In this document: piece by piece, positions 1 to 64,000 of the stretch
Layout: the number at the start of each line of letters is the position of its first letter
Numbering within the stretch: position 1 is the stretch's first letter
Origin: Otis tarda
Taxonomy: Eukaryota > Chordata > Aves > Otidiformes > Otididae
Assembly (NCBI GenBank): GCA_026413225.1
Contig: CM048575.1
Span: 6,352,001-6,416,000 of the forward strand
Direction of reading: 5' to 3'
DNA length: 64,000 bases
The notes under the pieces: model-generated
Seen by the model: the letters and a program-made list of their open reading frames with translations, nothing else
Told to the model about the DNA's origin: nothing
Databases searched by the model: none
Position numbers and translations under genes: made by a program

Positions 1-3000
1 TTACCTAAACAATTAGTAACAATGTTGAGAAATCCGTGTATTCAGAAGTCAGGAGGAAGACCTTAACAGATGAGGTTGGTTTAAGTATTAAGATTAACAA
101 ACTTGCATTTTCTTTTTGACCTCTGGTTCCTGAGGCATTATGGTGTACTGCCCTCACATTTTCAGGCTTAAATTTAGAAAGTATGTTTGTGTAGGGGGAG
201 TTGTTTGGTTGGTTGGTTTAATTAAACCTATATTTTCATATAATCACAACTCAGGCATTCAGAATAACCTCAAATACCATGAGAATTCCAGCGGTGTCAC
301 AAGACTTGACAAAACTGTTATAACATCTTGGGGCTACATTGTAAATTTCCATAATATTTTATAAAGTGAAAATTTTGTATGACTTGTTCAAGCAACGTAA
401 CGGGAACAAACATCTTTATTTCATTGCATGGTTCTCGTAAGTAAATTAGGGAGGTGATGGAAATACTCAAACTTTCAACGTGCAACTGAAAATGCTTTCA
501 GACCACTAAACAAACGATTTTGTTAGAAATAGATCCTGTAATTGAAGTAGATCACAGAACAACCGTATGCTGTTGAAGTCTGTGCCTAATGGGAGGCGTG
601 CTTAAGCCGATACTGTGGACAGATGCGAGGGCGACAGTAAGCGTGGAACATTTAAAACGAGATCAGTCCTGGCGTGTTCTGTACACACATCTCAGCCCGT
701 TCTCTGGGTAGGGCATTTGAACTAATGCAGGATGTTTTCCAGCTTGTTCAGACCTAACTTACTTCTGAGTTTAAATGAACTATATGTGTACTAATGTGGA
801 TAAAAAAGACACTGTATAATACATAGATAATGTGGTCATGGCTGGTGCAGAACAGACTGAGATAAATGCCTGGATAAGGCAGGGAAAAGAGAAGATTGTT
901 CCAGAGTATTGTTTTTTAATTTCTTTTTAATTTACCCCTGGAGTGCCCATATTATGATCAGCTGCACAATTCTGCATGAGACTATTCATCTTTAAAACGG
1001 TGACATTTAAAAAAGAAACCATGGAACCCCTTCCACATGCGGGCTGCAGTTCAGTGAACTGGATGAATGATCTTTCCGCATACCCACGGGCGCGCACAGC
1101 TGAATACAGATCACCCGGAAAACCTGCCAGCCCTACATGCTGAGATCTAGGCACTCCTTCCTCTCTTCCAGCACAGGTTCTCTTCAGAGAACGGCAGTTG
1201 CAGGTGTTTACAGCGCCGCAGCGTGTTTTGGGCCAAACACAGATTAATAACAACGAATAATCTTGTTTCCTTTCCAGTGAGCTCAGTGAGCGTCCAAATA
1301 GGACAGGCTTTGTAAGGTAGGCTGAGAAACATGGGTGTTGCATACATTGTACCCACATCCGGGGCCCAAGGAGAGACTCAGAAGGACAATGTAGGATGTA
1401 GTGTATAAAAATATGGGACTTTGGAGTTAGCAAAATGTTATCTGTCCTGACTTCCGAGATACTGCATTAGGAAAGGTTGAACCAGCATCAATTAGACCAG
1501 TGTAGTTACACTGGCAAGTCACTCCTGAAGAAACATGCTTTGTGCTGGTAATAGCACAGAGGAGTTGCCTGAGTGAAAGCCAGAGATCCTTTCAGGTTGT
1601 CCTCAGTTCCTGTGCAAATTCCACCTTTTCCCAGAGCGGCATTTGGCCTCCGCTGGACACCATGACACAAGGACAAGCATCTAGTCCAGACAACAGGCAC
1701 AAGACTTGTTAAGAGCAGCGTGCCAGTTCGCTTGGCACATGACACCAAGGATGGAAGCAGCACAGTGCTGGCTGGTTGTGGGATGAGGTGGGCTGAGAGC
1801 AGGGATGGAGTGATGTGAAAACTGAGGAAACGGAACTTGGAGGTTTGAGGGAATATGAGAGCTGAAGGAAAGGAAGGCTTGAAATATAATTATGTCAGCA
1901 AAGCCAGCGGGAAAAAAAAATGTAGTGGAGTCTCCTCTTGGGGCCTGAGCAGACTGGGGCGACAGGCAGTCCCAGGGGCAGCAGCGAGGTGGGTTTGTTT
2001 CCCAGCTCTGGAGCTGGTCTGGCTTTGTCCCTTCGGCTTATGGGGCTGGCTCGCCGGCTGGGATTTGCATTTCCCTGGCGCTGGTCCTGTCAGCGGCCTG
2101 CCTCTGCGAGGTCTCCGGGGCTGTAAGGACAAAGGGGAGCAGGAGGCTTGGAAACAACAAAGATCAAGGAAAAAGCCAAATTCGAAAAAGCGACGCATTC
2201 AGCGTGCTTAGTCATAGACACACAAATGCAGCAGGGCTGGCAGAGGCCTATTTTCATCCTGAAACTCCCCCTCACGTCCCAGACTTGCTGGGCTGTGTTT
2301 GCTGTTGAGATAACATCCCCTTCCCCCACCACCCACAGATTACTGAAGGAGCAGCCGTTGCAAAAGGAAAAAAAAAAAAAAAAAGCGGTTGCCTTGCTCT
2401 GCCTGCAGGAGAAATGTCAGGAAGTGTCTGATGGTGGGTGGGATGAAAGGAGGAAGCTGAACTCTACAGAGAATGTTCTAGCTCTGCTCGTGCAAACAAA
2501 TGCCCCTCTGTATTTTGCTTGATAAGAACATCCAGGAGCAGGTCTTCCTGCATGCAGGATGAGAGTGGGGTGATCATACATCTCTGAGGGGTTTGCTTTG
2601 TACACGCTGCCTTATCCAAAGCACTCCGTGAACTGGCGGGTGAAAAGATGTAAACAGCCAGGAAGAAATACAAGTGTCATCAATAATTAACAGTATCTTT
2701 TTGTAATGAGAATTATCCATTATTAATTATGAAGTTCATTTCTATTTGGATGGATTTGTGGGTGTATATGAGATTTGGACCAGGATTTAAGTTCAGTGTA
2801 ATCATGCTTTTATTCTAATTACAATAATTCTAAATCTATTCTACATCTTCTTTTTAAGTCTAACTAATACAGGCTTTTGTTTCCAAACATGCCAGACATC
2901 AGTATTTGCGCACCAAATATGGCAGTTCTCAGATCCCCAAAGCGAATCTGGTTATAAATACAAAGGAAATTGTTTTCACTCATTGTCACTGTGCAACCCT

Positions 3001-6000
3001 GCGGAAATGCGAAAGTAAGCCTGGAACATAGATAATGATAAGTATACTGGATTTCTAAAATCACAGACTCACAGGCACTTAATTGCATGCTTCATGAAAT
3101 ATTTAAACAGAGAGCGACCAACACGTGCACGTGTGGTGTCTAGACTTTTACACCTAATTCTGTATTACAAGCAGCTGATGCTACTCTGTGTCAGTGACGC
3201 GATCTTTTTTACTCTGTAGCCTTAAAAATTGTCCCTAAGCTATCCACAAGTCACTGTTTCATGCAGTACTTTTTGAAGCTTATTTTTTTTGTGCTACGTG
3301 ATCTATGGTGGAAAAGTCTATGGCAGAAGCACGAAACTCAGAGGGAGAGGAGAGCTGGGTTTCGTGTCTAGCAATGGATCATCAGCTAGATACATCCTGG
3401 AGACGTTGACGCCTCTAGTCCAGAGCAGATTGCGGGTGGAGGTTAGCACAGAGCAAGCAGAAGGCTCGTCGTAGGTATTCTTACATGGCCATTAGCTGTT
3501 TTGCAGCTATATTCAGGTCTTGCTTGTGCTACAAGTGTAGATTTACTGACAAGTTTTTCTAATGGAGATCCAGTTTATAGTGGCAGTAGTTTTGTACCAG
3601 GCTCATAGCAGATTCTTGTGTCAAGGCACAAGAGAGGAAACACAAATTTTCTCTTTGGTTTTGTGTCATTGCTTTTGGTCTTTTATCTGCTCTTCTTTCC
3701 TTGATGAAAATCTAAACTCTCACCCCACGTAAACTTCCTTCCTGCGATACAACCCTGTGCTACTTGATCAGCAGTGGAAGAGTTGGTGTTGGCAGCAAGC
3801 TGCATCTCTGAGTACCCAGACTAAGACAGCATGAGATTAGTAAGACCTCAATGCAGCATTGTTTCTGGCTGCTTGCAGGCTCTGCTAGGCGTTGGGATAC
3901 AACGATGTTCAGAGAGTATTATTTGCCATAGTAAGATGCCAAAGCTAATTAAAAAAAAAAAAAAGTGAACTGTTAGACTGTTGCAAAATCTGAGTGTGCT
4001 CATGGTCACAAATTTTGCCTGGGATAGGCATCAGGTTGTCAGACCTGTAATCCTCTGGGAAGTCTGTTCAGCTGCTTGATGCTACATCAGTATTAATTTT
4101 ACCTTTGTCTACTGAGAGTTACTGGAAAATGACGTGAATGATCTGTGAAATCGTTTGACCATTTCTGTTGTTTTGAGATCTCCTCTTGATTCTGTATTTT
4201 AAGTTACGCAGGAGTGCCCGCTTACAAATACTGGTTGCTGCTTTTTAACGTCATCCTGAATTTCATGCTGTGACTACATCACTTTTTACAAATGCAGAGT
4301 AAAACTGTTTATTTGAATACTTCTACCATTTTCATGTTATGAAAAAAAGGTTTTCTATTTTTTTATGGTTATCTCCAGTATGTTTCCAATATTCCCCCTT
4401 TTGCGTGAGTTTATGTTTTAGAAATAACAGTGGCTTAGAAAAAAATACACAGAGAAGACATTGCTAGTCTTTAAATGAAAGAAAGCCATGGCAGTCTGAT
4501 GAAATACAGCATTGTGAGTCTACTCGCTTTTTCTGCCCCACTTACATTCTTTGCATAGCCAAACATTAACCAGAACTGCAGCTCAGAACTGCTGGTATTT
4601 TTGCAGAGCTGATGTATCTGTGTTCTGTTGAGCGCTTGTCTGATCTGTAAGAATGAAGAACAGGATTCTCTTTAACAGCTGCCCCCCATTCTTGTCACGT
4701 ATTTATTGTCAGTGACAAAATTTTACATTCTCTTAATAAAATAAATGGAAGCCGTTAACTGTAGGGCAGCGGGATAAGTTTTAGTTTATGCATATCTCGT
4801 TTCTCTCCACAGCTCAAGGAAATGTGTAGATTGATGGCTGTGTTGTATGACTGTGCTGAGTGCTTCTGCAAGCCAGTGAGCATCCCTAACTCCAATTGAC
4901 TTCATTGGAAGCGGAGGGCTGTCGGAGCCTCTTGGAAGACAGACCTGGCATGCTCAAAATTGTGAGCACACTGCAGACATGCACAGTGTGTACAAGCATC
5001 ACTCTGCCCACTGGCAGAGCACAGCTGCTGCTGAGAGAGGAGAAAACAGGCAGCCAGGGGAGGGAAAGACCAGTTGTTCCAGTGCTCGAGACACCAGATT
5101 CCTCTTCTCGCTTTTCTATGGATTGTGTGATCTTGGACAAGTCATGGGACTTCCCAGTCTCGGAGCTCTCTGTTTTTAAGCCAGAGTATGACGTTAAACA
5201 TGTTAAAGGTAGTGTGATGGTCAGATACAGTGGGAGTGTGAATGATAAGTGGTTGTACTTCTCAGGTTATAATAGCAGGGTATAACATTCCCTTCTTGGG
5301 TTCAATGATTCCACTGATTCTTTTTTCAGGCCCAGTGCTTGTCTTACCCATCCAGTCTCATCAACCAAGCCCTCCCTCGTGGAGGCTAGAACACAGTGTC
5401 AGAAAAACCACTGAAGAACAAAGCAATGTTCTTGGATTCACCAGACAGTGCAAAGTCATTGCAAACAGGCTAGAGATTCCCCCTGTGAGCTTCCTTGCCC
5501 ATTGTAGGAAGGGTAGGGAGAAGAAGGAAAGGGAAAGGGAAAATAGGGGACATGACCGGGGAAGCTTCCTGTTGCACTTCCTTCCTGGTCTGCTGAATGT
5601 TTCTTTCACAGAAGAGCTTGTCTCTCTCTTATGTGACTTCAATGCTAGTTTGAATTTTGACAGAGGACTCAAAATTGCTGCTACTCAAGACATTTCTTTA
5701 ACTTGATTTAGTTCAGAGAAATTAAAAATGGAAAATATTGAACTTTAACCCTTTCAGGTTGAGAGAACATAGTCTCCAGCAGGAGTGTGAACTTTTGGTG
5801 TCTGTAGTGTTCAGATAGCAGACTTCCCTGCAGATCCAATACTAACTTTTTTGTAGACTCTTGGGCCTGATTCAGATCTCTTTTATTCCACTAGGAATCA
5901 AGATTATGTGAATGATGTTACTGTGCAAAGACAATCAACCTCTCTGTCCCCTCTTTCAGGCTCTGCATTTGCTCGACTGTCACTGTAATCTCTTATCTGG

Positions 6001-8500
6001 CCCTGCATTACTTTCACTCATCTGGGTTAAAAAGTGGCCTACAGGCATATTTGTGGTGGTATACAGGAAAAACCTCTCAGAGAGCAGATTTAATCAGTAC
6101 TCAAGGAGGGAGTGAAAACAGCACAGGAGGGAGGGAGAGGAGATCTCTCATCATCGAGTGCCACAGGAAAGTTGCCGAATAGCCGTTACAGCAATTAGCC
6201 ACTCCTTTCATCCTGCCTCTCGGCTTTCTGCACCAGATGTTGCTGTAGGCATTTTACTTGCCCTTTTATTCTGTAAAAGGTGACGCTGTTATTCGTGAAA
6301 CTGTGTTGAGCCCTAAATAGTGAGGCTGTTCTGCAGAAATCCCTGTTGTTCCAGGCAGGTTTATCCGAGCGCACCACAGACTTGACTGGTAGAGCCTGCA
6401 GCGGGGCAAGGATGCTAGCCCGCACCTTCTGGGTGCCTCGCCGCTCTGATCTGCCTGTCCACTCCTTCTTTTGCTTCCTGGTTTTTAAAATTCCTGAGCA
6501 TCTCTAGTTCTATGACATACTTGAATTTGTGCAAACAGCCATTAAGCTGTTTCCCTCGACGTCAAACGTGCCACTCTTTTCCGCCTTCAATCTGCAATTA
6601 ATAATACAGAGATAATGCGGATTTCTTCTTGCCGATCTTTTGTTTATGTTTACAGGAGGAGGAAACAGTCTAGGGAAAAATCTAAATCAGCCACCTGCTG
6701 AGATCCTTGCCTTTCTTACCTGAAGTTTACCCTGCCCTTGATGGCGGCTGAGACATCTGTAACTTCAGACACCTCAGCGTCAGCCTCATCCCCTCTTTCA
6801 TATATTCCTCTAAGGCCTGCTGCAGGTCTTTGTCTCTCTTCAGTCATGAACTGCTTCTTGCCTTGGCCGAATTCTCTTTTGCAGATTGGTTGCATGATAT
6901 AAAAAATCTTCAGAAGACCTAACACTGGTGTTACCTTTTAAGTAGATATTAGTATTTTGGGGCAGGGAAGGGTCTTCAGTTCTCCCTACTTTTTTGCTTT
7001 TCCGAACAGCCCCCGTGAAATAAAATCCATGTTACGTATGCACTAACCATCCCAATAACTAGATCAATGTGAAGTATGGAGAAATACTACAGAACTACTT
7101 CAAATGTTATCACAGTTGTCATGAAGCGTTTACAGTCTCAGGCACAATGTTTGTTTATAGTGGAACATACTGGGGAGAACTTCTCAAGCTTTCTTCCTCA
7201 GTGTTTGTTTTTGTATGAGTACAGCAGCTGCCTGGTGTGAATATTTACAAAATAGGTGAATGTTACCAGAGGCCAATTTTTTTTTCCCCCGAGTCCTCAT
7301 GGCAACATTGATGTTTTTTTTTTATTACAAGCTCAGGATAAATACTCATATTGCAGTTATAAAATGTGCAGTCATGTCCTGGCCTCTGCTAGATACATGG
7401 AAATTCAAAGCTACTTTGTGACTTCAGATAAGTTGTACAGATTTATGCAGGACTGGGAGCAGAATTATACTCTTCATTTCTCTCAAAAGATGCTAAAAAT
7501 TAATAGCTCCCTAAGAGTATAAGTGTGTCCACTTATACTTAGGACACAACAGGCGAGACCAACCCTTTTATGCTCAATATTTTTTGTTGTTTGCTGAACA
7601 GGCATAACAAGGTGTGACAGCAAGGCAATGCCAGTTGTTTGTGTGCGGTAAGAGCCAGTCCCACGTTTCTTCTTCTAGCGCTCTAACCTCTGAGACACCT
7701 CGTGGTGGAAACATTTACTGCTCGCAGAGAGGGGCTGACATCTCGGAGAGAATCCATTTTAAAACAACTTGGGACTTCCATTCTGCTGCGCTTGGAAGTG
7801 GTCAAAGTCGTACAGCCAGTGTAATGCTGATTTGGGCAAATTTTTATTTAAAAATGTAAGGCCACAGAGAAATTAATTTAGTTCAGAATGAAACAGCCTT
7901 TGACTGCCTAGGGCTTCACAAATATTTATGAGATTGATTGATAATATTTTATCACAACAAGGCAACAGTTACAGTTTCTGTGCAAATAAAGCAAGCATGT
8001 GGCTTTCGTTTGGGTTTCATGGGAGGTTTGGTTCTTCAGACCTGAAACTGGGTTGAAACATCTGTGGGAGCTTGGGAGGGTGATGGATGGAAACCCACCT
8101 GAAGTGGAAGCATAAAAATGTCACATTGTTCCAACGCTAGCGCATCTCCAGTGCAACTCTGCCGAAACTAGTGACATAGACGGAAAGTATCTTTGGCCCA
8201 TTTTCTGTATTAGAACGTGGAATACAGTGACTGTAACTGCTGTGACTTTCTACAGGTGCTTTATTTTTCTACTGAGACTATACTGTTCTAAATTTGGGGG
8301 AACCGAGGAGGCAGAGCACAGAGCTGCAACCTGCATTTTCAGGGAGCTGGTAGATGGTGAGTGGCTGTTCTCAGTTGAGAGTTCACATGCGGCGCTTCCC
8401 TGTCTGGCTTTTCAGACGAAATGGAGTGGAAGCGGCCTCCCACATTGGAGCTGGGTTTCCATGGCCACCCCTGAATGAATAAATAGCATTTTTATATCAA
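1..8500. other. AT-rich intergenic DNA upstream of SFPQ, no gene recognised
   Basis: No open reading frame here resembles a known protein, and the ORFs present are short and lack plausible splice partners. The sequence is AT-rich with short A or T runs (poly-A near 2,370-2,384) and no obvious LINE or LTR structure. Conserved regulatory elements could be present but cannot be recognised without an alignment. In human, the next gene on this side of SFPQ is ZMYM4 in divergent orientation; none of its zinc-finger exons was recognised here. Confidence 0.6.
5121..5180 (+). repeat. Possible old MIR-type SINE fragment
   Basis: The stretch contains a close variant of the MIR core phrase (GTGTGATCTTGGACAAGTCA, followed by a pyrimidine-rich CTCTCTGTTTTT segment). 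This resembles the consensus tgtgaccttgggcaagtca...cctcagttt. Only about 60 bases look related, so this would be a very old, eroded copy. The call rests on recall of the consensus and a chance match is possible. Confidence 0.4.
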
Positions 8501-8655
8501 ATTTGCTTTTAAGTACAAGCGAAGGCTGTCGACCGCATTAAAAGTAGCCAACCACGTTTATTTGAAAATACATTTATTGGAATTTTCTCCAGCTGAAGCC
8601 CGTGGCTGCTCAGCCGGAGGTACCATAAGGCCCTGCAGCTCTGTTCCCCACACGA

Positions 8656-8671
8656 CCCCCCCCCCCCCCCC
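8656..8671. repeat. Poly-C homopolymer (16 C)
   Basis: An uninterrupted run of 16 C lies at the upstream edge of the SFPQ CpG island. Runs like this are prone to length error in sequencing and are polymorphic in nature. Confidence 0.9.
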
Positions 8672-8769
8672 AAGGCCGGTGGCCGCTCGGAGCCCCCAGG
8701 CCAGGCCCAGGGCCGCGGCTTGCGCAACGCGCGGCTGCCCCGACCCGGCTGCCGTCCGACTGACTCCCC

Positions 8770-9167
8770 AGACAGCCAATCGCAAGCCGAGCTTCTTTCG
8801 TGCCTTCGCCTCCCGCCTATCAAATTGTCCAATCAGCACACAGGAGGTTAACGGATTATCCCGTGCCAACGTAGGCGATCAAATGAGCCAATCGGCAGAG
8901 GGCAGGTTCCTTACCAATGAGATCAAAGAGTTAGCGGAATCGGGACGTGCTATTGGTGACTCCACCTGTCGGTCGTAGCCGCGGAGGCTGGTGGTTGGCT
9001 AGCGGGGAAGAGGGGGTGGCTTCCGGGGGCGGGGAAACTATATTAGGGGCGGACAAAGGCGGCGGCGAGGCCGTTCAGTTCGCCGCCATTTTGAGACGCG
9101 GGCTCTGAGGAGCAGCGGTTGCGGCCGGAGCACTCTCCTCCTCCTCCTCTCCACCACCAGCACCACC
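8770..9167 (+). promoter_or_regulatory. SFPQ: SFPQ CpG-island promoter and 5' UTR with five CCAAT boxes
   Basis: The region is CpG-rich, in contrast to the AT-rich DNA upstream. Four forward CCAAT pentamers lie at 8,776-8,780, 8,829-8,833, 8,888-8,892 and 8,914-8,918, and one reverse (ATTGG) at 8,952-8,956. They are spaced roughly 25-60 bp apart, as in NF-Y-driven housekeeping promoters. A TATA-like CTATATTA sits at 9,038-9,045. A perfect YY1-type GCCGCCATTTTG at 9,082-9,093 lies in what would be the 5' UTR, so transcription probably starts near 9,070. The start codon at 9,168 has a CACC-ATG context. Factor binding is inferred from motifs only. Confidence 0.8.
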
Positions 9168-12100
9168 ATGTCGCGGGATCGGTTCCGTAGCCGTGGCGGC
9201 GGAGGAGGCGGCTTCCACCGGCGCGGCGGCGGCGGTGGCCGCGGCGGCCCCAACCACGATTTCCGTTCTCCGCCACCCGGCATGGGCATGGGCCAGAACC
9301 GCGGCCCCATGGGGGGCGGCCCGCAGGGCCCGGGCGGCCCGCCGGGCGGAGGACCGAAGCCTGAGCCTCCGAAGCCGCCCGCATCGACCTCTGCTCCGCC
9401 TTCCTCGTCCTCTTCAGCCACCGCCACCACGACGGGGCCTGCAGGCAGCCAGGCCGGCCCGGGCGCACCTCCACCGTCCACGCTGCCCGCGGGGCAGCCG
9501 CCGCAACAGCAGACTCCGGTGTCTGCGCCCTCCTCGGCTCCCTCCGGCCCGGGGGGGCAGCCGCAGCCCAAGCCGAGCCCCAGCCCCACCCCAGCCGGCG
9601 GCCCTAAGAAAGGACAAGGACAATCGCCCGGCGGCGGGCCCAAGGGACCGGGCGGCCCCCAGCAGGGGCCCGGCGGACCGCACAAGGGCGGGCCGGGGCA
9701 CCGCGGCGGGCCGGGCGGAGAGCCGCGCGGCCGCGGGCAGCAGCACCAGGGACAGCAGAGCCTCTCCTCGCAGCAGCAGGGCTCGGCCGGCAGTGGCGGC
9801 GGCAGCGGCGAGAAGCTTTCGGACGAGGTGAGTCATGGCCCCCCCCCTCCGCCCCTGCCCCCTCCCCGAGCCACAAGATGGCGGCGGTTGCGGACGGGCA
9901 CGGCGGCGCCGCGCGCGCTGGCCGCCATCTTGAGGGGAGGAGCGCGGGGGCGGGGGGCCCGGGAGAGGGGCGGCGGTGGTGGTGGGCGCAGCCGGGCTGC
10001 GGGGAGGCCTAAACGGACTGTGCGTGTTCCCTAGGTGCCTAGGCAGTTCCCGAGTGCAGCCCGAGGGGTCTGTGGCAGTTCGGGTTTGTATTTGTGCCCT
10101 GGAGGAGCTCTGGGCTTCCTGGCGGGAGAGGGCCGCGGCTTGGCGGTGCGGCTGCACGCAGTGACGGCTCGAACTGCTCTGCTTCGTTGTAGGGATTTAA
10201 AGCAAACCTCTCTCTTCTGAGGCGACCCGGGGAGAAGACCTACACTCAGCGTTGCCGCTTGTTTGTCGGGAATTTGCCTGCTGATATAACAGACGAAGAC
10301 TTTAAAAGACTGTTTGCCAAATATGGGGAGCCAGGAGAGGTTTTTATCAACAAGGGGAAAGGCTTTGGATTCATTAAATTGGTAGGCTTTTGTATTGTAC
10401 GCGTGCCCATTTAATTCTCACTAAACAGTAAGTTACAACTTGGTTTTCTAAAACTGGGTCTTAAACTTCCCTTAGGAATCTAGAGCTCTTGCAGAAATCG
10501 CGAAGGCAGAACTGGATGATACCCCCATGAGGGGTCGACAGCTTCGTGTTCGGTTTGCCACACATGCTGCTGCTCTTTCAGTGCGTAATCTTTCGCCCTA
10601 TGTGTCCAACGAGTTGCTCGAGGAAGCTTTTTCCCAGTTTGGTCCAGTGGAAAGAGCTGTTGTGATTGTAGATGATCGAGGTAGATCAACAGGAAAAGGC
10701 ATTGTTGAATTTGCATCAAAGCCAGCTGCAAGAAAAGCATTTGAACGGTGTACTGAAGGAGTGTTTTTGTTGACGACGTAAGTATTTTGCTGCTTAGCAC
10801 TTTTAGTTTTAAGCTGAGTAAAATCATCAGCTTCCAGTTTTTCGGAATGGAAATTCTTATGGAAAAGTGAAATGAGTATTCTTTTGTTCAGCACTCCTAG
10901 GCCAGTTATTGTGGAACCGTTGGAGCAACTGGATGATGAAGATGGTCTTCCAGAAAAGCTTGCTCAGAAGAATCCGATGTATCAAAAGTAGGCACTTGCT
11001 TTTGGTGTAAAGAGTGTATAATAGTAATTTTTCAGAAACAGAATTCTTTGGTTTTTTGGGGGTAGTAGTTTGGTTTTAGATAATGCAACATACTGGTTTG
11101 TTAGTATATTCGCTAAGCATTACACAAGCAATTTCCTACCTTGTATCACAGAGAAACAGTAAAGCCTAAATAGGAGGCCATGGTTTTTGGTGTATGTAGA
11201 AACTCTTGAAAATCAGACTTCAGCTGTTAGCTCATGCTGTTGCTGAGAACTGTCTCTCCCTTAAGGCGTATCTCGTGTTGATGATCCCGTAGGAGATTTA
11301 CAAACTGATGTTTATGGTATGAAATAAGAAATTAAGAAAAAATTTAACTCATTCCATGATTAATAAAAACTAATTGCCTATGGATTTGCCTTATAAGCTA
11401 ACCACTGGGTTTAAAAGAGTAGGTACGAGTCCATAGGAGCCTTTCCTTAAGTAGCAGTTTTAGGTTAGGATCTGTATGTTAAACCTGTTTGTTGTGGAAA
11501 TTATGTATTTTCCCAAATCACAAACGGAGGCGAAGGGGGGAGATGCAGTCAATCTTGCTTGTGTGAGAAAGTGTTCAAAATTACTTGCTTTGATCAAAAC
11601 CTATAAATTTAGAGGCAGTGTCTTTGAAAACTGTAGATTAGAAAGCTTTTGAGCTTTCCTAGTTTTGTTCCATTAATTACTGAATCTTAGACTCTGGTTT
11701 CTTTATATGACAAAATAAACTATTGTCCCTCAAGCATTTTAAAAACTATTTAAGTTAGTGAAGATTGTTACTTGTTGTTGACATATAGTGCTTTGGGTGA
11801 GTCGGCACTGAAAAAAAGCCATCTCCATATGCTGCTGTTTTGAGCAGCTGTACCTACTTGGACAAACGCCTGTCTTGTTTGAGAATTTTGTACCTGGTAG
11901 TTGCCAGGAGTGGAGTGCCTAAGGAAGCTTCTGAGAACAAAATAAAGATGCAGTAGAACTGTAAGTGGGAAGATTGGCTGGATGTGGTAGTACAGGAGTC
12001 TCCGTATTTGCTACGGTAGTCATAGAATTTATTTATATAAAATACTGCTGTTTAAGTTCGTAAAATTCTGTACTGTTACCAGCGTTCTTTCACAGGAGGT

Positions 12101-15100
12101 ATTATGTCACATAGTTGTGAGGTAGCATTTTCAGGGCTCCTTTGATGTTCCCTGATAATTCCACTTACGATCTTTTATTGACCTTCAGTTTCCAGATTTA
12201 CCCAGTCTGAATGAGCATCTTCTTTTCTGCAGGGAAAGAGAGACTCCTCCCCGTTTTGCTCAGCCTGGCAGTTTTGAGTTTGAATATTCCCAAAGGTGGA
12301 AATCTTTAGATGAAATGGAAAAACAGCAGAGAGAGCAAGTGGCAAAAAACATGAAAGATGCCAAGGACAAACTTGAAAGTGAGATGGAAGATGCTTATCA
12401 CGAGCATCAGGCAAACCTCTTGCGTCAAGGTGATTGGCTCTGTATCATCTTTTTGCTTTAAATGCTAATTTAAAGGTTTAATGAATAAATTAGTTTCCTA
12501 CTGCTGACTTCAGAATTTCAGGCCTAAAAAAGCAGCTAGTAGTTTTTCAGTTTTAACTTAAATGAAGTATCGTTAAGAGTAGTAACATTCAGAAGGTAGC
12601 TGTTTGCCGTAGTGCAAATGAGGTTGGTCTAATACGAATCTGAGCTTAAATCTGCAATGAGTTTATGAAATATCTGCTGACAAGGTTCATTTCTGCAGAC
12701 CTTATGAGGCGTCAGGAAGAGCTGAGACGTATGGAAGAACTCCATAATCAAGAAATGCAGAAACGCAAGGAAATTCAGTTGAGGTTGGTTTGGCTTTCAT
12801 GGGATTTTTTTCCAGTGTTATATTTGGTTTTTAAATGACTCATATATGAAAGTGTTTATTTTTTCAAGAAACACCATTGCTGCTTCAGTTCGTGTATGAG
12901 AAATTGAACTGCAGTGTGAGTTTTTCCTTGAGTGTTTGAGCGTTGTGGAGTATCTTTTTTTGCTTGAGTGTAATCATTCAGTGCTGTCTAAAATTACTCG
13001 TGCAAGTGATGTTGGTGAGTGTTGAACCTGTTATGCTCCTGGGGTTTAACAGTCTGCTTTGGGATGATCAGGCAGGAGGAGGAGCGTCGCAGGCGGGAAG
13101 AGGAAATGATGATACGTCAGCGAGAGATGGAAGAACAAATGAGAAGACAGAGGGAAGAGAATTATAGTAGAATGGGTTACATGGATCCAGTAAGTGAAAT
13201 CATGATGATTTTTGGATACGTTACCATGTTTAGGAATTTTCTGGATGTATTTTAAAGATTGATGTGTTTTACTTCCTTTATAATACGATGTCTTTGTGTA
13301 GGTGAAATGGTGCTAGTTGACTGTACGTGTGCTGTATCTCCTGAAAGGTATGGATTTCAGTAGTTGGTTATCCATGCTAAAAGTTGTTTCTTCTATGCAG
13401 AGGGAGAGAGACATGAGAATGGGTGGTGCCACCACAATGAACATGGGAGGTAAAGAATTTTTAAACAACTACTTTATGTGGTCAACTTAGAAATTGTCAG
13501 AATATGATTATATATTTCTCTTTCTTAGATCCTTATGCTTCTGCAGCCCAGAAATTTCCACCTCTTGGAGGTGGTGGCGGCATAGGTTATGAAGCTAATC
13601 CAGGAGTTGGCCAAGCAGCCATGAGTGGTTCTATGATGGGAAGTGACATGGTAATGTATCCTGTGGTGGCTTTAGTTTAGCACAAGGGAAATGCTGTGGT
13701 TGGGAATTGCCAGTGTTCGGATGGTTGTGAAAATTTCACTGTTAACTGCTGACTTTCTCCTCAGGTGTTTAGCCTGAAGACTAGTGCGGCAGTATGTAGT
13801 ACTAGATTAGTTCTTAACCATTATGGTAGCTTACACAGTCGGAAGTTGTTTGTAAGTGAATTCAAATGTGCTGTTAAGCATATTTGCAGTTAACTCTGAC
13901 TTTATTTGACTTTGGAAATTCTGCGTCACTGGTAGGCTTGGAAGGATTTTTATAAATTCGAGATAATCTGATGAGTTTCCTAATGAAAGTATGTAATGTA
14001 GTTTTTCAGTAATTTGACATTCTGTACTTATGGATGAGATTTTTGTTCTCCTTTCCGATGTGTAACATTGCATTTTTTTGGGCCTTCCAAGCCTAGTTAG
14101 GATTGATGCATGTTGGTATGGGATGCTGTTAGTTCAGAAATCTGCACTCATGTCTATTTAAGCAGCAGATTGACTTAAGTAGTGACTGGTAAACAGCATA
14201 ACACTTACTCTGTATGCTGATGTTTGCCATAAAGAGCAGAAATGCTGTTTTTTAGCTTTAGGCATGTTCCAGTGGTCCTTGACTGTAGCCATTTTGTGGT
14301 TCCTGTCTCACAAAGGAATGATAGCCCATTCTTGTTTTCCTGTGTTGGGCATGACTATATAGGTAGCGTTTGTTAAAGCTACGACATATCTCATCCTCTG
14401 AGGTATGTTTCCAAACCGCACTATTTTTGGCACACTATACGTGTGAACGGGCTTTGAGCCTGCTTGGTGTTAGCACACTGAAGCAATACGGATGTAGATT
14501 AAAGAACTGCTTAATGGGCAGGAAAGAAATCTATGTTGACTTAGGTGGCGATACTAGTGTGCTCTCACCCTCCTGAAAGGGTGTACCCTCTGCAGCACAA
14601 GCTGCACTAAGTAATTTTTGGGTGGGTTTAGGCCTCTGGCTTAATGTGGTGAGCTACCATAGTAGCTTGTCAGGTATCTTCTCGTTTTTTTGGGGGAACT
14701 GTATCTTTGGAATGATAACTCTGCAGAGCATCATTGATTCAGTAGACAGTGCCGTTGGCCTTGATGTATCTATATAATCTACTTATATTTAAGCAGTTCC
14801 TAAGTTTCCCGTGAACAGTTAGGCAGTCTGTGGTGAGTGCTGTGTACATTTTTCTCCTGGAAATCACGGTACAAGTGCATGCTGAACTTGTGTAATACTT
14901 GAAAATGTGATATGGTCAAAAGGTGTGACAGTAAGATGGTTTAACTGTCTTGAGTTTCTTAGGATGGGGATCTCTGCCACACAGTGCTGTCACAGTTACT
15001 GGGCCGATAACTTTTAAACAGAATTGGAGATAAGCTGCCATGAATTGGGCAGAAAGAACCTAGGTAATCTTTCTGAAATTCCTTTCTTGGAAGGATTGAA

Positions 15101-16419
15101 ACTGACTTTCAGAAGTCAAGAACTTGAAGTGTGAATTTTCAGTTGCAGATATTTTTTTGGAACAAACAACCTACCATTGTTCTGCTACCCAGTAGTGGAA
15201 AAGTTGGTTGAAATGAAAGTTTAAAGCTGTCTTCGACATTATAATTTGTCAGTTCTGTAGATTGAATGCTGATCACACCTACTGATACAGTAACTGAACG
15301 AAGTACGTGCAACTAGAGGTACTAGTAAAAAAAAAAAATACCTGAAGTCCCTTGCTTTATTGCAGGGAATTTAGCTTTTGCATCTTGGTGTGAAACCTTC
15401 CAGTGCTGTGAAGTTGTGAATTTTCCAAGAGCTTGTGGTGAAGGTGGGGTGGGAAGGGAGATACTGACTGGATGCACACAACTCGTTGTGCATAGTTCTA
15501 ACTCAGAACACTGAATAAATTGTAGTTCTCTGAACACGTTTTGCATATTATACACCAGCAGTTGTGGAGTACGTGATATTTTAACAAATGCAAGTCTTTT
15601 GATCGAGCAATTGCGTTGGTTAGTAAATCACTGGTGATTAGCTTTTTTCACATTTTTTTTCTTCTTGCAATCCAGTAGTGCTCACAATCAGTTTTGGTTA
15701 CTGCCTAAGGCCTCTGCAGTTTAGTCAGCAGACGGTAGTCTTAACCCCATCTTGAAAAGCCCATGGTCTCTATTGCAGCACATGCCATTAACTGGTGAGT
15801 AGGCATTCTGTTTACAATGGCATTTTATGAATGTCAGCTCATACTACCAGTGAACTGAAAGATACCTTCTCTGGCTAGGCTTATTTGGAAATGACAGTGA
15901 TGTAATCTAAGCTTTTGCTGCACTAAAGGTGAGAAGTTTGCGAGCTATTTGCCTTAACTTGGTTGAAAATTGCTAGAGCTCATTTGGAAAAGTTGTTAAT
16001 TCACATCTGCACTAATGCTTACATTTCTAGCACTGCAGGGAGGATCTGTTCTTTGTAACAGATGTATGAGAATGCATCAAGTGGGAACATACCTCAAGGC
16101 ATGTATTACAATAAACTAATTTTTAAATTACCCTTTTTTCCTTTCTATGTTCCCGGTACCTGTGGATCGGCTCAATGGTGATTGTATCGACGAACCTTGA
16201 CTGCGGAACCTTCTAAAAATATATACTTAACACACATGGACATCAACTACATTTAATGAACTGTTAATTCTGTTCCAATAGCGTCCTGAACGCTTTGGGC
16301 AGGGAGGTGCGGGGCCTGTGGGTGGCCAGGGTCCTAGAGGAATGGGGCCTGGAACACCAACAGGATATGGTAGAGGGAGAGAAGAATATGAAGGCCCAAA
16401 CAAAAAGCCCCGATTTTAG
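9168..16419 (+). CDS. SFPQ: SFPQ: splicing factor proline/glutamine-rich (PSF), DBHS-family nuclear RNA/DNA-binding protein
   Basis: Ten coding exons: 9168-9827, 10193-10381, 10476-10777, 10892-10987, 12233-12429, 12699-12783, 13072-13189, 13401-13449, 13529-13650 and 16282-16419. All have GT-AG junctions and the phases agree, giving 651 residues (human 707). Exon 1 encodes an RGG-, Gly- and Pro/Gln-rich low-complexity N-terminus of about 220 residues, shorter than in human. RRM1 (about 241-313, with LFVGNLP and GKGFGFIKL), RRM2 (about 315-395), the NOPS segment (about 396-450) and a long charged coiled coil (about 450-565) follow. The C-terminus is Gly-rich and ends in GPNKKPRF, which fits the known C-terminal nuclear localisation signal. 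SFPQ dimerises with NONO or PSPC1 and acts in paraspeckles, splicing, transcription and DNA repair. From RRM1 on the match to human is nearly residue for residue. Intron 9 (2.6 kb) is the longest. Confidence 0.98.
9875..9931. promoter_or_regulatory. Inverted pair of YY1-type sites in SFPQ intron 1
   Basis: AAGATGGCGGC at 9,875-9,885 and its reverse-complement form GCCGCCATCTT at 9,921-9,931 face each other about 36 bp apart, just inside intron 1. Together with the 5' UTR site at 9,082 this makes three YY1-like motifs around the start of the gene. YY1 sites just downstream of transcription starts are a known feature of some ubiquitously expressed promoters. Occupancy here is inferred. Confidence 0.55.
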
Positions 16420-16730
16420 ATGTGACCTGTAGTTTCATTCCAGTTTGTTTTTGTCTGTCTTGTTTAGACACCAACTTTTTAATTCTTGCATTTTAGTAAG
16501 AAAGCTACGTTTTTATGGATGTTAGAAACTTACTGACCTAATATTTGTAAGTGGTCTGTTTGGGCGAGTACAATTTAATTATGTAATGCAGTGTTTCAAA
16601 ACAAATTTAGCTGTTTTTTTGATGTATAACGTCCCTAACTTGATGGCAGTGTACCTTGTGCCACTGAATTCCCAAAGTGTACCAACTTTTTTTTACTGTG
16701 CTTCAAATAAATAGAAAACTAAATGTAGTA
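16420..16730 (+). terminator. SFPQ: SFPQ main 3' UTR and poly(A) signal
   Basis: About 300 bases of AT-rich 3' UTR follow the TAG stop. A canonical AATAAA lies at 16,706-16,711, so cleavage is expected near 16,725-16,735. An intronic AATAAA at 16,110-16,115, upstream of the last exon, and another at 17,569-17,574 downstream could serve minor isoforms. Confidence 0.85.
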
Positions 16731-19700
16731 ACTCTTCTTGCCATTCGTGGTTGCACATACGAGGCTAAGTACCACACCTTCCGCAGTAAACAGTCTGAGT
16801 AGAGGTCGAACTAGACCAGGGTGTGGAACTGGAATGAAGAGTGAGATCTCTTCCCGTAATGCCTCTAGCTTAAGATTGGGTCAAATAGCCTAACTTTCCA
16901 GTAGGTGCAGATTTTTTTGAGCATTAATTGTGCTGCAATAAGGAAGCAAATGGAAATCTTGCAAGTGCTGTGCGATACAGTAATTAAAGCTATACTGCAA
17001 GCATTGCAGTAGGTAATGAATTTCATATTTTAGCTACGGATAATGGGGTGGTGGGATGGTAGCACTTACCACCTTGGCAGTTACTGCTTGGAATCTTTCA
17101 AAGACTTTAAGCAGAAGACTAGCAATGGTTATTTTAAAATAAATTCATAGAATGACTTGTATTTGCTGACTTCCTAACTAAAGGATTGTTAATGTGATAT
17201 TTATATGCTCTTAAGCTGTCTGAGATTACAGGATCTGGCCTTACTCCGTATTGTGTACTTACCTGAAATTGCTTGGCAAAAAAACCAGAAGTGTTACTTG
17301 AGTGATTAAGGTTAACTTGCTTATGTCCTCATGCTAATTGAGTGGGCTAATTTGCATAGTTCGGAATACAATCATTTATTTTATGGGGACTGCAGGAACT
17401 ATTCTTAAATCGTGTAGCTGGTGGGCAAATCCTAAAAACCTGTATGTAAAATACAGAAATTAGCTTGCTTGCATGATGGCTATCGCTCTTTTATTATTGA
17501 TGTTTGGAGATAATGCATCAAAAGTAGTATCTGAATCTGGAGTTTAATAGTTAATACTGCGCAGTACAAATAAACTCCCTTTAAGGTTCTTTTGTAGAAG
17601 ATTTGATGAATTCGTTAGCTTGCTGTTCATTTTGTTAAGCACCAGAAGAATTTCAAAGCATTCTGGACTCACTGATAAGGTAGTTGCTTTGCTTATTACT
17701 ACATTGTACCAGATAAGCTGGGAACGTGACTTCCCAGTGCAAAATACCTTGGTGTTAATGCAGGATACGTCAACCTGCTTGGCACAAAGTAGGTTAACTT
17801 AGTTTGGCTTTACCTTCACACGATTCCCCAACTACCAAGCATTCTGTGAGTAGCTTTATTCTTCCAAAGATCTTTCCATTCCTTGTGCTAAGCATTGGCT
17901 AATTCTAAATTCTATGCTAAATTTTCTCTGTGGTTAAAACTTTGGTGTCAGATTGCAGTATTTTAGAGTGCAGATGATCCTTCTTGAAGTACTCTAAGTG
18001 CTGTTACTCCTTAAATGAAAAAATAGCATGTCGTGAAATGCTGATACCAGGTAACACTGAATGTTAAGCACACTAAATAGCAACTCAGTTTGGGGAATGC
18101 ATCTTATTTTCCCAGAAAAGTTTGGGGGTTGCTAACATGCTACAGCAATGAATTGCTCTTCAGGAAATTCTGAATTGGCAGTTCTTAAACTGCGGGCCAA
18201 GTATTTGGGAGTACTTGTATTGGACACTTAGTTTAAAAATCAGCAGTACCGATGCAATTTGCTTTATTGAAGTAGTATTAAATAATGCATGTGTTTTCTG
18301 GAAGGGTGTTCATGGGACACCCGCAAAAGGTGAAGGTGTCTGAGATGGGGAATTCTGAACCTAAACATTAAATTAATTTTTTCAGTTTATTTTTCAGATT
18401 ACATGTCATTCTTTGTTAAAGAGATGCTGGTGCATATCCTAAAGTATGTTCTTTTGTAGTTCTGTAACTCAGAAGAGTGAAGGATGCTGATGTCCTTATA
18501 CCTTACAGAGGTTGTCTTTTGGTACCCCTGTTTTGTACGTAAGCTACTGTTGATAGGTATTTAAAAACAGCTGAGTTGCAAAACCATTATTAGTAAATAT
18601 ATTGAAAGATTTGGCAGTTTTCAAAACATCTGGAAGTTTGGTTAAATCTGGCTTTGTTTGTAGCTACATAAGCAGAATTTGTAAACCAAGTTCTGCTTTG
18701 AGTTGGATGTGTTACACGGGCATGTGATTAACTAGACAAATTCTTTTCCAGACCTTTTAAAGGTGGTGTCTTAAAAGCTGGCAAACATATCCACTTTAAA
18801 ATCTGATACAGTTGCTAAATGTGGGAGGCGAGAAAGTTACGTTCCTTTGATCTGTTTCTATGAAGTTTTGGACTTTTTTCATAAAATCAGATTTATCTAA
18901 TTGAATCTTTAAAACCATTGAGAAAAGTGCTTTGGTCAGACCTGGTTTTGGATGGTCTGGATCACGTAACACATTTTTGTACTGGACTTGGAGGACATTG
19001 GCTGCAATTTAGCTTGCTTTACCAAAATTGAGCCCATTTTGACACTTAGATCTCTTAAAAACTGCAGCATGTAGAAACTGGTATTGTTATACATATATCT
19101 TCACATTTTCTCAGAAATGAACATAAAAATAATCTTACCTTCTGGTGTAGACACATTACACTAATCACTTATACAGCTGATGAGAAACTGAAACTGCTTT
19201 TGAGATATTGTGGTATTTTTGTGGTAGAAAAATTCTTGGCTTCTCCTTGGCAACCGTTTACTGTGGCAGCAAGTTTTTGCTGGAGTTTGAGACTGCAATT
19301 TACACTTAAAACTAGTGGCCTGCTACAGAACTGCACTTAGCCAGCATTTCTGCAGTTCATAACTGTGAGGAACGTAGTACCACAAATGGCAATGGACATT
19401 AGGACCCGGATGTAGTATTCCTGCTTGCTCCGAGATTCTCATTGCCGACTGCGTACAGGTAGGTAACAAGCAATATAATATAACTTGGTGACTTTCTATG
19501 TAATCTTATACTGTGGGTATTCTGACATCACACTTCTGACTGTGGAATTACAGTGCAGCACTCTTCATACCTGTATGTTAAGCTTGCATCAAAGCTGCGT
19601 GGTTTTCGGTTTAAGCTTTGTCTTGCTCAGAGTCAATAAGCAACTTACTGTGATTCTTAGATAAGTATTTTCAGACCCGATTCCTTTGTACATATGACTC

Positions 19701-22583
19701 GGCTGGTGTGGATTTTTCTTAGTTCTCATGTAACGAAGATACTCTTAAATGACCTCTGTGGGGAAGAGGGACTGTGATCTTACACATTTAACTAGTCGAC
19801 TAGGTGCTGTTGGTGCCTAGAAAAGAACTGCTTAAACTTTCTGTAGTGACAAAACGGCCCATCTGCAGCGCATCCCTTGGTAGAGTCTTGGCTCAGTAGG
19901 AAATGCGTTAATGATGGCTGCTCTAGCCTTGGGTGCACTATGTGGTGGTCACTTTAAGCTTGCTAATACAGTCAGCTTTGAGATTGATTTGGAATATTTT
20001 TGAGGACTTACAAATGAGTACTTGAATTAGTATTCCCGTGAGTAGTTTCACAGAGCTTATTGGGCATTTCTGTTGTCTTTATTTTAATCTTTGATTGACA
20101 GGCATAATACATTCTTCTGCCTTTAATTGACAGTGATGAGATTCTGTATTTCTGCCTCATAGAGTCTTCTTGGTAGTGTAATGCTCAATTTCATTTTTCA
20201 TCAGTCTTGGGAATGTAATCCTAAACTCTTCATTACTAAAATACTGAATGTAGTGTTTCAGGATTAACGTGCTTACATTTCCAGACATGCTGATCTCCAG
20301 CTTTTTTACATTAGCTCTTGAACCTGAATTTCAAGCTCCCTTATTTCAGCACATGATCTAGCTCTTGTCTGATGTTCAGTTTATTTCAGAGGTGTTGTAA
20401 TGTGTTTTCCCGCTTGTTCTGCAAAGTTCTGCTTTGCGTACTTGTTTGTGGTATTATTGTCACATTCGGGACCCTTCTGTGTTATCTTCCAGGCAAGACT
20501 CTTGCTGGTGAACAGGGGATCTGCTGGACAGCCTTGCCCTCTGCTGTAGCTATCTCTTTATGTTCCATTGAAAGCTTGACAGCTTGAAGTAGCGGCTGCA
20601 CCTTAAGATCATAACAACAGGTCTTTGGTTACACCGCAGTGAGTGTAGCCGAACTCTAGCTAGTCAAGCAGTGACACTGCTTGTCACAAAGTCAGTTTGG
20701 CTTTTTATGATGGCTTACTCTTACCTGTGGCTAGAATTCAGTAGCAAAACTGGTGGCAGTATGCGTACTGTCGTGTAGCAAAACTGAATTATTAATCTTT
20801 CAACCAGTGCTCAGATCTGACTGTTTTTTCCAGTGTGCTCTGGATACTTGACTTGACCTGCAGGAATGTCGTGGAGGGGTTATTGGCACATCTGCCTCGT
20901 TCTACGTACTTTAGCAAGTTTTTGACACTCCTGGAGCAAGCAATTTGTGACTGAACCATGGGTCTCATACCAGCTCTGACTGTCTGCAGTAACGAAACTT
21001 GGTGTGGTAGCTAACTTAAAAGCAAATAGTCATGTCTGCTCTAAGTCAGTCTGTAACAAGTGGGTACAAGAAGTGACATTAAAGTGCTTGCATTGTGTTT
21101 CATCTTGGTTTTACCTGTGTATGAAATACACTTTTTCTCAAGCTTACCTGAAGCTCAGAAGTGTGGTGTCAGAATACATATGCGTACCTGCTAGGCCCTC
21201 AGATCCAGAAACTGGTGCTGTCAGGAGAGAGCACAGCATATAGCGTGTATGGGGGCTTTACTGTAACATTAAGCATACAAAGTGTTGATTTGCTTGCAGT
21301 TTTCCCCATAGCTAAACACCGAGGCCTGTGAGTAGTTCTAGGACTGGAGCAGTAATGGGGTTGCATGTCTCTGTTAATCATTGCCAGCTGCAGTGACATG
21401 ATCAGGAAGGCCAGTGTTTTGTTCCATTATGTTAAATGAGGCTAAGCATGTTGGAAAGGATGCATCAAAAGTATGCTGTTCTGGGTAATTACATGGTTTC
21501 TTCCACTACTACTAGCAAGTTTGGAATCGGCTAATTAGCTTCAGATTTTTTTTTCTCTCCATACCAGCTAGTGGGACTCTTAAATAGCTGCTTACTGGAA
21601 AAGGAAATAAGGGGAGGATTGGCCTTCTCCCACCTCTGTCATTGCTGCTAGGTAATGATTGACACGTTAGGACTTGGCTGTGCAATCCCGCAGTGGTCTG
21701 TGAATACCCCATCTATAAATGTTGCTTCTGAACACCAGTACTGAAGAGCTAACTGGGGAGGGTTGGGAGGAGTGTGCCTATAAGTGGATCTGGAGTATTA
21801 AAAGGATGCACAAAGATATAGTATCCCTTATGCATGGTGTTTGTTGCTATGGCATAGAAAACAAAACGTGCATACTATACTTCTCCTGAGGGCCATGATA
21901 AAACCCAGGTGGTGGGTTTGAGACTAAACTTGAACTTCTCCCTGCCTGGTCAGACCCCATGGTGTGAACTACCTCCCAGCTAGAGGTGTGCACAGAACCT
22001 TGTACTCCCTCCGTAGCTGCCGACCGTTGCAGTTTGCCCTCAGCTTAGCTATATAGCAAAACGGGGGGTCTTCAGATGGGAAGAATCCGTTACCGAGAAT
22101 AAAAGCAGTAGACTGACAACGCTAACCTCTAGTGTCTTCCTTTTGGCTTTTGAAGCACTGCTAGGAGGCAGGGACATTGCACTCCTTCATGAAGGGGAGG
22201 AAAGAGGGCATTGCTATAGGAGAGAAACTAGGGTAAAATAGTAGAAGTAGCTTGACAAAATTGTTAATGCCTTCACATAAGGGATAGTATACCTCTGGCT
22301 GCAATCAAACTTCGTTCTGCTCAGACTGGTGATTTACGGTTTGTGCTCAGACAAGGTGCAGTTCTTCAGTCAACTACCTGCATATTCTTTCATCTCTTTA
22401 CAAGTGTTTAGGCTAGCCTATTTCTGCCCCTTATTTTTCCACTTAATATTTTGGAATAATTTGTAAATTCCCCCTCATAACTAATCAGTCCATGTATCTT
22501 AAAACCTTATTTTTAAGTTAGTTTTGAAATGGTCAGAATTTCTGTGTATTACTATAATAACAACTTCAATTGTTATCCTTTAG
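16731..22583. other. Non-coding region downstream of SFPQ, probably intron of longer SFPQ transcripts
   Basis: No plausible coding exon or clear interspersed repeat was found in nearly 6 kb. The base composition matches SFPQ introns and differs sharply from the GC-rich DNA beyond 25 kb. Well-formed exons follow at 22,584 and later, so this stretch is best read as a long intron or read-through 3' UTR of alternative SFPQ transcripts. Confidence 0.55.
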
Positions 22584-22628
22584 GTGAAGATGAAAGCTGA
22601 GTGAAACTGGAGTGCTCATCTATGGGAA
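22584..22628 (+). other. SFPQ: Predicted alternative SFPQ exon encoding a short C-terminus (VKMKAE-stop)
   Basis: A 45-base exon is flanked by a pyrimidine-rich acceptor (TTATCCTTTAG) and a GTAAGC donor. SFPQ exon 9 ends exactly after a codon (Met), so joining it here reads Val-Lys-Met-Lys-Ala-Glu and then TGA at 22,602-22,604. As I recall, the human short SFPQ isoform diverges after the same Met and continues Val-Arg-Met. That similarity supports this as the homologous alternative exon. It removes the KKPRF nuclear signal. Splicing from exon 9 is inferred, not seen. Confidence 0.6.
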
Positions 22629-22919
22629 GTAAGCATAACTTCTAGTCTTGTTCTGAATGGGTGAAAGAGTAGAGGCTTCTGGACACTTGATGTTCAGTCA
22701 CCGAGTAACTTTGAATTGGTGAATACTGAGAAATCGGTACGAGTGAATACGTGAAATGCATATGGCAGAGCTTGGTACCTGCTGTCAGGCTCTGGGGTGA
22801 AGCACCCAGACTCTGGGCTTGCTATCTTGACAGCAGTGGTTAAAAATACATTTCTAGATGTGGATTTGTACAAGCAATTTTAAAATCCCTAGTAGTGTAA
22901 CTTCTGAATATTTTTCCAG

Positions 22920-22994
22920 TTTGGGAGCTGAGCATGAGCACATGCAGCACGATGCCCAATGATATGTGGAGGGACCAAGATAACGAGTGAACAA
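22920..22994 (+). other. SFPQ: Predicted non-coding alternative SFPQ exon
   Basis: A 75-base segment lies between a good acceptor (ATTTTTCCAG) and a strong donor (ACAA|GTAAGT). It follows the stop codon of the preceding alternative exon and so would be untranslated. With this exon included, the upstream TGA lies about 99 bases before the final exon junction, which predicts nonsense-mediated decay. Confidence 0.5.
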
Positions 22995-23122
22995 GTAAGT
23001 AGTTGGTGTCCTTGTACTGCTGTAAGAGCTCAGTAGCCTGGGATGCGTTCTGTAGTTCCTGCCTGAAATCTGCCCATGATTAATCTCAGTTCATATAAAG
23101 TTTCTGAATCTTTCTTTTGTAG

Positions 23123-23195
23123 AGCCAAGATGTAACCATTGTTTGAGGCTTTTCAGCTCTGCAGCATCAAATAAACTCGGCCCTCTGAATGCTAT
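23123..23195 (+). other. SFPQ: Predicted alternative terminal SFPQ exon with poly(A) signal
   Basis: The acceptor TCTTTTGTAG at 23,113-23,122 is followed by a short segment carrying AATAAA at 23,170-23,175. No convincing donor follows, so it is read as a last exon. The 3' boundary is approximate. Confidence 0.4.
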
Positions 23196-23902
23196 GGGTG
23201 GTCAAACAAGAAATAACCATTCTTACATTCAGGCTCCAGTGAAAGGAATGTGAATGGGGTGGGTGATTGTCAGCAAGGACAAAGGGGAACAATAGAGCAG
23301 CTGCTTCTCTAATGTTAATCCAACTGAAAGTTGTTTAAAAGCTACTTTTTCTGAAATAGTTTAATGAACGTTGAACTTCCAAAATAACTTGAAATACAAA
23401 TTAGCATGTACAAGAGCACAAGCAAATAGCGATTTAGGGAAATAAACTTACTTGCAGAGCTGGAATTAATGAAGTTTTCCCTCTAATTTACTGCTTAAAC
23501 TACAAGGGGGAACTCAAGATATTTAAAATCTTGTGTGAGGAGCAACATGCATTTACCTTAACTCAGGAGTGATGGGTAAGTAACAGCTTAGACATGCCAC
23601 AGCTGACCCTGTAAGATGTGAAGTCGCTGAGGTTCAGTTGGTGAACTCTTGATGAATTGTGTGATTTGTCACTGCTGCTCTTGTTTCTAGGGTAATAAAA
23701 CACAAAGCCATTTCAGATCTTTGAAACTTAGGAAGCAGATGAAAATGTGAATGCTATTCATTTAACATCAAGTCTGAGAACTTGCCATCCTAGAGAACAC
23801 TTGACAGGCGCATGGCCTGTTGTGATGCACTGATTCCCTTGCCATGTGTGATTTCCACTGGTGTTTCTCATGTTCTTGCTAACGTGTGCTTTGTGCTTGC
23901 AG

Positions 23903-23995
23903 AAGATGGTGAAGTCAGAATGCAATGAAGAGGAGCCAGGAACATACAATTTTTTTAAAATAAAATATTTACATTTTTTTATAAATGACTTGTGT
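23903..23995 (+). other. SFPQ: Predicted distal terminal SFPQ exon with poly(A) signal
   Basis: An acceptor (TTTGTGCTTGCAG) precedes about 60 bases and AATAAA at 23,959-23,964. A T/GT-rich tract follows at about 23,990-24,010, as expected downstream of a cleavage site. It would make the SFPQ transcription unit about 15 kb long. Use is inferred from signals only. Confidence 0.45.
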
Positions 23996-24010
23996 TTTAT
24001 TGTGTGTTCA

Positions 24011-26989
24011 ATGAGTAGGCAATCTGTTCAGCATAATGTGATATGGATGAATTTGAGAAACTGCCACAAATGAGGCCATAGAAGGGGACACGGAATGTGC
24101 TCGGAGCAGTGAGAAGGGCTTGCGTCTTTGGATCCTGATTGGGCGCATGAAAGATAACCACTCATAACCAATAAAAAACCTGACAGAGACATAATACAGT
24201 ATTTTTTCCTGATGGGGTTGTGCCATGGGCTTCCCCTTGTAGTTAAAAAGCTCCAGTTTTCAGGGTAGCTGCATTCCTGAGCAGTATGCAGGCACAGCTG
24301 CTTTTGCCAAGTGGCTAGCTTGACTTTTTTTTTTTTTAATTACACTTGTACCTAAGGCACTCTCCAGAAGTTTCACCCATTCCTTCCCCCATCTCGAGTG
24401 CTGTGCACTGCTGTATTTTTAGATTATAGAATTCTGAATGTTTGTGTGCCTGGTTGGTTTTTATTAACTTTCTTGATGATGACTGTAGTAATTGTGCCTG
24501 AGGTGCCAAAGTTAAGGTTCTGTGGAAGCCAGAAAAGTGCTGGGTTTAGCTCCTGGAGCACGAACTGCCATGGTTTGTATTGCTTCATTTGATTTTTTTG
24601 GACAGCTGTACTGTGCACATACATAGTTCATGCTGTCGTTTATTAAATGCAATCCTTTGTTTAAATACCGGGTAGTTTAATGTGTCAGAGCCGTATGAAA
24701 TACTTGAGACAGGTCTGGGTGTCCGGGGGGGCAGGATTAGTGCCTGGCTGGAACATGACTCACCTGTGCCTTGCCTCCCAGCCAGGAATTACATTTTGCT
24801 GTGGCTTAAATACTGTGTGTTTACTTCCCTCTTGGTTCCGCTAACAAACTGTAAAGTTGGTCAGAGCTGTTGTAGCTGTGTTTCTGATGTTGACTCGGTG
24901 TTATTTTATAGCTGTAGATAAGCAGCCTTGGTGCTGGCCTGCGCTCCCCCGGTGTGGCGGGGGCTCGGACGAGAACAGCGGCTGTTGGGCTGGGGGCTGC
25001 ACCCCAGCCTCGAGCATCTGGTGGAGGGGAAGGACCCTGGCAGCAGCGGGGGGAGAGGGCTGGTGCTGCATTGAAAGCTGCTCACTGCTGCTTTTCACTT
25101 TTTCATGTAATCAAGTGATGGGGTGCACGACCATCTGAAGTATTTCGCTCTTTGATTTGACTTCTTTGTGGTATTGTCCGGATTCTGAAAAGGCTTCAGA
25201 GAGAAGAGGTTTTGTGGTTCCTCAATAGCTGCACTGCAAGGGGCTGGGTTTCAGCGTCTTTGTCTCCACAGCTGCTGCAGGCTCAGGCAGCCTTTTTTTT
25301 TTTTTTTTTCCCTCAAATTCTGTTATTTTCCAGTAACTCGTCCTAATTTCTTTGTTGCAGCATCGGCTGCTTCCTCTGTGAAACTGTTTCCAGCCTGAAC
25401 GTGATTCTTGCATGCGATGTGCTGAACTTCCCCTCTTACATTTCCCTTTGTAAGCAGTGTTTTGCTTTCTGTATTGAGGCAGGGTGTATTTTGGAGAACG
25501 GCAGAAAGCACCCCAGTTTCTGTGTCTGTCAGCCATTCTCATCACCTGGTGACTGACGCGGAGATTTTCCTCTGAGGGCTGGGCACTGCGCCGGTGGGTC
25601 CTGTGCCTGGTAAAGCTGATGATTTGGTTCTTACCAAGTGTTTCATTAATTAAAAAAGAATTAGCGGCTGAGGGCTGGCACGGGGTACCGTGTGACCGGT
25701 GTCCTGTCCCAGTCAGCGTTTGTTTGCCATCGTGTCCTGCTATGAGGGGTTTCTCCCGGCTGTGGTGCCGTGGGGCTCGGAGGTGGTGCGGGTGCCCCCT
25801 CAGCGGTTACGGGGCAGCCCTGGGCTTGGCCCCGGCCGCCTGGGAACAGCAAACACAGCGAAAGGATTTTGCAATGTTTGCACAAACCCAAGACCGACCT
25901 CTGTCCGGACTGAGTGGGCTCTGCTCTGTGGTGGGGCCGCAATTCCGCTATGAGAGAGAGGAGCTGCTGTTTGAGCAGAAGGAAGATCATTTCTGCAGGC
26001 GAGCGTCTCCCTGGCTCCCTTGGACAACAAACCCTGGCAGCTTTGACAAACGCTTCCTGCGCTAACGCCAACGCGCTGAAGCCACGACCCTGCGCTGCAG
26101 CTGCCGCAATCCATTGTTCAGCATTTGGTTTTTGTTTTTTTTTTTAAATCTTTTTTTCCCCAAGGGGCTTTCTGAGACAAGAAGGGCTGCAGCCTGCCCT
26201 GGCCTGTTGCTGTTTATTGTTCCTTGGCGTGCAAGCTGGAGCAGGGAGAAGCTCCAAGTCATCGTGAGCAGCTCCGCGGCTGTGCTCGCTGCGGCAGGCG
26301 AAGTGAGCGATGCGCTGCCAGGAGTAAAAATAGTGCAGCCCTCGGCCGCTGCCGCACCCCCGTGAAGCCAGGCGCCCGCGGCAGCCCCTGCAAGATCCAA
26401 GCCGGCAGTGCTTCCTGCTGCCTGGGAAGTGATTCCTGCTTTTCCGTGATTTATTGACATTAAACAAAATCCTTCCGTGTGAATTACGGTAACGTCGGGG
26501 CTGCCGCGGCTCCCCTTGGCCCTGGCTCTTGCCAACCCAGGGCTGCGTTTCCCGGCGGCCGAGGAGCGCTGGCGCAGGCGGTGACGCAGGCCCGGGGAGC
26601 GCGAGGAGGGCGGCAGCCATCTCCGTCACCCCAACGGGGGCCTCCCTGGTGCCAGAAGGAAAAAATCTTTCCTGCCTTTGCCTCTTTCACCAGCTTGCTG
26701 CGGGCGGGGGGGGGGGCTGCCCCAGGGGTCTCTGCAGCCCCTCGCACCGCAGCCCTGGCCCCAGCCGCCTTCGTGGGTGCTGGCACGGAGCACAACCGTG
26801 GCGAGCACGTGGGCATGGCCCCCACAAAGCCCCGGCTGTGGAGTTTGGGGGTGTTTTTTCGCCACTTCTTCACTCAGCTCTGGTTTGGTGGGAGGATGGT
26901 GCTGGCCGAGGCGGGGAGGGGGATCACAGCCCCGGGCGGGGGAGTGAAGCTGCAGATTTGAGCAGCCCTTTCCCAGCAGCACCCCACGG
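24011..26989. other. Intergenic: transition from AT-rich to GC-rich DNA
   Basis: No gene was recognised. The composition rises steeply in GC from about 24,920. A 19-20 base poly-T run lies near 25,290-25,310. The ORFs here on both strands are GC-driven shadows without domain similarity. In human, ZMYM1 and ZMYM6 lie between SFPQ and TMEM35B; I see no trace of their zinc-finger coding sequence in this interval. Confidence 0.6.
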
Positions 26990-27115
26990 CTGTGGGTGGG
27001 GGGGCGGATGTCCCTGCTCCTCCCTGCCCTGGCCGGGACGGGGCTGCGGGGGCCGGAGCAGAGCCGAGCGGGGCCGATCCGCCCCGCCCCGGCCCCCGCC
27101 CCGCCCGGCCCCGCC
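26990..27115 (+). promoter_or_regulatory. TMEM35B: TMEM35B CpG-rich promoter and 5' UTR
   Basis: This GC-rich segment has repeated GC boxes (CCCCGCCC-type at about 27,080-27,115) just before the ATG, and no TATA box. It is a typical housekeeping-style promoter. The transcription start cannot be placed precisely. Confidence 0.55.
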
Positions 27116-27967
27116 ATGGCGGCGGCGTTCACGGTCCTGCGCGTCCTGCTCGGGCTCTTCTTCCTCCTGACGGGGGTCGCCAAGCTCTCGGAGCAGCTCT
27201 CGGCCGATCTGCACCGGCACATGGTGAGCGCGGCCACGGCGGCGGGGGTGCAGGACTGAGCCCCTGGGGTCCTGGCTGAGCCCTTGGGTGGGGGGGGGTG
27301 AGCAGGATGGGGTGCAGGGCTGGGGACTTTGGGGTGAGCAAGCCTGAACCCCTTGGGGTGCAGGGCTGGGTCCTTTAGGATGCAGGGCTGAGCCCTTTGG
27401 GATGCAGGACAGAGCCTTTCTGGGAAGGGGCTGAGCCCTTTGGGGTGCTGGGTGCAAGGCTGAACCCTTTGGGATGAGCAGGGGCGGGGGGCTGAGCCGA
27501 GCAGGCCCTGCCGGAGGGGTCTGTGCCCCCCAGCCCCGGGCTCAGGGCAGCTCCGCTCCCCTCTCGCCCTTCCCAGAAGTCGGAGTTCGTGCGGTTCGCC
27601 GAGGTCTTTCCCCTGAAGGAGTTCGGGTTGGCGCCCGAGCCGGGCCGGTACCTGGAGGTGGTGGGCTGGACAGAGGTGGTGGCAGGGCTGCTGCTGGCGT
27701 TCGGGCCCCAGCTCCTGCAGGAGATCAGCAACTTCGTCCTCAGCGTCGTCATGATCGGTGAGAGCCCCGCGCGGGGTCTCGGGGTGGGGGATGCTCCGGG
27801 AGGGACCTCGGTCCCCACGCTCTGCTCCTCGCCCAGGTGCCATCTACACGCTGCTGGTGCTGCGGGAGCCGCTGGCCATGTGCGCCCCTGCCACCCTCTG
27901 CCTCGGCCTCCTCCTGCTGCTCAACATCCGCGGGCACGCGGCCCCCCCCAAGCCCAAGTTCGAGTGA
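27116..27967 (+). CDS. TMEM35B: TMEM35B: small multi-pass membrane protein of the TMEM35/DoxX-like group
   Basis: Three coding exons (27116-27223, 27577-27757, 27837-27967) with matching phases give 139 residues; human is slightly longer at the C-terminus. The protein starts MAAAFTVLRVLLGLFFLLTG (first membrane helix). It continues with the family signature KLSEQLS and the EFVRFAEVFPLKEFG segment, then three further hydrophobic stretches at about 62-80, 86-105 and 111-127. It ends in a short polar tail (PPKPKFE). The four-helix layout and the FAEVFPLK and LQEISN phrases match human TMEM35B. Its paralogue TMEM35A (NACHO) is a chaperone for nicotinic receptors; the role of TMEM35B is poorly known, and I do not infer chaperone activity. 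The start ATG has a GCC-GCC-ATG-GCG context. It lies in the same order relative to SFPQ and DLGAP3 as in human. Confidence 0.93.
27250..27490. repeat. Degenerate G-rich minisatellite in TMEM35B intron 1
   Basis: Roughly 23-25 bp units built on GGGCTGAGCCCTTTGGGATG recur about eight to ten times with many substitutions and length changes. It fills most of the 353-bp intron 1. Minus-strand ORFs rich in Pro, Ala and Lys here are by-products of the repeat. Confidence 0.75.
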
Positions 27968-28257
27968 CGGGTGGCGGGAAGGATGGACGGCTCGGCGGTG
28001 GGAAACGATACCCTTATGGTATTTTTGGGGGACGGCATGGCGTCCTGTGAGGTAACCGCTGAGTCACGGTGCGTCCTCTCCTGCCGCTGCCGGGGGCGCT
28101 GGTGCCGGTTGTCCCCCCGCTGCGGGACGGTGGCCGTGGCACTGCCACCGCCCCGGCAGCTCTGTTGCTAAACTCGCACAACGTGGCCGGTCTTCCTGGT
28201 GTTTGGCCGTGTCGGGCTGGGGCTGGCTCTGCTCTCCTGGAGGTTTTTGTATTTTAG

Positions 28258-28263
28258 AATAAA
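28258..28263 (+). terminator. TMEM35B: TMEM35B poly(A) signal
   Basis: A canonical AATAAA lies about 290 bases after the stop codon, followed by a T-rich GTTTTTCACGTTTTG stretch. The 3' UTR is therefore about 310 bases. Confidence 0.8.
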
Positions 28264-28289
28264 ACCTCTTGTTTTTCACGTTTTGCCTT

Positions 28290-29180
28290 CCTTGTTTATT
28301 TCTGCCTCCCCCACGCTGTGGGGGCCGAGGGGACATCCTGGTGCTGGAGGCCCCGGACTCCCGGAGCAGCGCCTGGGGACAAGGCCTGGGGACAGGCAGG
28401 AGCCGGTGGCAGCTGGTGCGGGGGCAGACAGCCCGTGAGGAGAGCCCCCCGGCCTGCCAGAGCCACCCAGCAATGTGCCAGGCCAGGGGGGCGACAGCAG
28501 CAGCGGGAACCCCAAAATCACATTTGAACCCGGTGCGTCTCCCAGCGAGGCGGCTGGGATGGTTGAGGGGTAGACCAGCAGTCTTGGGATGAGCAGGGGG
28601 GGTACAACACCCCTGTACCCCCGGCGGGACCCGAACCACCTTGGGCAGGCACCTTTGATGTCCCAAAGGAGCATCCACAAATTGCAGGACCGGGCAAAGC
28701 AGCGAGTTGAAAGCTCACGGGGCTTGGCGGGGTGGGAGGTGCTGCTCCCCCTAAATCCAGCTTTGAAATGAACAAGAGCACCAAGGGCTGGGAGCAGGCG
28801 GATTCCAGCTTTGATCCCTTTTGGGCTGGGGGGCGGCATCTCCCTTTTCCCCCAGCTGCTGGGCGCAGAAACTTGACCCTTCGCTGCTTTCATCCCGGCG
28901 TGGGTGGGAAAAGGGGCCTGGGAAACGGTCCTAGACGGGGGCTGGGGGCGCCCAGGGGGGCTGGCTGCGCTGGTACCGGTGCGGCCAGCTCCCCCCCCCG
29001 CGTGCCCCCAGCCCCGTCAGCCGGCGTAGGGGGTCTTAGCATGGCTCCAGCGGGGAATCCCCCGTTACATACACACGCAGGTGCTCTCCCCGCTCCAGCT
29101 GCCGTCCCACAGGCGCTGACACCCACGGGGGGCTCGGGATGGCGGTGAGGGGGGAGATCGGGCAGCCCCTGCCTCCCCCC
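28290..29180. other. Short intergenic spacer between TMEM35B and the receptor gene
   Basis: GC-rich DNA with no supported gene. It contains a C-run near 28,990-28,998 and G-runs. Only GC-driven ORFs are present. Confidence 0.6.
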
Positions 29181-29276
29181 TCCCCACTCAGCACTTAAAG
29201 CCTCCCCCAGCCTGGCTGGATCAGACAGCGAGGGGCAGCCGGAGGGGACGCAGCCGGTCCAGCCTGACGCGGTGCG
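29181..29276 (+). promoter_or_regulatory. Predicted proximal promoter and non-coding first exon of the PTAFR-like receptor gene
   Basis: A TTAAAG box near 29,196-29,201 is followed about 25-30 bases later by a possible start region. A clean donor, GCG|GTGAGTAAC, lies at 29,276/29,277. The matching acceptor, CCGTCTTCGCAG, ends at 29,504, ten bases before the receptor ATG. A non-coding first exon followed by one coding exon is a common GPCR gene layout. Transcript support is needed to confirm it. Confidence 0.5.
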
Positions 29277-29513
29277 GTGAGTAACCGGCTTGGCGTGGGT
29301 GCGATGGAGGGCTGGGGGGCGCGGGGGGCTTCTGATCCTCGTCAGGCTGCGATGGCATCCTCGCTGGGGGGCTCTGGCTCCGGTGCCCAGCACCTACCGC
29401 AGGCGCCAGCCGGAGAGGTTGTCCTCTCCCGCCCAATGTCCCTTCCCTCTCCGCTGCGGGCTGCGGTTGGAGCCCGGCTGCTGACTGTCCCCCCGTCTTC
29501 GCAGGAGCCCGGA

Positions 29514-30503
29514 ATGAACGGCTCGGTGCTGGGGGACCCCGGCGATTGCGTGCCCAGTGACCCTGTGCAGTTCGTGCTGGTGCCCACTGTCTACTGCCTG
29601 GTGCTGTGCGTGGGGCTACCGGGCAACCTGGTGGCCTTGCTGGTCTTCCTGCAGAGCGGCAAGGTGAGGAAGGCCATCCGCATCTACCTCATCAATCTCA
29701 CGCTGGCCGACATCCTCTTCAACCTCACCCTGCCCCTCTGGATCCCCTACTACCTGGCCAGGGGCGACTGGCTGCTCTCGGAGGCTGCCTGCCGCCTGGC
29801 CGGGGCCGCCTACTACCTGGCGACCTACAGCGCCGTCACCTTCATGGCGCTCATCAGCTTCAACCGGTACTGCGCGGTGCGGGCGGCGCGGCGGGAGCTG
29901 CCGCTGACGGGGCGTCGGGGGGCCGCGCTGGCCTGCGCCACGGCCTGGCTGCTGGGGCTGGGCTGCGCCGTGCCCACCCTGGCCACCCGGCAGACCTTCC
30001 CCGCCCGCGCCGGGGCCACCACCTGCTTCGAGCAGCACGGCCGGCAGCAGACGTACGCCTACGCCATGGTGGGCTTCTTCGCCGCCGCCTTCCTGGTGGT
30101 GCTGGGCACCTACACCTCCATCGCCCGGGCGCTCTCGGCGCCCGCCGCTGCCTCACCTGGCTCCCACCGGCAGCAGGCGCGTGCCATGGTGCTGGGGATG
30201 CTGCTGGTCTTCGTGGTCTGCGTGGCCCCCTACCACCTCACGCTGGCCCCCTGGGTGGGCAGCCGCCCCGCCGTGCCGCTCTGCGGGCCCCCCGCCGCCC
30301 TGGACGTGCTGCACGCGCTGAGCGTGGCCCTGCTCAGCCTCAACAGCTGCCTCGACCCCCTCGTCTACTGCTTCTCCATCCGGCACTTCCGCGCCGACCT
30401 GGGACGGACCCTGCGCAAGATCAGCCCCTGCCTCCCCCTGTCCCCGCCGGTCCCCGCTGGGCCCCTGCCCGGTGTCCGCACGTCCTCCTTCGCCTCCTCG
30501 TAG
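29514..30503 (+). CDS. Class A (rhodopsin-family) GPCR resembling the platelet-activating-factor receptor
   Basis: A single 329-codon coding exon encodes seven hydrophobic helices at about 20-46, 56-82, 92-120, 136-156, 181-206, 224-246 and 266-288. Visible landmarks are a sequon at Asn2, Asn38 (TM1), Asp66 in NLTLAD (TM2), Cys93 and Cys171 (likely disulfide), NRY at 117-119 in place of DRY, Pro239 in TM6 without the usual CWxP Trp, DPLVY at 281-285 in place of NPxxY, and Cys306 as a possible palmitoylation site. The phrases LTLPLWIPYY, GDWLL, CRLAG, TTCFEQ and LDPLVYCF resemble PTAFR (LPLWIVYY, GNWIL, CFEHY, LDPVIYCF), which also lacks canonical DRY. Overall similarity looks moderate, so this is more likely a PTAFR-related paralogue than PTAFR itself. 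P2Y-like or other delta-group receptors remain possible. The ligand is unknown. I recall no receptor at this position in human. Confidence 0.88.
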   Translation: MNGSVLGDPGDCVPSDPVQFVLVPTVYCLVLCVGLPGNLVALLVFLQSGKVRKAIRIYLINLTLADILFNLTLPLWIPYYLARGDWLLSEAACRLAGAAYYLATYSAVTFMALISFNRYCAVRAARRELPLTGRRGAALACATAWLLGLGCAVPTLATRQTFPARAGATTCFEQHGRQQTYAYAMVGFFAAAFLVVLGTYTSIARALSAPAAASPGSHRQQARAMVLGMLLVFVVCVAPYHLTLAPWVGSRPAVPLCGPPAALDVLHALSVALLSLNSCLDPLVYCFSIRHFRADLGRTLRKISPCLPLSPPVPAGPLPGVRTSSFASS

Positions 30504-30632
30504 CGGGGCGGGCACCGGGGTCCTGCCGGGAGGTGCTGGGCTGCCTGGGGGGGCTGTTTGGGACCCCGCAGCCAGCCCCATCCCGCAGTGTGCCCGAGCC
30601 TCACACCCGCATCCCACCTGCTCTCAGCCGGG

Positions 30633-30638
30633 ATTAAA
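30633..30638 (+). terminator. Poly(A) signal (ATTAAA) of the receptor gene
   Basis: The common variant hexamer ATTAAA lies about 130 bases after the stop codon. It gives a very short 3' UTR. No AATAAA occurs nearby on this strand. Confidence 0.65.
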
Positions 30639-30659
30639 AATGAACGAGCCGAGGGCTTC

Positions 30660-32150
30660 CCCAGTCTCCTTGCTGGCGGGCGCCTGTGCCGCACACCAAG
30701 CAGCGCCAGCCGCTCCTGCGCCCCACGGCAGGGCTGGGCGCGGGGCAGCCCCCGGCCCCCCAGCCCCACTCCTGCAGCGGGAACCTGTGCTGGGGCGGCT
30801 CCCGCACCTGTGCCCCCCGCCCCATCCCCTGCCCACGAGTGGGTGGGCGCAGCGCGGCTCCCAGCCGCTCGCCTGCCACCCACCTTCCCGGTGAGCCCCG
30901 GCGTGGACGGCAGAGCTGGCGCAGGGCCGTGGGCGGCTGCGTGGGTGGAAGATGGTGTTTTCCCAGCCCTGGCTGGTTCCTGCCGCCACCGCAGCCTCGC
31001 TCCCCGGCGCTGCGTGGACGGGGACGGCGGGTGCTGTGCAGCCACGCAGGCTCCAGGGGAGGGGGACAGGAGTGGGGGACAGGGGTGCATCAGCTGCCCC
31101 CCAGCTGAGGGTCTCACCCTCTGGCACCCTCCAACCCACCGGTGCCTGGGAGGGAAGCGTGCGATGTCGGGCAGGAGGAGCCGGGCTGCCCAGCAGCATG
31201 GCACGGGCAGGGTGGCAGCCGCGCAGCGGGACGGCGGGGTGACGCCGTGCCCGCGGGTGATGGGTTACGGAAAGGCTGCTCGGCTGCCGGCAGGGCGGCG
31301 AAGGTGCGGGGCCAGGACCCGGGGGGACGGGGTCTCCACGTGCCATGGGAATTGTGCACCGTTCGTGGCACAACTGGTGTGGCGTGAGCTCGCAGGACGC
31401 CGCTGCCCGCTGGGTACCTTGCTCCGGCTCCGTGCAGCAATGCCCGTCGTCCAACGGTGCCTCCGCTCCGCGCCCGGCCCTGGCCCAGCCGTCCTCGACC
31501 ACCGCCCCGCTGCTCCCCTTTTGAAGTTCCTATGAAATTTTAATCCTTTTACATAACTGCGCAGGGAGGTGGGCTGAGCTCCGCTCCCCACGTGCAGCAG
31601 CAGCAGCAGCCGCGCTGGCAGCAATGCGGGGCGGGGTGAGGGTGGGGGCTCACCCCCCGGGGGCAGCAGGACATTTGGGGGGCTCGCTGGATGCCAGCTC
31701 CAGCTCGGGCGGGGTGTCCCGAGGGAGGTGACGGGTGATGTGGGCCATCTGGAGATGGGGTTGGCTTTGCCGAGCTGTCGCGCTGGGGGTGCGGCCTGGA
31801 TGCGGCCTCGCTCTCCCCGCAGCGCGCTGCCCCACGCCGCCCCGTGCCACCCTGGGGGGACGCTCGTGTCCTCCAGCCCTGGCCGTCCCGTTGGGAGACC
31901 GATGGCATGACCACCGGCACGGCCGGTGACACCGCCAGTCCCAGCGCTGGGACGCGGACACAAAACCCCCGCTCCAGGCGCGTCCCTGCGCCGGGTCCCC
32001 GCGTGCTGTGGGCCCGGGCTCCCACGCGGCGTGGCGGGCGGCCTTGGGGGGGCCAGCACGACGCCAGGGCCGGGCACGTGGCACGGTGTGGCTCCAGCTG
32101 CCGCGCGCAGCGAGGCGTTAAACCGGGTTATTGTTCCGCTGCGCCTCCGA
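30660..32150. other. GC-rich intergenic spacer, no gene recognised
   Basis: ORFs of up to 325 codons on both strands come from GC-rich composition with few stops, and none has domain features. A small AT-rich patch at about 31,525-31,560 and a conserved-looking patch at 32,160-32,190 just before the DLGAP3 CpG island stand out by composition. Confidence 0.55.
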
Positions 32151-32159
32151 ACCCCCGCG

Positions 32160-32715
32160 TGCCGTAATTGTTGTTATTAGCAAATTACGCGGCGCGGTGC
32201 GAGGGGCTTGGTCGTGTCCCCGGGGGGCGGCCCCCCTCCCGGAGCAGGCAGGGGTGAGTTAGGGGTGCCAGGGTGCCCCCGCCGCCCCCCGGGGTGCCCC
32301 AGGAGGGCGCCCACGCCTGGGTACCGCCCGTCCCGCTGTCAGCGAGGCACAGCCGCCCCCACGCGTGGCTCCCCCCCACGCGTGCTCGGGGGTCCCGGGG
32401 CGCCGGGAGGCGGCGGCAGAGCCGCACCGGAGCCATCTTGCGCCGCCGCCCGCCCGCTCTGACTCCCGGGGAAAATCCACCGCCGGGTCTTGGCTGCGCC
32501 GCGGCGGCGGCCCCGCTCCGCGCCCACCCGCGCCCACCCGCGCTGCACTGCGGGGCCGCCGCCACTCGCATGGTGCCGCCCGCCGCCCTCCCACGCGCGG
32601 GGCGCCGGCCCGGGCCTCGCCGGCACCGAGGGAACCCCGGGGAGCGGCTGCGGTACCGGGCCGTCGGGGGGGCGCCCGGCCGCGGCCGGGGGACGATGTA
32701 GGCGGCGGGAGCGGG
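32160..32715 (+). promoter_or_regulatory. DLGAP3: Probable DLGAP3 CpG-island promoter and non-coding exon 1
   Basis: A dense CpG island, with an AT-rich TAATTG/TTATTAG patch at its upstream edge, ends in a possible donor (GCGGG|GTAAGAG) at 32,715/32,716. No coding exon of another gene lies between here and DLGAP3. Assignment to DLGAP3 is by position and orientation only. The gene is known to have untranslated 5' exons and a long first intron in mammals. Confidence 0.5.
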
Positions 32716-32796
32716 GTAAGAGCGGCGCGGGGGTGGGCGCGGGGGTCGGGGTGGCGGTGCTGCGTCCCGGGGCCGGTGCCGCCGCGGGGCATTGGC

Positions 32797-32812
32797 GGGG
32801 GGGGGGGGGGGG
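32797..32812. repeat. Poly-G homopolymer (16 G)
   Basis: An uninterrupted run of 16 G lies just inside the presumed DLGAP3 first intron. Length is error-prone and likely polymorphic. Confidence 0.9.
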
Positions 32813-35800
32813 CGATCGCGGGGGGATCCGGTGCGGGGGGGGCTGTCCCCGACGGGGGCCGGCAGGAGGGGATATGTCACCCGTGGATGGGGTGGTGCTG
32901 AGGGGGAGCCGGGGAGGGGGGGCAAGATGGCTGGGGGCGTCTCAGCGGCACGGCCGGTGCTGGAGGAAGGATGCGGGCGTCCCCATCTCCCGGCGCGGGA
33001 GGCGTTGGGGAGGGGGCTGTCCCCAGCCCCCCCCGGCAGGTGACAGCAGCCAGCCCCGCTCCAGAGGGCTCGGGCCAAGGGCTGGGCAGGCCCGGGCCCC
33101 CTCCCCGGCCCGATCGGCTCCCCCCGGTCACGCTGCGAGGGTCGGCGCTGGGTGCGGGTGCCGTGTCCCAGCCCACGGGGTGCTGGGGGCTGGCACAGAG
33201 CACAAACCGAGCGGGGACTCTCACCGTGCGCCCGGGCCCCGGGGTACGACCCAGCCTGGCAGGCAATGAGCGCTTTTTGGGGGGCCTGGGCCCGGGTGTC
33301 TCTCTCTTCCCATCACCTTCTGCCCCCTGGATGTTGGATTTAATTGGGGCAGTTGGTCTGGTCCCTCCAGCCCGCCCCAAACCCGCGGAGCAAGTCGGTG
33401 CCGGGACATCTCTCTCCATCCCGGGACATCCATCCACGCGCATCCTCGCGGGACGCGGGGCCACGCCGCTCGCGGCAGGTCCCTGCCTGCTCCTCGGGCC
33501 GGGCACAAAGCCCCGAGCAGGCTGGAGGGGACAGAGCCGGGCCGTTGAGTGCTGGCTGCTCCCGCGGGAGTTGGGGCTGGGAGCAGGCAACCTCCCGCGC
33601 TGTCAATCGGGGCGGCAGCGCAGATTCTCTCCTTTAGGAAATGGATGTCATTTCCCATCTATTTTGCTTCCTCGCCTCCGTGCTCCCAGCACGCGGCCGC
33701 AGCTCCCAGCCCTCAAGGACCCCGTCTGCTGGGGGACGGAGACGGGGGATGGCCGGTGGGAGACGGGCAGGGCCACGCTCGGGAGGCTGGAAGGAGGCAT
33801 GTCGGCCCTTTGCAGGCGTTATTCCAGCACTGACAGCGCCGAGAGGGAAAAAATAGGCATCAAAGTGACCATGGAGCGTCAGAGCTGGAGGGGGCCTTCT
33901 GGCTGCACGGGGCGACGCAGGCGGGAGCCACGTTTGGGGCAGCCGCGGGCGCCGTTACTCCAGCGAGCCCGGGCACCAGGACCATCTCCGGGCATCCCCG
34001 CTGCAGGGGAACAGGGTGACACAAGCGTGGCGTCCCCATCCAGCCTGGGTGAGCGGGTCCCGAGCCCTCGGTGCCCAAATCTCCCTCCCGAGTGCTGGGG
34101 CTTGTGCCGTGCGGGCTGGAGATGGCGGTGCAGGCCGGAGGGGGTAGCATCCAGCCCTCCCGCCGGACGCCGGCAAGGCACAGGGAGGGAGCGGAGGGCG
34201 CTGGGGAGCCCAGACTGGGGGTCCCTGGGGGTCCTTGCCTTCAGCCTCCCCATGGCGAGCTCGGGGCGGGGACCCGCAGGATGCGGAGCCCATGCAGGAG
34301 CCCCGAGGCTGGTGGCTGCGCGGGCGCGTGGATCTCCACGGGTCTGCCCAGCCATGAGGGCAAGGTCTGGCCCCGCGCTGGGGTCTCGTGCCCAGGTGGT
34401 GCTGCTGGGGCTGGGGCTTCCGGATCCAGGTTTTGCAGCCGCTGGTGTCCAAAACCCTGGATGCCACCCAGCCAGAAACCGGGACCGGGAGCCAAAGGTG
34501 CCTCTTGGCCCTTATTGCCATCATGGGCGAAGCTAAAATCTGGATCTGAGCAGCGGCGGGAGGAGCCTGGATGCAGCTCAGGAGCTGAACGCGTGGCTTG
34601 CGCTCCTTCTGCCCATCAAATCGGATTTCCCAAAATAGCCTGTTGAAGACCAGAGCCCGGCAGGGACCGAATGACGGGTCACCAGGGGTGTGGAAGCCCC
34701 ACCACGATCCTGGCTGCCTGCTCCAAGATGTTGGCAGCCAGCGATAATAGTAATATACGGTGCCACTGCCGGGAGAGCGCAGCGCCGGAGAGCTAAGAAT
34801 AGCAGGCGAGACGTGCCGGCTGCCGGGGGACGCGCGGGGAGGGCCGGGGGCCAGGAGCACGCGGGTGGCTGTGTCCTGCGGGACGTCCCGGTGACGGGGT
34901 GGCTGAAGGTGGCTGGAGGGAGGACATCCCCACGGTGCAGGTGGCGCGGGGCATGGCGGGTGCCACCGGAGCTGGGACAGGGACGTGCAGAGCGGTGCCC
35001 AGTGTTGACGAGCCTGAGCAGTGCCCTTCAGCGTGGCCTCAGGGCCCCACAGTCCCCAAGAGCTGGGGGTGAAGCCTGCGCTGCCCAAATGCTGCATGGC
35101 CTTGGGATGGTGGCCGTCTTGGTGGCCTTGTAATGCCAGGTCCCGCAGCGAGCAGCAGCACCCTGGGATGCTGAGGAGGGGGCCAGCCTCCGAGCACAGC
35201 ACCCACACTTGCCACACTTGCCCAGCAAGATGGAGCCCCTTCTGCTCCCCCTGCTCTGCCCAGCACCCCGGGGCTGTATGGCGTTGGCCGTGGGAGGACA
35301 GAGGGGGCATGGCTGCCACGGGCACTCGAGCTGAGCCGCGGCAGCCGCACGTGGCAGCAGAGCCAGTGCCTGCCAGATAAAGGAGAGTTAATTTGTACTT
35401 TCCCAGTTTCAGTGGGGCTGGGGGTGCTGTGGGCGCCTGGTGTCCCCCTCCCTCGAGCGGCTGTGCTCCTGCAGCTCTCGTGCCAGCGCCCCCACAACCT
35501 CAGTCCTCATTAGGTTTTCCACGTCCCCCCCGCCCCGGCTCACTCCCCCCCAAATGCTGGAGCGGGAAGGAGCCATGACATGGTTTCTAATCAGCTGCTG
35601 GATTCCGATTTCTCTCCTCGGAGGAGGCTTCTCGCAGCCTTTGTCTGGTGCTGCCCGAGCAGGGTGCTGCTCTGCGGTTCCCCTCGAAGCCGCGGCGCAA
35701 GGTGATGCCGGCGCCCCGGGGAGCGAGCGGCTCAGCGCCGAGCACGGAGGCAGCCGAGGGACCCTACGGAAACACGGTGCTGTTGGGAGCTGGGCATGTT

Positions 35801-37080
35801 CGAGGGCATCGCCAGCACCCGCAGACCCTGGCTGCGTGTGGCCACGCGGGAGCCGAAGCAGGCGGCCTCCCCACCGGCGCCCAGGTCTGGTGGGCACTGG
35901 AGCTGCCGCGCGACGCAGCGGTGCTGTGCCGGTGTTGGCGGCTGCTCTGGCAAGCACCGAGCGTGGTTGCTGCTGTTTTCCTGGGGCTTGGTCTGCGTTG
36001 GTCCCCAGGTGCCCGATCTGGCACGGCTTCGCTGCGGCCGGTGCGTTGCTGGGTTTGGCTCCTTCCCCAGCACCCGGACTCGTCGGCAGCCCGTTGTGGC
36101 TCTGAGCGAAGCCAGGGGATGCAAACACTTTCCAGCATTGCCAAGCCCCAATTAATAGCCTGTGAATCACGATGCCGTTGGAAGAGCAGATGTTTGCGGC
36201 GTGGTTGCCAGTGCTCGGCGTTGCACGGAGGGTCTGGCTGGCCTCACACCGGCAGCTTCGGGCAGTGGCAGGAGCCTCACCGCCTGCCTGGCCCTCTCCC
36301 CCAGCAGGGCCGGGAGCCGTCTGGGCTGGGAATTAGCTGAAGTTTTTGGTGGGCAGAGCGGAGGAACAGCCTGTCCGTGGGTGTGTGGGGGTGTCGCTTC
36401 AGAGCAAGAGGAGTGCGGAAGCTGAAGGTACCGAATCCCGGTGCGACGCCTGGCAGGGGTCCTGCTGGTGTCCCAGCCCTGCTGCTGCAGCCTCAGCCTG
36501 GGGCAACCCCCCGTCTCCCCAAGGGGCTGGAGGGGCTGTGGTGAGACTGGGGGCCACGGGCCGCTCGGTTTGGCAATGGTGAACTGGTTATTACTGGGGG
36601 TAGGCTACATGTCTTGGATGTGGCTGTCCCTGCCATGGTGGTGCAGCTCGGCTGGGCTGGGGTCCCCAGCCGGCGGGTTGGGGTGAGACCCCATGGTGGT
36701 TGATGCACCCCAGGTCGGTGCTGTTGGTGCCATCGGTGCAGCCGAGGCGAGGGACGGACTTGGTGTTTCATGTCACGACGTGCTCCGGGCTCCCCCGGGC
36801 CCTCTCTGGGTGGGGGGAGTGGGGACAGTCCTGCTCCGGGGGAGCCGTTTTGGGTGCCAGTGGGTGTCAGAGCTGTGGGTGTGTGGGGGGCTGCTGGGGG
36901 CGAGGGCTGCGTGGGTGCCTACGGGGTGCAGAGGAGTGCGTGGGTGAGCGGGGGGGGGGGGCGTGGGGATGCTGTGGGGTGGGAGCAGGGGGGGTGCGGA
37001 GTGCACAGCGCTGCAGTGGTGCCGGAGCAGTGAGGCGCGCGGGGCCATCCAGGTGCACAGGGATGCAGTGGTGCGGAGCG
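32813..37080. other. DLGAP3 first-intron DNA, proximal part
   Basis: No exon is supported. Composition is GC-rich with several short AT-rich patches that may be conserved elements: about 34,495-34,530, 34,610-34,650, 34,735-34,770, 35,375-35,405, 35,560-35,620 and 36,145-36,180. Long ORFs on both strands (up to 521 codons) have no recognisable domains and are treated as compositional. Confidence 0.5.
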
Positions 37081-37084
37081 GCTG

Positions 37085-37210
37085 CGTGTCCGTCCGGGTG
37101 TGCGGGGCCGTGTGTCCGTCCGGGCGTGCGGGGCTCTGTGTCCGTCCGGGCGTGCGGGGCCGTGTGTCCGTCCGGGCGTGCGGGGTTGCGCGTTGTGTCC
37201 GTCCATCCGT
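37085..37210. repeat. 26-bp minisatellite, about 4.5 copies
   Basis: The phrase TCCGTCCGGG recurs at 37,089, 37,115, 37,141 and 37,167, an exact 26-bp period, with a partial copy near 37,198. The copies differ at only a few positions, so expansion was recent. Confidence 0.9.
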
Positions 37211-37598
37211 GCGCGGCGATGCGGCCGGGCGGTGCGTGGGCGTGCGGGAGCTGCTGGCGTGGGCAGCCCTTTCCCGGGGGTGCGTGGCTGTGCGCGGGGG
37301 TGGCCGGAGCGCGTCGGGGAGCGTGCGTGGGTGTGTCCCGAGCCGGCTCCGCCATCGCCTCTCGCGCCAGCTGGAAGGTGCCGGTGTCGGCCCAGGCGCC
37401 CGGGAGCGTGGCCATCGCCGCGCTGCCGCGGGTGGCCGTGACCCCGCCGGTGGCCGCGGTTTGCGTGGCCTGGCCGCGGCATGGGCAGCCCGCAGGGATT
37501 TCACAGGAAGAGAGCGAATCCAGCCGCCGCGCCGCTTCCGTCCTCCGGCTTCTGCCGAGCCCAGATGGGCAACCTCAGGGCTTAGCGGCAGCGAGAGG
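37211..37598 (+). promoter_or_regulatory. DLGAP3: Second CpG island with a possible alternative DLGAP3 first exon
   Basis: This CpG-dense segment ends in a good donor (GAGAGG|GTGAGTG) at 37,598/37,599. It resembles an alternative first exon about 5 kb inside the presumed first intron. There is no transcript evidence, and the island could equally be an intronic regulatory element. Confidence 0.3.
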
Positions 37599-37988
37599 GT
37601 GAGTGGGGGGCTGCCGGGCGGGGGGGAGCGGGCCTGGCTCCGTGCGGGGGGGGGACCGTGCCTCGCAGAGCCCCTCTCCCCGGAGACCCCCGCGTTGTGC
37701 CCAGCGCGGATGCACTGGGGGGGGGGTGCGGAGCTGAGACCCATAGGCCAGGCGGGGCGGAAGCCCCCCATATAGCCCCCACCCCCGCAGAGCTGCTCCT
37801 AACCCTTTCCTGGCCGCGTCCTCCTCCCTAGCAGCCGCCCCTTCGTTTGGGCGTGCGGCGTGTGGCTCCCGGCCAGCCCTCGCCCGGACAAGCCCCGGCA
37901 CAGCCTTGAAGCTTGCGGGGCCGGGATGGCGAGCTCCCAGCCCAGGGGCCTCTTCTCCCATTCCCTGCAGCCCTGCGCTGGGCTGGGG

Positions 37989-38110
37989 GCTGCGCACGTC
38001 GTGGGGGGGGAGCGCTGGGGCTGGGGGCTGCGCACGTCGTGGGGGGGGGGGTGCTGGGGCTGGGGGCTGTGCACATATTGGGGGGGGAGTGCTGGGGCTG
38101 GGGGCTGCGG
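37989..38110. repeat. 38-39-bp G-rich minisatellite, about 3.5 copies
   Basis: Units containing GGGGCTGGGGGCTGCGCACG recur with start points at 37,991, 38,029, 38,068 and 38,106. Each carries G-runs of 5 to 12, so G-quadruplex formation on this strand is plausible. Copies differ mainly in G-run length. Confidence 0.85.
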
Positions 38111-38829
38111 GGTGAGGAGGGAGCGAGGTGCATGCGGGGGAAGCTTTGCTGTGAGCTCAGAGCTGGGGGGACGTGGTGGCCTTGCCCAAGCCCCCCGTGG
38201 GGTGGGTGTTCGTTTGCCAGCTGCGTTCCCGAAAGCGGAGCAGGGAGCGGAGTCCCAGGGCGGCCGGGCCCAGCGTGTCCCGGCAGCATGGGGAGCGGGG
38301 CGGGGACCCCGTGGATGGAGCCAGGGAGCCCCGGGTCTGCCTGCCTGCCAGACGGCCCCGCTGCCAGGGAGCGGCACAGCCGGTGCCGACATCTGTGCCT
38401 CGAGCCCAGCCTGTCCTCGGTTCGCTTCTCGGCACAGTCACGGTGGCAGTCGGGTCCCTCTGTGCCTCTCCATGCTTTTCCCTCACCACCTCGCCTCTCC
38501 ATGAGACAGACCTGTATTCTGCCGTGTGTTTTCTTGGAGGGGAAACTGAGGCAGGAGGGAGGGAAGTAGCAGAGGCCTCTCCCGATCCCCGTCATCCTCA
38601 GGCTCGATCCCACGCCTCACCCTGGTTTGATTTTTCCTGCCAAGTGATGCCAAGAGCCGCAGGGGAAGCGAGGGCGTCCTGGGACACAGCTCCCGGCCGT
38701 GTCTGCCTGGAGCCCTGGAGCCGCCCGGCTCCTCCTGCTGCCGCCTGGCGCCTCCTTGGCCCGGGGCTGCCAGATGGGCTGGCGGCGGGGCCGTGGGGCG
38801 GCTGTCTGTGACGCGTGCTGCCAGGCAGT

Positions 38830-39125
38830 GCGGTGATGATGGTGACCATGGTGGCTGTGGCAGCGGGGGCCATAGTGGCCAAGGCAGTGGCAGTGGTGGC
38901 CGTGGTGGCCTTGGTAGTGGCCATGCTGTCTGTGGTGGCGATGGTGGCTGTGGCAGTGGTGACCATAGTGGCCATGGTGGCCCTGCTGGCCATGGCAGCG
39001 GTGGCCATGGTGGACATAGTGGCCATGGTGGCTGTGGTGGCCCTGCTGGCCATGGCAGCGGTGGCCATGGTGGCCATGGTGGCCATGGTGGCCATGGCGG
39101 TGGCAGTGGCCGTGGTGGCCGAGGT
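38830..39125. repeat. Degenerate GTGGCC/ATGGTG minisatellite
   Basis: About 290 bases are built from trinucleotide-scale words (GTG, GCC, ATG) with a loose 9-bp rhythm. A higher-order duplication of about 60 bp is also present: the CCCTGCTGGCCATGGCAGCG block occurs near 38,981 and again near 39,041. It is open in several frames and yields low-complexity Val/Ala/Met or Gly/His peptides. It lies in intronic territory and is not taken as coding. Confidence 0.85.
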
Positions 39126-39689
39126 GGAGGCGGGCGGGCGCTGTCCGCGGTGCTGATCACCCCGCCGCTGCCCACCGGGCCCCACGCTGCGTGGCCGAAC
39201 CGGCAGCGTGTCCCGACCCCCCGGTGCGTTCCGGGGGTGCCGATGGGCACACTGGGGTTCAGAGTCCCCCCACTCCCTTGGGGACGTCCCGCCCTGCCCA
39301 TGGCCTTTGATGTGCAGCAGCTCCAGACAGGGCCAGCGGGACGGGCAACCAGCCCACGGCCGTGCCCGTCACCCCACGCCCTGCCTGCCCGCCGCCGGGC
39401 GCTGCGGCTGGCCCCGCTGCGCAGGTTGGGTGGGGATGGGTGCCACGAATCAGGCTGGAGAACCAGGCAGGGCAGAGCAGGGCGCTTGGGGACATGGGCC
39501 ACCAAGGCTCCATCACTCCTCGCCGGGCTGGGCGCGTACCAGAGAGGTGCTCCCGGCTCCGCTCGGGCCACCCAGGTGGGCGCAGGGTGGCCGATGCGGC
39601 GTGCCCGGGGCCAGGGACACTGCGCCCACCTCCGCGCCCCTGAGCCGTGTCCCCCACCACGGTGCGGGTGTGAGTGCTCCCAGCACCAA

Positions 39690-39815
39690 ATGTCAAACCA
39701 TGCAAATGAGGCTGCGGGAGCGGCTGATTGAAGGACCCTGCCCCACCCCGGAGCTGCAATCAAATATGCAAATGGCTCCTGAGGAGGCTAGTGACGGCTA
39801 TTAATAGCAGGGGAT
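39690..39815. promoter_or_regulatory. Putative conserved element with two octamer (POU) motifs
   Basis: Two exact ATGCAAAT octamers at 39,700-39,707 and 39,766-39,773, 66 bp apart on the same strand, lie in an AT-rich island that also has GCTATTAATAGC near 39,797. The surrounding DNA is far more GC-rich. Octamers bind POU factors, including neural POU3F proteins. Enhancer activity is inferred. Confidence 0.5.
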
Positions 39816-40499
39816 GAGGCTGTGAGAAAGCATGGCGTTCCTTGGGAGGATGAGGCTGGGGGCTCGGCGCGTGCCACTCGGGCGGGCACTCACCTGTGCC
39901 GATGCCCGGGATGGGGTGAGGGGTGCTCCCTGCGGGGAGCCCGTGGCCACCAGGTATCGCTTTGGCCACCACAACCCTTTGCAGGGCGAGTGCCGCCCGT
40001 GTGCCTGTGCTCTGGCTCAGCGTCCTGTGGAACGGTGTGTGTCACCGTGCCGAAGAGCTGGCAAACCCCGCGGGGCCGTCGCGGTCGCTGAAAACCCTGG
40101 GCTGAGATTTTCCCCTTGGGGAGTCTGACCTCAAACAGGAGGAATTTGGTACCCAGGGGGACGCGGGCGCTGCGGTGGGGGTTTGCTATGGCTGGGTCTG
40201 GCAGGGGGAGCTCGGCCTGAAGCAGGATTCACCGTTTCGGTGGAGGGAGGGAGGGAGGAGGGGGCTCCTCCTGGCCCCCCCATCCTTCACCCTCTGCTTT
40301 CATCTTCCTTTCTCTCTCCCGAATTCCTTCCGTTGCCATCGAGGCAGGGGACGTCCCGCTCCTGCCAGCTGAGTGGCAGCACGAGTGGGTTCCCGTCGTG
40401 GCGCTGGCAGGGACCCTGCTGTCCCCAGTGTCCCTAGCCGGCACGGGGGGCTCGGTGCGCCTGCCGCAGCCCCTCCGCCAGCAACCGCCTGACCTTTTC

Positions 40500-40665
40500 A
40501 GAAGATTGTGGAAGTGATGCTGGAGACAACAGTAACTAATTATTTAAAATCTGAAACTGGAATAATTAGCCCAATTAACAGTCTCAGGTGACGTCTTATT
40601 GCATCTGATAACGGCCCGAGGAAGAGGGAAGTTAATTAACCCGTCAGCCTGACGTTTGTAGGTCA
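40500..40665. promoter_or_regulatory. Putative conserved non-coding element (homeodomain-type sites)
   Basis: An AT-rich island of about 165 bp contains CTAATTATTTAAA, ATAATTAG, CAATTAAC, TTAATTAA and a CRE-like GTGACGTC. The sharp contrast with flanking GC-rich sequence suggests purifying selection. Function and target are inferred; DLGAP3 is the nearest developmental or neural gene. Confidence 0.5.
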
Positions 40666-41689
40666 GCGCTGGCTCCTCGCACCCACCGGAGCAGGCTGCT
40701 TTGGGGGTGCCCGTCCCGCTTGGTGCCAGGGCTCTGTGTCTTTTGGGGGTCTCGGGGCAGGGAGGGGGGGGCTGCGGGTGAGCCCAGGCACCAGCCGCGG
40801 GAGATGGGCTGGGGGCTGGCGAGTTGGGGGAGAGGGTGCTGTGGCCTGAGGCCGGAGTCACGGGCAGGGGGACGGGGCTCGGTGTCCCCCGGGAATGCCA
40901 CCAGCGCAGGTTCGTTAGCGAGGCGGCAGCTGTAGGCCTTCCAGGTTGCTGTGGAAACGGTGATGCTCGTCACCGGGAGGAGCCTCCTGCTTCCCATCAC
41001 CGCGGGGTCCGGACCCCCGCCTTGGACACCTGGGACCCACAGACCCCCGTGTCCGGACAGGGATATGGCGAGGGCCTGGCTGTCACACGCAGGCGGGTGG
41101 CATTGGGTGTGCAGCTCCCCGTGGGCCAGACCCCCTCCCTGCCCCCTCTGGCACGGACCCCCCCAGCCCCTGCGTATCCTTGGCGTGGCCAGCGGCACCG
41201 GGCAGGGCTGCACACGCATGCACACGCGTGCATCCCTGCGCAGCACGGGTGTCAGGGTGCATGCCCCTCGGGACCCTGCCCTTGCACCTCCGCTGGCACG
41301 CAGCCGTGCGTGCTGCGGGCGCGCGAGCGTGCACGTGGGCACAAGTACCCGCCCGCGCCCCAGCCTGGCACCGGGGCGGCGGGGCCGTGTTGCCAGCCCT
41401 CCCCGGCGTGGCGCGGCACGGGGCCCACGGGGTGCGGAGCGTGCGGCGGCGGAGCCCCCGGCCGCAGCCTCGCGGGCGGCTCGGCGAGACCTCGGTGCTG
41501 CTGGCAGCTCTTGGAGTTTTAATGAGGTAAACGGTATAAAAAGCTCCGTTTGCCCTAAATGCCCATCCCTGCGTGAAGCCGCTGCGGCGCAGCCCAGGCC
41601 CACCCCGGGAGCTGGGCAGGGGGCTGCGGGGCCGGGCACGCGCGCCCGGGCTGAGCACGTGGCAGCGGCAGGAGGAGGAGGAGGAGGAC

Positions 41690-41905
41690 GAAGGCGGTTT
41701 AGCGCATTTGCAATCATTTCCCTCCTCCCTCCCCAGTTTACAGCTTACCTCAGCGGCTTATCAGCCTCCAATCTCATTAAATCAGGCAAATTGTAGCATC
41801 TGATATTTTATGGAGATTAAGGTGTGCGCCCAGACTCTATAATTATCGGCAAAGATGTATTTACAATACCTTGTTGCTAGTAAACAGAAAATAACTTGGG
41901 ATCAA
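41690..41905. promoter_or_regulatory. Putative conserved non-coding element
   Basis: About 215 bp of balanced-to-AT-rich, non-repetitive sequence sits in an otherwise very GC-rich region. It contains CATTTGCAATCAT, TCATTAAATC, a TATAATTATC patch and GTATTTACAA (forkhead-like). It looks like deeply conserved intronic regulatory DNA. An alignment would decide. Confidence 0.5.
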
Positions 41906-42239
41906 AACGCTTTTACCGGGAAATAAATCTGCCCGTAGAGCCCCGCTGCGGCGCGCGGCTGGGAGACGTCGGCGCTGCCCGGGGCGGGTGGGCGTTGAGG
42001 GATGGCGATTCGGGGACGTCCCTGGTCCGGTGTGGCTGCGGCGGGTCCCGTGTGCCGGGACCGCCCCCAGGTTGGTACCCACTGCCCGGGTCTCCCTTGC
42101 TGGCATCTCCCATGGGTGCCCGATGGCACCCACCCCTCCGGCCGCCGCTCTGCCGGGGATTTCCATCCCGGAAACCTCCCCGCGCCCCGGCTGACGCAGG
42201 GCTGGGATTTATCGGCACAAGCATGTGAGCGGTGGTGGT

Positions 42240-42710
42240 AGCGCCTTGCCCCTCAATTTGTCACCGCGGCGGGAGCGCTGCGGATTACCGATGCGGTGAC
42301 GCCGGTTTATTGCTGCCTGAAGTGGATTTATCTGCGCGGCGGGGCCCGGGCTCACCGCCGGCGTAAATCACCACAGCACGGCTGGCACCAGCCGGAGCGC
42401 GGTGGCTGCCTCCCACCGGGCCAGGGCATTCCGGCCTCCCCGGGGGATTTGGTGGCCGCGTTTCCCGTGGGGCCGTGCGCTGCGTGCCCCGTCTCGGCTG
42501 CCCGGTGGCGGGCACGGCCGTCCCTTCTCCGTCTCACTCTCCTGCCCACTGAAACGAGAATAAGATGGTGATAATGCCGCAGACGTCCTCTGGAAAGGGC
42601 TCTGAGGCAGATGAAAAGCCCTACTTAAGAGCGAGGCCATTATTATTAATAACTCGGAGTGAGGCTGTAAATTCAGCCAACGCAGCTATTACGGGAAATG
42701 AACCTGCTCC
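42240..42710. promoter_or_regulatory. Putative conserved non-coding elements
   Basis: Two AT-enriched islands (about 42,240-42,340 and 42,540-42,710) contain GGATTACCGAT (paired-type homeodomain-like), GGTTTATTGC, GGTGATAATG, CCATTATTATTAATAAC and GCTATTACG. They are non-repetitive and have no coding potential. Confidence 0.45.
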
Positions 42711-43084
42711 CGGGCCGGATCCAAGGCCGCCCAGGCGCGGGATGGGGCTCTGAACAGGGGTGGGGACAGGAGAGCGGGGCTGGAGGGCCACGTTGTCTGC
42801 GGTCACTGGGGTGGCATGGCCGGCGGGGGCAAAAACCTCTCGGCAGACACCAGCTCCATCTGGGGTTCGCTGGGACAATTTCTCAGCTTTTTTGGGAAGG
42901 TCGGAGGTGTGAGGGAGGGCACCTGCAGCACTGCTCCACCCTCAGCAGGGCTGAGGCTTGTGCCAAGGCTGAGGCCTGGCTGAAGCTCAGGACAGGGGTG
43001 ATGCAGGCTGTGAGGAGCGTGGCAGGGGCCGGTGCCAGGGCTGGGTGTGGGGAGAGGATGGAATGGGACCTGCTGCGGCTGTGC

Positions 43085-43500
43085 CAGTCCACGGAGCATC
43101 CACGGGAATATTACACCTTGGCAAAGGTTACGTTAAAATTAAAATAACCCGGTGCCGTTCGTCACCTGGCGCCCGCAGCCAGGTCAGCAGAAGGCTGCGA
43201 GCTGCTGCGGCTCCTGCTCCCTCGGGATAACTTCACCTCTGGCATTGCCGCCCCACGAGCGGGGCAGCTGTGGGGCCGGCGGGGCGCGGGTACCCGGGAT
43301 GGCAGAGCTGGGTGTGGGGCTGGGCACGGGGTCCTGGGGGGGCGCGGGGTGCCAGGGCCACGGCCATGGGCTCACGGTGCTGCCCGCGCCCGGCTCGGGA
43401 GCTTCTGCGGGGGAACGAGCTTTGATATAAATATCTTTTTGCTCAGCACACGACCTACTTTCCAGACAATGCCATTAGCCTCTCGACTCCCTCATTCATC
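43085..43500. promoter_or_regulatory. Putative conserved non-coding elements
   Basis: AT-rich islands at about 43,100-43,150 (GGTTACGTTAAAATTAAAAT) and 43,415-43,500 (TTTGATATAAATATC and a following pyrimidine-rich block with GCCATTAG) interrupt GC-rich sequence. No exon or repeat explains them. Confidence 0.4.
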
Positions 43501-43934
43501 TTCTGCCGTCCTCCCCCAGCCCGCCCCGTGGCGGCACCCGTGCCGGCGCTGCACGCGAGGCAGGACAGGCACCTGGCCCCGTGGCACCGTGCTGGGACCC
43601 CGGTGCTGGGGCAGCCGGTGGGCAGCCAACCTGGTCGCCCCTGGAGCATCCCTGGAGCGGGGGCCGTGGCTCATCTAGGGACGATCCCGCGGGAGCGCTG
43701 GCGTGGCGGCAGAGGCCGTGCCGCGCAGTTGGCAGCCGGCAAGCGGCCGGTGGGATTAGGGGCAGGTTGGGCGGAGGGTGCCTGGTCCCACCGGTGTGGG
43801 GCTGCCCGACCCCGGTGACAGCCCTGGCAGCGGTTTGGCCCTGAGAGCTGGAAATGCCTCCCCGGGGGGCTGGGCGGCCCTGGGCCACCACCCGCACACC
43901 TCCACGTGCCCCCGGGCCGAGCCCCCGCTCCTCC

Positions 43935-44450
43935 CCTGCAGCTAAAATTAAATATTCAATTTGTATTGCTGGTAAATCCTGTAAATCTCTTTTATCTCTA
44001 AGCTCTGGTAGCAGGACTGTCGGTGGTGTAATCACACGGGGGCCGTCCCGCCGCCCTTTGCAGCTCCCGGGCTCGGACCGCGCTCCCCGTTCCCCGTGTC
44101 TCCCCGCGGGACGCTTCGGGGGCTGGTGGCGAAGCAGCACCCCGATGCCCACGGCAGAGCACCCCATGGCTCCCGCCCCGCCTGCGCTGCCCGCCATGGA
44201 GGTGAGGGCGTGCGCCATCCCCACGCTGTCCGTGACGGGGATGCCGGTGCCCAGGTGACCGATGTGATGCCACCAGCGTGGCCCCCATCCCCGCTGTGCC
44301 CCCAGCTCGCCAGCTGGGTACCCTCCCTTGCTCTGCCCCCCCACCGGGCCCCCACTAAGAGCCTCATGCGGAATTATGTATTTAAATATTTAGGTTTTCA
44401 TCAGCTTTGCAAATTAAGCCCATCCATTAAAGTGGCAGTTTGGGTCCTCC
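43935..44450. promoter_or_regulatory. Putative conserved non-coding elements
   Basis: Two islands (43,935-44,035 and 44,360-44,450) contain AAAATTAAATATTCAATTTG, CTCTTTTATCTC, GGAATTATGTATTTAAATAT and a TTTGCAAATTAA octamer-like site. Flanking sequence is over-rich in GC, so these look selectively held. Confidence 0.45.
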
Positions 44451-46189
44451 ACTGGCGAGCTGGGCTGTGCCGTGTCCCACGCTCGCTGCGCCCGTCCCAG
44501 CCCTGGCCCCAGGGGACACCGGGCGTGGGATGCAGCCTGGGAATGGGGCCCGGTGGCCCAGAGCATCCCTGCCGGCACAGGGACCAAGGGCTCTGCTTCC
44601 TCACCATTCCCGGGTCCTGCTTGCTGGGAGCCCTGGCCCCTGTGGCCTCGCTGCGGGAACGGCAACGGTGCAGGATGGTGTTCCGAAAGGAACCGGTTGG
44701 ATGGATGTTCTCTGAGGTTGGAGCCACGTGCCAGGGAAAAGCGGGGCGCGGAGAAATGCCGGCAGCAGCTGAGATGCTCACCTGGTGTGGTGAGCATCTG
44801 GTGGGAGCGGAGCTGGGGATGGAGGGGCCACCCTGCACAGGGGTGGGCAGGGAACGGCCAGAGATCGTCGCCGCTGCCGCGCTCGGCACTAACGCGGTGC
44901 CACCAAAGCAGCTTTGGAGTGATCCCCGGCTTAAGCCATTGCAGCGTGTGGCCTGGGACGTAAGTGGCTTTTGAAGCCCGGGCAGCGCGCCCCGTCCTGC
45001 CAGCGGAGCGGGCAGCGTGCGGGCGCGGAGGGAGAAATGGCACCGCCGTCTGGTGGGGAAACGGGGCTCGTCCGGCACTGCCGCCAGCCCCGGCACAGCC
45101 GGCAGCGCCTGGGGCGGCTGCCATGGCTCCATGTGCCTGGAGAAGGTCCTTGGACGGGGATACGCCCAGCTCCTGGGGGGCACCCAGAGCCCACCGCCCG
45201 CCTGGGCTCCGCTGGGCGCTGGAGGAACGTGCCCGGTGGGGATGTGGGCAGAGCCCCCAGGCTGAGCGTGGCACGGGGGGATGCCCTTGGTCATCCCGCG
45301 GGTGAACGTCGGGCTCGCTGGTGTCGCGTTGGCTCTGCGTCCCGCTGGGCTCCCCAGGCACCGGGGAGGGGCACTGGGGGAGCGCGCTGGCTGCCGCCAG
45401 CCCCGGGCAGCGCGGGCAGATGTTGAGTGCGTCCATGGGAGGGAAGCTGTCTGTGGGCATAACCGGTGATGGGTGCTCATCGGTGCGGTGCAGCACCCAT
45501 GAGCCCTGCACCAGCTGGCGTGGACTGGGGTCCCCAGGGCCATGCCTGGCTCCAGGGTCCCTGCATGGTGGTCTCCCGGCTTGGCCAGCTGCGCTCCTGC
45601 CGCTCCGGCCGTGGGGTCCCAGCTCCGGCAGTCGGCTGCCCCTGTGCCGTGTCCTGGCTCCCGTGGGCAGGATGGGCGTCGCAGCGGGGTCCAGGGGGCC
45701 GGAGGTGCCTGTGCCTTGGGGCAGCTCGCCCCTGCCCGCGCCTGCCTGGCGATGCTGGCATGGCCGCTCCCCTGTGCCTCCTCTTTCCTTCTCAGCCAAA
45801 TTCTTTGCCGGCTCTGGCTGCCGACCCCAGCTGCTGCCCACTGGTACGGGGCTTTGGAAGACGTGGCTCTTCCGCCAAGATCCAGGTTTGGGCTTTGCGG
45901 GCATGGAGCACCAGGCTCTCTTCTCTGCTGGCTTTGCCCCGGGATGCTCCGGCTCCCTCGCGTGCCCCGGCGTGGGAGCGTGGCTCTTGCCCCGGGGGAT
46001 CCGGCTCCAGGGAGCGGGGTGTCTGGGCTGCGCGTGCTGCGCAGGGCGGGGGGTCCCGCTCACCCCGCGGCAGCGGCGGCGGCCGGAGGCACCTGCGTCG
46101 TGGCGGAGAGTCCCGGTGCTGGCGGCCGTGCCGGGATCCCTGGCAGCTGGGGCGCGTCGTGGCCGTATTTCCTTGCTCTGCTCCAGGAG

Positions 46190-46430
46190 TAATTGCTCAG
46201 ATGGGGACTTGGGGCAACTCCCATCCCGCTGCCGGCATGGTAATGAGTCGAGAAGACTCAAAGACAAATGGCTCATTAAGAAGCAGTGCTGCATTGCAGG
46301 ATTTTTCATCCCACCAACCGCTGCATCAGCAGAGGCAGCACCTCTCGCGCTCGCTCTCCCCAGCCCTGGAGAAGGAGCTGTCAGGCAGCTGGGGCCGCTG
46401 CCAAAATTAATCATGTGCTTAATAACCTGC
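46190..46430. promoter_or_regulatory. Putative conserved non-coding element
   Basis: The island holds AGTAATTGCTCAG, CATGGTAATGAG, GGCTCATTAAG and, at about 46,405-46,425, AAAATTAATCATG with CTTAATAACC. It is non-repetitive and non-coding, between GC-rich flanks. Confidence 0.45.
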
Positions 46431-46714
46431 CCCTCGCGTCGAACGGCCTGTCCTCAGCCTCCCGGCGCGTGGAGCGGGGCGGCGGCGCTGGGCTGGAGCC
46501 CGGGGGCACCGCGGGTTTGGTGCTCGGGAAGCGCTCGCCGAGGGGGGACGTGTTGGGCAGGGCTGGGCCAGGGGAGATGCCCCCTGGCGTCGGGGTGCCG
46601 GGACCCCCAGCCCCGCTCCGTCGGGGTGCCGGCCGGCCGTGCCGGGTTCTCCCAGCAGCCTGGGTAAACGGTCCTCGCTCCGCTCGCGTTTGCAATTCTT
46701 CAGCTGGTGTTTGT

Positions 46715-47290
46715 CCTTCATGACTTTTTAAAAATCTCGCCTCATCCCTTATTTACAGCGGCGGCCGGGCGGCTCCTGCCCCTCGCGGCCCTCTCCAGGC
46801 AGCGCCCGCCTGCGGCCCGCTGGCTTTTCTTTCGTTGCTGGTTGCGTTGAGCGCGTTTGCTGCCATCTTTGCATCCCCTTCCCCTTCCCCTGGCCAGCCC
46901 TTACCTGCCGGCGTGGCCGGCCTCCCTAACGATGCTTTCTCCCCTGCCTGACACGACTAATGAACCGTCGGTGAGCTGCTTTCAGCTAATTCAACTTTTA
47001 AGAAAATAATGACTCAGTGCAGAATTACGTACTAAATTAGGCGATCGCTTACTAAGCCGTCCCTTTTTTTTTTCCCCGAGCTGAGTAAATTTTACTAATA
47101 CAGCCTAATAAAATAACAGAGCAATTAGTAATAAAATAAAATGTTTGCTTTCTACAATCCCTCTCGCTTACGACAGGTTGGGAAAAAGTAAATAGATTAA
47201 AAGCGCGGTGGAAGCGACCTGGCAGTATTCCATATTTATTTTCTTCCGACGACCGTAGAACAAATTTGTTCAGCTCCTAAGTGGGAAGAC
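46715..47290. promoter_or_regulatory. Largest putative conserved non-coding element in the DLGAP3 intron
   Basis: The core, about 46,960-47,290, is AT-rich with dense factor-like words. They include GACTAATGAAC, CAGCTAATTC, AATGACTCAGTGC (AP-1/MAF-like TGACTCAG), GAATTACGTACTAAATTAGG, several TAATA/TAATAAAAT repeats, GCAATTAGTAAT and CCATATTTATTTTC. It is unlike any other stretch in the 32-50 kb region and has no coding potential. Confidence 0.5.
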
Positions 47291-47838
47291 CACTTGATTT
47301 TTTATTTTTGCCAGGCTTCAGCTTGTGCGCGGCGCTAGGCGCTCACGCGGCGTGTTTGTTCTCTCCCGCTTTCATCCCCAGCCATAAAGATCCCCAGCAG
47401 GACCCGCGCTGGCAAAACCTCGCGTTCATTTGCAAAGCGGAACGGGCCGAGCTCGCGCCTCTGCCGGGCCGGTGGCTGGAAAAAAAAAAATCCCTTTGCT
47501 CGCGCCAGAAAGCCGGGGTGGCTTTGTGGAGCGTATGGCCGGATCCGGAGCAAATCAAAGTCAACGGCAAGGCGGCCGCCGGGCCGGCTCCGGCGCCCGC
47601 TGGCAGGGAATTGCATAAGAGGATGGGGCTGGGGATGGTTTTGGGGCTAAGCTGGGCGAAACACGTGTCCGCGGCCGCGCGGAGCCGTCCCTGGCGCTGG
47701 CAACGCTGCCGATGGGGCGGAGGAGGGAAAGCTGGGCTGCTGAACAAAAACCCAGGGAGTGGGGTCAGGCTGGTTTTGGGGGAGGACACCCTTGCTCTTC
47801 CTCCTTGGGCTTCATCCCCCTCGTGTTGCTCCCCGCAG

Positions 47839-47922
47839 AGCCTGCTGCCCCCGGGACACCCAGCGTGGAGGAGCCGCCGCCGGCCGGGGCCATGAGGACA
47901 GCGTCCCCCTGAGCGCCGGGCG
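47839..47922 (+). other. DLGAP3: Probable non-coding 5' UTR exon of DLGAP3
   Basis: A strong pyrimidine tract and acceptor (TTGCTCCCCGCAG, ending 47,838) and a near-perfect donor (GCG|GTAAGTG at 47,922/47,923) bound 84 bases. It lies on the DLGAP3 strand about 2.3 kb before the first coding exon. It contains a tiny upstream ORF (ATG-AGG-ACA-GCG-TCC-CCC-TGA), which would modestly reduce translation if included. Boundaries come from splice signals only. Confidence 0.5.
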
Positions 47923-48279
47923 GTAAGTGCCGCGGCGGGGGCTGCGTGGGAAGGGTGGGGAGCCGGGACCCCCCAAGCGTGGGGCTGCCCGCCCCGGCTC
48001 TCGGGGTTTGACCTGGAAATCTTGGCAAGCCCAGCTTTGCCCTGCGCCGGGGCGGTTTGCCGGGAAGTGGAGCTGCCTCTGCCAAGTGCCCCTGTGGGAA
48101 ATTAAGTGGGGGCAGGCTGGATTTCGGGGTGACCCACAGTGCCGGGGGCTGAGGGCCCCTCTCCTCGCTGCGCTGACCCTCGCGGCGGGGCGAGGTGCGG
48201 CGGGAGCAGGCGTCAGAGGGAAGGTGGCAGTGGGGGAATCGCCGGTGGGAGTTTCTCCAGGCTTTGGATGCAATAAAGG

Positions 48280-48430
48280 CAAGAAGTGAGTTATTTGTAA
48301 TGGTAATTACGCTCTTCTAGTTTATCCTAGCACATAATTGTGTGGGCGGTAGGTTCCCACTGGTGGCAATTACCCTGGTGTTAAATGGCACAAAATTCAG
48401 CCGGGCTGGGTTTTTCCCCCCATTTTTCAG
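48280..48430. promoter_or_regulatory. Putative conserved non-coding element
   Basis: The AT-enriched island has GAGTTATTTGTAATGGTAAT, GCACATAATTGTG and GGCAATTACC, all with homeodomain-like TAAT cores. It lies about 2 kb before the first coding exon of DLGAP3. Confidence 0.45.
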
Positions 48431-49519
48431 TCTGCAGTTCGGTGGCGCACAAACCCTCCTTCCCGAGGGTTCGGCGGGACGCGGCTCCGGCTCTCGGCCG
48501 CGGCCCTCTGCCCATGAGCCGCACGGCCTCCTGCCCGCGCTGCCCGTCCTGGATCGGGCTGAGGAGGGGGTCCTGCCCTCCGCGTCCCCACTGGGACATG
48601 GGGACGGGGACCCTGGCCAGGGCGCAGGCACTTGTGTGGCTTTGGTGAGCGGGTGCTGGCTGGGATGTAGCATCTGTCACCGTGGCATGTCCCCATCCTC
48701 TGCCATGGCATGTCCCTATCTGTCACCATGGCGTGTCCCCATCCTCTGCCCCGTCCCGCTGCCCCGCGGCTGCAGGAGAGCTGCGGCATTGCCTCGCCGA
48801 CATGGTGACCGGTCCCAGCTCTGTTTAATTCCCGCGCCTGCCGAGCACAAAAGCTCGCTGGGCTCGTGGTGACGGGCTGCTCGGCTGTTTTGACTCCTTC
48901 CCGCCGCAGCGGCAATATTTGGATCGGCTGAGAGCTTCCCTCCCTGAGCAGGTGATGATAGCTCAGCCCGCGCAGGCACAGCAGGGCCGGAGCCCGTCTG
49001 TCCGTCCGTCCATCCTGCTGCCCATCACCGGCCGGATCCCGGGGCAGGGGAGGCAGCCCCCTCCCACACCGCTGTGCCTGCTCCTCCTAGCAGCTTCTTT
49101 TTGGAACAGGCTGCAGCATCAGTCGGTGAAGACGCAGCAATTAGGGAGCCTCGTTAGAGCAGGAGCGTGATTCCGAGGGCGGGGGCAGAGGCGCGGGATC
49201 GAGCCATCCAGCCTTGAAGCCGGGAAGGAAGGCGGCGGCGGAGGCTGATTAGGGCAGACACGTTCCCCGGGCGCTGCCGCGGCCCCGTCTGCCGCTCGCT
49301 GCCGACGCCAGCGTGGCCGCCCGCCCCCGCGCCCCTCGGGGACCTCCGGCTCCTCTTCCCTCCCAGGGCTCCTCCAGCACGTGGCCCCTCCGTCCCCCGT
49401 GCGTCCTCAGCCTCCCGGCATCCCTCATTTCCGATCCCCACGTGTCCGATGGACCCCGTGTGCCACGGGGACCGTCCCACGGTCACCCCGCAGCCGGTCA
49501 GGGAGATGGGCTGCCCACA

Positions 49520-49875
49520 GCACCCTGCCCAAATATGATAACAGGAGCGTTAACGATGCCTGCTAATTAGCCAAGCTACGCTGGAGAATGAGCAATTGCC
49601 TTGTTTGCAGTCATACCAACGGTGGGGCCGTTGAGGGATCCTGCGGGGCCGGGGGGCGGCAGGTCGCGGGGCTCCATCCGCGGTCGGGCGCAGCGGCCGG
49701 GGCTGCGTGAGGAGGAGGGGCTGGATGAAGACATCAGAGCGCATCCCCGCTCCGCGCCCCACCGCAGCTCATTAGCGGCTCTGTGAATCGCAACGGCTGA
49801 AAAGCTCAGCCAGAACCGTTTTCCTAATGGAGAAACACTTCATAATATTTGGTGTCGGAGAAGAAAACAAGTTTC
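49520..49875. promoter_or_regulatory. Putative conserved non-coding elements close to DLGAP3 coding exon 1
   Basis: Two islands (49,525-49,620 and 49,780-49,870) contain AAATATGATAAC (GATA-like), GCTAATTAGCC, GAGCAATTGCC, CCTAATGG and CATAATATTTGG. Both are non-repetitive and lack coding features. Confidence 0.45.
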
Positions 49876-50274
49876 TGATGATGGCAGCGCGTCCTCCCTC
49901 GCCGTCTGTGGGCCCAGCGCTGCCTGCATCGCTGCCGGTGGTGCCTTCTCCTTCCCGTTCCACCCCTGTGCTGCCCTCTCCGAGCAGCCGAGCCGGGGTG
50001 ACCCCGGGTGCCCGGCCCCGGTGCCGTGCCCCCCTCATCCCGCGGGGAGCCAGGTTTCTGGCACCCCAGCCCGGTGTGAGTGGCTCAGCTGGGGCCGAAT
50101 CCTGCCCTGGGAGCTTCCCAGCGCCCTGGGTCAGTTCCTGCGGGACAGCCCCGACGTTTCGCTGGCGGTGGGGCGCGGAGGGGAGCGTGACGCCGTGCCT
50201 GTCCCTGTCCCCGCAGGTGAGCCCGCAGGGATGTCCCTGCAAGATGCCGAGGCTACGGGGCGGGCGCTGACGCC

Positions 50275-53200
50275 ATGAAGGGCTACCATGGGGAGCGTAG
50301 CCAGGCACAGCCCTCCTCCGGCCACCGCTGCCGCTGCGTCCCAGAGGACTGCGAGCGTCCCGCCGACTACGTCCAGCACGGCCCCGAGTGCCAGCCGCCG
50401 TACCTCCTCAGCCCCAGCGAGCCTTGTTCCCTGGAGCATCCCTACTGCCCGGCGCGGAGCCCCGGCGCGGCCGGCGAGTGCCCAGGGCGGGCCCCTGAGC
50501 GAGCCGCCCTCCGCCAGCGCCAGCAGCACCTTCCCGAGGATGCACCACGCGCAGCAGCCCTACGACTCCTGCGACGAATGCATGGCGACCGCCCACCCCG
50601 CCAGCAAGATCAACCGCCTGCCCCCCACGCTGCTGGACCAGTTCGAGAAGCAGCTGCCGCTGCACCACGACGGCTTCCACACGCTGCAGTACCCGCGGGC
50701 CGGCGGCGCCGAGCCCCGCAGCGAGAGCCCCAGCCGCATCCGCCACCTCGTCCACTCCGTCCAGAAGCTCTTCGCCAAGTCCCACTCCCTGGAGGCGCCG
50801 GCCAAGCGGGACTATAACGGCACCAAGATGGACGGCCGCGGGGACGGCTACCACCACCACCACCACCACCACCATCACCACCACCAGTCCCGCCACGGCA
50901 AGCGCAGCAAGAGCAAGGACCGCAAGGTGGACTCCCGGCACCGGTCCAAGATGATGGGCTGGTGGAGCTCCGACGACAACCTGGACAGCGACAGCAGCTA
51001 CATGGTGTCCGGCCGGCACGCCGCCGACCAGGGCACCCAGTACTGCGTGGACGCTCCCGAAAGTGCCTTCAGAGACTTGACCTTGAAGAGTCTAAAGGGC
51101 GGCAGGGAAGGAAAATGCCTGGCCTGCGCCGGCATGTCCATGTCTCTGGACGGCCAGACGCTCAAGAGGAGCGCCTGGCACACCATGACCGTCAGCCAGG
51201 CCCGCGAAGCCTACCCCAGCGCCGGCGGCACCGAGAAGACCTTGATGCTTCAGGAGGCAAAGGCCAAAGACCGAGCGTTCCAGTACCTGCAGGTGAGGGA
51301 CCGGCCAGAGCAGGGGGCTGCCGCCCAGCGGACCGCGGCCGGCGGTGCCGCGGGGTGAGCCGGGGCTGGGACCCTCCGTCCCGGCAGCCCGGGGCGGTGC
51401 AGGGATGCTCCACGTCCTCAGCGCCTGCGCCCCGTCCCCCGGGGACCCGCGCCGGTCCCCGTTATCCCCCATCTAAGGGGGGCACTGCTAAGCCCCATCT
51501 GCCACCTCCGGCCCCATGCCCGCTGGATTCGGGGTCAGACCGGCTCTGTTGGCTCGGGGCTGCCGGTGGCCCCGCGCCCGCTCCCTCCTCGCGGCTTTTA
51601 TCCCGCTTGCGCCTGGCTGGGTGCCACCGCCTCGTCACCAGGCTCCCTTCTAGGTCACCCCCCTTCCAATTAAAAACTAATTAACTCTTCTCTCCCTTTC
51701 CCGGGGGAAGGAGACAGGGAGTGGCAATGCCGCGCTGGCTGAGGGCGGGGGGCGGCCGGGGCCCCTCTCCACTGGCAGCGGGGGCATTGGGGCAGGGTGA
51801 CGGCCCCGCCACCCTCCCCATGGGGCTCGGGGGACGCCGTCCCACCGCCACTGCCCGGTAAGGACCCCGTGGTGCCGGCGTCAGCGCCGCGTGGTAGGAC
51901 CGGCAGCCGCTACGTCAGCCGGGCGGCCACACTGGCATGGGTGGGATTTGGCCCAGCCGCGCCTGCCGGGGGGGCTGCGAGGTGGGAGTTTTGGGAATGG
52001 CCCCGCATGGGGCATGGGGAGCCGTGGCTGTTAGGAGAGGTCAGCTCTCCTGGATTTAGGGGCTTTCCCGGGGGGGGTCAGAGCCCCCAGGGTCTGTCCC
52101 GCAGCCCCAGGGGTGCCGTGGGGAGGGCAAGGGGGCCATGGCGGCACACGGCGGCACACGCACGCCGGGTTTGGGCTCGGGCTGGCACGTGCCGCGTGGC
52201 GGGCGCGGGGCTCGGCTCTGCGTCCCCACCGTGGGAACCTGGCCACCGCGTCCTCCCGCGCTTGCCTCCCGCCGCAGGTGCCGCAGGACGAGTGGAGCGG
52301 GTACCCGGCGGTGGGCAAGGACGGGGAGATCCCTTGCCGGAGGATGCGCAGCGGCAGCTACATCAAGGCCATGGGCGATGAGGACAGCGCCGACTCGGAC
52401 GCCAGCGCCAAAATATTGCCCAGGGCGGCCACGCGGCGAGACAGCTACCGCCGCTCCTCCAGCGCCGACCAGGCCAGGACCAAGTAAGGGCTGTCGCCTC
52501 CCGGCCCCGTCTCAGGGCGGCCGTGGGCTGGGGCTCCCCGGGAGCCGTCCCGGCCCTTGGAGGGCACTGGGGGAACGCGGTGGCACTCAGCTTCGGGGTG
52601 GGACCTGCTGCTGCGGCCGTGAGCCAAGGCTGGGAAGGAAAGACGCGTTTAAAAGGAGACGACTGGGATGTCACCCGGTCCTGGCGGGTGACAGCCTGGC
52701 TCCTCATCCCCAGCCCCACTCCGCGCCCCTCCGGCAGCCCTGCGCCGCTGCGGGACGGCTTTGTACCCCCCCGGCAGCCCTGCGCCGCTGCGGGACGGCT
52801 CTGTACCCCCAGGACGGAGTTTCGGGCGGATATGAGCAGGGCAGGCAGTGGGGGCCGGCGGGAGCATCCCGGCGGCTGCGTTTCCGAATGCTCTGCTGGA
52901 CTGTGTTGCTTTTGGTGCGATCCCTTCTGTTCCCACTGTCTCTCATTAGGTTTGCAAGTAGGCACTATTCTGATTCATATATCTGTAACTGTCCCAGCTG
53001 CTGCACGCCACCGCGAATGCTCCCGCGGGGACAGGGCTACGGGCGCTCCTTCACCACCGGCCAGGTAGGGTCCCGTGTCACGGGCGCCGCGGGGCAGGTT
53101 GGGGCAGGGGGAGCGGCTGATGCTCCTCTGAGCATCTCCTGCCCCTCTCGGCCCCGGCTGGCCGCCCTCAGCCTCACCGGCCGCTCTCCCCAGATCAACG

Positions 53201-56200
53201 ACGAGCTCAACCACCAGTTCGAGGCCGTCTGCGAGTCGGTGTTCGGCGAGGTGGAGTCGCAGGCCGTGGAGGCGCTGGACCTGCCCGGCTGCTTCCGCAT
53301 GCGGAGCCACAGCTACCTGCGGGCCATCCAGGCGGGCTGCTCCCAGGACGACGACTGCCTCTCGCTCTTCTCCATGTCGGCTCCCGCCGGGCCGCCCATC
53401 ACCAGCAGCATCCTGAAGCCCAGCACCTGTGAGTCCCCGGGGGGGGGGTGGTAGGGGCTCAGTCGCGCAAGGGACCCCCGCATCTCCCCGCCTGCTTGCC
53501 CAGGCGCCCGCCAAGGGCTGCTGCTGCCCCTGCTCCTGCCCCCGGCCCCGTGCAGCCCCCGGCACAGGGCGTAAGCATCCCACTCAGGGCACGAGCATCC
53601 CACTCGCAGCTCAGCCCCAGCGCGAGGTGTGAGCATCCAGCTCGTGGCTCTGTGCCCCCAGCACCCGTCTGCCCTTCTCTTCTTCCCTCCACTTCTTTCC
53701 CCCTACTTCGTTTCCCCGTCTCTGCCCCTTGCTGGGAGCTGCAGCAGCATGGCCCGCGTGGGTCTAGGGGGGTTTCCAATCCCTTTCTGGGGATGAACTT
53801 GCCAAACAGCCCCTCTTAGCTCCAGCCTGGATCTCAGGCAGCCAAGGTGCAAACCCCCATTCCCCCGGGGCCCCCCGTTCGCGGTGGGAAATGAGCAAGT
53901 GTCTGTGTTTTCACGCGCCTTTTCATCCTGCGCCTCTCCCACAACAGCCTTCAGTTACAGAAAAGCTCCACCTCCCATCCCTCCAGGAACCAAAGCCAAA
54001 CCCCTCATCTCCGTCACGGCGCAGAGCAGCACCGAGTCCACCCATGAGAGCTACCTGCCCGGCGAGGTCGCCCGCAGCCCCGCCTGGTCCAAAGACGCCG
54101 CGGCCCGTTGCAACTCGGCCGAGAGCCTGGAGAGCTCCAAGGTGTCGGCCGTGGCCCTCGACCTGCCTCCGGTCCAGCCCCGCGCCGCTCCCAAGCCCTC
54201 CACGCTCATCATCAAGGCCATCCCCGGCCGGGAGGAGCTGAGGAGCTTGGCTCGGCAGCGCAAGTGGCGACCCTCCATCGGCGTCCAGGTGGGCTTCGCT
54301 CCTCCCTGCGGGCTCCCAGCTGGCCCGAGTGGCACGGGCGATGCTGAGCCACCGCGCCGCATCTCACGGGCCGCCCTCCAGTGCTCTTTCTCTCTGCCCC
54401 TCGGCAGGTCGAAGCCATCTCCGACTCGGATACGGAGAGCCGGAGCCAGAGGGAGTTCCACTCCATCGGGGTGCAGGTGGAGGAGGACAAAAGGTAACCA
54501 CGCGGATGGGCTGGGCTGAGACCTGCCACGCTCGCTGCGCGGGGGGATTGCGTTCCCTTGGGGCTCCCTGAGCTGCCCCGCAGCATCTTTGCCCTGTCAC
54601 CTCCGGCTGAGGCTCCCGGAGCTCAGCACCACCCCTGCTGGGGCAGGATCTGCTCCCACCCTGTGCTCGTGTCTCCTTCACTGGGGCTCAGCCGCGGGGT
54701 TTGAACCCGGCCCGGGAGCCGATGAAGCCTTTGGGCTTTTCTGCAGCTAAACTCGACATTTTGGCCGGGGTGGGAGCGCCGTGTGCCGGCACCTGCGCGG
54801 GCCGCAGGAGGGCATCTCTGGCAACGTGCCCACACAACCCTGGTGCACGCTCCTCTCCATCCTTGGTCCAGCGCCGGTAACCATGGAAATGGGCAAAGAG
54901 CAGAGGGAATGAGGGACTGGCAGGCTGCAGCAGCTCAGGGCCGTCCCTGTGACCCTGAATGCTCCGGGATCCAGACCGGCATCCCCAGCCCCATCCCGCC
55001 TGCGGGCACCCCTCACCCTGCCCCTGCCCGGCGAGGGGACGGCGCAGCGGGGCTGCGCTCGCTGGCGGCGAGGGACCCCACGCGCTCTCCCTCTCCGCAG
55101 GCGAGCGCGCTTCAAGCGCTCCAACAGCGTGACGGCGGGCGTGCAGGCCGACCTGGAGCTGGAGGGCTTCGCCGGCCTGGCCGTGGCCACCGAGGACAAA
55201 GCCCTGCAGTTTGGGCGTCCCTTCCAGCGGCACTCCTCGGAGCCCGAGTCCGGCCGGCAGTACGCCGTGTACAAGACGGTGCACACGCAGGGGCAGTGGG
55301 CGTACCGGGAGGACTACCAGCTGCAGTACGACACGGTGGAGGTGCCCCGGCGGGATGCCTGGATGGAGCGGGGGTCCCGCAGCCTCCCCGACTCCGGCCG
55401 TGCCTCTCCCTGCCACCGCGATGGGGAATGGTTCATCAAACTGCTGCAGGCGGAGGTGGAGAAGATGGAGGGCTGGTGCCAGCAGATGGAGAGGGAGGCT
55501 GAGGACTACGACCTGCCGGAGGAGAGTGAGTTGGGGTGATTTGCGGGGTCGGGAGGGGCTGGGGCTCCCGCGGGGCTGGGGGACACAGCCGTGGTCCTGC
55601 GGTGCTCCCACCTTGGAGCATCCCCCCTGCCAAGGCTGAAGAGGTTGGGTTGGGGCGAGAAACAGCGGGGAAACCCTCTGGGACTCAGACCTGACCGTCT
55701 GCTCTCCCCTCGCCAGTCCTGGAGAAGATCCGGAGCGCGGTGGGCAGTGCCCAGCTCCTCATGTCCCAGAAGGTGCAGCAGTTTTACCGCCTCTGCCAGC
55801 AGAACATGGTGAGTGCCGGGGGTCAGCCGCGGCAGGCGGGGGGGTCTCGTACCCGTGCCCAGTGGAAAAGGGACTTGGTAACACCATTGGGGAGAGCCGG
55901 ACAGAGCCCCCCCGGCAGCATCGGGGTGGGATGGCCAGCAGATCCACTGTCCATGTGGCCGACACTCTGTCCCCGCAGGATCCCAACGCGTTCCCCGTGC
56001 CCACCTTCCAAGACCTGGCCGGCTTTTGGGACCTCCTGCAGCTCTCCATCGAGGACGTCAGCATGAAGTTCGCGGAGCTCCAGCAGCTCAAGGCCAACGG
56101 GTGGAAGATTGTGGAGCCCAAGGTAAGGGCAGGGCTGTGCCAAGCCCACCCAGACACCCGTTCCCCAGAGGTCCCGGCCCCGTGCCCGCCCTGAAGCCCC

Positions 56201-56433
56201 CATTATCTGTGCAGGAGGAGAAGAAGGTGCCTCCCCCGATACCAAAGAAGCCGCCTCGCTCCAAGGTGCACCCGGTGAAGGAGCGTTCCCTGGACTCGGT
56301 GGACCGGCAGCGGCAGGAGGCCCGCAAGCGGCTCCTGGCAGCTAAGCGAGCTGCCTCCTTCCGCCAGAGCTCGGCCACCGAGAGCGCGGACAGCATCGAG
56401 ATCTACATCCCCGAGGCGCAGACCCGGCTGTGA
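50275..56433 (+). CDS. DLGAP3: DLGAP3 (SAPAP3/GKAP3): postsynaptic density scaffold protein
   Basis: Ten coding exons: 50275-51292, 52278-52483, 52950-53064, 53194-53428, 53948-54288, 54408-54493, 55101-55525, 55717-55808, 55979-56122 and 56215-56433. All junctions are GT-AG and in phase except for one frame break inside exon 1. Allowing for it the product is about 959 residues (human 979). Visible parts are the MKGYHG start, PPTLLDQFEKQL, the RIRHLVHSVQKLFAKSHSLE block, an 11-His tract, GWWSSDDNLDSDS, and SYIKAMGD and RMRSHSYLRAI repeats (PSD-95 guanylate-kinase-binding type). These are followed by APPPIPPG, SNSVTAGVQADL, the C-terminal GH1 region from about exon 7 on, and the terminal EAQTRL, the SHANK PDZ ligand. 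It links PSD-95 to SHANK at excitatory synapses, prominently in striatum. The ATG is preceded by acceptor TCCCCGCAG ending 50,216. Exon 3 (Phe-Ala-Ser... through a Cys-rich NCPSCC) differs somewhat from human. Confidence 0.97.
50470..50495 (+). other. DLGAP3: Frame break within DLGAP3 exon 1
   Basis: Conserved N-terminal sequence (MKGYHG..., PYLLSP) is in one reading frame to about 50,480. From about 50,490 the conserved sequence (GPLSEPPS, STFPRM, LLDQFEKQL) continues in the +1 frame. Exon 1 is 1,018 bases, one more than a multiple of three. That fits one surplus base or two missing bases. The rest of the gene is intact, so an assembly error in this GC-rich stretch is likelier than a real mutation. 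Confidence 0.85.
50852..50884 (+). repeat. DLGAP3: CAC-repeat encoding an 11-residue polyhistidine tract in DLGAP3
   Basis: Seven CAC codons, one CAT and three CAC encode eleven histidines. Human DLGAP3 has a similar His tract at the same place, before QSRHGKRSKSKDRK, so the tract is old. Its nearly pure codon makeup suggests length is still evolving by slippage. Confidence 0.9.
52729..52808. repeat. 40-bp tandem duplication in DLGAP3 intron 2
   Basis: Two nearly identical 40-bp copies, sharing TGCGCCGCTGCGGGACGGCT at 52,741 and 52,781, lie side by side in the intron. They differ by one base (TTTGT versus CTGT context), so the duplication is recent. Confidence 0.85.
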
Positions 56434-57075
56434 CCGCGGCCTCCGCTTTTCTACCCGGACTGGACGGCACGGCCGTAGCTCACTGTGATGGGGGCTGCGG
56501 GGACACCCTGGGGCAGCTCTTGGCCCCGCTCACAGCTTCTCTCTTTTCTATCTTAGACCTTTCGTGGATCCGACGGCCGGTGAACGCAAGCCTGGTTCTG
56601 CCCCGTCCCATTGCCCCCCGCCCGCATGCCCCTGCCAGCCTCTCCCGGGGTCCGGGGCTCTCCCTCCCTCCGCCCTCCCTGGGGCCGCGTCCCCGCTCTC
56701 TGTCCCCTTCCCACCCCCCCAGCCCTTCCGCACACCCCCCCCAGCCCGCGTCCCAACCGAAAGAGAGGTGACCCCTAGCCCCCAGCCCCGCCGGGCTGGA
56801 GGGGAGGGGGCTGCAGGCAGGCCCCCCGCCTCTCTGTACTCAGTGCAATCCCCCGGCGTGCGGTGGGGACGGGACCCCTGACCCCAGCCTGGCCAGAGCC
56901 CCCCCCAGCCCCGCTCCCCGGCCCTGCCGGCACGAGGCTTTGGGATGCAGCGGGGCCAAGGGGCTCCCCGCGCTGCCCCCTCCTGCTCGGGTGCCGCGGG
57001 GGGACCCGGGGCTCCTTCCCCTCTATACATATATAAATATAACCTGAGGAATAAACCAGAACCTACACGTGACCA
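56434..57075 (+). terminator. DLGAP3: DLGAP3 3' UTR and poly(A) signal
   Basis: A C-rich 3' UTR of about 640 bases ends with an AT patch (ATACATATATAAATATAA) and AATAAA at 57,050-57,055. A GTGGTCTGGCTGGTGG stretch follows at about 57,080, matching a GU-rich downstream element. Confidence 0.85.
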
Positions 57076-57079
57076 GCGC

Positions 57080-58310
57080 TGTGGTCTGGCTGGTGGGACG
57101 GCCCAGAGCCGCAGAAATCCCCCCGCCCCGGTCACGGCGAGCCGTCCCGCTTCCCTCGCACAGAGCATCGCAACACGCTTCTCCCCTTCCCGCTCAGCCC
57201 TCCTTCCCCATCCGTCTGTCCCGCCGTCCCACCCTCCTGCCAGCCTGGGAGCACCTCTGCAGCGTGGCGCTGCCCGGGGATGGGGGATACGGACCCCCCC
57301 ACGCCGGTGGGATGCGCTTCCCCGGTGTGCGAGCGAGGCGGTAGTGGCGGGGAGACCTGCCCGCAGCCCGTTTGCACCCGCGGGGCCGAGGACCGCGGCG
57401 GCTCTGCCCCAGGCCTGGCTCCGTGCCGGCGGGTGGGATGGGAGCGTGGACGTGGCCGGCAGCCGCCCCTTGGGTGCAGAGCTGCTAGAGGTCACCCTGG
57501 GGCGTCACCCCTTGTCCCCAAGCTCCCGGTGCCCCATGGGGATGGGACACCCCAGGATGGGGCTGTCGTGCGCCTGGTGCCCCGTGGGACCAGGGGACAC
57601 CCCGGGGTGCTGCTGCTCCCAGCTCCCCCACCGCTGTGCACAGACCCAGGAGCAGGGTGGGGGTCCCCAAAAGTCCCCTCTGGGGCAGAGCAGCACGGCA
57701 GGGTGGGGGGCTGCATCTGCCCCGTCCCTGTCCCCATCTCTGGTCCCTCTCTGAGCATCCTGTCCCCCCCACAGTGTCCCTTTTGGTGGCAGAAATGGGT
57801 AGGACCCCATCTCTGTCCCCCACCCCGCCACGCCAGCAGCCCCACGCAGCATCACCAGCCACCCCCCCAGGCAGGGCCGGTGGGTGCCGGGCAGCTCCCA
57901 AACCCAGGGCCAAGCCTCGCCCAGGCCGGCGGGATGGGAGGCAGCTGGGGGGACCCAGCTCGCGCCCCCCACGTAGCAAGGGGGGCCGGGGCCGAGCAGG
58001 GGGACGCCTCGCCGGGGGTCCCTCGTCCCGGGGGTCTGTCGGTGCTAAACGCCTCCGGGACGGCAGCGCCCGCTCAGCCACCCAAAGCCCTCTCCCGCCC
58101 CGCACCCCGGATTTAGGGATGTGCCTGGGAAGGGCCCCCCGGCCCCCGCCCCGGCCAGCACCGTGCAGTGACCGTGACACGTGGCTCCCTTTTTATTGTA
58201 ATGAACCGCCGCAATTAATTAATAAAGACGACTTTGGTTACTCTGGGCCAGTGGTCACCTCCCCGTGGGAACGCAGCCGGCGTCGGGCTCGCCTTTCCCC
58301 CGTCTGCTGC
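57080..58310. other. GC-rich intergenic spacer between DLGAP3 and SMIM12
   Basis: No gene was recognised. C-runs and Pro-rich ORFs on both strands are compositional. An AT-rich patch at about 58,190-58,240 (TTTTTATTGTAATG, GCAATTAATTAATAAAG) may be a conserved element, and it carries an AATAAA-type hexamer that might be a distal DLGAP3 poly(A) site. Confidence 0.5.
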
Positions 58311-58315
58311 CCCTT

Positions 58316-58505
58316 CGTGTCCGTGGGGTGGGAGAGTGGGTGTCCGTGCGGTGGGAGAGTGGGTGTCCGTGGGGTGGGAGAGTGGGTGTCCGTGCGGTGG
58401 GAGAGTGGGTGTCCGTGGGGTGGGAGAGTGGGTGTCCGTGCGGTGGGAGAGTGGGTGTCCGTGGGGTGGGAGAGTGGGTGTCCGTGGGGTGGGAGGGGTG
58501 CTCGT
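58316..58505. repeat. 23-bp minisatellite with alternating (46-bp dimer) organisation, 8 copies
   Basis: The CCGTG start of the unit recurs at 58,321, 58,344, 58,367, 58,390, 58,413, 58,436, 58,459 and 58,482, exactly every 23 bp. Copies alternate between CCGTGGGGTG and CCGTGCGGTG for the first six or seven units, so the array grew by 46-bp dimers. The final units are both of the first type and the array then degenerates. Confidence 0.95.
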
Positions 58506-58574
58506 GGGGTGGGAGAGGGGATTTTGCTGGGGCGGGAGCAGGTCTTCCTGTGGGGTAGCTGGGGGGTTTCTGCA

Positions 58575-59021
58575 GGTCTCCCCGTGGGTCTCTCCCCGTG
58601 GATTTCCCCATGGCTCTTTCCTGTGGGTCCCATGGCAGATCTCCCGTGGGTCTCCCTGTGGGTCTCTCCCCCACGAGTCTCTCCCCGTGGGTGTCTCCAG
58701 GTGGCTCTGTCCCCCAAGTCTCCCGTGGGTTTCTCCCCCCGTGACTCTCCCCGCGGCTCTCCCCTCGTGACTCCCCCCGTGGGTTTCTCCCCGTGGGTCT
58801 CCCCCCGTGGCTCTCCCCCCGTGGCTCTCCCCGTGGGTTTCTCGCCGTGGGTTTCTCCCCGCGGCTCTCCCCTCGTGACTCTCCCCGTGGCTCTCCCCCC
58901 GTGGCTCTCCCCGTGGGTTTCTCCCCGTGGGTTTCTCCCCGTGGCTCTGCCCCCGTGGGTCTCCCCGTGGGTTACTCCCCGTGGGTCTCCCCCCGTGGCT
59001 CTGCCCCCGTGGGTCTCCCCG
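58575..59021. repeat. Pyrimidine-skewed 12-14-bp minisatellite
   Basis: About 445 bases consist of CTCCCCGTGG(G/C)T-type units of 12 to 15 bp, some 30 or more copies. Variants include GTGACTCTCC and GCGGCTCTCC. The strand is strongly C/T-rich. Uninterrupted reading frames on both strands arise from the repeat. It stops just before the SMIM12 CpG island. Confidence 0.9.
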
Positions 59022-59165
59022 CTCCTCCAGCGCCGCCGCTCCCGCGCTGTCCGCCAGGGGGCAGCACTGCCCCGCCCGGCCGCGGCGGCGCCTCTCTTGG
59101 CCGCGCTCCCGCCCCACACCGCTGACCGGAAGGGGCGGGCGGACGGCGGCAGCGGCCGGGCCCAG
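59022..59165 (+). promoter_or_regulatory. SMIM12: SMIM12 CpG-island promoter and non-coding exon 1
   Basis: A CpG-rich segment contains ACCGGAAGGGGCGGG at about 59,124 (overlapping ETS and GC-box motifs) and an exon donor CCCAG|GTGAGCG at 59,165/59,166. The matching acceptor, CCCCTGCCAG, ends at 59,420, 18 bases before the ATG. The 5' UTR is therefore split by a 255-bp intron. The transcription start is not placed exactly. Confidence 0.65.
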
Positions 59166-59438
59166 GTGAGCGGGGGCCGCCGGGGGCTCGGTCCGGCTCT
59201 GGGTCCGGTCCGAGTCCGGGTCCGGCTGCGGGGGAGCCCCGCGGGGGCCGGGCGGGGGTCGCGGAAGCGGTCCCGGTTTCCTGTGAGTCAGTGCTGAGGC
59301 CCCGGCGCGGCCTTGCCCGGTGCGGCCTTGCCCCGCCGGAGCCTCGGCCGGGCGCTGCCAGCCCGCAGGCCGCGGTGGGGCCGGGCCCGGCTTGTGAGCG
59401 CCGTGTTCCGGCCCCTGCCAGGCGCAGCCCCCGGCGCC

Positions 59439-59717
59439 ATGTGGTCCGTGCTCTGGGCGGCCGTGCGCTCCAAGGCCCCGTACGTCACCTTCCCGGTGGC
59501 CTTCGTGGTGGGGCTGGTGGGCTACCACCTGGAGTGGTTCCTCCGCGGCCACCCCCCGCCCAGCGCCGAGGAGGAGAAGAGCATCTCGGAGCAGCGGGAG
59601 GACCGCAAGCTGCAGGAGATCGCGGGCAAGGACCTGACCAAGGTGGTGAGCCTGAAGGAGAAGATGGAGTTCGCCCCTCGGGCCGTGCTGAACAGGAACC
59701 GCCCGGAAAAGAGTTAA
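59439..59717 (+). CDS. SMIM12: SMIM12: small integral membrane protein 12
   Basis: A single coding exon of 92 codons, the same length as human SMIM12. The N-terminal [20 protein letters not shown] leads into one hydrophobic helix (about 14-36) containing [14 protein letters not shown]. This is followed by a charged tail with [17 protein letters not shown], the [13 protein letters not shown] segment and the conserved C-terminus [11 protein letters not shown]. Nearly all of these phrases match the human protein. The function is unknown; the helix predicts a single-pass membrane protein. The start has GGCGCC-ATG-T context. It lies downstream of DLGAP3 on the same strand, as in human. Confidence 0.96.
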
Positions 59718-59721
59718 TAAA
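59716..59721 (+). terminator. SMIM12: SMIM12 proximal poly(A) signal overlapping the stop codon
   Basis: The TAA stop occupies 59,715-59,717 and AATAAA begins at 59,716. Use of this signal would leave a 3' UTR of only about 15-25 bases. A T/G-rich GTTGGTTTGGG follows, which would suit a downstream element. Confidence 0.6.
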
Positions 59722-60422
59722 GTTGGTTTGGGCAAAGGCGGTGCCCTGGAGGGACTGGCCCGGGGCTGGGGCCGGCTGCTAGAGGGCACCATGCTGGGCG
59801 CTCCCCTGTCCCCTGCACACCTTCCCCCAGCCTCTCCAGCACCAGACCGTTCCTGGGTGGTACGCTGTGCCCGCTGCTGCTCTTCACCCTGCCCGCGCCC
59901 TCCAGAGGGTCAGGATTTGCCCGCCCCATGGATGTGCTCACGACACGGCAGCCAGACCTCCTTTGTGGGAGAGCATGCAGGGAGCCATGCTTTGGAGGTG
60001 GAGTGGGACTGAAACTCATCAGCTCTTGGACCCGGAGCCATGAAACCCTCTGGACCCGGTTCCACCCACGGCTCTTTAGATTTGGCTTCTTCCATGGCGT
60101 GAAGGTGGAAGAATTTTGGACTTGAGCCTCATGGGGTCGGGGTCAGGCTCACCGCATGGGGCAGGAGGACTTGTCGTCCTGCTTACAGCTCTCCTGTGGC
60201 TCTGCCAGCCCCGACCACAGCACCGTGCTACCGCGTTGCCCTCACAGGAGCCGGAGCAGTGGGGGAGATCTCCGGGAAGCCCCAGGCTTTGCAGCAAAGA
60301 AGGGAGATGAAGAAGAGGTGGATGTCCTGGCCCTGCTTCCGTCGTGGAGCTCTGAGGAGGCAGTGGCTTTGGACTGGCCTGTGGAGCACGGGGAGATCTC
60401 TGCCCTGTACGGGAACAGCCAG

Positions 60423-60428
60423 AATAAA
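60423..60428 (+). terminator. SMIM12: SMIM12 distal poly(A) signal
   Basis: AATAAA lies about 700 bases after the stop and is followed by CTTCTGTCAGTCC and TGTGTCTTCTGCG. It would give a conventional 3' UTR. Human SMIM12 has a long 3' UTR, so this is a reasonable main site. Confidence 0.6.
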
Positions 60429-60449
60429 CTTCTGTCAGTCCTTGGGCCT

Positions 60450-63400
60450 CTGTGTCTTCTGCGTAGCACCTGGCCCCAGCCCTCGCTCAAAGCATGTTGG
60501 TGCACCCATGATTTCACCAAGCAACCCCTTCTTTGATGGGAGAGATGCCGTCATTGTCGCTGGCTGGGCACTGGCGCGGCTGGCACGGGGTGGCGGGCAG
60601 GAAGGAGGGGGAGGCACGGGAATCCCAGCCCGTGCTGCGGTTGTGCCCCCCTCCCAGCTCCCTCTGCCACGTCATCTGCTTCCCTTCGAGCGCCTTATCT
60701 AGACAAGAAGGGCTGTGGCAGCGTCGGGTGGGGTCCCAGGGGACGGGAGGGGGCCGGCTGGGCTGCTGAGCAGGGCAGCGCGTGGTGGGAGAAGCTGGCA
60801 GCGAGTGCTGGGGACCAGTGGCCGGTGTCCCCTCCAGCCTCGGGCATCGCTGGCACAGCAGGGCCCAGCCCCGGCGAGAGCTGCCTGAGCAGGGCCGGCC
60901 GGTACCGGTGCTGCCGCTCTGTGCCGGCAGCGTGCCGGGGCCGCAGCCGGGGTTATCTCTCTCTCCCGGTTTGTTTTTTCCCCTGGTGCCGGAGTGAGGC
61001 CTCGTCGCTGCCCCAGCCCAGCCTTCCCCTCCCGGGGACAATAAATCTGTCGTGTCTGGTGCGAAGCCCTGAGGTCAGCAGCCAGTTCAGCATTTCGCAT
61101 CGCTTCGTCCCGCTTCCTCGGGGCCAGCTCCTGCGCCGCTGACAGCTTTACCTCCGGCGCTGCCCGGCCGTGTTTACCTCCCGACCCCGCTGCCCTCGGG
61201 CTGGACCGCTGCCGGCCGGGCTCGTAGCCCGGCAGCGCCGGGAACTCGCAGGCCTTTGCCGTGGCGGTGTGCGAGGGCAGCTGAGCCTGGGTTAGGAGGT
61301 GCAGGAGGAGTCTAGGGGCGATGCAAGGGCTGTCCCGACCCTGCCCCACTGCTGCCTCCTGCTCTGGGGCTCGCAGCACTTCTCGTGCCACCGCCTCGGT
61401 CCCCCGGGCAGGCTGGCACTGTCCTCTGAGGCAGCCCCTGCCCTTGGCTCCTTGCTTTCCCAGCCTGGCCGCGGGGTGACGTGGGGCGACGGCTGTTCCC
61501 TATTGTGTACTGGGGTGGGAACGGTCCTGTCCCTTCCCCCAGCTGGGACCAGCCGGGCTCTGCTTGGAAATGTCTTCCGAAATGCCTTTGTTCGGCTCCC
61601 TGGGCTGTTTATAGCCCATTGATCTCCCTGGGCACAATTGGGCTTTGTTGGGGCCTGGCTGCCCCGTTTCCTCCCCTGGGCCCACACCGTGTCATTCATG
61701 GGGGGGCTGAAGCAACGTCCTCGGGAGCGACTGAGCCCTGACGGTGGCTGTGAGGGCGGCGATGGCACCTGGCTGGGCAGCCTTGGCCGCTGCCCTGCTC
61801 CTGCCGTGGCTGTCTTGCTGGTCCCGCCGTGTTTCCAGCTGATCCCGGGGATTCCCTCCCGTCCACACGCAGATGCCGGCGTTGCTGTGGGGCCGTGGTT
61901 CCCCGCAGGCGCTGGGGCAGGGGTGATGCCGCTTCCCAGAGACAGGTCGCAGCGCGGGAGAGTGCCGCTTTTCTCCTAAACCCTCGGTGCCGTAAACCCA
62001 CCCTTCCTCCCATTGAATCCCAACAATGTGCTGCCTGGGAAGCGTCGACTGGACAAGAATAGGAGCCCAAAAGCTGTCCGGGCTGGGGCGAGCAGCCACA
62101 GTGGCTCACAAAGAGTGAGAGGAAGCTTTGTTGAATAAACTATTATGGCAAAAAATCTGGCTTCCCGAGCCTGCATGCAGCCACTCAAGTGCAAGGCCAG
62201 CACGTTTGTAATCCAGCTGTTCCCAGCACGGCACAGCCAGGCGCTGCGGCAGGAGCCTGGCAAGGAGCCGTGCGAGCGGGGAGCCTGTCCCCAGGCAGGG
62301 AGTCCTACGCCTGGCCTGGGAAGCCAGGAGATGCCTGGAGAGCATCCTGCCAGGGCTTGTCCGGCTTTGAGGAATTCCCTGTGGCCGGGCCGGCTGCGGC
62401 TGCACCGTGCTGCGGAGCGGGGACCGGATCCGGCAGCTGCAGCAGTGCTCTGTGGTGGCCGTGCCCGGGGTCAGGAGCAGCAAGCCGGCCGCTGTGCTCT
62501 TGGCACTCCCTGGCTCCCAGAGCAGCTGCAGCTCCGGCTGACCCTCCGCCCTGCCCGGGGCCGGCGTCGCTCCCGGGGTTCCGTTGTGACCGGCTTGCGA
62601 GAGGAGCGGGTGGCGGTTTCCAGAGACAGGATGCAGGGAGCGTGCCAGGGCTGTGTGGGGGGGCCAGCTGTGCCCTCCAGGCTGGCTGGGAGTCGGCCCG
62701 GGGGACTGGGCCAGCGGCTGTGCGGGCAGGGGCAGTGAGAGCCCCCCCGCGCTCGGCACACCTGGGCGGCCGCCGCAGACGTCCGGTGAGATCAGAGCAG
62801 GGATGCACCAGCTGCGTGGGGCTGGGGATGCTGTGACCCTGCGCTGGCACAGGGCTGCTCGCAGCCACCGGCCCCCTTCCTGCGAGGCCTGGGACCAGCG
62901 CTCCTGTGTCCTGGCCTGGAGCGGCGCGGTCACGCCGGGGCACCCAGGGCCCGCAGGCACTGCGGTGTCCCTGCAGCCGTGGGACACGAAGGGTGCTCAC
63001 CCTGGCTGCACTGCAGAGCAAGCGGCGCATCCCCTGCGTCGCGTCCCCCGCAGCCCCTGGCGACATCCACTCCCTGCCCGGCTAGCCGAGGCCGTTTTCC
63101 CAGGATCTGGTTTTGCCCTTTCCCGGAGCGCGGCCGAGTCCTTTCCCAGCCTCCCCGTCTCCCCGCTTCCTGCCGCAGCCCCACGGTGCAGATCTGCCCT
63201 GCTGTGCCCAGCGGCTCCTTTCTATGGCCCTGAAGTGCTGTGAGAGAGGAGCAGCTATGGTTTGCACCGCGATGCATCCCCGAGCCCTGGCTGGGGACAG
63301 CTACGACGGGACACGATCCCTTCCCGGGTGGCATCACCTCTTCTTGTGCCCACAGCCCAGGGCCGAGTCCCCGTCCCCAGCAACCCTTGCTTTTAGACCA

Positions 63401-64000
63401 CATGGGACTCCACAGGCCAGAAAAGCCCCCGGCTGTGCAGGCAGCAGCCCCTCCCCGCTGGTGCTGCGCTGGGACGATGCCCTGAGCCACTGGCAGGGGC
63501 AGGACCCATCCCGGGGTGGGCACGGGGTGCCGGGCGCCACGGTCCCCTTCCCTCCATGCGAGGAAGCGGCCGGAGGGGAGCTTGTCGACAATGTCAGGAT
63601 GCGGGAAGTCGTCGGGGCTATTGAGCGCGTTTCCTCCTGCCTGCGGTTCTCACACGGGGCTGCATTGTCTGCCGTGCCCGCGCGTGGAGGGCTAAATATA
63701 ACGCTGCGCCGGGACCGGCCCGTGGGAGGAAGGGAGCTCTTTGGGGTTTGCTTTTCCTCCGTTGTGCGGTTGGCAGCGGCACCGATAAGGTACCTGCTTT
63801 GGTGTTGCCTTGATAGTGGGTGCTCTGGGCACGGGGTGCTGGGGTTTGGGGTCTGTGCCCGGCCCAGGAGGATGCTCCTGCCTGCACCCCGTCCCCCCGA
63901 GAGGCTGTGGAGAATAGGGGGCTGTGGGCAGAGCCCTGGGCACGGACCGAGCCCCGGCGGGACGGGTGGGACCATGCTGTGGCCCCGGCTGGCATCCCCC
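60450..64000. other. Intergenic DNA beyond SMIM12, no gene recognised
   Basis: I searched both strands for connexins, because GJA4 and GJB genes follow SMIM12 in human. I found no connexin start or extracellular-loop cysteine pattern. Patches with lower GC that may be conserved are about 61,035-61,140, 61,555-61,650, 62,095-62,230 and 63,600-63,800. The ORFs are compositional. Confidence 0.55.

Follow-up and report, generated by a model that had tools for sequence, protein, structure and literature searches.

The window analysed here, a 64,000-nucleotide stretch of the Otis tarda genome, holds an intact open frame resembling the platelet-activating factor (PAF) receptor (PAFR, gene PTAFR), which raises the questions of what this receptor is, how old its relation to PTAFR is and which ligand its pocket would accept. 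PAF strongly promotes inflammation, and to our knowledge humans have a single identified receptor for this lipid. The best explanation overall, which we regard as probable with a good deal of room for doubt, is that the window encodes a class A G protein-coupled receptor (GPCR) that is an old sister of PTAFR, probably GPR199, and has a phosphocholine-lipid pocket. Much firmer is the core of this explanation, as we are highly confident that the gene and its paralogy to PTAFR are real.

Judged from its sequence, the plus-strand interval 29514-30503 (window at G000:C24:6352001-6416000) is a genuine class A GPCR gene (Table 1). Chance long ORFs are frequent in this GC-rich window, and the call is based on homology rather than on ORF length. 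The Pfam profile 7tm_1 matched residues 37-285 with 160 bits (E 1e-46, cut-off 30.5) over profile positions 1-260 of 260, spanning all seven helices of a class A (rhodopsin-like) receptor, and the complete seven-helix receptor claimed in the preliminary description was thereby borne out, with an intact frame of 329 residues. By sequence, the PAF receptor was the top solved structure with 149 bits (E 1.9e-42), and GPR4 came second (135 bits). The positions of C93 and C171 are those expected for the usual disulphide, and N2 is the sole likely extracellular sequon, as N61 and N70 lie inside helix 2 (positions by alignment). Single-sequence AlphaFold prediction returned seven helices, but at a confidence too low to support fold comparison (pLDDT 48.1, pTM 0.31). 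Upstream of the coding sequence, a putative acceptor AG ends nine bases 5' of the ATG. The receptor frame is open upstream as far as 29277, with in-frame ATGs within 29277-29513, so that translation of an unspliced transcript might begin further upstream and lengthen the N-terminus.

Table 1. Features located in the window, with positions counted from its first nucleotide.
Feature	Position	Strand	Basis
NOPS-domain exons, taken as SFPQ	10902..12302	+	Pfam NOPS match
DoxX-family gene, taken as TMEM35B; coding exons 27116-27223, 27577-27757, 27837-27967	27116..27967	+	Pfam
Probable 5' noncoding exon, start a guess	29220..29276	+	GTGAGT donor, first base 29277
Probable intron, GT...AG, 228 bases, pyrimidine-rich ahead of AG	29277..29504	+	Sequence read by eye
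PTAFR-like receptor CDS, 329 aa + stop, single exon	29514..30503	+	Open frame, homology; genome self match 100%, without internal stop
ATTAAA, poly(A)-signal variant	30633..30638	+	Sequence
GKAP-domain exons, taken as DLGAP3, downstream of receptor	55096..56430	+	Pfam GKAP match

The receptor had been placed between TMEM35B and DLGAP3. The flanking DoxX and GKAP families were confirmed by Pfam, the joined exons of the former scoring 37.1 bits with DoxX and 31.9 bits with DoxX_2, while the exact names TMEM35B and DLGAP3, like SFPQ for the NOPS-domain gene, are used here as presumed identities. Three ORF pieces upstream of the GKAP exons (50279-51355, 52060-53451 and 53797-54516) were without a Pfam hit, as was the ORF at 9003-10031; we take the former to belong to DLGAP3 and the latter to be SFPQ-like. 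The NOPS-domain and DoxX-family genes lie close together in the window (10902-27967); in human, ZMYM genes presumably lie between SFPQ and TMEM35B.

In the receptor, the DRY site reads FNRY (N117) and the CWxP site CVAP (V237), and DPLVY (D281) and TTCFEQ are also there, so NRY, DPLVY, the missing CWxP Trp and TTCFEQ are all present as first described. Their interpretation as PTAFR-like hallmarks stood only in part: N at the DRY site is found in both PTAFR rows and in none of the 42 other compared receptors, whereas the absence of W at CWxP (42/42) and D at NPxxY (38/42) are typical of the receptors compared here. With NRY and DPLVY, the G-protein activation motifs are intact in PTAFR-like form, and the receptor would be predicted to signal through G proteins. 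PAFR couples to Gi and Gq according to PMC12648956, and the same coupling is expected here by analogy.

The relation to PTAFR was approached through the receptors of the same genome (1.198 Gb, 116 contigs), 122 of 244 search candidates being scored, so that further copies may exist. Among the 122 scored, the top non-self match was 31% identical (145 bits) and shares the contig of the window receptor, at a distance of 2.6 Mb. This match, at G000:C24:3745813-3746718, groups with human PTAFR, with which it shares 188 of 293 residues, and is this genome's PTAFR. Raw identity scarcely separates PTAFR from GPR4 as the nearest relative of the window receptor, because the values are 86/277 for human PTAFR, 88/314 for bird PTAFR and 81/287 for GPR4. 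Pattern searches of prokaryote genomes (83 matches) and viral contigs (11 matches) returned no relative of the receptor, both collections being uninformative on vertebrates.

Of 80 loci taken from the genome, all but L060, for which no match was kept, matched the window receptor in BLAST (79 loci). A quick tree was built from 78 rows, comprising 76 own-genome rows including the query together with stretches of human PTAFR and GPR4, after L076, L077 and L078 had been dropped as partial. The query's side of this tree gave a 45-row set, from which a careful 36-row tree was derived by removing L040, L051, L052, L053, L064, L065, L071, L073 and L079, some of them for long branches. The query joined both PTAFRs, apart from the other delta-type receptors, in the quick tree (SH-aLRT 97), in the careful tree (bootstrap 99, SH-aLRT 96) and in a 45-row tree recoded to six states because of the odd composition of the query (SH-aLRT 92.3, bootstrap 83). 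In the 36-row tree, the window receptor forms a long branch (1.72), and human and bird PTAFR group without it (100/99).

Approximately unbiased (AU) tests rejected three other placements of the query: next to bird PTAFR alone (p 0.0005), next to human PTAFR alone (p 0.0009) and next to the pair L004/L008 (p 0.0014). The window receptor as the PTAFR orthologue is consequently rejected, by the first two of these tests and by the union of human and bird PTAFR without it. It is a paralogue and not the only copy, as first proposed, since a separate PTAFR exists on the same contig and the query lies outside the bird and human PTAFR clade. The further suggestion of a sauropsid paralogue did not survive if it means a duplicate made within sauropsids. 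A PTAFR duplication within sauropsids or birds would fit the presence of both genes on one contig, and is hardly credible given the AU result against the union with bird PTAFR and the 100/99 grouping of the two PTAFRs. As a bird-only duplicate is rejected, the split between the query and PTAFR is therefore older than the bird-mammal ancestor, a date prior to the bird-mammal split that is supported by the trees under the models used. The duplication itself may have taken place within one chromosome, an origin proposed because the receptor and PTAFR share a contig.

Residue patterns also favour PTAFR as the sister of the query. Twelve rare residues, defined as present in at most 10% of the 42 other receptors, are common to the query and both PTAFRs, compared with 0-5 for 12 control pairs that were hand-chosen and not matched for divergence. 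Two of the twelve, W76 (W73 of PTAFR) and C286, also occur in the GPR4 group. The likeness to PTAFR comprises the N at the DRY site, the equivalents of W255 and H275, the shared contig and the sister position in three trees; in contrast, the window receptor is only 31% identical, falls outside human plus bird PTAFR and is GC-rich and Ala-rich.

The grouping with the GPR4 group was left standing by the AU test (p 0.12), in keeping with a receptor that belongs with GPR4, GPR65, GPR68 and GPR132 (perhaps the GPR201 set) and senses protons or a lysolipid. GPR4 is also the second-best solved relative, W at position 2.60 is common to the query, GPR4 and three bird rows, and F-E in loop 2 is a further likeness. 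This placement nevertheless lowers the log-likelihood by 12.6, and rare residues shared with GPR4 pairs number 2 versus 12 with PTAFR. The proton-sensor positions, which we take to be a helix-4 E and one histidine each in loop 2 and helix 7, hold G, T and A in the query versus E, H and H in GPR4, although these three residues are also missing from one bird member of the group. A helix-6 H is present in the query, but it occurs in 35 of the 45 rows. Membership in the proton-sensing GPR4/65/68 group is not borne out at these positions, and we consider a place in the GPR4 group improbable. On balance, the sister of the window receptor would be PTAFR.

Large parts of the product had been described as Ala/Arg-rich in a GC-rich locus, and the counts agree: Ala makes up 14.6% and Arg 6.7% of the window receptor versus 5.7% and 3.7% of the PTAFR of the same genome, GC3 is 0.95 versus 0.64, and GC around the gene is 68-74%. 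A GC3 of 0.95 together with an Ala-rich protein suggests GC-biased evolution in a GC-rich stretch. The same two features and the long branch could also be expected of a decaying gene or a recent pseudogene without function. Against such decay, the 329 codons contain no stop, and the splice sites, C93/C171 and helix motifs are all intact. In a neutral simulation started from the present sequence, which was crude and did not count indels, 13.9%, 2.4% and 0.05% of runs were stop-free at 0.1, 0.2 and 0.5 substitutions per site, respectively; long neutral drift is unlikely on these fractions, recent decay less so. We regard loss of function as very unlikely and read the frame as an old sister of PTAFR.

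A set named GPR199 was placed "near PTAFR" in a 2019 survey (PMC6504862), which lists gar, coelacanth (duplicated), two sauropsids and two mammals, one of them a marsupial, and includes ENSLOCP00000002041. Like the window receptor, the set is near PTAFR, occurs in sauropsids and is distinct from human PTAFR, a likeness compared by description only (PMC6504862). Matched by this description and not by sequence, the window receptor is probably a GPR199 member. If so, it was not simply lost in mammals and the loss would be partial, because the set lists two mammals, and the proposed loss in mammals would hold at most for some of them. In the literature searched, neither a ligand for GPR199 nor the phrase 'platelet-activating factor receptor-like' was found. 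'GPR199' appears among cannabinoid targets in PMC9739544, which we think is a slip for GPR119.

Pocket residues provide the closest view of a possible ligand. According to PMC12648956, W73, F97, F174, E175, W255 and H275 are essential for PAFR activation, and the contacts are W73, Y77, F97 and E175 with choline, Q252 and H275 with phosphate, and H188 and Y177 with acyl-PAF. These residues were mapped on the 45-row alignment, all human letters agreeing with the numbering of the paper. Five of the six essential residues are retained in the query (W73, F174, E175, W255 and H275), and F97 is replaced by Y; the best other receptors retain four of six. Among the 42 other receptors, W255 is found in none, H275 in 2, W73 in 4 (the GPR4 group), E175 in 12, Y77 in 15 and F174 in 17.

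Of the ten PAF contacts, six are identical in the query. The differences from PTAFR are Q252 to L, Y177 to H, F97 to Y and the apparent loss of H188, which falls in an alignment gap and, read by eye with the gap ignored, corresponds to Ala; L at the Q252 site also occurs in 13 of the 42 others. H248 of PTAFR, presumably also a pocket residue of PAFR, is Y in the query. By this comparison, the rare, telling residues survive on the choline side and at the pocket mouth, and the inner polar ones do not.

The retention of five of six essential activation residues and an N at the DRY site common only to the PTAFR rows could also mean that the window receptor is a fast-evolving second true PAF receptor, the same ancient gene having left birds with two. 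Q252, one of the two phosphate contacts given in PMC12648956, is nevertheless L and H188 is apparently lost, and a second PAF receptor seems unlikely to us. Chicken PAF work mentions one PAFR gene in PMC5741692, which speaks neither for nor against it.

In the preferred reading, an old sister of PTAFR, the query pocket would still cage the phosphocholine head group via W76, Y80, Y100, F172, E173, W247 and H267, and the part for the phosphate, acetyl and inner tail would be altered. Instead of PAF itself, such a pocket may take a choline lysophospholipid or a phosphatidylcholine that is oxidised or resembles PAF in some other way. That the receptor responds to a phosphocholine lipid, which need not be PAF, is a tentative proposal to which we assign somewhat less than an even chance. 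The fuller proposal is more tentative still: a second ancient vertebrate phosphocholine-lipid (non-PAF) receptor that arose before the bird-mammal split, was kept on a GC-rich avian microchromosome and is missing in humans, its choline cage retained while the contacts for phosphate and acetyl were remodelled for a different ligand. An old sister in which most activation residues are retained and some ligand contacts are not would offer a natural experiment on how the pocket selects its lipid. The gene could also help to deorphan the GPR199 set, being an ordinary-looking orphan worth the effort, and lies in GC-rich DNA, in which genes are reportedly often missed in bird assemblies.

The own-genome collection also contained a pair of chemokine-receptor-like genes that closely resemble each other and are separated by about 16 kb (L022 and L023, G000:C2:47303989-47322335), with end branches of 0.12 and 0.08 in the 78-row tree and differing C-termini. 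Additionally, one GPCR match (L036, G000:C2:121556711-121557628) carries a single TAG inside the matched stretch.
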